Positions 1-36,641 of a DNA stretch of 36,641 bases are shown one piece after another. Within the stretch, counting starts at the first letter, position 1. Every line of letters begins with the position of its first letter. A program made the position numbers and the translations under genes. The notes beneath the pieces were generated by a model, which saw nothing but the letters and a program-made list of their open reading frames with translations, did not search any database and was not told where the DNA came from. Source of the stretch: Bacteroidales bacterium (GTDB taxonomy: Bacteria > Bacteroidota > Bacteroidia > Bacteroidales > P3); assembly GCA_017616895.1 (NCBI GenBank), contig JAFZXE010000001.1, positions 1-36,641 on the forward strand, in the 5' to 3' direction.

Positions 1-497
1 ATGTTTTTCTTAAAGAACCTGAACGGCATATTTTCCACCTTCTCTCAGTTACAATGGACACCCATTGCGCCTTCGATAAGGCGAAAAATCTGCTCGTCCA
101 TGTCCATAACAAAATTCATCAATCAAATTTAAACAGTTTCTTAAATATGGTGACCTCTAAAATTCCACGTGCGAATAGGATACAAAATATATTTTTGAAT
201 CTAAATTTGTGGGTTAATGTATTGATTATGTGGGTTGTATATTGTTATAACCATGTTTATTTGCTGTAAATCAGATGTTTATTAAGAGTAAAGTAAGGGT
301 AAAGTAAGGATAAAGTAAGGGTGAGGTTTGTGTAGTGTTGTTGCAATGATTGTATTTGGTTGGTGTTTTGTTGGTGTGGTGATGGTGTTTGGGCTGGTGT
401 TTGTGTTGTGTTTGGTTGATGTGGTGATGTTTGGTTTGTGCTGTGTTGGTGTATGGTTAGGGGGGGGATGGATTCTTAACAGGTGTTGATATTTTAG
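1..497. other. Gene-poor, G+T-rich left flank
   Basis: No convincing protein gene is visible here. A + strand frame is open from base 3 to 269, but its product is biased, resembles no family I know and ends in low-complexity residues. On the minus strand an ATG at 29-27 opens a frame running off the window edge (MPFRFFKKN...), and a perfect Bacteroidota -7 match (TAAATTTG read on the minus strand, 131-124) lies upstream of it, so a truncated minus-strand gene is possible but not demonstrated. From about 320 to 470 the + strand is almost only G and T, ending in a run of eight G (460-467). This looks like the reverse orientation of the C/A-rich spacers at 22.2, 23.3, 32.5 and 34.6 kb. Confidence 0.5.
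289..321. repeat. Three tandem 11-bp repeats (TAAAGTAAGGR)
   Basis: Three consecutive 11-bp units (289-299, 300-310, 311-321) differ only at the last base. They lie at the start of the G+T-rich leader upstream of nrdJ. I see no function; the spacing of about one helical turn would place identical faces in register, but this is only an observation. Confidence 0.8.
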
Positions 498-530
498 GTT
501 GCGGAGAATGGGTGGGGTGTTGTATCTTTG
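498..530 (+). promoter_or_regulatory. Bacteroidota-type promoter of nrdJ
   Basis: The -7 element TATCTTTG (523-530) matches the TAnnTTTG consensus exactly. A partial -33 element GTTG (498-501) lies 21 bp upstream, close to the usual spacing. Transcription should start near 537, about 70 bases before the preferred nrdJ ATG. I see neither a cobalamin riboswitch nor an NrdR-box pair in this leader. Confidence 0.7.
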
Positions 531-606
531 CTTGCTGACAAGGTGGGGGATAGGTGTGTGGTAAGTGTTTGAACATCATATTACAACTCTCAATTTACAG
601 TTTGCT

Positions 607-3282
607 ATGACTGGTCAGAAGGATTTGCTTTTCGATTTTGGTGAGGAGGCTGCGGAGCCTTCGGTAAAGTCTCAGAAAAAGGAGGATAAGGCTAAGGTGC
701 AGTCGGTGTCCGAGAAGAAGGCCGTGGATGTGGCCAAGACGGCGGGTAAGGCGGATACGGAGCCATTGAAGGAGTATGGATTCGGGGAGATTATGAAGTC
801 TTCGACGGAATATTTCGGAGGCGACGAGTTGGCGGCGTCGGTGTGGGCGAACAAGTATGCGCTGAGGGATGAGGGACATATCTATGAGCTGAACCCAGAT
901 ATGATGCACCGGCGTATTGCGCGGGAGTTTGCGAGGATTGAGAGGAACTACCCCAACCCTATGTCTGAGGATGAAATATACGGGCTGCTGAAGGATTTCA
1001 AGTATGTGATACCTCAAGGGAGCCCGATGGCTGGTATAGGGAACACGTTCCAGGTGGTGTCGCTGAGCAACTGCTTTGTGATAGGCAACAGCGGGAACAG
1101 CGACTCATATGGCGGCATAATGAAGATAGACCAGGAGCAGGTGCAGTTGATGAAACGTCGCGGCGGAGTGGGGCACGACCTGTCTCACATAAGGCCAGGC
1201 GGCGCGCCTGTGAAGAACTGTGCGCTGACTTCGACGGGTATCGTGCCGTTTATGGAGCGATACAGCAATACCACTCGTGAGGTGGCGCAAGGCGGCAGAA
1301 GAGGGGCTCTTATGCTCTCTATCTCGATAAAACATCCTGACTCTGAGAATTTCATCGATGCGAAACTGGAGCAGGGGAAGATAACGGGAGCGAACGTATC
1401 GGTGAAGATTACTGACGAGTTTATGGAGTGTGTGAAGAGTGGGAAGCCGTTTGTGCAGCAGTATCCGATAGATGCGAAGGAGCCGATGGTGAGGAAGGAG
1501 ATAGACGCTCGTGCGCTGTGGAACAAGATAATAGCGAATGCGTGGTCGTCGGCGGAGCCGGGAGTGCTGTTTTGGGACACGATAATAAGAGAGAGTGTGC
1601 CCGACTGCTACAGCGAGTTCGGCTACAAGACGGTCTCGACCAACCCATGCGGAGAGATACCGCTGTGTCCATACGACAGCTGCCGTCTGATGGCGATAAA
1701 CCTGTACAGCTATGTGAAGAATCCGTTCACGAAAGAGGCGGAGTTCGACCACGAGCTGTTCAGAGACCATGTGGCTAAGGCTCAGCGTTTGATGGACGAC
1801 CTGATAGATTTGGAGTTGGAGAAGGTGAACATGATATTGGCGAAGATAGAGAGCGACCCCGAGGACGAAGAGATAAAGAGAGTGGAGAAGAACCTGTGGT
1901 TGAACATAAAGATGAAGTGCATGGAAGGCCGACGGACGGGATTGGGCATCACGGCGGAGGGCGACATGCTGGCGGCGATGGGGTTGAGATACGGCACCGA
2001 CGAGGCGACGGAGTTTGCGGTGGGCGTGCAGAAGGAACTGGCGTGCACGGCCTACGGGTCGTCGGTGACGATGGCGGAGGAAAGGGGAGCGTTCCCGATA
2101 TACGACGCTGCGTTGGAGAAGAACAATCCGTTTGTCAAGCGGCTCGCCGAAGCCGACAAGACGCTGTATGGCAGGATGAAGAAGAGTGGGAGAAGGAACA
2201 TAGCGCTGCTTACGATAGCACCGACAGGGTCGGTGAGTATCTGCACCCAGACGACGTCGGGTATAGAGCCAGTGTTTTTGGTGAACTACAAGCGCAGAAA
2301 GAAAATAAATCCCAACGACAAAGACGCATCGAAACATCGCATAATAAAGGACGAGAGCGGCGATTTGTTTGAAGAGTACAACGTGTTTCACCCGAAGTTT
2401 ATTGACTGGCTGCGGATAAATGGATATGATGTGGAGAAGGTGACTGCGATGAACGAGGACGAGTTGGCGAAGGTTATTGAGAAATCGCCCTACTACAAAG
2501 CAACGTCGGCGGACATCGATTGGGTGAACAAGGTGAAGATGCAGGGCGAGATACAGAAATGGGTCGATCATTCGATAAGTGTGACGGTGAACATACCGAA
2601 AGAGACGAGCAAGGAGATGGTGAGTCAGATATATATGACTGCGTGGGAGAGCGGCTGCAAGGGGTGTACGATATACCGCGAAGGGTCGAGGAACGGAGTG
2701 CTGGTTTCGAACACGGAGTCGAAAGAACAGCAATTTCATGAAACACGTGCACCGAAACGTCCGAAGAAACTGGAGGCAGAAATTCTGCGGTTCAAGAACA
2801 ACAGCGAAGACTGGATAGCGGTGGTGGGAATGTTTGAAGGACATCCATACGAGATATTTACAGGAAAGGCAGATGCCTTTGTGGTACCCAAATGGGTGGA
2901 GAAAGGATATGTGATACGCACAAAGGAACAGGGAGAGGAACATGCGCGGTATGACTTCCAGTTTCTGGATAAGGATGGCTACCGAGTGACTATAGAAGGA
3001 CTGTCGCGAATGTTCGACCAAGAGTATTGGAACTATGCGAAGCTGATATCGGGCATACTGCGTCACGGAATGCCGATACCAAATGTGGTGGAGCTTATCA
3101 GCAAGCTGAACTTCACGGTAGATAGCATCACGACGTGGAAGAACGGAGTGGCGAGAGCGCTGAAACGCTATATCAAAGACGGCTCGGCAGCAGGAGAGGC
3201 CTGTCCCGACTGTGGAAGCCAGTTGGTGTATAGCGGAGGTTGCAAGAGCTGTCCAAACTGCGGCTGGAGCAAGTGTAGCTGA
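607..3282 (+). CDS. nrdJ: Adenosylcobalamin-dependent ribonucleoside-diphosphate reductase (class II)
   Basis: Cytosolic enzyme that reduces ribonucleotides to deoxyribonucleotides for DNA synthesis, using B12 as radical source and so working with or without oxygen. The 891-residue product has the class II hallmarks: SLSNCFVIGNSG with a substrate-site cysteine, MKRRGGVGHDLSHIRPGG, the active-site segment STNPCGEIPL, the phosphate-binding TIAPTGSVS loop and a C-terminal zinc-ribbon-like tail with cysteine pairs (CPDCG, CPNCGWSKC) that in this family relays reducing equivalents. I prefer the ATG at 607 (MTGQKDLLFDF) to an in-frame GTG at 565, because the extra 14 residues look like leader sequence. 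The first 60 residues are rich in Lys, Glu and Ala and probably disordered. It has its own promoter and a terminator, so it is likely monocistronic. Family assignment is secure. Confidence 0.95.
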   Translation: MTGQKDLLFDFGEEAAEPSVKSQKKEDKAKVQSVSEKKAVDVAKTAGKADTEPLKEYGFGEIMKSSTEYFGGDELAASVWANKYALRDEGHIYELNPDMMHRRIAREFARIERNYPNPMSEDEIYGLLKDFKYVIPQGSPMAGIGNTFQVVSLSNCFVIGNSGNSDSYGGIMKIDQEQVQLMKRRGGVGHDLSHIRPGGAPVKNCALTSTGIVPFMERYSNTTREVAQGGRRGALMLSISIKHPDSENFIDAKLEQGKITGANVSVKITDEFMECVKSGKPFVQQYPIDAKEPMVRKEIDARALWNKIIANAWSSAEPGVLFWDTIIRESVPDCYSEFGYKTVSTNPCGEIPLCPYDSCRLMAINLYSYVKNPFTKEAEFDHELFRDHVAKAQRLMDDLIDLELEKVNMILAKIESDPEDEEIKRVEKNLWLNIKMKCMEGRRTGLGITAEGDMLAAMGLRYGTDEATEFAVGVQKELACTAYGSSVTMAEERGAFPIYDAALEKNNPFVKRLAEADKTLYGRMKKSGRRNIALLTIAPTGSVSICTQTTSGIEPVFLVNYKRRKKINPNDKDASKHRIIKDESGDLFEEYNVFHPKFIDWLRINGYDVEKVTAMNEDELAKVIEKSPYYKATSADIDWVNKVKMQGEIQKWVDHSISVTVNIPKETSKEMVSQIYMTAWESGCKGCTIYREGSRNGVLVSNTESKEQQFHETRAPKRPKKLEAEILRFKNNSEDWIAVVGMFEGHPYEIFTGKADAFVVPKWVEKGYVIRTKEQGEEHARYDFQFLDKDGYRVTIEGLSRMFDQEYWNYAKLISGILRHGMPIPNVVELISKLNFTVDSITTWKNGVARALKRYIKDGSAAGEACPDCGSQLVYSGGCKSCPNCGWSKCS

Positions 3283-3308
3283 CCTTCATAACACAATCAT
3301 ATTTTCCC

Positions 3309-3342
3309 ACGGCTCCCATTGTTTTGGGGGCCGTTCTTTTTT
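3309..3342 (+). terminator. Intrinsic terminator after nrdJ
   Basis: A 9-bp stem (3309-3317 with 3326-3334, one G-T wobble) and an 8-base loop are followed by TCTTTTTT. It lies 26 bases after the nrdJ stop and separates nrdJ from the ATP synthase unit. Confidence 0.85.
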
Positions 3343-3477
3343 AGTGGCAGTGGTGGGTAGTCAGTGGTCAGTGGTTGGATGTATTGTTGAAAAGTGTAAT
3401 TGGCTGATAGAGTGATATGTGTGATGTTGTTAAGAAAAAAATGTTTATAAAATCCGTGAAGTATGAATTAATTTCAT

Positions 3478-3485
3478 TAACTTTG
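3478..3485 (+). promoter_or_regulatory. Promoter -7 element upstream of atpE
   Basis: TAACTTTG matches the Bacteroidota TAnnTTTG consensus exactly. No good TTTG is present at the -33 position, so this may be a weaker or activator-helped promoter. It implies a leader of about 90 bases before the atpE ATG and shows that atpE starts its own transcription unit here. Confidence 0.65.
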
Positions 3486-3581
3486 CCACTCCAAAAGTTT
3501 GTAAAACTTAAAGGAGTGTTAAAAGACAACGAGTGTAGAAATTAGATAGATAACGTTTTTATTCACTTAATAAAAAGTATT

Positions 3582-3836
3582 ATGTCACTTTTAGCAGTTT
3601 TATTGGAAATCGGGGAATACGCGATTGGATACCTGGGAGCAGGTATAGGCGCGGGCCTCGCTGCAGTTGGTGCAGGTATCGGTATTGGTAAAATCGGTCA
3701 GGGAGCTATGGAGGGTATCGCCCGCCAGCCCGAAGCCGCCGGCACCATCCGTTCGACGATGATCATTGCCGCCGCTCTTGTTGAAGGTGTGGCTTTCTTC
3801 GCAGTGGTTATCTGCTTGCTCGTCTCCCTCAAATAG
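3582..3836 (+). CDS. atpE: ATP synthase F0 subunit c
   Basis: Forms the rotating membrane ring that carries ions through F0. The 84-residue product is a hairpin of two membrane helices. Helix 1 holds the Gly/Ala repeat (GAGIGAGLAAVGAGIGIG), the polar loop is ARQPEA, and helix 2 carries the ion-binding glutamate in AALVEGVAFFAV. Aligned by eye with the Na+-binding c subunit of Ilyobacter tartaricus, the sodium-coordinating Gln becomes Ile and the Ser after the Glu becomes Gly, so the ring is predicted to carry protons. It is the first gene of the unit here: atpB (subunit a), which normally precedes it in this phylum, is absent from the 300 bases upstream. A stable hairpin follows the stop. Confidence 0.95.
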   Translation: MSLLAVLLEIGEYAIGYLGAGIGAGLAAVGAGIGIGKIGQGAMEGIARQPEAAGTIRSTMIIAAALVEGVAFFAVVICLLVSLK

Positions 3837-3868
3837 TGGAAGGCAGGCAAGGCGAACAATTAACCGAC

Positions 3869-3908
3869 GGAGCGGCTGACGAAAGCGATTGGCCCAGGAG
3901 GCCGCTCC
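3869..3908 (+). other. Intercistronic hairpin between atpE and atpF
   Basis: The 8-bp G+C-rich inverted repeat GGAGCGGC (3869-3876) and GCCGCTCC (3901-3908) encloses a 24-base loop and is followed by TTTTC. It sits in the 103-base gap between atpE and the atpF ATG. It could act as a partial terminator or as a 3' barrier protecting atpE mRNA, which would help produce c subunit in excess of b. The function is inferred; the pairing is visible. Confidence 0.55.
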
Positions 3909-3939
3909 TTTTCAAAACGCAAACAAAATCATCTTATAT

Positions 3940-4437
3940 ATGAACAATCCTTTGATAAGTCCGGGCATAGGTGTATTCTTCTGGATGCTTGTGTCGTTCG
4001 GTATTTTGGTATTCATCCTTGGCAAATGGGCATGGCCCGTGATGATTAAGGCTCTGAAAAAACGCGAGACCGCCATTGCCGACTCGTTGAATGCTGCCGC
4101 CAAAGCGCGCGAGGAGATGAAGCAACTTAAAAGCGGCAAGGAAGAGGAATTGCGTCTGGCCAAGCAGGAACGTGATGAGATTCTGCACAATGCACGCATG
4201 ACGAGTGAGCAGATAATCGAAGACGCCCGCAAGAAGGCAAGCGAGGAAATAGTGCGTATGCGCGAGGAAGCTATAGAGAGCATCAACAACGAAAAGCTCC
4301 GTGCCATGCACGACCTCAAGAACCAGATAGCCACACTCTCAATCGACATAGCCGAGAAACTCATCAAGGCCGAGTTGGTAAACACCGAAGCAGCCAAGGG
4401 TCTCGTAAATTCCGAATTGGAGAAGGCCGAACTTTAA
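3940..4437 (+). CDS. atpF: ATP synthase F0 subunit b
   Basis: Peripheral-stalk subunit that anchors the F1 head to F0. The 165-residue product has one N-terminal membrane helix (about residues 8-30, ending in LGKWAWPVMIKAL) and a long charged coiled coil rich in Lys, Glu, Arg and Ala, the normal b-subunit plan and length. I chose the ATG at 3940 (MNNPLISPGIGVFF). An in-frame TTG at 3889 would add 17 residues, overlap the upstream hairpin and put polar sequence before the membrane anchor, so it is less likely. It is followed by atpH after a 64-base gap. Confidence 0.93.
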   Translation: MNNPLISPGIGVFFWMLVSFGILVFILGKWAWPVMIKALKKRETAIADSLNAAAKAREEMKQLKSGKEEELRLAKQERDEILHNARMTSEQIIEDARKKASEEIVRMREEAIESINNEKLRAMHDLKNQIATLSIDIAEKLIKAELVNTEAAKGLVNSELEKAEL

Positions 4438-4501
4438 GAATCAATGGGCGGAGGCGTTTGTGATGAGCAAAGCGTTTCCGTATGAATAAAAATTCTGCGA
4501 A

Positions 4502-5059
4502 GTGGAAAGTTACAGAATTAATACAAATTACGCCAAGGCGCTGTTTATGCTGGCGGGCGAGACCGGGCACTACGACGAGGTGGCAGAAGATATGAGGCTG
4601 GTGAGTCGAGTGTGTGGCGAGAACCGTGTGCTGAACACAGTGTTCAACAACCCGACCATTCTTGAAGTCAAGAAACGGGCCATTGTGGCGGATCTCTTTG
4701 GCGAGAAAGTATGCCGGGAGTCGCTGGCGTTCCTTAACTTTGTGGTCAAGAAGAACCGCTCGGTGAACCTGCGAGGCATAGCCGACGCCTATCTGGAGAT
4801 GTACCGCGAGAGCAAGAATGTAATCCTGTCGAAGCTCACCACAGCCTTTGAGGTGGACGAGAGCGTGAAACAGGAGGTGTCGAAACTCGTGAGTGCTCAT
4901 ACTGGCAAGACCGTTGAACTGGAAACCAAAGTCGATCAGAGTATAATCGGAGGCTTGATGGTGGAGTTCAACAACACCATGTATGACAGCCGCATAAGCG
5001 CCAAGATAGCGAAGCTGCGCAGAGAGTTCAACAAGAACTACTACGAGAGCAAACTTTGA
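4502..5059 (+). CDS. atpH: ATP synthase F1 subunit delta
   Basis: Connects the top of the alpha/beta hexamer to the b-subunit stalk. The 185-residue product has the usual OSCP/delta pattern: an N-terminal helical domain starting INTNYAKALFMLA and a C-terminal part ending in IIGGLMVEFNNTMYDSRISAKIAKL, close to the family signature. A GTG start at 4502 is needed: the frame has a stop at 4487-4489, and no ATG lies between that stop and the conserved N-terminus. It lies between atpF and atpA, 26 bases before the atpA ATG, in the order seen across this phylum. Confidence 0.92.
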   Translation: MESYRINTNYAKALFMLAGETGHYDEVAEDMRLVSRVCGENRVLNTVFNNPTILEVKKRAIVADLFGEKVCRESLAFLNFVVKKNRSVNLRGIADAYLEMYRESKNVILSKLTTAFEVDESVKQEVSKLVSAHTGKTVELETKVDQSIIGGLMVEFNNTMYDSRISAKIAKLRREFNKNYYESKL

Positions 5060-5085
5060 AAATTAACTACTAAACAATAGAACGT

Positions 5086-6666
5086 ATGTCAGAAATCAAA
5101 CCTGCCGAAGTATCGGCGATTCTGAAGAAACAGCTGGCTGATGTCAATCTCGATGTGGCATTGGAGGAGGTCGGCACCGTGCTTACCGTCGGTGACGGTA
5201 TTGCGCGTGTCTATGGCCTCAACAACGCCCAGTCGGGCGAGTTGGTAGAGTTCGAGTCCGGCGAGCAGGGCATTGTCCAGAACCTTGAGGAGGACAATGT
5301 TGGTATCGTGATGCTTGCCGAATCCAATTGCATCAACGAGGGCGACACCGTGAAACGTACCAAGCGCATCGCATCGGTCAAAGTCGGCGAGAAACTTGTG
5401 GGCCGTGTAATCAACACCATCGGAGAACCCATCGACGGTAAAGGTCCTATCGAGGGCGAACTGTTCGATATGCCTTTGGAGCGTAAAGCCCCTGGTGTTA
5501 TCTATCGTCAGCCTGTGGAACAGCCTCTACAGACGGGTATCAAGGCTATCGACTCGATGATTCCTATCGGACGCGGACAGCGCGAGCTTATCATCGGAGA
5601 CCGTCAGACAGGTAAAACGGCTATCGCCATCGATACCATCATCAACCAAAAGAATTTCTACGATGCCGGAGACCCGGTATATTGCATATATGTCGCTTGC
5701 GGTCAGAAAGGTTCCACTGTGGCCAACATGGTGAAGAACCTCGAAGAGAAGGGCGCTATGGCCTACACCATCGTGGTGGCCGCCACTGCGTCTGACCCCG
5801 CCGCCATGCAGTTCTACGCACCGTTTGCAGGTGCAGCTATCGGAGAGTATTTCCGCGATACGGGACGTAATGCCTTGGTCATCTACGACGACCTATCGAA
5901 ACAGGCTGTGGCTTACCGTGAAGTCTCGTTGCTTCTCCGTCGTCCGCCCGGACGTGAGGCTTACCCCGGCGACGTATTCTACCTGCACAGCCGTCTGCTC
6001 GAGCGTGCGGCCCGTATCATCCAGAACGACGATATAGCCGCACAGATGAACGACCTGCCCGAATCATTGAAAGGAAAGGTGAAAGGTGGCGGTTCATTGA
6101 CCGCTCTGCCCATCATCGAGACACAGGCTGGTGACGTCTCGGCATATATCCCGACCAACGTGATTTCAATCACCGACGGTCAGATATTCCTCGAGACCAA
6201 CCTCTTCAACTCGGGTGTGCGTCCTGCTATCAACGTCGGTATCTCGGTGTCGCGTGTCGGTGGTAAGGCTCAGATCAAGTCGATGAAGAAGATCGCTGGT
6301 ACGTTGAAGCTCGACCAGGCTCAGTATCGTGAGCTGGAGGCCTTCTCCAAGTTCGGCTCAGACCTCGACGCTGCCACGAAGGCGGTGCTCGACAAAGGTG
6401 CTCGAAACGTGGAAATCCTGAAACAGCCACAATACACGCCTATGCCAGTTGAAGACCAGGTGGCCATCATCTTCTGCGGAACAAAGGGCTTGTTGCAGAA
6501 AGTGCCGGTTGATAAGGTTCGCGATTTCGAAAGTGAGTACCTCTTCTTCCTGCGTCAGAACCATGCGTCAGTGCTTGAAAACCTCAAAAAAGGCAAACTG
6601 CTTGACGAGGATATGGAGACATTGAAGAAAGTGGCTCTCGATTTTGCAGGCAAGTACGCGAAGTAA
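5086..6666 (+). CDS. atpA: ATP synthase F1 subunit alpha
   Basis: Non-catalytic nucleotide-binding subunit, three per F1 head. The 526-residue product is full length. An N-terminal beta-barrel is followed by the P-loop GDRQTGKT (residues 171-178), the [34 protein letters not shown] region compressed here to its key parts YDDLSKQA and [12 protein letters not shown], and the arginine-finger segment [10 protein letters not shown]. The C-terminal helical domain ends in the charged [18 protein letters not shown]. Start is an ATG after a short A-rich leader. A perfect 15-bp inverted repeat follows the stop, before atpG. The identification is certain. Confidence 0.97.
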
Positions 6667-6685
6667 CGATTGAATGTTTAAGTGT

Positions 6686-6719
6686 GTGATTGTTTGAGTG
6701 TCGTCACTCAAACAATCAC
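6686..6719 (+). other. Perfect 15-bp hairpin between atpA and atpG
   Basis: GTGATTGTTTGAGTG (6686-6700) and its exact reverse complement (6705-6719) flank a TCGT loop. Outer bases TGAATG (6671-6676) and CATTCA (6721-6726) also pair after an internal bulge. No T-run follows, so it is not a classical terminator. It fills the 84-base gap between atpA and atpG and may stop 3' exonucleases or mark a processing point. Function is inferred. Confidence 0.8.
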
Positions 6720-6750
6720 GCATTCAGACAATAACAAATAATAGAAGTCA

Positions 6751-7623
6751 ATGGCTAATTTAAAGGAAGTACGCACCCGTATAGGCTCGGTGAGCTCGAC
6801 GCAGCAGATTACCTCCGCCATGAAAATGGTTTCGGCGGCTAAGTTCCGCCGTGCGCAAAATGCCATACTCGGGATGCGTCCATACTCCGCACAGCTCAAC
6901 GAGATAATGAACGACATCGATGTTGAGGACGGAGTTGTGACACCTTATCATGATACTCGAAAAGTAGAAAATGTGTTGCTTGTCGTGGTTACCTCGAACA
7001 AAGGACTTTGCGGAGCGTTCAATTCTAACGTTATCAAGGAGGCCACTGCACGAGTGAACCATTATACCAACGATGAGAAGGTCTCAACGCTGCACATGAT
7101 TACCATCGGTAAACGTGCCTCTGAGTTTTTCGGTAAACGCAAGATGAATGTAGTGGCAAGTCACGACGAGTTGCTCGACAAGCCGGAATTCGACAATGTT
7201 GCAACATTGGCCGACAGCGTGATGCAGTCGTTCTGTGATAAGAAGTATGACCGAGTTGAGTTGATATATAACCAGTTCAAGAACTCGTTGGTGCAGATAC
7301 TCTCAACAGAACAGTTCCTGCCGGTCATGCCGAAAAAGACGGAGTCGGTAAACGCCAAACGCAACGATTATATCTACGAGCCAGGCAAGGCCGAGATACT
7401 GCGAGAGATGGTGCCGCTTACTTTGCGGTCGCATTTCTATCGTGTCATCCTTGACTCGCTTGCAGCCGAGCACGGTGCACGTATGAACGCCATGCAGAAA
7501 GCCACCGACAATGCAACAGAACTTTTGAAGGAGTTGAAACTCAGTTATAACAAAGCACGTCAAGCCGCCATTACAAACGAGATTATTGAGATTGTAAGTG
7601 GCTCTGAGGCCTTGAAGGGCTGA
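6751..7623 (+). CDS. atpG: ATP synthase F1 subunit gamma
   Basis: Central rotating shaft of F1. The 290-residue product has the conserved N-terminal helix (LKEVRTRIGSVSSTQQITSA then MKMVSAAKFRRAQ), the Rossmann-like middle with VTSNKGLCGAFNSNV, and the C-terminal helix with ARMNAMQKATDNATELL and the family ending SYNKARQAAITNEIIEIVSG. It is the last gene of the unit, followed after 28 bases by a strong terminator, so atpD and atpC (beta and epsilon) must lie elsewhere, as is common in Bacteroidota. Confidence 0.96.
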   Translation: MANLKEVRTRIGSVSSTQQITSAMKMVSAAKFRRAQNAILGMRPYSAQLNEIMNDIDVEDGVVTPYHDTRKVENVLLVVVTSNKGLCGAFNSNVIKEATARVNHYTNDEKVSTLHMITIGKRASEFFGKRKMNVVASHDELLDKPEFDNVATLADSVMQSFCDKKYDRVELIYNQFKNSLVQILSTEQFLPVMPKKTESVNAKRNDYIYEPGKAEILREMVPLTLRSHFYRVILDSLAAEHGARMNAMQKATDNATELLKELKLSYNKARQAAITNEIIEIVSGSEALKG

Positions 7624-7651
7624 GGCTTGAAAATGATTAAAAAACTGTTAA

Positions 7652-7696
7652 AAAAAGTGCCGAATCGACCTACGATTTGGCACTTTTTGTTTTTTT
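7652..7696 (+). terminator. Intrinsic terminator of the atp unit
   Basis: A 16-bp stem with one G-T pair (7652-7667 with 7673-7688) and a 5-base loop is followed by a G and seven T. It is the strongest terminator in the window and closes the ATP synthase transcription unit. Confidence 0.95.
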
Positions 7697-7752
7697 AATA
7701 ATTCTTTTGTTACTTTAAGAGTCAAAAAACGTTATAATCAATAAAATATTAG

Positions 7753-7760
7753 TACATTTG
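7753..7760 (+). promoter_or_regulatory. Promoter -7 element upstream of the MFS transporter
   Basis: TACATTTG matches TAnnTTTG exactly, 29 bases before the ATG, just after the atp terminator. No clear -33 TTTG is seen at the usual distance. Confidence 0.65.
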
Positions 7761-7789
7761 CAATTTGAATGGAAAGTGTGTAAAAAGCA

Positions 7790-9097
7790 ATGGAAAAAAA
7801 GCAAAAGTTTATAGTTCCGATAATTGTGATGATTTTCATATTCGCCATGATTTCATTCGTGACCAATATGGCTGCGCCATTCGGCAATATATGGAAGAAT
7901 CATTACGAGTGGGCAGGTATGCTTGGAAACCTTATGAACTTTCTGGCATACTTGATTATGGGCATCCCTGCAGGTAAGATGCTTTCCAAAATAGGCTATA
8001 AGCGTACGGCTCTCGTGGCTCTTGCCGTCGGTTTTATCGGTATGGTGGTGCAGTATCTCTCTAGTCTTGTCGGTGCCGACACCGCAACATTTTCGGTGAA
8101 CGGAGAGCCTGTGATGCTGAATTTCCTGATTTATTTGCTTGGCGCTTTCATTTGCGGTTTCTGTGTCTGTATGTTAAACACTGTGGTGAACCCAATGCTT
8201 AACACCCTCGGTGGAGGCGGCAATCGCGGCAACCAGCTCATACAGACTGGAGGAACGTTGAATTCGCTCACCGGTACGCTAACCCCGTTGCTGGTTGGTG
8301 CCATGATTGGCCAAGTGACCGACAGCACCGCTATGCGTGATGTTTCGCCGTTGCTTTTTATTGCGATGGGAGTGTTCGCTGTGGCGTTTGTCATAATATT
8401 CTGTGTTAATATTCCAGAGCCGAACCTCAACCGCGCGAAGAGTGACAGCAAGGATAAGTACAGTGCATGGAGTTTTCGCCATCTTGTGCTTGGAGTTGTC
8501 GCGATATTCTTTTATGTCGGCACCGAGGTTGGCATACCGGCCGAACTGAACTTTTACCTTACCGATATCGACGGTAAAGGCACGGGCGCAGCCATCGGAG
8601 GTGCGATAGCAGCAGTCTATTGGCTGCTTATGATGGTTGGCCGTGCTGCCAGCACCGCTATAAGCGGAAAAGTCTCCACGCGTACACAGCTTACCTTTGT
8701 GGCTACGCTTGCAATAGTGTTCGTTGTGGTAGCCATATTCCTCCCGTCTAGCATCCGTGTCTCGATGCCTGGCTACAGCGTTGCCGACGGATTTAAGATG
8801 TTCAGCGTGCCTGTCAGTGCACTGTTCCTTGTGCTGTGCGGTCTCTGCACATCGCTTATGTGGGGCGGCATTTTCAACCTCTCGGTCGAGGGGCTAGGCA
8901 AATACACTGAGCAGGCTTCGGGCATATTCATGATGATGGTTGTGGGTGGCGGTGTGATGCCGTTCATCCAAGACCAGATTGCACGTGTGACAACATATAT
9001 GACCAGCTATTGGCTGGTGGTAGCCATGCTGGCCTACATACTCTTCTATGCCCTCATAGGCAGTAAAAATGTTAATAAAGATATACCTGTTGAGTGA
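7790..9097 (+). CDS. MFS sugar transporter, FHS (fucose/glucose-galactose permease-like) family
   Basis: Predicted inner-membrane sugar:proton symporter. The 435-residue product is almost entirely hydrophobic, with about twelve predicted membrane helices. The loop after helix 2 reads GIPAGKMLSKIGYKRT, the MFS loop motif in the form typical of FucP-like permeases. The middle contains NPMLNTLGGGGNRGNQLIQTGG compressed to its core NRGNQLIQ, matching the conserved FHS helix 4-5 region, and the second half carries GRAASTAISGKVSTR. The true substrate cannot be told from sequence; fucose, glucose, galactose and N-acetylglucosamine transporters share these motifs. It has its own promoter. The next gene starts 51 bases downstream with no terminator between, so read-through is possible. 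Confidence 0.85.
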   Translation: MEKKQKFIVPIIVMIFIFAMISFVTNMAAPFGNIWKNHYEWAGMLGNLMNFLAYLIMGIPAGKMLSKIGYKRTALVALAVGFIGMVVQYLSSLVGADTATFSVNGEPVMLNFLIYLLGAFICGFCVCMLNTVVNPMLNTLGGGGNRGNQLIQTGGTLNSLTGTLTPLLVGAMIGQVTDSTAMRDVSPLLFIAMGVFAVAFVIIFCVNIPEPNLNRAKSDSKDKYSAWSFRHLVLGVVAIFFYVGTEVGIPAELNFYLTDIDGKGTGAAIGGAIAAVYWLLMMVGRAASTAISGKVSTRTQLTFVATLAIVFVVVAIFLPSSIRVSMPGYSVADGFKMFSVPVSALFLVLCGLCTSLMWGGIFNLSVEGLGKYTEQASGIFMMMVVGGGVMPFIQDQIARVTTYMTSYWLVVAMLAYILFYALIGSKNVNKDIPVE

Positions 9098-9148
9098 TAA
9101 TAACGCAACAGTGATTAAAATACATCAGAATTACATACTTCAATTGAT

Positions 9149-11851
9149 ATGGTAAAAAGGTTAACATCGTTGTTGTTTTTGATAGCGGCACTGCAATTTG
9201 TGGCGCAGGCACAGTATGGTACGATAGTGAATCTTAACGCTGCGACTAATGGCACTTCTGGTCAAATGGCAGGAGGAGACCAAGGTTACTACCTGCGTGA
9301 TGATGATTCTGGTCCAAATAATTCTTATTCACCGGGTATTGACTATACATTCACGGTGTATGGGTCGTGTACATCCCCGGAAGTTATGTCAATATACGTT
9401 GAAGTATTTGACATAGACCCGTCAGATACGGTGTTTATATACGATGGACCTTCGACGACATATCCGATTATAGTTGCTGCAAACAATGATAACAATATCC
9501 TTTCATACAATTTCTATGTCAGTTCCCGTAATGGTTACAACGCCCTTACTGTGCGTATAAAGTCAAACAATGACAGTAATGTGGGCCAGGGTTTCTCGTT
9601 CCTATTCAGGTGTGCAGTTCCATGTGAGTATTCTACACCAATAATTGAGGATGAATTCAACAGGGTGGTAGATGGACAGATTGTCGGAACTGGGAGTTTG
9701 CGTAATATTGTACAGTATGACACCTCGATAACCTTTGTCAATGGAGAACCAGTAGAAACAATTCATGAAACTCGCTTTATGGCGGCTGAAATATGTGAAG
9801 GAGAGTGCATACAATTGAAAGGGCATGGAGTATATGGCAATAGTACTGGTACATACACTCCAACCGATGCAACCACAACGTTTTACTGGTCTTTTGGAGC
9901 AGGAACTCCGCAGGAGGGCGTTGGGTTGACAACAACAAGAACCGTATGTTATAATGAGGCAACATGTTACTATGTCACGCTAAGTCTTGTTGATGAAAAT
10001 ACCTGTGCCTCCAATGGTACTGCAACGATGTATGTGCGTATTGCCCCTAATCCTATCAAAACACTAGGTGATTTGGAAACGGTGTGTGCCAATGACTCGG
10101 TATTGGTTTCTGTCGGATTTGACGAGACTTCAATAGTGACGATGGACCACATCTATATAGAGAATACCCGTACACGTGTAAACAATACCAAGACGTTTAT
10201 TCCCGACGGTCCCAACTGTCCGACCCCGTGTTATGAGGCACCAGTTGTGTTCGATGAGTTTCCAGCAGGAACTGCTATAACCTCTGCCGGTGAGATTTGT
10301 TCGGTTTGTATCAATTATGAACACGAATTTATGGGTGACTATCGTCTTCAGATAGTATGTCCCAATGGACAGACGGCTATTTTGAAATATGCAGATGATA
10401 TGTATGATCCGTTGTGGACATCGTCGGTCCCTGATGGTGCTTATGGTGGTAGTGGTACGTACACAGGTTTCCCGTATGGTGGTTCTTCACATCATACCTA
10501 TGACGGTAGTGGTAGTGGTGTTTGCGATTCTGTGTTCAATGTCTATGGTGACGGATTGGATTATTGCTTCAGCCGTAATGGAAACTATACACTTGTTGAT
10601 GGTTATCCAGCCGATGACAATACGACTTTGTCATCACACTATATAGCTAATACGAATACCCAATATCAGATAACAGTCAACCATAGGTACCAGACAATCC
10701 CGCGTCCGTATGCTCATGCGGGAACTAGTTGTGGAACACTTTCGGTGACTACCAAGAAACCGAGTAATCGTGAAAGTAAAAGTGACTACTATATGCCTGC
10801 AGACGACTTTACAACTCTTGTCGGCTGTCCGTTGAATGGCGAATGGAAAGTGCGTGTGTGCGACTTCTGGGGTTCGGATAATGGTTGGGTGTTTAGTTGG
10901 TCGATGGACCTTTGCAATGCTCAAACCGATAGTTATAATTGTTTTTATGATGTAAAGGTTGACTCTTTCCAATGGGCAGCAGACCCACGTCAGAGCGACA
11001 TATATCGTGGCGAATATCGCGGTCTGCATATATTCCCGGTTGAAGGAGATGATTTTTCCAGATATGTCTCAACGTTGGATACGAGTGGGTCTTTTGACCT
11101 CTACCTTACTGCTATCGATGACTTTGGTTGCCACTGGGATACAAGTATGGTGTTTACCTCCAACCCTCTGCCTCATACGGTGGCGATAGTTAACAAATGC
11201 CCCGAAGAGGAATATACTTGGGTTGACGGGAATACATATATAGTTCCTCCTACGCCACGTCCGGAGTGGATATTCCCGGCTCAAACGGGATGTGATAGCA
11301 TTGTGGCGCTGCAGATTGTCAATGATATAATTCCCGAGGCTCGCATTTCTGTTGTACCGTCATACGTCTCGTATGACAACCATGAGGTGACACTATACGA
11401 TGTTTCCACCAGTGGAACAAACCGCACGTGGTACTTTAATGGAGAGACTAGTAACGAGGCTATTGCAACATTCGACTATCCTATAGATAAAGACTCGCTT
11501 AGGGTCATGTTGGTAGAATCCAGTCAATTCAATTGCCCCGATACTGCATACGTGACCATCCCGATGGACAAGACATTGATTTTCGTGCCGACGGCATTCA
11601 CTCCCGATCGTGACGACAACGCCCTGTTCTTTGTAAAGGGCAATAATATCCTTGATGATGTTCAGGTATATATCTACAACCGTATGGGGGCGTTGGTGTC
11701 GTCGTGGGTAGGCTTCGAGGGCAGCTGGGATGGGCATCACGGCGGCAAACGCTGTGCGGGTGGTGTATATACATGGGTGATTAAGTACCATTCGTCGTTT
11801 GAACCCAGTCGCTGGCACTATAAGACGGGTACTGTGTCGTTGTTGCGCTGA
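9149..11851 (+). CDS. T9SS-exported surface protein with CUB-like, PKD-like and P-domain regions and a type B sorting domain
   Basis: A 900-residue exported protein. A signal peptide (SLLFLIAALQFVAQAQ) ends near residue 21. Residues about 22-155 look like a CUB fold (paired Cys, DTVFIYDGPS). About 190-300 resembles a PKD domain (FYWSFGAGTP, YYVTLSLVDENTC). About 330-590 resembles a proprotein-convertase P-domain (CSVCINYEHEFMGDYRLQI ... GCPLNGEWKVRVCDFWGSDNGWVFSW). The last 90 residues are a clear T9SS type B (gliding-motility-type) sorting domain: FVPTAFTPDRDDNALFF, VYIYNRMGALV, WDGHHGGKRCAGGVYTWVIKY and the KTGTVSLLR end. It is therefore expected on the cell surface or released. No catalytic motif is seen; binding or adhesion is a guess. 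An intrinsic terminator follows. Confidence 0.88.
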   Translation: MVKRLTSLLFLIAALQFVAQAQYGTIVNLNAATNGTSGQMAGGDQGYYLRDDDSGPNNSYSPGIDYTFTVYGSCTSPEVMSIYVEVFDIDPSDTVFIYDGPSTTYPIIVAANNDNNILSYNFYVSSRNGYNALTVRIKSNNDSNVGQGFSFLFRCAVPCEYSTPIIEDEFNRVVDGQIVGTGSLRNIVQYDTSITFVNGEPVETIHETRFMAAEICEGECIQLKGHGVYGNSTGTYTPTDATTTFYWSFGAGTPQEGVGLTTTRTVCYNEATCYYVTLSLVDENTCASNGTATMYVRIAPNPIKTLGDLETVCANDSVLVSVGFDETSIVTMDHIYIENTRTRVNNTKTFIPDGPNCPTPCYEAPVVFDEFPAGTAITSAGEICSVCINYEHEFMGDYRLQIVCPNGQTAILKYADDMYDPLWTSSVPDGAYGGSGTYTGFPYGGSSHHTYDGSGSGVCDSVFNVYGDGLDYCFSRNGNYTLVDGYPADDNTTLSSHYIANTNTQYQITVNHRYQTIPRPYAHAGTSCGTLSVTTKKPSNRESKSDYYMPADDFTTLVGCPLNGEWKVRVCDFWGSDNGWVFSWSMDLCNAQTDSYNCFYDVKVDSFQWAADPRQSDIYRGEYRGLHIFPVEGDDFSRYVSTLDTSGSFDLYLTAIDDFGCHWDTSMVFTSNPLPHTVAIVNKCPEEEYTWVDGNTYIVPPTPRPEWIFPAQTGCDSIVALQIVNDIIPEARISVVPSYVSYDNHEVTLYDVSTSGTNRTWYFNGETSNEAIATFDYPIDKDSLRVMLVESSQFNCPDTAYVTIPMDKTLIFVPTAFTPDRDDNALFFVKGNNILDDVQVYIYNRMGALVSSWVGFEGSWDGHHGGKRCAGGVYTWVIKYHSSFEPSRWHYKTGTVSLLR

Positions 11852-11871
11852 CGAAATATATAATACTGCTA

Positions 11872-11912
11872 AAAGGGGCGTTCATTTACGTGATTGCCCC
11901 TTTATTTATTAT
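11872..11912 (+). terminator. Intrinsic terminator after the T9SS type B protein
   Basis: An 8-bp stem AAAGGGGC (11872-11879) pairs with GCCCCTTT (11896-11903) around a 16-base loop and is followed by ATTTATTAT. It lies 20 bases after the stop codon. Confidence 0.8.
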
Positions 11913-12027
11913 AAAAACAGCTGTTTTAAGCTTGCTTTAGGTCAATTATTACAGATATGCCAGTTTTGTAAGCGCTTTTGCTACAGGATTATATGTAGAA
12001 TTGTATATGGCATTGAAAAAAAATGTG

Positions 12028-12035
12028 TAACTTTG
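12028..12035 (+). promoter_or_regulatory. Promoter -7 element immediately before recX
   Basis: TAACTTTG matches TAnnTTTG exactly and ends only 8 bases before the recX ATG at 12044. Transcription would begin at about 12041-12043, giving a nearly leaderless mRNA if the ATG is the true start. Confidence 0.65.
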
Positions 12036-12043
12036 CAATCCTT

Positions 12044-12511
12044 ATGAAAATTGACGCAACAGAACAAATCTATCTAGAAAAGGCTCAGCAGTTTTGCGCA
12101 GCCGACGAGCAGTGCTCGGCCTCAGTAATGAGAAAGTTGGCCGATTGGGGATGCCCCCTTACTTCGGCTCCGAAAATTGTGGATGTGTTAACCTCAACGG
12201 GTTACATCGACGAGAACCGTTATGTGTGCCGTTACTGCGAGAGCAAGGCTTTCCACCAGAAGTGGGGCCGTATTAAAATAACCTCGATGCTACGCCAGAA
12301 GCACATTCCGGGAGATGTGATTTCCAAGGGAATCAAGACCATCAACGAGGAGGAGTACAGGAAGGTGCTCTGCGAGGTGGCTGCTACGAAATGGGCGACT
12401 TATACCGACGACGACAACGAGCGAAACGTCAGCCGACTGACTGCGTTTCTCCTTTCGCGTGGCTATGAAATTGAAATTATCAAGGAAATAACAAAAGACT
12501 TCATAGAATGA
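12044..12511 (+). CDS. recX: RecX family regulatory protein
   Basis: RecX proteins bind RecA filaments and limit recombinase activity. The 155-residue product fits the family in size and pattern: three helical modules with CSASVMRKLADWGCP, VDVLTSTGYIDENRYVCRYCESKAF and HQKWGRIKITSMLRQKHIP, where the paired YIDENRY and KWGRIKI segments are typical of RecX. I chose ATG 12044 (MKIDATEQIYLEKA) over a GTG at 12023, because the latter overlaps the -7 promoter element and would lie before the predicted transcription start. The stop codon overlaps the next ATG by 4 bases, so translation of the DUF3078 gene is probably coupled. recA is not in the window. Confidence 0.82.
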   Translation: MKIDATEQIYLEKAQQFCAADEQCSASVMRKLADWGCPLTSAPKIVDVLTSTGYIDENRYVCRYCESKAFHQKWGRIKITSMLRQKHIPGDVISKGIKTINEEEYRKVLCEVAATKWATYTDDDNERNVSRLTAFLLSRGYEIEIIKEITKDFIE

Positions 12512-13656
12512 AAAAGATTGTTTTAGCATCATTGCTGATGTTTGCGGTGTCGATGCCGCTTTATGCACAGGAAGAAATAGACGAGCAGCCTGCACAGGAA
12601 GCCACCGAGCAGGTGACCGAAGAGACTGCGGCAGCGGAGGAACAGCCATCTGAAGAGGTTGCGGCAAAGCCTAAGGGTACGTGGACGACGTCTTCTACGC
12701 CAGCGTTGAAAATCGACGAGGCCTACTATAACAACTGGTCGGCAGCAGGCAACTCACAGTTGGCTATCACGGCCGCTTTCAACGGCACATATAAATATAC
12801 CAATGGCAAGGACTTTTGGGATAATATCATTGACCTCGCGTTCGGTATCCACTGGCAGGACTTGGACGGTAAGAACACGCCGTTGCTTGAGAGTCTGCGC
12901 AAGAACGAGGACAAGATTGACCTCACCAGCACCTACTCGCGTGCGTTGAAAGGTGCTTGGAACGTGAACGCGATGGCCAACTTCAAGACTCAGTTCTACA
13001 AAGGATATCAGTATGGCGAGGACACGGCTCTGATTTCTAACTTCATGGCGCCGGCCTATTTGACCACATCCCTCGGTTTTGAGTACAAGAAAGAGTGGTG
13101 GAACGTGTCGCTCTCGTTCTTGACTGGCAGAACGACATTTGTATGCTCCGACTCGCTGATAAAGAACGGTTATAACTACGGAGTTATCCAGGATACCGAC
13201 TTTCTCAAAACGGGTCATTACAGGCATGCTTACTTCGGACTCGGTTCGTATGTGAAGTTCTACATGAAAAAAGACATAGCGAAGAATCTGAACCTGTATG
13301 TTAGAGCAGAACTTTTCTATGACTATATGAAGCGCAGCAACCTGCAGCGAGAGGCAACTACCCGTCTGGAGTTGGAACACAATGGCTATGCCGATTGGAA
13401 CTATGGCAAGAAGTTAGGCTACTGTCTGTATCATGAGATGGATTTCGACCTCGAGGTGAAGTTGGAGTACCGTTTCAGCTCGTGGTTGGCTGCCTATGCG
13501 GGATTCCAGATGAGATATGACAGCGACTTCCGCTCGCCATCGGAGACTTATCCGGGATTCAGCGTGACAAATAAAGGAGCTATGGGTGCCTTACAGTTCT
13601 TCCAGACGGCAGGATTGCAGGTCTATTTCAACTGGAAGACTCCGAAAGAGGCCTAA
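12508..13656 (+). CDS. DUF3078 outer-membrane beta-barrel-like protein
   Basis: A 382-residue exported protein of the DUF3078 family, which is found almost only in Bacteroidota and is of unknown function. A signal peptide (MKKIVLASLLMFAVSMPLYAQ) is followed by an acidic, low-complexity Glu/Ala/Gln stretch (residues about 22-55), then alternating beta strands with aromatic girdle residues (YYNNWSAAGNSQLAITAAFN, IHWQDLDGKN, FSSWLAAYAGFQMRYDSDF). The pattern and the final aromatic strand (LQVYFNWKTP) suggest an outer-membrane barrel. It overlaps recX by 4 bases (ATGA) and so is expected to be in the same mRNA. No terminator is visible in the 63 bases before the next gene. Confidence 0.82.
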   Translation: MKKIVLASLLMFAVSMPLYAQEEIDEQPAQEATEQVTEETAAAEEQPSEEVAAKPKGTWTTSSTPALKIDEAYYNNWSAAGNSQLAITAAFNGTYKYTNGKDFWDNIIDLAFGIHWQDLDGKNTPLLESLRKNEDKIDLTSTYSRALKGAWNVNAMANFKTQFYKGYQYGEDTALISNFMAPAYLTTSLGFEYKKEWWNVSLSFLTGRTTFVCSDSLIKNGYNYGVIQDTDFLKTGHYRHAYFGLGSYVKFYMKKDIAKNLNLYVRAELFYDYMKRSNLQREATTRLELEHNGYADWNYGKKLGYCLYHEMDFDLEVKLEYRFSSWLAAYAGFQMRYDSDFRSPSETYPGFSVTNKGAMGALQFFQTAGLQVYFNWKTPKEA

Positions 13657-13719
13657 CGCTTTGTCAATAATAAACACGTTGTCGGTTTAACATTTTATCA
13701 ATAAACCATCTGGCAGAAA

Positions 13720-14490
13720 ATGTCGAGTCCGATAGTCACACTGACAACCGACTGGGGCGATAGCAGTTTTTTTGCCGGAATGGTCAAAGGACGGCTCTAC
13801 TCCGCCATTCCAGATGTTAGGGTTATCGATATCACACATTCCCTCAAGCCTTATGATTTGGCGGGTGCGGCATTTGTGATACGGAATGCCTGCATGGGCT
13901 TTCCGGCCGGCACGGTCCATATCATAGACATCCTGTCTGAGGAGAAAGAGGGTGAGGGCTTCCTTGTGGTTCAATACAACTCCCAATACTACCTGTGTAC
14001 GAATAACGGCCTGCCATATATCCTCTTTGGCGACACCTACCAGCAGGCGGTGGAACTGACCGCATATTGGACTTCGAAGTTTTACAATTTCGCCGCCTAT
14101 GAAATCTTTTGTCAGTCGGCAAAAAGTATTTTGTCGGGTACGCCGATTTCAGAACTGGGACGTGATACCGTCCTTGTCGAGCGTCGTCTGCTGCGGTATA
14201 TGGTCAACGGCGACGTCATCAAAACCCATGTATGTCACATCGATACATACGGCAACGCATATCTCGACATCCGCTATGACGAGTTAATGGAGATACTCCA
14301 AATGCGTTCTTTCGACTTGGGCATCCGTGGTGTCCATATCAACGAAATCAAGACGTCCTATGCCGAATGTACTCAGTCGGCGCTTACTGTCTCGCAGTCG
14401 GGCTATATGGAGTTGGCTCTCTATAAGAACCACGCTGCCAATATGCTGGGAGTGAGTGTCGGCGACATTTTGGACATCAAGATAAAATAA
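13720..14490 (+). CDS. SAM hydroxide adenosyltransferase-like protein (DUF62 / chlorinase-fluorinase superfamily), divergent
   Basis: The superfamily cleaves S-adenosylmethionine with water, or in rare members with halide, giving adenosine or a 5'-haloadenosine plus methionine. The 256-residue product has the expected opening VTLTTDWGDSSFFAGMVKG, the VIDITHSLKPYDLAGAAFVI segment and FPAGTVHIID. The canonical DPGVGxxR loop that should follow is replaced by ILSEEKEGE, and PDNG by TNNG, so the usual catalytic Arg is missing; Asp11 and Asp70 remain. My recollection is that Bacteroidota carry a subfamily with this loop altered, so this is probably lineage-wide rather than decay. It starts 63 bases after the DUF3078 stop and 29 bases before sufC. 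The enzymatic reaction is uncertain. Confidence 0.78.
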   Translation: MSSPIVTLTTDWGDSSFFAGMVKGRLYSAIPDVRVIDITHSLKPYDLAGAAFVIRNACMGFPAGTVHIIDILSEEKEGEGFLVVQYNSQYYLCTNNGLPYILFGDTYQQAVELTAYWTSKFYNFAAYEIFCQSAKSILSGTPISELGRDTVLVERRLLRYMVNGDVIKTHVCHIDTYGNAYLDIRYDELMEILQMRSFDLGIRGVHINEIKTSYAECTQSALTVSQSGYMELALYKNHAANMLGVSVGDILDIKIK

Positions 14491-14519
14491 GATTTAAAAT
14501 AAAACCATAGCAATTTATT

Positions 14520-15278
14520 ATGTCACTGCTTTCAATACGCGACCTTCACGCCGGGATTGGCGACATGGAGATACTGAAAGGCATAAACCTTGAAATCAAT
14601 GCAGGCGAGGTGCACTCTATAATGGGACCCAACGGCAATGGCAAGAGCACCCTTGCTGGTGTCATCGCGGGCAATCCCAAGTACCACGTCACGGCTGGAG
14701 AGGTGTTATATAATGGAAAGAACATATTAGACCTGCCTGTTGAGGTTCGTGCCGCCGAGGGCATCTTCCTCGGATTCCAATATCCGGTCGAGATACCTGG
14801 TGTCAGCATCGCCAACTTTATGCGCACAGCTGTCAACGAGCAGCGCAAATACCGTGGCCTCGACCCGCTTAGCGGCAGCGAGTTTCTCAAGCTTATGGAA
14901 GAGAAGAAGAAGGTTGTCGAGATGACAGCTTCGCTGGCCAACCGCTCGGTCAACGAGGGTTTCTCGGGAGGTGAGAAGAAAAAGAACGAAATCTTCCAGA
15001 TGGCTATGCTCAACCCCACGCTCTCCATCCTTGACGAGACCGACTCGGGGCTCGACATCGACGCACTACGCATAGTTGCCTCCGGGGTTAACAAACTCCG
15101 TTCAAAAGATAACGCCACAATCGTCATCACCCACTACCAGCGCCTGCTCGACTATATAGTGCCCGATTTCGTGCATATACTCTACGAGGGTCGTATCGTT
15201 AAGACAGGACCGAAGGAGTTGGCCCTTGAACTGGAACAGAAAGGTTACGAATGGATTAAGAAAGAACTCGAACAATGA
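14520..15278 (+). CDS. sufC: Fe-S cluster assembly ATPase SufC
   Basis: Cytosolic ABC-type ATPase that energises the SufBCD scaffold for iron-sulfur cluster assembly. The 252-residue product has Walker [10 protein letters not shown] (36-44), the Q-loop [10 protein letters not shown] (85-94), the SufC-type signature [10 protein letters not shown] (148-157), Walker [13 protein letters not shown] (168-179) and the H-loop histidine in [11 protein letters not shown] (His205). This signature and the DETDSGLD box separate SufC from transport ATPases. Its stop overlaps the sufD start by 4 bases (ATGA). sufB, which usually sits directly upstream, is not here; the upstream gene is the DUF62-like gene. 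Confidence 0.95.
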
Positions 15279-16381
15279 TACGCAAAGATGTATTGCCTGA
15301 AGCACTTAAGGGCGTTGATTTTTCCGAATTCTGGAACGATGACTTGATTCGACCCGTATCCAGAGCGGATACAGACATCCATTGTTCGTGCAATATCCCC
15401 AATTTGGACACCGAGAAACGCACCATCGTTAACGGCTTTGGCGATGGTTTGGACATCAGGGTGGGGGAGGGTCAGATATTCGAACGACCTATTCAGATTC
15501 AGTCTGTCGTTAAAACCGAATACAAGTCGCTGATAGAACTCCACAACTCCATTACTGTCGCAACCGGTGCTAAAGTCAAGATTATCCATTGCGACGACAC
15601 CATCGGCGACACACGCTCTCTCAGCAACAACGAGACCCATATTGAGATAGGCGAAGGGGCAGTGGTCGAATACTACAAGTTACAGAACATCAACAACCGT
15701 TCGGGTCTAATCAACAAGACCTATATAACCATGGCCGAGGGCTCTACGTTGCGAACGAACTGCATCACTCTCAACGGCGGACATATCTATAACCATTGCG
15801 AGGTACGTATGCAGGGACCGCACTGCGAACTCAATGCCGACGGTCTCTACCTTATCGATAGCGACCAGCGTTGCGATAACTATATATTCGTCCAGCACGA
15901 CGCACCCCATTGCACAAGCCATGAACTGTACAAAGGCATCCTCGACGACCAGGCTCGTGCCAGCTTCAACGGTCACGTGCTGGTTATGGACGGTGCCGAA
16001 AAGACTGAGGCCTACCAGACCAATCGCAATATACTCCTTACCGACAAGGCGCACATAGAGACCAAGCCCTTCCTCGAAATCTACAATGACGACGTCAAGT
16101 GTTCTCATGGCAGCACTGTCGGTCAACTCGACGAGCAAGCGCTTTTTTACATGCGTTCGCGCGGCATCAGCGAGCGTGTGGCCGTCACAATGCTCTCCTA
16201 CGCTTTCTGCGACGAGGTGATCCGTTCCATCGGAATCCCCGAGTTGCGGCAAGCAATAGAGGACATGGTGAAGAAACGTCTTCATGGAGAACTGCTCCCG
16301 TGTGGCAACTGTGCCATTCCTTGCAGCACGCCGTGCAACGGCTCCGAGGCGCACTTCGACATAGACATCTCAAAACTCTGA
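15275..16381 (+). CDS. sufD: Fe-S cluster assembly protein SufD
   Basis: Partner of SufB and SufC in the iron-sulfur scaffold. The 368-residue product has a short N-terminal region and then the parallel beta-helix core of the SufBD family, with the conserved segments [46 protein letters not shown] (key parts: [14 protein letters not shown]) and [25 protein letters not shown] (key parts: [11 protein letters not shown]), then the C-terminal helical domain [14 protein letters not shown]. The Cys and His in KCSHG correspond to the metal-site region of the family. It overlaps sufC by 4 bases and the next ATG follows three bases after its stop. The C-terminus carries an unusual Cys cluster ([12 protein letters not shown]). 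Confidence 0.93.
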
Positions 16382-16384
16382 CAG

Positions 16385-18268
16385 ATGCTTAAAAGATACC
16401 TGGTCATAATGACGTTTCTGATGCTTGCTGTTGCGCTTAGTGCACAGGACGAGGGCGTGACCTGTGGGCCAAAGTTCAAGTCCGCCGACCAGGCTACATT
16501 CCAGAAGGCAAAAAGCCTCTATGCATCCAAGCACTACAAAGAGAGCCGTGAGATGCTCCATAAACTTTCTTCCAAGTATCCTTCGGCTCCCGACCCCTAC
16601 TTTTATCTAGGCATGGCCGCCGTCAACAAGGACTTCAACGCCGCTGGCATCAGGCGCTATTTTTCAAAGGTGCTGGAACTCTGTCCTAACTATCCCAACG
16701 CACTGGCCCACTACTATAAGGCTATCGTTGACTACACCGACGAGAACTACGATGATGCCGTAGCAAGTCTCAACCGCTATTTTGATATCACAAACCAGAC
16801 ACGTTTAGCTGAATACGAGGCCGTCTATGAGGAGGCGTCCAACTACCTCTATTGGTCGCAGTTCCTGGCCGAGGCTAACAAGTCCAAGGTTCCGTTCAAT
16901 CCCTCCGTGGTTTCTGGCGTTTCAAGCAAACACAACGAATACCTTCCTTATCTCGCTCCTGACGGCAATTCGTTCTATTACCTGCGCCAGGTGCCCGAAG
17001 ACCGGTCGGCGAGTTTCTATAAGCGCGATTTGCAGGCAAAGATATGGCGTCTTTACCGTAGCGACCGCCGCGACACCGCCTATTCCGAGGGAGTTGAGCT
17101 TGCTGCGCCGTTCAATACTTCCGAGAATGAAGGCGCCATGTCTATGACTGCCGACAACAAGGTTATGTATTACTCGCGTATGGTCATGAATAACGGCAAA
17201 CTCAATTGCGATATCTTCCGCACCACTTTTGCAAATGGCCGTTGGGGAGCATTCGAGAGTGCCGGAGCCAACGTGAACGGCGACAAGTCGTGGGATTCGC
17301 AGCCCTCAGTCACTGCCGACGGCGAGTATCTCTATTTCGCTTCTAATCGCGAGGGTGGTATGGGAGGCACCGACATCTGGCGTTGCCATCGCCTGCCCAA
17401 TGGCGACTGGAGCCGTGCCGAAAACCTGGGGCCGTCCATCAACACCCCAGGCAACGAGAAGTGTCCATTTATACATGCCGACGGCAAGACCCTATATTTC
17501 GCCTCCGATGGATGGCAGGGCTTCGGCGGCTACGACATGTATTTCATCAACGTCAACGACACCTATCTTCAGCGGCCTACCAACATGGGACTGCCCATCA
17601 ATTCCGAGGCAGATGAAATCTGTTTCGGCGTTACCACCGACGGCCGTCTCGGCTACTATGCTGGCAAGCCGCCCGAGGGTATCGCGGGCCGCGGTGGCTC
17701 CGATGTGTTTTCCTTCGACCTCTATCCTGCGGCTCAGCCCGAACCCATGCGCCTCTGTTCGGTTCGTACCCTGTCGTCCGAATCCAAGCCGCTTGCAGCC
17801 CAGGTTACGGTCTATCGCAAGGGTGCCAATCGCATGCGCTATGTTGCAGATGCTGCTACTGGCGAGCTCTCGGTCATGCTCTCCATGCAGGTTGACAACT
17901 TGGTGGTCGCATCCGCCAAGGACTATGTGCCTGCAGTACGTATTATTAAGGCTTCTGCTGTCAAACAGCAATCCACCTCCACCATATCCGACCTTCAGAT
18001 GCAGCCGCTCAAGAAAGGTGGACGCTATCCCCTTTCTGGCATACAACTGACCACCTCTGGCCTTAACGACGCTGGGAAAACCATACTCGACGCCTATATT
18101 GAGTTTCTTCGCGAAAATCCTATGGTGCATATCCGTATCGAAGGTGTTACCGAAAACGTTGTTCGGGCGGTTTACGACTATATGGTTGCTCAGAAGCTCC
18201 GTCCTGAGCGCCTTTCCTACAAGGCTGGCGGTTCTGCCGACCTGCAGTTTGTCGTGGTTCAGAAATAG
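16385..18268 (+). CDS. PorE-like envelope protein: TPR, PD40 beta-propeller, carboxypeptidase-regulatory-like and degenerate OmpA-like domains
   Basis: A 627-residue exported protein. After a signal peptide (YLVIMTFLMLAVALSAQ, about residues 4-21) come TPR-like helices (about 33-145, SLYASKHYKESREML, PDPYFYLGMAAV), a PD40/WD40-like propeller (about 170-445, YLPYLAPDGNSFYYLRQV, GEYLYFASNREGGMGGTDIW, GKTLYFASDGWQGFGGYDMY), a carboxypeptidase-regulatory-like beta domain (about 455-525) and a short OmpA-like end. This order matches PorE of Porphyromonas gingivalis, a peptidoglycan-associated T9SS component. Here no lipobox is seen, and the OmpA end lacks the GHTD motif: it reads IEGVTENVVRAVYDYM. 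A peptidoglycan or T9SS role is inferred from architecture only. It begins three bases after sufD. Confidence 0.8.
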   Translation: MLKRYLVIMTFLMLAVALSAQDEGVTCGPKFKSADQATFQKAKSLYASKHYKESREMLHKLSSKYPSAPDPYFYLGMAAVNKDFNAAGIRRYFSKVLELCPNYPNALAHYYKAIVDYTDENYDDAVASLNRYFDITNQTRLAEYEAVYEEASNYLYWSQFLAEANKSKVPFNPSVVSGVSSKHNEYLPYLAPDGNSFYYLRQVPEDRSASFYKRDLQAKIWRLYRSDRRDTAYSEGVELAAPFNTSENEGAMSMTADNKVMYYSRMVMNNGKLNCDIFRTTFANGRWGAFESAGANVNGDKSWDSQPSVTADGEYLYFASNREGGMGGTDIWRCHRLPNGDWSRAENLGPSINTPGNEKCPFIHADGKTLYFASDGWQGFGGYDMYFINVNDTYLQRPTNMGLPINSEADEICFGVTTDGRLGYYAGKPPEGIAGRGGSDVFSFDLYPAAQPEPMRLCSVRTLSSESKPLAAQVTVYRKGANRMRYVADAATGELSVMLSMQVDNLVVASAKDYVPAVRIIKASAVKQQSTSTISDLQMQPLKKGGRYPLSGIQLTTSGLNDAGKTILDAYIEFLRENPMVHIRIEGVTENVVRAVYDYMVAQKLRPERLSYKAGGSADLQFVVVQK

Positions 18269-20156
18269 TACAGTCACTGATTCTTTCAAATACAGCCGCG
18301 CTATCAAACACTCATGCACCGCCCATTCCAAGTCCATCTCCACACAGCCGCTCTGGCGCGTGTTCCTCTATCTGCGTCACTATCCCAAATACATCATACT
18401 CTGTTTCCTTTTCGACCTCCTCAGTGTCCTTTTCAACCTCTCTTCCTTCGTATTCATAGTTCCCTTTGTTGAACTTCTTTTCGGTGGTGCAAGTTCGGCT
18501 TCTCCGCATGCCTTCTCGTTAAATCAGCACGACCTCAGCGAATGGCTCGACTGGCAGCTCTGCCAGTGGAGTTCCGCCCATGGGCTCTTCTTCTGCCTCG
18601 TCGCCATTGCGCTTGCCTTTCTTCTCTGCTCGTTCCTCTCCAACCTCTTCCGTTTCCTCTCCACATGGTGCGTCAGCCCTGTTCGCAATGGTGTTGTCGA
18701 GCGTCTTCGCAATGATATCTTCCACAAGATTACCATACTTCCAGTCGCTTATTTCAAGCGTCAGCGCAGTGGCGACCTCCTCAGCCGTATGTCCAACGAC
18801 ATTGCCGATGTCGAGTGGAGCATCGTCAGCTCCATCCAGTCGTTCCTTAAGTCGCCGGTCAACATTATCGTCTTTTCCGCCACCCTTCTTTTCATAAGCC
18901 CCGCGCTCTTTCTCTATTTCCTGCTGGTGGCGCCTGTACTTCTTTTCCTTGTAGGCGTGGTGGGCAAGAGTCTCAAGCGCAACTCGCTGAAAGGACAGAA
19001 CAAGCTCGGCTCGCTTTTCTCGCTCCTTGAGGAGAACATCGCAGGCATACGTGTTGTCAAGGCCTTCGGCTGCGAGAGCCGCCAAACTCTCCGCTTCTCC
19101 GACGCACTCCGCGATTACACTCGCCGTATGAACCGTGTGGTGCGTCTAAAAGAGCTTAGCAGCCCACTCTCCGAGATGCTCGGCACCGTTGCAATGGCTG
19201 CCATCCTTGTCATCGGCGGCACCTATGTCATCAGCGGTCGTATGCATGCCTCGGTGTTTATCTTGTTTGTGGTCGTCTTTGCTCGGCTTATTCCTCCCGT
19301 GCAAGCCCTCGTCCGTGCCTACAACAGCATGCTCAAGGGCAATGCATCTGCACGTCGTATCATGGAGGTCCTCTCCGCCGACGAGGTGGTGCTGGAGGCT
19401 CCCGATGCCATTGCGGTCACCTCGTTCAACAACGAGATTCGCTACTGCGATATCTCATTCTCCTACGACGATGACGTTTCCACCTCGATCCTCAGCCATA
19501 TCGACCTTGTGGTTCCCAAAGGCAAGGTGGTCGCCCTAGTCGGCCATTCTGGTTCTGGCAAGACCACCCTTGTTGACCTGCTCCCGCGTTTCTACGACCC
19601 CACGTCTGGTGAAGTACAGATTGACGGCATCGACCTTCGCCGGCTCAACATCGCAAGCTTGCGTGCTCTCGTCTCTATTGTCACGCAGGATTGCATCCTC
19701 TTCAACGATACCGTCGCCAACAACATAGCCTTCGGCAACGCCACCGCCACGCCCGAATCCATACGCCGTGCCGCTCAGCTGGCATGTGCCGATGAGTTTA
19801 TAGAGTCGCTGCCCGACGGCTACGACACTATTGTCGGCGACCGAGGCATCACCCTCTCGGGCGGACAGCGCCAGCGCATCAGCATCGCCCGTGCGCTCCT
19901 CAAGGATGCCCCCATACTCATCCTTGACGAGGCCACCGCCGCACTCGACAACGACTCTGAGCGGCAGGTGCAAGCCGCCCTTCATACCCTTATGCAGAAC
20001 CGCACAACCATCGTTATCGCACACCGCCTTTCTACCATCCGAAACGCCGACGTCATTCATGTGATGGATCACGGTTCTATTGTCGAGTCTGGCACCCACG
20101 ACCAGCTACTCGCCCTCAACGGTGCCTACGCCCGCCTGCTCTCGCCACAGATTTAG
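18249..20156 (+). CDS. ABC exporter, fused membrane and ATPase domains (MsbA-like)
   Basis: Half-transporter with an N-terminal six-helix membrane domain and a C-terminal ATPase: Walker A GHSGSGKTT (about 432-440 from this start), signature LSGGQRQRISIARAL (from about 536), Walker B ILILDEATAALD and H-loop AHRLSTIRNAD. The coupling region FHKITILPVAYFKRQRSGDLLSRMSNDIADVEW (core: RSGDLLSRMSNDIADVE) is typical of MsbA/lipid-type exporters, so a lipid or glycolipid substrate is plausible but unproven. The start is unclear: the frame has no ATG between 18099 and the middle of the membrane domain. ATG 18099 would overlap the upstream gene by 170 bases; I use TTG 18249 (20-base overlap), and GTG 18360 is possible but may cut into the first amphipathic helix. 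Confidence 0.88.
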   Translation: MSWFRNSTVTDSFKYSRAIKHSCTAHSKSISTQPLWRVFLYLRHYPKYIILCFLFDLLSVLFNLSSFVFIVPFVELLFGGASSASPHAFSLNQHDLSEWLDWQLCQWSSAHGLFFCLVAIALAFLLCSFLSNLFRFLSTWCVSPVRNGVVERLRNDIFHKITILPVAYFKRQRSGDLLSRMSNDIADVEWSIVSSIQSFLKSPVNIIVFSATLLFISPALFLYFLLVAPVLLFLVGVVGKSLKRNSLKGQNKLGSLFSLLEENIAGIRVVKAFGCESRQTLRFSDALRDYTRRMNRVVRLKELSSPLSEMLGTVAMAAILVIGGTYVISGRMHASVFILFVVVFARLIPPVQALVRAYNSMLKGNASARRIMEVLSADEVVLEAPDAIAVTSFNNEIRYCDISFSYDDDVSTSILSHIDLVVPKGKVVALVGHSGSGKTTLVDLLPRFYDPTSGEVQIDGIDLRRLNIASLRALVSIVTQDCILFNDTVANNIAFGNATATPESIRRAAQLACADEFIESLPDGYDTIVGDRGITLSGGQRQRISIARALLKDAPILILDEATAALDNDSERQVQAALHTLMQNRTTIVIAHRLSTIRNADVIHVMDHGSIVESGTHDQLLALNGAYARLLSPQI

Positions 20157-20265
20157 CGTAGTAATAAAGCAAGAGTAATCCTCCCACCACGGATCCAGCA
20201 ATAGTGATAAAGCGTGAGCTGTCCTCTCGCCACCGCCCCAGCGATAGTGATGATGCCTGAGCTAT
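20137..20265. repeat. Three imperfect 43-bp direct repeats spanning the ABC exporter stop
   Basis: Units at about 20137-20179, 20180-20222 and 20223-20265 share a CTCTCGCCAC-like start and an AGCnATAGTGATnA / TGAGCT-like end. The last two are most alike; the first includes the final codons and the TAG stop of the ABC exporter. The copies look like a degenerate tandem duplication of the gene's 3' end. No function is evident. Confidence 0.6.
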
Positions 20266-20540
20266 CGATTCTCTGCATCGCATCCGTATAGGTAATAGTT
20301 ACACCGACTTTCCATCAGTGTTATTATGGTTCTACGTTGGCTCAACTCAGAAGATAATCAAAACTTGAGCAAAACCTGAGCAAAACCTGTAACCGTACAA
20401 TATTGAATCATACGCAGTTGCGACCCCTAAAAACGCCAATTTCCGCACATCTGAAAATGCGTTTCTCGCTGATTTGTAATAATATAACTTTTAGAAAAAA
20501 ATATCCCACAAGCACACATCCCAACCACACAAACCGCTTG
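20266..20540. other. Spacer without recognised gene
   Basis: No protein gene and no RNA family that I recognise. The only visible structure is a short direct repeat of GAGCAAAACCT near 20369-20390. Stops are frequent in all frames. Confidence 0.6.
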
Positions 20541-20600
20541 TTTTTCGCAATAAAATAAATTTTCGAGTTTTTTTCGTGTCTTTCGATGTTAACAAAAAAA
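20541..20600. repeat. Fragment of the long C/T-rich spacer repeat
   Basis: Contains TTTTCGAG and the diagnostic TTCGTGTCTTTCGATGTTAA, the same string found at 34.3-34.5 kb and 36.0-36.6 kb. Only part of the unit is present. It abuts the tRNA terminator. Confidence 0.75.
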
Positions 20601-20622
20601 CAGTCGCCTCAAAAAGCGACTG
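20593..20622 (-). terminator. Intrinsic terminator of tRNA-Val
   Basis: On the minus strand an 8-bp stem ACAGTCGC with GCGACTGT encloses a 7-base loop and is followed by a run of seven T. It begins a few bases after the tRNA 3' end. Confidence 0.88.
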
Positions 20623-20628
20623 TTCCTG

Positions 20629-20703
20629 TGGAAGTTATCGGATTCGAACCAATGACCCCCTGCTTGTAAGGCAGGTGCTCTGAACCGGCTGAGCTAAACT
20701 TCC
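20629..20703 (-). tRNA. tRNA-Val (anticodon UAC)
   Basis: Read on the minus strand, the 75-base sequence folds into a standard cloverleaf: acceptor stem GGAAGTT with AACTTCC and discriminator A, D arm GCTC...GAGC, anticodon stem CCTGC/GCAGG with loop CTTACAA (anticodon TAC), and T arm around TTCGAAT. The 3' CCA is not encoded. It is the only minus-strand gene accepted in the window and has its own promoter and terminator. Confidence 0.97.
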
Positions 20704-20736
20704 GTTTACCGACCATCTCACGGTCGAAATCGGCTG

Positions 20737-20744
20737 CAAAGATA
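20737..20744 (-). promoter_or_regulatory. Promoter -7 element of tRNA-Val
   Basis: On the minus strand TATCTTTG matches TAnnTTTG exactly, 33 bases upstream of the mature tRNA 5' end, which leaves a short 5' leader for RNase P removal. Confidence 0.75.
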
Positions 20745-20880
20745 CAACTATTTTTTTATTTACCCGTATTTTTTTTCGTTGGTGTCATCCTTCGGTGATC
20801 CTTCGGCGATGTTTCGGCGAACCGCCGTCACAATATCCCGTCTTTACATGCGTTATTTTCTTGTTTTATATTCATTTGAT

Positions 20881-22212
20881 ATGCATATTGATATTGAACA
20901 CCTCTACGAGGTATATCTGAAATCCCGCACAGTCACCACCGACTCCCGTGCTATCACGCCTGGATGCATCTTTTTCGCTTTCAAAGGGGCTTCGTTCGAT
21001 GGCAACACGTTTGTGCCTTCAGCCCTTGAACAGGGTGCGGCGCTCTGTGTTACCACCGACCCACAATATTCTGGCAATCCGCAGTGTCTCGTGGTCGATG
21101 ATGTGCTTGCTACGTTGCAACTCTTGGCTCGCCACCATCGTGAGCATCTATCCATACCCGTTATAGGCATAACCGGCACCAACGGCAAGACCACCACCAA
21201 AGAGCTGCTTTCCGCCGTGCTCAGCCGTCGCTATCGTGTGCACGCAACCGCTGGCAACTTCAACAACCACCTTGGCGTGCCGCTCACACTTCTCTCCATC
21301 CCTGCCGACTGTGAGGTCGCAGTGGTTGAGATGGGTGCCAACCACCCGGGCGAGATTGACTTCCTCTGCAATATCGCTCAACCTGACTTCGGGCTTATCA
21401 CCAGCGTGGGCAAGGCTCACCTCGAGGGTTTCGGCAGTTTCGAGGGCGTTGTCCGCACCAAGACCGAACTCTACCGTTTCCTCGATTCCCGCAAGGGAAC
21501 AATATTCGTCAACGCCGATAACGACATTCTCCTTGCCGAAGCGAAGAAATGCCACGATGCTTCCGTTCTCCTCTACGGCAGCACCAATACCGAGGCAATC
21601 AAACAGTCAGGCAGTCAGGCAATAGCCACTGCCACCTATCTTGGCTCTAACCCCTACCTCTCGTTTTATACCGAGCTCGGCGACCAGATCTACAACATCA
21701 CCACACACCTCTTCGGCGGCTATAATTTCGCCAACGCACTCGCCGCACTCGCTGTAGGACGCTTCTTCAAGGTCGAACTTTTCGACATAAAACAGGCCCT
21801 TGAGCAGTATAACCCCTCCAACAACCGTTCCCAGCTTAAATCCACTGCCCATAACCAACTCCTGCTCGACTGTTACAACGCCAACCCCACCAGCATGGAA
21901 GCCGCTGTCCGCAGCTTCGCCGACATGCATACTGACCACAAGGTTGTCATGCTCGGTGGAATGCGTGAATTGGGCACCGAGTCCGATGCCGAACACCGTC
22001 GCATCTTCGATCTCGTCAAGTCTTGCCACTTCAGCCAGACGGTCCTTATCGGTGAGGAATTCGCCTTTACCGCCTCCGACCCTGCTGTCCTCTGGTTTGC
22101 CGACAGCCTCAAAGCAAAAGACTATTTCGCGCAGAACCCCATCTCTGGGGCTTCCGTGCTGCTCAAAGGCTCCAACGGCACCCGTATGTGGCTTCTTGAA
22201 GAAGTCCTCTAA
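20881..22212 (+). CDS. murF: UDP-N-acetylmuramoyl-tripeptide--D-alanyl-D-alanine ligase
   Basis: Adds D-Ala-D-Ala to the UDP-MurNAc-tripeptide, the last cytosolic step of peptidoglycan precursor synthesis. The 443-residue product has the Mur ligase plan: N-terminal substrate domain (VTTDSRAITPGCIFFAFKG), ATP-binding GITGTNGKTTTKEL (from residue 96), the MurF-type VVEMGANHPGEIDFLC, a central domain with LLDCYNANPTSMEAAVRSF, and LGGMRELGTESDAEHR near the end. I chose ATG 20881 (MHIDIEHLYEVYL); an upstream in-frame ATG at 20779 would add 34 residues and overlap the divergent tRNA promoter region. It stands apart from the usual mur/fts cluster. Confidence 0.94.
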   Translation: MHIDIEHLYEVYLKSRTVTTDSRAITPGCIFFAFKGASFDGNTFVPSALEQGAALCVTTDPQYSGNPQCLVVDDVLATLQLLARHHREHLSIPVIGITGTNGKTTTKELLSAVLSRRYRVHATAGNFNNHLGVPLTLLSIPADCEVAVVEMGANHPGEIDFLCNIAQPDFGLITSVGKAHLEGFGSFEGVVRTKTELYRFLDSRKGTIFVNADNDILLAEAKKCHDASVLLYGSTNTEAIKQSGSQAIATATYLGSNPYLSFYTELGDQIYNITTHLFGGYNFANALAALAVGRFFKVELFDIKQALEQYNPSNNRSQLKSTAHNQLLLDCYNANPTSMEAAVRSFADMHTDHKVVMLGGMRELGTESDAEHRRIFDLVKSCHFSQTVLIGEEFAFTASDPAVLWFADSLKAKDYFAQNPISGASVLLKGSNGTRMWLLEEVL

Positions 22213-22283
22213 CCCCCCCCCCCACACACTAACCCACTAACGCATTAACGCACTAACGCAATAACACATTAACGCAATAACCC
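22213..22283. repeat. C11 tract followed by an octamer array (AnTAACnC)
   Basis: Eleven C (22213-22223) directly follow the murF stop. From 22228 to 22283 seven 8-bp units follow the pattern A-(C/T/A)-TAAC-(G/A/C)-C without interruption. The same octamer is found at 32554-32663 and 34579-34642, always on this strand. The period of 8 is not a multiple of 3, so it is not coding. The array ends 17 bases before the next gene. Confidence 0.9.
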
Positions 22284-22300
22284 AATCCCATATAAAACTA

Positions 22301-23299
22301 TTGCTGCCCCTCCTGCCGCTGCTCTTCACGTTTCTCGTAGGGCAGGCGCAGCCGCAGAGGATTGTTTTTTGGAATGTCGAAAACTTCTTCGACACCAGCA
22401 ACGACTCCTTGACCAACGACGACGCCTTCACCCCGCAAGGAACAAACCACTGGACGTCCAGTCGTTTCAACCTCAAGTGCAACAACATCTATAAGACCCT
22501 TGTGGCACTCGACGCGCCGATGGTCGTCGGCCTCGCCGAGGTCGAGAACTCCTACGTGCTTTCCCAGCTTTGCCTCGCCACCCCGCTGCGCAAGTTCGGC
22601 TATGATTTCATTCATTTCGACTCGCCCGACCCTCGCGGCATCGACTGTGCGCTTCTCTACCGCCGCAATCTCTTCCGTCCCTTCTACTCGTCGGCTATAT
22701 CGGTTTCTGACACAGCCACGCGGTGGTATTCTCGAGACCTCCTTCTGGTTGGAGGTACCACCTCTTCTGGCGACAGCCTTTTCCTCCTTGTCTGTCATCT
22801 CCCCTCTAAGCTGGGAGCCGCACTCGCCGACCATCACCGCGCACGCATAGCACGCCGCATCCGCGCGTTGGCCGACTCGCTAGCCGTCAGCCATCCCTGC
22901 CTTCCGTTGGTCGTCATGGGCGACTATAATGCCGACCCGCGCGAGCCAGGCTTCTGCTCGTCTTTCGGCTTTCCCGACAACCTGTTGCCCGAGGCTTATC
23001 CCGATGATTCACTCCCATCCAATCCCGAAGGGCTTGTGGGCCTTATGTATGCCTTCGCCGAAGGTGACGGTTCGTGCTCCTACGCCGACCGCTGGTCTTT
23101 CTTCGACCAGTTTCTTGTCCGTTTTCCCGCCTGCTCCAAATATCAGCAACCCTCGGCTCAAATCTTCCGTTCCGACTTCCTCGTCAAACCCAATCCCCGA
23201 TCCAACTCGGTCCGCCCCTTCCGCACCTACAGCGGTCCCAACTACCAAGGCGGTTTCAGCGACCACCTCCCAATCTACATCGACCTCTCCACCAAATAA
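22301..23299 (+). CDS. Secreted endonuclease/exonuclease/phosphatase-family protein
   Basis: A 332-residue protein with a leader peptide (LLPLLFTFLVGQAQ) and the DNase I-like phosphohydrolase fold: IVFWNVENFFDT at the start of the domain, the metal-binding glutamate in GLAEVENSYVL, DPRGIDCALLYRR, the VVMGDYNADPREPG motif and the terminal GGFSDHLPIYIDL with the catalytic Asp-His. Members hydrolyse phosphodiesters in nucleic acids or phospholipids; an exported copy in Bacteroidota may scavenge extracellular DNA phosphate, but the substrate is unknown. The start is odd: only TTG at 22301 is standard; an in-frame ATA at 22292 would give the more natural (M)KLLLPLLPLL signal peptide. The octamer array lies immediately upstream. 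Confidence 0.85.
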   Translation: MLPLLPLLFTFLVGQAQPQRIVFWNVENFFDTSNDSLTNDDAFTPQGTNHWTSSRFNLKCNNIYKTLVALDAPMVVGLAEVENSYVLSQLCLATPLRKFGYDFIHFDSPDPRGIDCALLYRRNLFRPFYSSAISVSDTATRWYSRDLLLVGGTTSSGDSLFLLVCHLPSKLGAALADHHRARIARRIRALADSLAVSHPCLPLVVMGDYNADPREPGFCSSFGFPDNLLPEAYPDDSLPSNPEGLVGLMYAFAEGDGSCSYADRWSFFDQFLVRFPACSKYQQPSAQIFRSDFLVKPNPRSNSVRPFRTYSGPNYQGGFSDHLPIYIDLSTK

Positions 23300-23333
23300 T
23301 TACCACATAGAATTCCCAGTTTGAACCGTTTTT

Positions 23334-23341
23334 CCCCCCCC
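23334..23341. repeat. C8 homopolymer tract
   Basis: Eight C followed by ACACACTA, the same arrangement as the C11 tract after murF. It lies between the phosphatase-family gene and the adhesin promoter, outside any coding frame. Slippage here would not change a protein. Confidence 0.8.
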
Positions 23342-23427
23342 ACACACTACCCCCATGATTTCTAAACCTTTATACCACTCCTGTTTATACGTAATACCGC
23401 TGACACTCAGATAAAAAAAAGAGAAAG

Positions 23428-23459
23428 TTTGGATTTCTCCAGAAATCTTCGTACTTTTG
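23428..23459 (+). promoter_or_regulatory. Strong Bacteroidota promoter of the large surface protein
   Basis: TTTG (23428-23431) and TACTTTTG (23452-23459) match both the -33 and -7 consensus elements with 20 bp between them, the best complete promoter in the window. Transcription should begin near 23466. The preferred start codon is 265 bases further on, implying a long leader, unless the ATG at 23482 is used. Confidence 0.82.
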
Positions 23460-23730
23460 TCAGCGTATAACGTACACAACCATGACCCCAAAAAACGCCC
23501 ACTGCGCCGAGCCGCAGTACATTTTTAGTACAACCTCCCAGAAAAACCACGCAGGTTATAACATGCAGGCGCACAGAGCCAGCATGTCTTCCGTTTCGCC
23601 ATGCTGCAAACTCCCAATCAACTCCGAACAAACTCCCAATAGACTTCCGTTATCCCCTCAAAAAAGACTATTCACAATCCAAAATTGTCTTTACCTCATC
23701 GCAAACCAAACTGACAAATTCAATGCCTCG

Positions 23731-26700
23731 ATGAAACAAGTCCACGTCCACACACGCGACCTGGTGCGACAATATCTATCGGGGATATTTAACTCGACAA
23801 TTACCATCATTCGAACATTCGCAATAGCGGTTTTGTTGGCCATCACCGCGACAACCGTCCAAGGTCAAATGTCCCTTACAGTAAACGACGGAACCTCAAC
23901 AAGTAGTTATATTCCAATGTATGGCGGGTGGTTTGATGACTTTACAAAAAGTGAATGTATCTATCCATACACATTGTTGGTTGATATGCCTGCCGGGAGC
24001 ATAATTACTTCCATGACATTCTATCCAAGAAATTTCACCACAGGCAATGGCTGGGGGGGTACAAACCAGAAGGTTTTCCTGAAAGAAGTAGCATCAACCT
24101 CACTTGGCGGCAGCTATAGCGGGATGGACGGTGCAACCATTGTTTTCGACGGACAGTTGCCTTTGCCAAGCGGTAGCGATCCGTACACGATAGATTTCTC
24201 TACAAATTACACATATAATGGAGGAAACATTCTAATCGGAGTGTACAATGATGATGATGGTAATTATAATTTCGCTTATTGGTATGGTACAACAGGCAAC
24301 ACCACGGGTGCTTCTGCATACGGCTCCAATAGTTCATCCCTCGCAAGCGTTAGTTACACCCAAACCAACTTCCTGCCAAAGGTTACTTTCACTTATTTGA
24401 TAAACGATTGTGAGGATTTCGAAAGTGGATCAATGCCTGCGGGGTGGACAACATCCGGACCGGGCACGTGGACTGTGGGTACTGGTGACTATACAACTGG
24501 AACAGGAGCTCATGGCGGCACATACAATGCCAAGATAACACATGGAACCACTAACAATGAAACATATTTGATAAGCCCGGTTATGGATTTCAGCAATGCA
24601 AGTTCACTCAACCTCTCGTTTTGGCTTGTAAATAGAAGTTGGGCTGGGGATATTGATGAACTTGGGGTTTACTATCGTGTGAACGGAGGTGCATGGACTG
24701 AAATATTTTACACGACCGCAACTCATGCCGTATGGTCGGAGCAGATTATTGAACTTCCAGGTCTTGCTGCCAACTATCAAATAGCGTTCAAAATGAAGGA
24801 CAAATATGGCTATGGTGTTGGCATTGACGATGTATGTATATTTACCCCAGAGCCAGTTGAATCCAATGGGTGCGAGAGTTTCGAGGGAGGTTCAATACCC
24901 TCTGGATGGACCACGTCTGGCGCAGGATCATGGAATGTGGGTACGGGTGATTATTCAACTGCGACAGGGGCTCAGGATGGGTCATACAATGCCCGAATCA
25001 CACATGGGACATCCGGAACTGAAACATATCTGATAAGCCCTGCCATGGACTTTAGCAGTGCGCGTTCTGCCACCCTCTCCTTCTGGTATGTCAACCGTAG
25101 TTGGGGTGGGGACATTGACGAACTTGGCGTTTATTATAGGGTGAATGGTGGAGCATGGACAGAGCTGTTTAGCACTTCTACCGCCCATTCTACATGGACA
25201 GAGCAGATTGTCGAATTAACCGGTCTTGACGCAAACTATCAGTTTGCATTCAAATTTACGGACCATTACGGCTATGGTGTGGGTATCGACTATGTTTGCA
25301 TAACTTCTGAGGAGGCTTGTACGGGATTTGAAGATGGGGCAATGCCTTCGGGATGGACCACATCTGGGCCTGGCACTTGGACTGTGGGTACAGGTGACTA
25401 TTACCCTTCAACCGGAGCGCATGACGGATCGTACAACGCTTTGATTACACACTCATCAACTGGCAATGAAACCTACTTGATAAGTCCTATGATGGATTTC
25501 AGTGCAGCATCTTCAGCCACTCTATCGTTTTGGTATATCAATAAAAGTTGGGGCGGCGATATTGACTATCTTACAATATATTACAGAATAGGTGCCAGCG
25601 GTACATGGGTTCAAATTGGGAATAATATCACGGCTGCGCACTCGTCTTGGACAGAAATGACTATCGACCTCCCCGCAGGAGCTCTTGCCGCAAACTGCCA
25701 GATTGGTTTCAAACATACAGACAAATATGGCTATGGTGTCGGTATTGACGATGTCTGCATCTTTGTAAGCGATGGCAACGTTACCCCGACCACCTGCGAC
25801 GAGACTATTGTTCTCAACCAAGACTTGACTCAAATAATAGAGTGTGGTACCGCGTACTGCTTCTACGATAGCGGTGGAGAATCTGGTAGCTACTCTGATA
25901 ATGAGTGCTATACCGCTACATTCATCGCTGCTGGTGATATTACCATTACATTTAGCGACTACAACACCGAGTCTTACTATGATTACCTGTATATTTATGA
26001 TGGAACGATTGATGGCACACAGTTATTCAACGGCTACGGCGTAAGCAGTTTACCATCACCGATGACTGCCACAAGCGGTGTAATGACTGTTGTGTGGAAT
26101 TCCGACGGTTCAAACACATACGGTGGCTGGAAAGCCAGGATTACTGGACCTGACTGCTGCACCCCGGCGCGCACACTGTCGATTACCGACTGCCCGACAG
26201 GTTCGGTGTATCACGGCAGCTCCTTCACCCTTCACGCGCAGGCATCCGCTGGCGGCGGCACGGTGACGTGGCAGAGCAGCAACGAGGCGGTTGCAACGGT
26301 TGACAACAGCGGCAACGTGACATGCGTTGGCGTCGGAACAGTCTCAATCATGGCTTTTATTTCGGCATCGAATCCTTATTGTCGAGCCGTTGCGACCTGC
26401 GACATCACCGTATCCTGCAGCGACGGCGCATGGAATATCGACGACATCCACAGGCAGACCAAGACCATCGAGTGCGGCAAAAGCTACTGTTTCTATGACA
26501 GCGGCGGTCCCGACAACATTTATGAAAACAACAACGAAAGTTTCAATTGCTCTTTCACATCCTCAGGCTATGTGCACATAAAATTCATGGATTTCTACAC
26601 AGAAAACCCTGATGTATTGACCATTTCTGGGACAGACAACGACGGAGCATATTCATACAGCGATATAACCCCTGGCACAGAATTTGTCTGTAGCACCGAG

Positions 26701-28212
26701 GGCGGAACTATCGATATCAGTTGGTCGTCCGACGGCAGTGTTCAGTATGCTGGCTGGAAAGCGGTAATCACTGCCGAGGAATGCTGCACACACCGCGACG
26801 GGGCTGTACAAATCACCAACAGCTGTCCGATAGAGCTAACTTATGGAAATACCGTGCAACTTAACGGCAGTGTGACCGTAGGAGGTGGTGACATTTCATG
26901 GCAGTCTAGTAATCCGGACGTTGCCACAGTAAGTGCAAGTGGACTTGTAAGCGCTTTGAACATAGGGACGACAACCATCACCTATACTTGTGCCGAAGAT
27001 GGCATCTATTGTGCGGAAAATACCACATGTGTAGTGGATATTGTGGTCCCGACACCTACAATTACACAAACAGATGATCCATTGCCAGCGTGCGGTGATG
27101 GCAGTGCAACGCTGGTCGCCAATGTGTCGGGCGTGCCAGCTGGATACGAGTTTCACTGGTACACAAACTCCTCCTGCACAACGGAGATAACCACAGGTGT
27201 GTCTGGGCCGAACAACAACACACTCTCGTATAATAATGCAACAAACGGGACACAGATATATTGTCGTTTGGAGAGCCATACTGCGAATAATGAGGTCGTT
27301 ACCGACTTCCTCTATACAGGTGCTGTACAAACATATACCGTGCCCATTGGTGCAGTTGAAGTCAAGATGGAAGTGTGGGGAGCACAAGGTGGAAGTGGAG
27401 GCCCCAGTTATCCAGGTGCAAAAGGCGGGTATTCTGTTGGCACAATGACTCTGCATGGTGTCAGCACTCTTTATGTCTATGTGGGTGGAGAGGGGCGTGG
27501 AAACAAAACCAGCAATTCGGTTACAACTAATCAATCGTTGGAGGGCGGTTTCAATGGCGGTGGAGCGTCATACCAGACAACAGAGAGTTATATTAGGGGA
27601 AGCGGTGGTGGCGCCACAGATATTCGTGTTGGCGGTAATTCCTTGTATAATAGGGTGATTGTCGCAGGTGGTGGCGGTGGGTCTTTTGTTTATACTTCTT
27701 CTGGTATCATAGGAGGAGTTGGAGGAGGTGTAAATGGTGGAAATGGCATAGGAAATACGGGTACTCAAAATGGCGGCACACAAACCAGTGGCGGTACCAG
27801 TAGTAGTACGTCCAATCCAGGTCCAGGAACATTCGGACAAGGAGGTAGTTACAATCCCAACGGACTAGGTAGTGGAATACCTGCATGGCATTGTGGTGGT
27901 GGCGGCGGATGGTATGGAGGTTCCGCAGGCACTCCAGGTGGCGGTGGGTCGGGGTATATCTACACCACAGAGACTTCTGCAAACTATCCGAGCGGATGTT
28001 TATTGAACTCAGACAATTACCTTTCCGATGCACAAACAATTTCCGGGGATCTATCAATGCCAGACCCGTCAAACGGCACAATGGTAGGCAGGGAAGGCGA
28101 TGGTTTTGCACGAATAACGGCCATTTCACATGATGGTACAAATGTTGGTAATGCTGGTTTTATAACTATCCAGTGCTGCGGTCTCGAAGCTACTATCGAG
28201 TTCGAAGACTAA
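23731..28212 (+). CDS. Giant multidomain surface protein: three Cleaved-Adhesin/MAM-like, two CUB, two BIG2 and a glycine-rich domain
   Basis: A 1493-residue exported protein. A signal-like segment (FAIAVLLAITATTVQGQ) ends near residue 46. Then come an N-terminal beta domain, three homologous units at about 227-375, 381-527 and 530-685 (each C/D-x-FE-x-G-x(2)-PxGWTTSG ... YLISPxMDFS ... KYGYGVGIDDVCI), a CUB-like domain (689-805), BIG2 (809-897), CUB (898-1015), BIG2 (1026-1108), an Ig-like stretch, and a glycine-rich domain (about 1193-1480: VEVKMEVWGAQGGSGG, GGGATDIRVGG, RVIVAGGGGGS) like that of ALK-type proteins. No T9SS sorting domain is seen at the end. I prefer ATG 23731; ATG 23482 is also open but its first 83 residues look non-coding. 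A promoter and terminator bracket it. Adhesion or glycan binding is the likely role. Confidence 0.85.
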   Translation: MKQVHVHTRDLVRQYLSGIFNSTITIIRTFAIAVLLAITATTVQGQMSLTVNDGTSTSSYIPMYGGWFDDFTKSECIYPYTLLVDMPAGSIITSMTFYPRNFTTGNGWGGTNQKVFLKEVASTSLGGSYSGMDGATIVFDGQLPLPSGSDPYTIDFSTNYTYNGGNILIGVYNDDDGNYNFAYWYGTTGNTTGASAYGSNSSSLASVSYTQTNFLPKVTFTYLINDCEDFESGSMPAGWTTSGPGTWTVGTGDYTTGTGAHGGTYNAKITHGTTNNETYLISPVMDFSNASSLNLSFWLVNRSWAGDIDELGVYYRVNGGAWTEIFYTTATHAVWSEQIIELPGLAANYQIAFKMKDKYGYGVGIDDVCIFTPEPVESNGCESFEGGSIPSGWTTSGAGSWNVGTGDYSTATGAQDGSYNARITHGTSGTETYLISPAMDFSSARSATLSFWYVNRSWGGDIDELGVYYRVNGGAWTELFSTSTAHSTWTEQIVELTGLDANYQFAFKFTDHYGYGVGIDYVCITSEEACTGFEDGAMPSGWTTSGPGTWTVGTGDYYPSTGAHDGSYNALITHSSTGNETYLISPMMDFSAASSATLSFWYINKSWGGDIDYLTIYYRIGASGTWVQIGNNITAAHSSWTEMTIDLPAGALAANCQIGFKHTDKYGYGVGIDDVCIFVSDGNVTPTTCDETIVLNQDLTQIIECGTAYCFYDSGGESGSYSDNECYTATFIAAGDITITFSDYNTESYYDYLYIYDGTIDGTQLFNGYGVSSLPSPMTATSGVMTVVWNSDGSNTYGGWKARITGPDCCTPARTLSITDCPTGSVYHGSSFTLHAQASAGGGTVTWQSSNEAVATVDNSGNVTCVGVGTVSIMAFISASNPYCRAVATCDITVSCSDGAWNIDDIHRQTKTIECGKSYCFYDSGGPDNIYENNNESFNCSFTSSGYVHIKFMDFYTENPDVLTISGTDNDGAYSYSDITPGTEFVCSTEGGTIDISWSSDGSVQYAGWKAVITAEECCTHRDGAVQITNSCPIELTYGNTVQLNGSVTVGGGDISWQSSNPDVATVSASGLVSALNIGTTTITYTCAEDGIYCAENTTCVVDIVVPTPTITQTDDPLPACGDGSATLVANVSGVPAGYEFHWYTNSSCTTEITTGVSGPNNNTLSYNNATNGTQIYCRLESHTANNEVVTDFLYTGAVQTYTVPIGAVEVKMEVWGAQGGSGGPSYPGAKGGYSVGTMTLHGVSTLYVYVGGEGRGNKTSNSVTTNQSLEGGFNGGGASYQTTESYIRGSGGGATDIRVGGNSLYNRVIVAGGGGGSFVYTSSGIIGGVGGGVNGGNGIGNTGTQNGGTQTSGGTSSSTSNPGPGTFGQGGSYNPNGLGSGIPAWHCGGGGGWYGGSAGTPGGGGSGYIYTTETSANYPSGCLLNSDNYLSDAQTISGDLSMPDPSNGTMVGREGDGFARITAISHDGTNVGNAGFITIQCCGLEATIEFED
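24409..25770 (+). repeat. Three tandem ~450-bp coding repeats in the surface protein
   Basis: Homologous units begin at 24409, 24871 and 25318. They share long near-identical stretches at DNA level, for example around ACATATTTGATAAGCCC and AATATGGCTATGGTGT. Copy number could change by recombination or slippage without breaking the frame. Confidence 0.85.
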
Positions 28213-28231
28213 TCAATCAACATGACAATGT

Positions 28232-28275
28232 TGCAGCAGGCTTCATCCGAAGCCTGCTGCAGTTATTATTATTCT
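28232..28275 (+). terminator. Terminator after the surface protein
   Basis: A perfect 12-bp stem (28232-28243 with 28250-28261) and 6-base loop are followed by GTTATTATTATTC. It lies 19 bases after the stop. The T-tract is interrupted, so termination may be partial. Confidence 0.8.
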
Positions 28276-28349
28276 CAAACAAACGTGGCGAATCACTAAC
28301 TAATATACGTCCTTGTTTCGCTTTGCGCGTACGATATATAATAAACAGC

Positions 28350-28357
28350 TAGTTTTG
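28350..28357 (+). promoter_or_regulatory. Promoter -7 element of the KefB-type gene
   Basis: TAGTTTTG matches TAnnTTTG exactly, 17 bases before the ATG. A TTTG at 28322-28325 lies 24 bp upstream, a little farther than usual for a -33 element. Confidence 0.6.
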
Positions 28358-28374
28358 TCGTTTATTATTTCTGT

Positions 28375-30624
28375 ATGGCCGAATTGAACCCCCTTTTTCG
28401 CGAACTTGCCCTCATCCTCGTTACCGCTGGTGTCATCACCGTCATATTCAAGTGGCTCAAGCAGCCTCTCGTGCTCGGCTACATCGTGGCAGGTTTCTTC
28501 ATCGGCCCTCACTTCCCTTGGTTCCCCATCATCAAAGGCGACGAGAACCTCACTCTCTGGAGCGAGATAGGTATAGTGTTCCTTATGTTCGCCCTCGGCC
28601 TTGAGTTCAGTATCAAGAAACTGAAGAAAGTGGGCGGCACGGGTGCCATAACAGCCTTCACCGAGTTGGCGCTGATGTTCCTCATAGGCAACGTTGTGGG
28701 TCGCATCCTCGGATTTTCCACCATGGAGGGCGTCTTCCTCGGCTGTATGCTCTCCATCTCGTCAACAACTATCATCATCAAGTCTTTCGACGACCTCAAA
28801 CTCAAACAGCAGAAGTTCACCTCGACGGTTACAGGCGTACTCGTCGTCGAAGACCTTATCGCCGTGCTGCTGCTTGTTATACTCGGCACACTCTCCGTCA
28901 GCAAGACCTTTGACGGCGGACAACTCGGCATGAAGATGCTCATGCTGGGCTTTTTCCTTATTGTCTGGTTCACCTTCGGCATCTTCCTCATCCCGACATT
29001 CCTCCGTTGGATGCGCCGTTTCATGACCGAAGAAATCCTCTGCATCGTAGCGGTAGGGTTGTGCTTCGGTATGGTTGTGCTGGCCGATGCCGCAGGTTTC
29101 TCCACGGCTCTCGGCGCGTTTGTGATGGGAGCTATCCTTGCTGAGACTATCGAGGCCGACGTCATCCATCGCGTCGTCACCCCTATAAAGAACCTCTTCG
29201 GCGCGGTGTTCTTCGTCAGTGTCGGCATGCTGGTTGACCCTGCGGTGCTGGCCAAGTACTGGCTTCCCGTGCTGGTTATAGCCCTCACAGTGGTGCTCTT
29301 CAAGTCACTTTCGGCTACTTTGGGTGTCGTCCTCTCGGGTCGTCCGCTCAGGACCGCCATGCAGAGTGGCTTCTGCTTCTGCCAAATCGGTGAGTTTTCC
29401 TTCATCATCGCTGGTCTCGGCCTCTCCTACGGTGTCATACGCGGCGAGCTCTACCCGATAATAGTTTCGGTCTCCATCATCACGACCTTCGTCACTCCCT
29501 ATATGATAAAGGCAGGCCTGCCCGCCTATGAGTTTCTTTGGCCTCGACTTCCTCTCCGTTGGCGTGAGGGATTGGAGCGTTATGCGTCGCAGTCGAAGAG
29601 CTCCGAGCCGGGGCTTTCGGTGCGTCAGTTCATGAAAAAACAGTTCTCGTCCATAGTTATCTACGGTGTCATAAGCGTCGCTCTGCTGTTGCTCTCCATG
29701 CTGCTGCTGAAGCCGTTGCTCAACAAGATTTTTGTCACCTCCGAGGGCATGCCTTCTATCTGGGGCAACCTCGTAGGTTTGGCTGTCACCATCTCAGTCA
29801 TGGCTCCGTTCCTTTGGGCGCTGGCGCTCAAGAACCTCAACCGACAGAAGGTCAAGGACCTCCTCGAGGAATACCGTTACAGCCAGGCTGTCGTCGTCCC
29901 GGTCATACTCTTGCGCTACTTCCTTGTCATCTTGCTTCTCGGTATCGCCATCGGACGCTACATCTCGCTAGCCTTCGGCATCATACTCGTCCTGGCCATC
30001 TTCATGTTCATCGTAGTACGATTCTCGGGCAAGGTCAACGGCTTTTACAAACATATCGAAACTCGTTTCCTGACTAACTTCAACTCTCGTCAGGCGCAGA
30101 CTTCGTTCAAGATACCTCCTTCCATGGAGCACCAGTTCTCTATGGAGCGTGTCGGCGTTACACAGTTCTCCAAATATGTCGGCGTGACCCTTCTCGAATC
30201 GGGCTTCCGCCAGAACTACGGTGTCAACGTAGTCTCCATCGAGCGTGGCGAGCGTGTCATTGACCTCCCGCCCAAGGAGACCGTCGTCATGCCGCTCGAC
30301 CGCCTCACCGTAATCGGCACAGAGGAGCAGATTTCTCGCTTCCGTTCCGACCTCGAGGTCGAACCCTCGATACTCATCCGCGACCACTCCGACAACGAGC
30401 TCAACATCTACCGCTATGTGGTGGTTGACACCGGCCCGCTTGTCGGCAAGACGCTCTCTCATTCCGACTTCCAGCAGCGTCACCACGGCATGATTATCGC
30501 CATTCAGCGCGACACCGACTACATCGTCAACCCTCCTGCCTCTACGGTGTTCCAAAACGGCGACATCGTCTGGTTTGTCTCGCCCGACGAGATATCGCTG
30601 CGAAAATTCATCGACGACGATTAA
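28375..30624 (+). CDS. CPA2-family cation:proton antiporter with TrkA-C domains (KefB-type)
   Basis: Inner-membrane monovalent cation/proton antiporter. The 749-residue product has an N-terminal Na+/H+ exchanger domain of about 12 helices (VLGYIVAGFFIGPHFPWFP, IVFLMFALGLEFSIKKLKKVG, GVLVVEDLIAVLLLVILG with the family's conserved Glu-Asp pair, FSTALGAFVMGAILAE), a second hydrophobic block at about 420-560, and two C-terminal RCK_C/TrkA-C-like domains (GVNVVSIERGERVIDLPPKE, LVGKTLSHSDFQQRHHGMII). The RCK_N Rossmann domain of classical KefB/KefC appears to be absent and replaced by the extra helices. Potassium or sodium as the substrate cannot be decided. The S41 protease gene follows after 18 bases, so the two are probably co-transcribed. 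Confidence 0.88.
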   Translation: MAELNPLFRELALILVTAGVITVIFKWLKQPLVLGYIVAGFFIGPHFPWFPIIKGDENLTLWSEIGIVFLMFALGLEFSIKKLKKVGGTGAITAFTELALMFLIGNVVGRILGFSTMEGVFLGCMLSISSTTIIIKSFDDLKLKQQKFTSTVTGVLVVEDLIAVLLLVILGTLSVSKTFDGGQLGMKMLMLGFFLIVWFTFGIFLIPTFLRWMRRFMTEEILCIVAVGLCFGMVVLADAAGFSTALGAFVMGAILAETIEADVIHRVVTPIKNLFGAVFFVSVGMLVDPAVLAKYWLPVLVIALTVVLFKSLSATLGVVLSGRPLRTAMQSGFCFCQIGEFSFIIAGLGLSYGVIRGELYPIIVSVSIITTFVTPYMIKAGLPAYEFLWPRLPLRWREGLERYASQSKSSEPGLSVRQFMKKQFSSIVIYGVISVALLLLSMLLLKPLLNKIFVTSEGMPSIWGNLVGLAVTISVMAPFLWALALKNLNRQKVKDLLEEYRYSQAVVVPVILLRYFLVILLLGIAIGRYISLAFGIILVLAIFMFIVVRFSGKVNGFYKHIETRFLTNFNSRQAQTSFKIPPSMEHQFSMERVGVTQFSKYVGVTLLESGFRQNYGVNVVSIERGERVIDLPPKETVVMPLDRLTVIGTEEQISRFRSDLEVEPSILIRDHSDNELNIYRYVVVDTGPLVGKTLSHSDFQQRHHGMIIAIQRDTDYIVNPPASTVFQNGDIVWFVSPDEISLRKFIDDD

Positions 30625-30642
30625 TCCGAATATTCTCAACCT

Positions 30643-32271
30643 ATGAAAAAGCTTGTATTCATACTCGCCCTTTCCCTTTGTACCTTCGGCTATGCGCAGG
30701 ACAAAGGGTTCGAGATTTCCAAGAACCTCGAGATTTTCTCCAACGTCTATAAGAACGTCCACCTCAACTATGTTGACGACGTCGATCCCGGCAAACTTAT
30801 GAAGACCGCCATCGACGCCATGCTGGCCTCGCTCGACCCCTACACCAACTTCTACGCCGAAAGCGACATGGAGGACGTGAAGCTCCAACTCCTCGGCGAA
30901 TACGGCGGCGTGGGTGCGCTCATCCACCAGCAGGACGGACATATCTATGTGGCTGAGCCTTACGAGGGCCTTCCTGCCGACAAGGCTGGTCTCAAGGCTG
31001 GCGACCGCATACTCGAGGTTAACGGCACCTCAACCGATGGCAAGACCACTTCCGACGTCTCCAGCGCCATGCGTGGTCAGTCGGGTACCGACGTCAAACT
31101 AAAACTTATGCGTGACGGTCGCACCTTCGACTGCACTCTCACACGTCAGGAAATTAAGCTTCCCAACGTGCCATACAGCGGCATCCTCCCGTCGGGCATC
31201 GGCTACATCAAACTCAGCGAGTTTACCCAGGATGCCGGCAAGAACGTGCGTGAGGCGTTCAAACAGCTGAAGAAGCAGCGTCCAGATATGCCTGGCCTAA
31301 TCATCGACCTCCGTGGCAACGGCGGCGGATTGATGAACGAGGCGGTCGAGATTGTCGGCATGTTCGTCAAACGCGGCGAATTGGTGGTCGAAACCAAAGG
31401 CAAACTCGCCACCAAGAATGTCAAGAGCTACACCCGCAACGCACCTGATGACCTCGACATACCGCTTGCCGTCCTTATCGACGGCTACAGCGCCTCCGCT
31501 TCCGAGATTGTCAGCGGCAGCCTCCAGGACTTCGACCGCGCCGTCATCATCGGCAGCCGCTCCTACGGCAAAGGTCTGGTGCAGAACATACTCCCGATGA
31601 CCTATAACACCCAGATGAAGGTCACCGTTTCCAAGTACTACATCCCCTCGGGTCGTTGCATACAGGCGCTTGACTACTCCCACCGCGACGAGAACGGACG
31701 AGCTATGCGGGTGCCCGACTCGCTCAAGACAGCCTTCAAAACCCGCAACGGACGCACCGTCTATGACGGTTTCGGCATCGAACCTGATGTCGAGGTCGAA
31801 CAGGAGTACATGTCCGCACTCTCTGTGGCTCTGGTCCAGAAATTCCTCATCTTCAACTATGCCACCCAGTTTGTCAAGCAGCATCCTACCATAGCACCTC
31901 CGTCTCAGTTCGAGATAACCGACGAAATCTACGACGACTTCCGCCGTTACCTGTCCGACAAGGAATACAACTATTCCACATCCACCGAGAAGTACCTCGA
32001 CGACCTCAAGACCATTGCCAAGGAGGAAAAATACTACGATGAGGTAGAATCCGACATCGCTGCACTGGAGGCCAAGCTCAAGACCGACAAGAACCGCGAC
32101 CTCACCAAATACCGCGAGGAAATAAGCGAGATGCTCAAGAGCGAAATCCTCTCGCGCTACTACTATCAGAAGGGTAGGGTAGAAGGTTCCCTCATCCACG
32201 ACAAAGACGTCCTCAAAGCCGTCGAAATCCTCTCCGACAAAGCCCAATACACCAAAATCCTGAAGAAGTGA
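30643..32271 (+). CDS. S41-family C-terminal processing peptidase (CtpA/Prc-like)
   Basis: Periplasmic serine protease that trims or degrades envelope proteins from the C-terminus. The 542-residue product has a signal peptide (MKKLVFILALSLCTFGYAQ), a helical N-terminal region (MKTAIDAMLASLDPYTNFY), a PDZ domain at about 84-170 (GVGALIHQQDGHIYVAEPYEGLPADKAGLKAGD; core PADKAGLKAGDRILEVNG), and the protease core with GYIKLSEFTQDAGKNV and LIIDLRGNGGG. The catalytic dyad fits Ser285 in DGYSASASEI and Lys310 in GSRSYGKG, 25 residues apart as in Prc. The C-terminal 130 residues are helical. It follows the antiporter gene by 18 bases. A long nonamer array begins 21 bases after its stop. Confidence 0.94.
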   Translation: MKKLVFILALSLCTFGYAQDKGFEISKNLEIFSNVYKNVHLNYVDDVDPGKLMKTAIDAMLASLDPYTNFYAESDMEDVKLQLLGEYGGVGALIHQQDGHIYVAEPYEGLPADKAGLKAGDRILEVNGTSTDGKTTSDVSSAMRGQSGTDVKLKLMRDGRTFDCTLTRQEIKLPNVPYSGILPSGIGYIKLSEFTQDAGKNVREAFKQLKKQRPDMPGLIIDLRGNGGGLMNEAVEIVGMFVKRGELVVETKGKLATKNVKSYTRNAPDDLDIPLAVLIDGYSASASEIVSGSLQDFDRAVIIGSRSYGKGLVQNILPMTYNTQMKVTVSKYYIPSGRCIQALDYSHRDENGRAMRVPDSLKTAFKTRNGRTVYDGFGIEPDVEVEQEYMSALSVALVQKFLIFNYATQFVKQHPTIAPPSQFEITDEIYDDFRRYLSDKEYNYSTSTEKYLDDLKTIAKEEKYYDEVESDIAALEAKLKTDKNRDLTKYREEISEMLKSEILSRYYYQKGRVEGSLIHDKDVLKAVEILSDKAQYTKILKK

Positions 32272-32292
32272 CGAGTGATTAGTAGTCAGTGC

Positions 32293-32454
32293 GCAACCTA
32301 TACGACTTATACGACTTATAAGACCTATAAGACTCATAAGACCTATAAGACCTATAAGACTCATAAGACCTATAAGACCTATAAGACTCATAAGACCTAT
32401 AAGACCCATAAGACCTATAAGACCCATAAGACTCATAAGACCTATAAGTCTTAT
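32293..32454. repeat. Nonamer array, 18 units of AAGACCTAT type
   Basis: Eighteen uninterrupted 9-bp units (consensus AAGACCTAT, variants AAGACTCAT, AAGACCCAT, ACGACTTAT). In the middle the units form a 27-bp higher-order period (two AAGACCTAT then one AAGACTCAT, three times). A 9-bp period keeps all frames open, so spurious frames run through it on both strands (Lys-Thr-Tyr or Ile-Gly-Leu repeats), but no start context or homology supports coding. Confidence 0.93.
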
Positions 32455-32461
32455 CAACAGA

Positions 32462-32482
32462 AAACCTATCAACATATCAACA
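32462..32482. repeat. Short CTATCAACA-type spacer repeat
   Basis: CTATCAACATATCAACA here recurs in altered form at 34689-34719 and within the M16 gene at about 35453-35473. Confidence 0.6.
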
Positions 32483-32517
32483 TTGGCCAGCAGTTAGCAA
32501 TTAGTCGTCAGCAAATA

Positions 32518-32663
32518 CATTTGTCAATTCACTATTCACTAATCACTATTCACACTAACCCACTAACGCAATAACGCACTAACGCAATAGCACACTAACG
32601 CATTAACGCAATAACGCATTAACCCACTACCGCACTAACACACTAACACAATAACGCAATAAC
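32518..32663. repeat. Heptamer array (TATTCAC) joined to an octamer array (AnTAACnC)
   Basis: 32518-32553 holds CATTTGTCAATTCAC followed by heptamers of TATTCAC/TAATCAC type. It passes directly into about fourteen 8-bp AnTAACnC units (32554-32663) that stop 7 bases before the TTG of the next gene. The same two elements occur in the other order at 34579-34684. Confidence 0.9.
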
Positions 32664-32670
32664 TAAAGCC

Positions 32671-34254
32671 TTGTTCTTCCGCATCCTATACATCCTCTTC
32701 CTTACCCTCCTTGCGGGCAGTGCCGTCTGTTCCAATTTCATGATGAACCTCGCATGGACGCTCCTCCTCGTCAACTGGGTTTTCGAGCGTGGTTTCCATC
32801 GCAAGTTTGCCGACTTCAAGACCAACGGACTCCTCCATCTGGCCATACTCTACTTCCTCCTCTCGGCCGTGTCGCTTGCATGGACAAGCGATCTCCCGCG
32901 AGGCCTCGACGCCCTGCGTCAGGTGCTTCCAATACTTGTCGTGCCACTTGTGGTGCTTACCTCCAAGCCCCTCACTCCCATCCAGTGGCGAATCGTCGTC
33001 ACAGGTTATGTTGGCACCCTTTTCGTCGTATCCGTCATCGGCTTTGTCCGCTGGCTCACCATCCCCGACCTCCCTTATCGGCAGATAGTGCCCTTCATCT
33101 CCCATATCCGCTTCTCCCTCAACCTCGTCTTCGCCATCTGCCTGCTCCTTTTCTTCCTCCTCAAAGCCTTCGACCGTCACACGATACTCTCCGCGCCTAT
33201 CCTCTCCACCCTGTCGTTACTTCTTGCCCTGTGGTTTTTGTTCTATCTCTTCCTGTTGCAATCCTATACAGGTCTCTTTATATTGATTTTCACTGCACTC
33301 CTATCCATACTCTTCTTCTGGCGGCGTCTGCAAACTCGTCCGCTGCGGTGGTTCTTGCTCATAGCTGCGGTGGTTTCTGTGACCTCCTTTGCGGGCCTTG
33401 TGACCTATTATGTCAACGACTACTACACCCCCCGTCTAGACACCGTTGACCGCTCACGCCTTACCCGCAACGGCAATCCCTACACCTTTGCCCACGACGG
33501 TTTGGTTGAGTGTGGCCGTTATGTCAACGACTTCGTTTGCGAACCCGAGCTGCGAGCAGAATGGCCCAAGGTCAGCTCCGTGCCTGTCGATTCTATAACC
33601 CCAGTCGGCTACACCGTCCTTCCCGCTCTGGTGCGCTACCTCAACGCTATGGGGCTCACCAAGGACAGCGTTGGCGTAGCTTCCCTTGCGCCGTCCGACA
33701 TAGTTGCCATCGAGCAAGGTATCGCTAACCCTGTCTATTCGCAGAAAGCCAGCCTCCGGCGTATGGTTTATGTCATGCTTTTCGAGTACGAGAACTACCG
33801 CTGTTACCGCACCGTCTGTGGCTTCACTATGCTCCAGCGGTTTGAACTCTGGCGGGCCTCGTGGAGCGTTGTATGCGACCACTGGCTCTACGGTGTGGGC
33901 ATCGGCAGCGTTGAGTCCGCACTCGACCGTCAGCTAGCCGCCGACCATTCGCCCCTCGCCGGCACTCATAAGAACCCCCATAACCAGTATCTCGCACTCC
34001 TAATGACCTTCGGCGCCATAGCCTCAGCACTCATTCTGGCATGCCTGCTGTGGGCAATAATCCGTCGCCGCCTCTGGCGCAAGCCCCTCTTCGTCGCCTG
34101 CCTCACCATAGTCCTCCTGTCCTGCCTAACCGAAGACACTCTCCAAACCTGCGCCGGCGCCCTCTTCGCCGCCCTCTACCTCTCCCTGACAAGTCAGCAA
34201 TCAGGTGCGTGCCCGCACACGGCGGATAAGAGCACAGCAGTCAGCAGTGAGTGA
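32671..34254 (+). CDS. O-antigen ligase / Wzy polymerase-like membrane protein
   Basis: Predicted polytopic inner-membrane glycosyltransferase-type protein that polymerises or ligates surface glycans. The 527-residue product has about 10-12 hydrophobic helices and one large periplasmic segment (about 255-400) rich in polar residues. Near its end is GVGIGSVESALDRQ followed by THKNPHNQYLALLMTFG, matching the Wzy_C/O-antigen ligase signature (His-Asn ... small-residue helix). Ligase, polymerase and lipid-linked glycan roles cannot be separated. No other glycan genes are beside it. The start is weak: TTG at 32671; an in-frame ATA at 32659 would add Thr-Lys-Ala-type residues but lies inside the octamer array. 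No terminator is seen after it. Confidence 0.82.
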   Translation: MFFRILYILFLTLLAGSAVCSNFMMNLAWTLLLVNWVFERGFHRKFADFKTNGLLHLAILYFLLSAVSLAWTSDLPRGLDALRQVLPILVVPLVVLTSKPLTPIQWRIVVTGYVGTLFVVSVIGFVRWLTIPDLPYRQIVPFISHIRFSLNLVFAICLLLFFLLKAFDRHTILSAPILSTLSLLLALWFLFYLFLLQSYTGLFILIFTALLSILFFWRRLQTRPLRWFLLIAAVVSVTSFAGLVTYYVNDYYTPRLDTVDRSRLTRNGNPYTFAHDGLVECGRYVNDFVCEPELRAEWPKVSSVPVDSITPVGYTVLPALVRYLNAMGLTKDSVGVASLAPSDIVAIEQGIANPVYSQKASLRRMVYVMLFEYENYRCYRTVCGFTMLQRFELWRASWSVVCDHWLYGVGIGSVESALDRQLAADHSPLAGTHKNPHNQYLALLMTFGAIASALILACLLWAIIRRRLWRKPLFVACLTIVLLSCLTEDTLQTCAGALFAALYLSLTSQQSGACPHTADKSTAVSSE

Positions 34255-34314
34255 TTGGTAGTCAATGAACTTGAAACCCTAAACTTAAAATGATAATTCA
34301 CTAATAACCCAATA

Positions 34315-34535
34315 GAGTCTTTCGATGTAAAATAGTTTTCGCATCCTTTTCGCCTTTTCCGCAAAATTTCGCAATCAAAACCCCTTTCGTGTCTTTCGTG
34401 TCTTTCGATGTTAAAAAAAACATCGTAACAAAAGAAACAGCGAAGCGCCTTTCAGTTTTCGTAATTTTCGCCAAAGCAACAGCCAAAAATCTTTTAGTGT
34501 TTTTTAGTCCTTTTCGAGTTTTTCGATGTTAAAAA
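34315..34535. repeat. Long C/T-rich spacer repeat, copy upstream of the M16 gene
   Basis: Contains CGCAATCAAAACCCCTTTCG, TTCGTGTCTTTCGATGTTAA, GCGAAGCGCC and TTTTCGTAATTTTCGCC in this order. Bases 34359-34472 are almost identical to 36083-36196 downstream of the M16 gene, differing by a two-base change in the AGAAACAGCG / AGAACAAGCG part. Frames on both strands are partly open but biased and of no known family. Confidence 0.9.
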
Positions 34536-34578
34536 AACTAGAAAGCAATAACGCAATCCTCCAACCAATCCCCAAACC

Positions 34579-34719
34579 ACTAACGCACTAACACAATAAC
34601 ACAATAACACATTAACGCATTAACGCACTAACGCAATAACACCCTCCATTTGTCAATTCACTATTCACTATTCACAATTCACTCAAAATATATCAACCTA
34701 TCCACATATCAACACAACA
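34579..34719. repeat. Octamer array, heptamer array and CTATCAACA-type repeat
   Basis: Eight perfect-period octamers (34579-34642) are followed by CATTTGTCAATTCAC plus TATTCAC heptamers (34647-34684) and then ATATCAACCTATCCACAT-type sequence (34689-34719). This is the spacer directly before the M16 protease gene and shows three repeat families side by side. Confidence 0.88.
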
Positions 34720-34747
34720 ACTCAAAATTCAAAATTCTAAATTATCG

Positions 34748-36016
34748 ATGTACCTCTACCATACCCTCCCCAACGGTCTCCGTATCGTCTTCCGCCGAAC
34801 CGACTCACCCGTAGCCTATTCAGGCGTCTATATCGGCGTCGGCTCGCGCCACGAGCAAGGACCCGAAGAGGGAGTTGCACACTTCATAGAACACTCCATC
34901 TTCAAAGGCACCACCCATCGCCGCGCCTACCATATCCTCAACCGCATCGATGGGGTAGGTGGCGAGCTCAACGCCTTCACCACCAAGGAGGAGACCTGCA
35001 TCTATGCCTCTTCACTCGTTGAGCACTTGCCCCGTTGCATCGAGCTTTTCAGCGACGTCCTTTTCAATTCCCAGTTCCCCTTGCACGAGATAGAGAACGA
35101 GAAAGACGTCGTCATCGAAGAAATTAACAGCTACCGCGACCAGCCAGCCGACCTCATCTACGACGAGTTCGAAGAGTATTTCTTCGAAGGTCATCCGCTG
35201 GCGCATAACATACTAGGAACCAAGAAGAACGTCAAAGCCTTCACCCCCGAGTTCTTGCGTGATTTCCTTGTTCGCAACTACACCCCCGACCGCATGGTCC
35301 TCACCGTAGTCGCCAATATAGACTTCGAAAAACTAATCCGCCTAGCCGACCGCCATTTCTGTGACAAGGGATCTCTCCTCGATAATTCAAAATTACCCCA
35401 ACAATCTTCTGACCACTTAAAACTTAAAACTTCCAGCTTAAAACTAAGAAAAACATATCCACCTATCAACATCTTCCATAAAACTCTTAATCGCCACACC
35501 CACCAGACCCACATGCTTTTAGGCTGTCTGGCACCCGACCTCTTCGACGAGCGCAAGGTCGCCTTCTCCCTCCTCAACAACCTCATAGGAGGCCCCGCCA
35601 TGAACTCACGTCTTAATGTGGCTGTGCGCGAGAAATACGGCTTCTGCTACACCATTGAGTCACAGTACGTACCATTTACCGATACAGGCCTTTTCTACAT
35701 CTATGCCGGCGTTGACCACGGCGCTGCCGACAGAGCACGCGACCTCATCTTTCGCGAGCTCCACCGCCTTGCCACCGAGCCCCTCACCCCCAACCAGTTA
35801 CGAGCCGCACAGCGGCAGTACATAGGGCAGATGGCCATCAACAACGACTCCTCCCTCAACGAGATGCAATCCATCGGCAAAGCCTACCTCAACTACGACC
35901 GAGTCGATACCATCGACGAGATGGCCCGCGACATCCTTGCCCTCACCCCCGACGACCTCCTTGCCGCCGCCTCCCGCCTCACCCCCGACAACTTCAGCCA
36001 GCTGATTTACAAGTAG
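34748..36016 (+). CDS. M16 family zinc metalloprotease (pitrilysin/MPP-like)
   Basis: Peptidase with the inverted zinc motif His45-x-x-Glu48-His49 (HFIEHSIFKG) and the downstream zinc-ligand glutamate in VVIEEINSYRD (Glu124/125). The 422-residue product has the single-unit (two-lobe) M16 length, with the C-lobe signature LLNNLIGGPAMNSRLNVAVREKYGFCYTIES (core GGPAMNSRLNVAVREKYG) and TDTGLFYIYAGVD. No signal peptide, so cytosolic or processing-type. Residues 211-243, in the linker between lobes, are unusual: Lys/Leu/Ser-rich (LPQQSSDHLKLKTSSLKLRK) and encoded by DNA that looks like the neighbouring spacer repeats. The reading frame stays open through it. Start is ATG 34748 (MYLYHTLPNGLRIVF). 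Confidence 0.93.
   Translation: MYLYHTLPNGLRIVFRRTDSPVAYSGVYIGVGSRHEQGPEEGVAHFIEHSIFKGTTHRRAYHILNRIDGVGGELNAFTTKEETCIYASSLVEHLPRCIELFSDVLFNSQFPLHEIENEKDVVIEEINSYRDQPADLIYDEFEEYFFEGHPLAHNILGTKKNVKAFTPEFLRDFLVRNYTPDRMVLTVVANIDFEKLIRLADRHFCDKGSLLDNSKLPQQSSDHLKLKTSSLKLRKTYPPINIFHKTLNRHTHQTHMLLGCLAPDLFDERKVAFSLLNNLIGGPAMNSRLNVAVREKYGFCYTIESQYVPFTDTGLFYIYAGVDHGAADRARDLIFRELHRLATEPLTPNQLRAAQRQYIGQMAINNDSSLNEMQSIGKAYLNYDRVDTIDEMARDILALTPDDLLAAASRLTPDNFSQLIYK
35378..35475 (+). repeat. Spacer-repeat-like segment inside the M16 reading frame
   Basis: The DNA is A/T-rich, unlike the G+C-rich codons on both sides, and contains AATTCAAAATT, repeated CTTAAAAC and ACATATCCACCTATCAACAT. The first and last of these resemble the spacer just before this gene (34689-34745). 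It adds about 33 residues at the lobe linker. Confidence 0.6.
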
Positions 36017-36036
36017 CAATCAGCAGTCAGCAGGAA

Positions 36037-36641
36037 GAAACAGCGAAGCGCCCTTTCAATTTTCGCAACCTTTTCGCCATTTCCGCAAAATTTCGCAATC
36101 AAAACCCCTTTCGTGTCTTTCGTGTCTTTCGATGTTAAAAAAAACATCGTAACAAAAGAACAAGCGAAGCGCCTTTCAGTTTTCGTAATTTTCGCCCAAG
36201 CAAGCTCCCAAACACCTTTTCGTCCTTTTCGTGTCTTTAGATGTAAAAACAAACCCAAGCAAGGTTTCGAGCGAAGCAAGAAACGATTTTCGCATCCCTT
36301 TCGCCATTTTCGCAAAATTTCGCAATCAAAACCCCCGTTCGAGTTTTTCGAGTTTTTCGATGTTTAATAAACAATCGCAACAAAAAGAAAGCAGCGAAGC
36401 GCCCTTTCAATTTTCGCCATTTTCGCCCAAGCAAGCCCCCAAACACCTTTTCGTCCTTTTCGTGTCTTTCGATGTTAAATCCCACCCCGACAAGGTTTCG
36501 AGCGAAGCAAGAAACAGTTTTCGCCCCTTTTCGCCCTTTTCGCAGATTTTCGCAATCAAAAACCCCGTTCGAGTTTTTCGAGTTTTTCGATGTTTAATAA
36601 ACAATCGCAACAAAAAGAAAGCAGCGAAGCGCCCTTTCAAT
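36037..36641. repeat. Tandem long C/T-rich spacer repeat, ~230-bp period, running off the window
   Basis: At least two and a half tandem units. The 70-80 bases from CCCGTTCGAG (about 36334) to CCCTTTCAAT (36410) recur exactly 230 bp downstream (about 36564-36640); GGTTTCGAGCGAAGCAAG recurs at 36263 and 36494. The first part (36083-36196) matches the copy at 34359-34472 almost perfectly. No terminator or gene is visible in these 625 bases; small open frames on both strands are by-products of the repeat. Confidence 0.92.

Follow-up and report, generated by a model that had tools for sequence, protein, structure and literature searches.

Octamer tandem arrays in the spacers of a rumen-type Bacteroidales genome and a strand preference found at both gene starts and gene stops

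Short tandem arrays lying near genes in a rumen-type Bacteroidales genome tend to have the C-rich strand directed inward, at starts and stops alike, and the octamers among them are not start-specific in position. Because strand orientation tends to be alike at the start and the end of a gene, the arrays look like fast-changing filler and not like a simple output dial. The explanation we rank first, though with only about even confidence, is that the octamers are slippage-born, copied spacer filler whose strand has been sorted by selection at transcript ends.

Octamer arrays in the window and the genes beside them

The window, that is the whole 36,641-nucleotide stretch analysed, comes from a 2.61-Mb MAG (G000) of an uncultured gut bacterium that is 88% complete. 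A preliminary description had reported three arrays with an exact 8-bp period, a single orientation and a near-fixed TAAC, and all of this was confirmed. The arrays were found at 22228..22283 (7 units; the spacer, 88 bp long, runs from the murF stop to an endonuclease/exonuclease/phosphatase-type gene), 32554..32663 (13 full units and a further 6 bases) and 34579..34642 (8 units), each on the + strand. The main units are TAAC[GA]CA[ATC]. According to the unit list, none includes GGG and the four commonest types contain neither TC nor CC. TAAC is intact in 7/7, 11/13 and 8/8 full units, respectively, the exceptions being AATAGCAC and ACTACCGC, both in the second array. The description had also proposed a shuffled control, and a 20-mer probe, TAACNCANTAACNCANTAAC, had 17 matches in the window and none in any of 100 dinucleotide shuffles. 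An Rfam scan of the window at the gathering score returned one tRNA and nothing else.

Other tandem families are also present in the spacers of the second and third arrays, again on the + strand. The 9-bp unit ACCTATAAG (17 copies, 32296..32448) shares the spacer of the second octamer array, while the 7-bp unit ATTCACT adjoins that array on its 5' side (32527..32553) and recurs at 34656..34683, with the third octamer array on one side and a start on the other. The 8-bp unit ATATCAAC (34690..34714) is located between the third octamer array and the start. A short hairpin repeat, GTGCGTGCCCGCAC, copies of which occur near the 3' ends of genes, was found at 34205..34218 (+ strand), inside the reading frame and 5' of the stop.

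Genes throughout are the calls of a simple purpose-made gene caller, and the three that follow the arrays are all on the + strand. The gene 3' of the first array (22301..23299), for which a TTG start is assumed, matched an ExeM/NucH-type nuclease model at 33 bits, far below the cut-off of 300. The second (32671..34254, TTG start) is of membrane type and had no NCBIfam match; judged by reading only, its product is a candidate O-antigen-ligase-like protein. The third (34748..36016, ATG start) is YfmH/YfmF-like at about 92 bits, under the cut-offs, and the product is a putative M16-type peptidase. The distances of 17, 7 and 105 bp from array to start given previously hold when TTG 22301 and TTG 32671 are taken as starts; for the second gene the caller itself favours ATG 32740. 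TTG 32671 is supported by the relative G014, which has a TTG and an alignable protein start (LLFRAFYILF versus LFFRILYILF) at the matching position.

Position and strand of the arrays across genomes

The octamer pattern was found 178 times in the whole of G000, 89 times on each strand. A search of related genomes, which the preliminary description had advocated, detected it in 29 of the 58 same-genus genomes searched. The reversed pattern gave 16 and 23 matches, which are not independent, since some stretches of these arrays satisfy both patterns. With sides defined relative to the TAAC strand, 35 of the 79 located intergenic arrays lay no more than 20 bp from a gene boundary on their 3' side. 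Twenty of these were at starts (position null 13.0, p 0.008). The other 15 were at stops and ran antisense to the gene, against a position null averaging 4.4 (0 of 2000 simulations). When the strand was randomised too, the stop count of 15 compared with 8.9 (p 0.02), and some of the enrichment at stops in co-directional spacers arises because antisense arrays must avoid the next start. The 5' side was never found by a start (0/79; null 4.2, p 0.0025). Arrays nearer a gene on the 3' side numbered 43 of 79, which is not significant. Sense arrays outnumbered antisense arrays 48 to 15 in co-directional spacers (41 to 15 once neighbours were collapsed), and for 16 of the 48 the gap to the start is at most 20 bp. 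Thus, the orientation toward starts noted in the preliminary description stands, but start-specificity does not, since 15 of the 79 arrays adjoin stops; at these gene ends elsewhere in the genome the octamer is flipped, with the G/T-rich strand at the stop.

The spacers of the genus contain several tandem-repeat families, with unrelated units and periods mostly of 7, 8 and 11 bp. For arrays detected by TRF in 800 kb and no more than 30 bp from a gene end, the C-rich strand was directed inward in 85% at starts (n = 48) and in 74% at stops (n = 88), and the bias vanished more than 30 bp from stops and more than 80 bp from starts. At positions 1–10, repeat bases had a C-G skew of +0.66 before starts and -0.31 after stops, the values for non-repeat spacer bases being +0.10 and 0.00. 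In convergent spacers, which have no nearby start, 40 of 47 arrays were C-inward (five sets pooled). In '--' spacers the stop side was C-inward in 18/28, 4/6, 3/6 and 4/8, a weak tendency in these four sets, and in 4/4 in G122. Single families vary, with AATTCAC near stops found four times inward and four times outward.

An inward C-rich strand leads to a G-rich array followed by a C-rich array, and never the reverse, in the sampled spacers of G000. Neighbouring arrays of opposite skew in spacers of 30–500 bp were G then C in 33 instances and C then G in none in the G000 tiles, and 9:0 in an array-centred G000 set (42:0 together). The ratio was 15:4 in G053, and at 80 loci in relatives it was 16:7, which is not significant; in divergent spacers of the relatives the order was reversed (6 C-G and 3 G-C). 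The half-skew of whole spacers was significant in the G000 tiles (193/300) but not in the array-centred G000 set (56/97) or G053 (67/127), and in the relatives it ran in the opposite direction (94/216, not significant).

Quadruplexes were considered as the cause of the polarity and rejected, as the polarity persists in arrays without any GGG (C-inward in 37/44 at starts and 63/85 at stops, within 40 bp).

Turnover between species and possible origins

Six octamer sites were aligned between the sister species G053 and G122. One, a facing array pair, was near-identical, one differed by a single unit, three had other repeats in place of the octamers and one was unalignable. The change by whole units anticipated in the preliminary description is represented by the one exact 8-bp difference (5 versus 4 units), at species level. 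Arrays can thus be replaced while the flanking genes are still about 90% identical. Only 4 of 21 G053/G122 spacers were more than 0.15 above shuffled identity. Where the flanking genes average at least 88% identity the figure was 2/10 (3/10 if one at +0.14 is counted) compared with 23/32 for control pairs of 87–92.5% identity (Fisher p 0.008 and 0.027, respectively). The difference is no more than suggestive of faster spacer renewal in G053/G122; genomes recur among the control pairs, and the G053/G122 set excludes three spacers shorter than 20 bp.

Octamers were retained in homologous spacers in three of six relative-spacer pairs, in two of these within 10 bp of the start, and two of the three window spacers have octamers in a relative. 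In G014 they precede the start of the O-antigen-ligase-like gene, directly 5' of TTG 10621, and the M16-type start is preceded by octamers in both G014 and G041 (ATG 11370). This recurrence, together with the near-identical facing pair in G053/G122, suggests that some arrays are kept. In G041, the nearest relative, the spacers corresponding to the 88, 399 and 493 bp of the window are 0, 66 and 114 bp (ends read by eye), and the only octamer array is in the last. The murF stop there overlaps a plausible ATG of the next gene as TGATGA, though the gene itself was not called.

The account we favour would have arrays born and extended via replication slippage and copied from spacer to spacer through recombination or template switching, in host sequence where most non-coding letters would be tolerated. 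Strand would then be sorted by selection at both transcript ends. The phylum does not use Shine-Dalgarno pairing. Before a start, the A/C strand alone may be tolerated, since the G/T strand would add spurious ATG, GTG or TTG codons to the leader. In agreement with part of the preliminary description, the TAAC strand makes a leader with almost no start-type codons (0.09 per 100 nt versus 18.19 on the opposite strand); it is also poor in G and carries stop codons in every frame. In the part of PMC6847099 available, AUG is reported to be scarcer than expected close to starts in Bacteroidetes. Beyond a stop, it might be the G/T-rich, C-poor strand that is tolerated or favoured, perhaps as an aid to termination or to keep C-rich read-through RNA from the 3' UTR, and selection at stops is a guess. 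Unit number is probably near-neutral.

It is unlikely that the arrays are leader elements for the ribosome or an RNA-binding protein with unit number setting output. The preference for sense arrays, a third of them close to the start, the octamers directly before the same starts in G014 and G041, the exact one-unit difference between species and the clean leader provided by the A/C strand are all consistent with such a device, and the retention of arrays in relatives makes it slightly more probable. Counting against the start-side version put forward previously are the arrays that adjoin stops, antisense but with the same side inward, a polarity common to the other families taken together, the other repeats at three of the six sister-species sites and the shorter G041 spacers, of which only one has an octamer array. 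A translational knob based on unit number is possible but not supported. A translation device has already been proposed for TAACTGA repeats, in the portion of MacGregor 2015 (PMC4679880) consulted.

A role in insulating genes, with the arrays as binding sites of a DNA- or RNA-binding protein (for instance through Rho-type loading on C-rich, G-poor RNA that comes into a gene from outside), appears distinctly unlikely. Because the C-rich strand points into genes at both ends, read-through transcripts would arrive C-rich and G-poor whichever way they came, but the commonest octamer types lack TC and CC, and no single binding site is kept because the families have unrelated units.

We consider it very unlikely that a Y1/RAYT-type or other transposase has moved the arrays as arms of REP- or MITE-like mobile palindromes. 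In G053, an inverted mate is present in the same spacer for 31 of 121 arrays (2.6 expected), hairpins with array arms were found, and one composite is repeated across three nearby spacers; facing octamer arrays occur in G035, G010, G025, G042 and G053. In G000, however, inverted mates are at the chance level (3/335 arrays versus 5.0 expected) and the arm skew of the G053 palindromes is not polar (18/31), so palindrome symmetry was rejected as the cause of polarity in G000. A Y1/RAYT tyrosine transposase was likewise rejected as the mover, as a search for Y1_Tnp (PF01797) gave no match in G000, at 88% completeness; matches were found in 46 of the 61 genomes searched, a set that does not include the array-rich G053.

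It is also very unlikely that gene-inward C-strand polarity holds as a law for short tandem arrays in the spacers of bacteria generally, whether or not quadruplexes form, and that it betrays polar outward writing (by 3'-end extension or transcription-linked copying) and not later selection. The least probable explanation is a telomere-like process at DNA ends, in which G/T-rich repeats are added to 3' ends in the direction away from genes; it would directly produce C-inward polarity at both gene ends and is consistent with the persistence of polarity without GGG at starts and stops, the strict G-then-C order in G000, the G053/G122 spacers that differ as whole blocks and the same polarity in published GGGNATC heptamers, but a single template sits poorly with so many families in one genome and with arrays that mix unit variants, array order is not significant in relatives, and the loss of bias with distance is likewise predicted by selection.

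Comparison with known intergenic repeats

The best reading is that the octamers are a new form of known intergenic repeats, of which the TAACTGA and GGGNATC types are the nearest. Cyanobacterial STRR are heptamers that also form short tandem intergenic arrays in several families. REP/BIME palindromes and phase-variable simple sequence repeats are dispersed and intergenic, with varying unit number; REP/BIME differ in that G000 has neither an excess of inverted mates, and thus no sign of a palindromic unit, nor a Y1 transposase match.

Earlier interpretations of short intergenic repeats in bacteria cast TAACTGA arrays as regulators on the start side and GGGNATC arrays as quadruplexes. In the present data, arrays of several unrelated families, almost all of them incapable of forming quadruplexes, tend to follow a single strand rule at either end of a gene, and the rule is therefore separable from both interpretations. 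It offers a clean test of whether arrays are written by a copying process or shaped by selection at transcript ends, and the genus supplies pairs of closely related species, many of whose spacers differ by entire blocks.

TAACTGA direct repeats are described, in the portion of MacGregor 2015 (PMC4679880) consulted, from Beggiatoaceae, Cyanobacteria and a few Bacteroidetes. Like the octamers, they are short TAAC-containing tandem repeats that carry stop codons in every frame, are scattered between genes, are lineage-specific and in some species are intermingled with other repeat families; one Bacteroidetes case is reversed, directly 3' of a stop. Most TAACTGA sets run forward toward a nearby start; the octamers are mostly sense in co-directional spacers (48 versus 15), yet only 20 of 79 bring their 3' side to within 20 bp of a start. 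TAACTGA is a near-fixed heptamer, whereas the window arrays have an 8-bp period and two variable positions. Arrays whose 3' side faces a stop make up 20 of the 79 octamer arrays but 12 of the 170 TAACTGA arrays listed for the BOGUAY genome, and unlike in that account, as far as it was available, the two-ended polarity extends to other families here.

GGGNATC-type heptamers are known from Xanthomonas and Nostoc, and the sections of Rehm et al. 2015 (PMC4692102) at hand place the G-rich strand in antisense orientation in the 50 bp leading up to starts and in sense orientation in the 50 bp that follow stops. The polarity here is the same, with the G-rich strand outward at both gene ends. Both types are widely spread and vary in number, and four is the commonest unit count in each (29 of 86 arrays here, the minimum counted being three). 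GGGNATC repeats form G-quadruplexes, for which four G-tracts are the criterion, whereas four GGG runs were present in 1 of 154 near-gene TRF arrays here and the octamer units lack GGG. In the same sections GGGNATC loci are reported to be unusually stable, while the spacers sampled here turn over fast.

Octamer arrays and their position relative to genes

The three octamer arrays of the preliminary description were all present on the forward strand, at 22228–22283, 32554–32663 and 34579–34642 (arrays 1, 2 and 3), and lie 17, 7 and 105 bp upstream of a gene as had been claimed, provided that the starts are TTG 22301, TTG 32671 and ATG 34748. The 20-base pattern TAACNCANTAACNCANTAAC matched 17 times in the window and not once in any of 100 dinucleotide shuffles. 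The window is the entire contig C31 of a 2.61 Mb genome (31 contigs, 88 % complete), and one of its proteins had its best named matches in Bacteroidales MAGs from the rumen and other gut sources, Candidatus Colimorpha ranking lower. A 230 bp tandem repeat at 36057–36641 (2.6 copies, built of TTTTCG-rich 9-mers) reaches the contig end, where it may have caused the assembly to break.

Array positions were examined in three sets. The first consists of forty 20 kb tiles (800 kb in all, not array-centred) from contigs of this genome known to carry matches; the second combines the window with 20 stretches centred on arrays; and the third is 307 kb from G053, a genome of the same genus, including one 7 kb stretch picked for its arrays. 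Genes were called using a simple purpose-written codon-usage caller (525 genes and 76 % coding in the tiles), the starts being uncertain. Array-centred and G053 arrays with no called neighbour on one side were dropped before counting. The sets contained 37, 34 and 15 arrays of at least three units, respectively, and discarding seven inside called ORFs left 79 intergenic arrays.

In spacers between co-directional genes, the TAAC strand was sense in 48 cases and antisense in 15 (41 and 15 when counted once per neighbourhood). Counts were compared with 2000 randomisations of position in which spacer, strand and length were held. Of the 79 arrays, 20 had the TAAC strand's 3′ side no more than 20 bp from a start (null mean 13.0, p 0.008), and 15 had it equally close to a stop (4.4, p <0.0005). 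The 5′ side was never within 20 bp of a start (4.2, p 0.0025), and its 10 occurrences within 20 bp of a stop (13.4) were not significant. When strand was also randomised, the null means were 8.7 (3′ side to start), 8.9 (3′ side to stop), 8.9 (5′ side to stop) and 8.6 (5′ side to start), and the 3′-stop count weakened to p 0.02. The 3′ side was the nearer to a gene in 43 of the 79, which is not significant. The octamers thus prefer starts in one orientation, as first supposed, yet also abut stops by the same 3′ side. The arrays stand as first described, and their first interpretation is supported in part.

Strand polarity of intergenic repeats

Tandem Repeats Finder detected 335 intergenic arrays in the tiles, making up 8 % of spacer bases, with main periods of 11, 7, 8, 14 and 16. 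The commonest period is 11 bp (70 of 335 arrays), in families such as CAAAACCTGAG and CATATCAAAGC that are listed for the most part well away from starts; one example is at 20359–20389 in the window.

The C-rich strand pointed into the adjoining gene (C-inward) in 85 % of the 48 tile arrays within 30 bp of starts and 74 % of the 88 within 30 bp of stops, a bias that was absent more than 80 bp from starts and more than 30 bp from stops. C–G skew in the 10 bases before starts was +0.66 in repeats versus +0.10 in non-repeat sequence, and in the 10 bases after stops −0.31 versus 0.00. Families differ near stops, with AAAACTT inward in 10 of 11 cases and AATTCAC in four of eight. In convergent spacers, 40 of 47 near-stop arrays were C-inward over five sets (16/19, 8/9, 2/2, 10/13 and 4/4) and, as these spacers contain no starts, the bias there cannot stem from them.

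Where a spacer of 30–500 bp held two adjacent arrays with opposite skews, the G-rich one preceded the C-rich one in 33 cases and followed it in none in the tiles, 9:0 in the array-centred set and 15:4 in G053; the 16:7 found in 80 loci of relatives was not significant. The right half of the whole spacer was more C-skewed in 193 of 300 tile spacers, with no significant difference in the array-centred set (56/97), G053 (67/127) or relatives (94/216).

Per 100 nt, the TAAC strand carries 0.09 start-type codons and 10.9 stops, and the opposite G/T strand 18.2 and 5.8. This phylum lacks Shine–Dalgarno pairing, and its AUG codons are depleted around starts (PMC6847099). In such a setting the G/T strand should serve poorly as a leader while the A/C strand would do no harm, which would explain the polarity at starts. 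Polarity at stops would need a second cause, separate from leader quality. A candidate is an aid to termination; alternatively, the arrangement might keep C-rich read-through RNA out of genes.

Turnover and distribution

The nearest relatives, G041 and G014, share 73–85 % and 73–88 % nucleotide identity with the window, depending on the piece. The array 1 spacer is 88 bp in the window, and in G041 murF overlaps the following gene, at a plausible ATG, as TGATGA. The array 2 and 3 spacers are 399 and 493 bp in the window versus 66 and 114 bp in G041 (ends judged by eye), and in G014 they are longer with different content. Octamers were present in three of the six relative spacers: five units ending 5 bp before the ATG of the M16-type gene in G041, and in G014 five units farther upstream of that gene and three immediately 5′ to the second gene's TTG.

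Six array-bearing sites were aligned between G053 and G122, two species of the same genus. One facing pair of arrays was nearly identical, one array differed by exactly one 8 bp unit (5 versus 4) and one lay opposite poorly alignable sequence. At the other three, octamers were replaced, at two by CCCTTAAA-type or CCTCAAA-type runs and at the third by a palindrome; one of the two sites with runs keeps a neighbouring AGCGGAA array. Among the 21 syntenic spacers compared in two stretches, all 20 bp or longer, four exceeded shuffled identity by >0.15, with flanking genes 74–93 % identical, and comparison with control genome pairs is suggestive of spacer identity being better kept in the controls. 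In the window's genome, G and A alternate at the fifth octamer position above expectation (GA + AG 148, GG + AA 80), so some growth may be by 16 bp double units.

The pattern matched 178 times in the window's genome (89 per strand), and matches were present in 29 of the 58 further members of the genus that were searched (with the window's own, part of a genus of 119) and two of 40 others of the order. Only three of these 99 genomes had >40 matches (G053 206, the window's genome 178, G021 71), and the nearest relatives had few (G041 6, G014 20). In a phylum sample, 11 of 394 other genomes had a match, two of them more than two. From this distribution, the expansion looks recent and repeated. 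Octamer arrays of TAACTCAA/TAACCCAA were seen in two distant Bacteroidota (G548, C1:1513000–1513163, and G275, 36 matches), likely of independent origin.

Other elements were also noticed. A small GC hairpin repeat, GTGCGTGCCCGCAC, lies at 34205–34218 in the window and has 22 copies in the tiles, 21 of them sense to the upstream called gene and eight flush with the end of its stop codon or one base inside it. AGGGC often comes next, and a T-rich AAGTTTT array follows several of the copies, which is terminator-like; no exact copy was found in the G053 tiles. Sister-species spacers contain hairpins or facing arrays with tandem-repeat arms on either side of a GC-rich centre, and some of these adjoin stop codons (in G053, stretch L194 at 11050–11170, 13465–13538 and 15120–15190; also stretches L181, L182, L183, L184 and L185). 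An inverted mate was present in the same spacer for 31 of 121 G053 arrays (2.6 expected). One composite, made up of an AGCGGAA array, a GGCTGCCGCGCCAG-type centre, a TAACGCAT array and a TTAACTCCCC-like tail, is repeated in three nearby spacers of L194 (17440–17640, 19012–19173 and 19384–19603), and pieces of about 100 bp recur in G122.

Relation to known repeats

According to MacGregor (2015, PMC4679880), TAACTGA heptamers are mostly forward and near starts, with translational control suggested, and one Bacteroidetes array lies directly after a stop, in reverse. The G-rich heptamers of Xanthomonas and Nostoc are reported to have the same two-ended polarity as seen here and a link to quadruplexes, with no function found (Rehm et al. 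2015, PMC4692102). The arrays described here follow that rule at both gene ends but are almost without GGG. Arrays free of GGG were still C-inward at starts (37/44) and stops (63/85) and, since the rule is obeyed with almost no GGG, a general explanation of it by quadruplexes is unlikely. No account of these octamer arrays was found among the papers listed by literature searches that took in few subscription journals. The octamer arrays are a variant, itself new, of the intergenic tandem repeats already known from TAACTGA and the G-rich heptamers.
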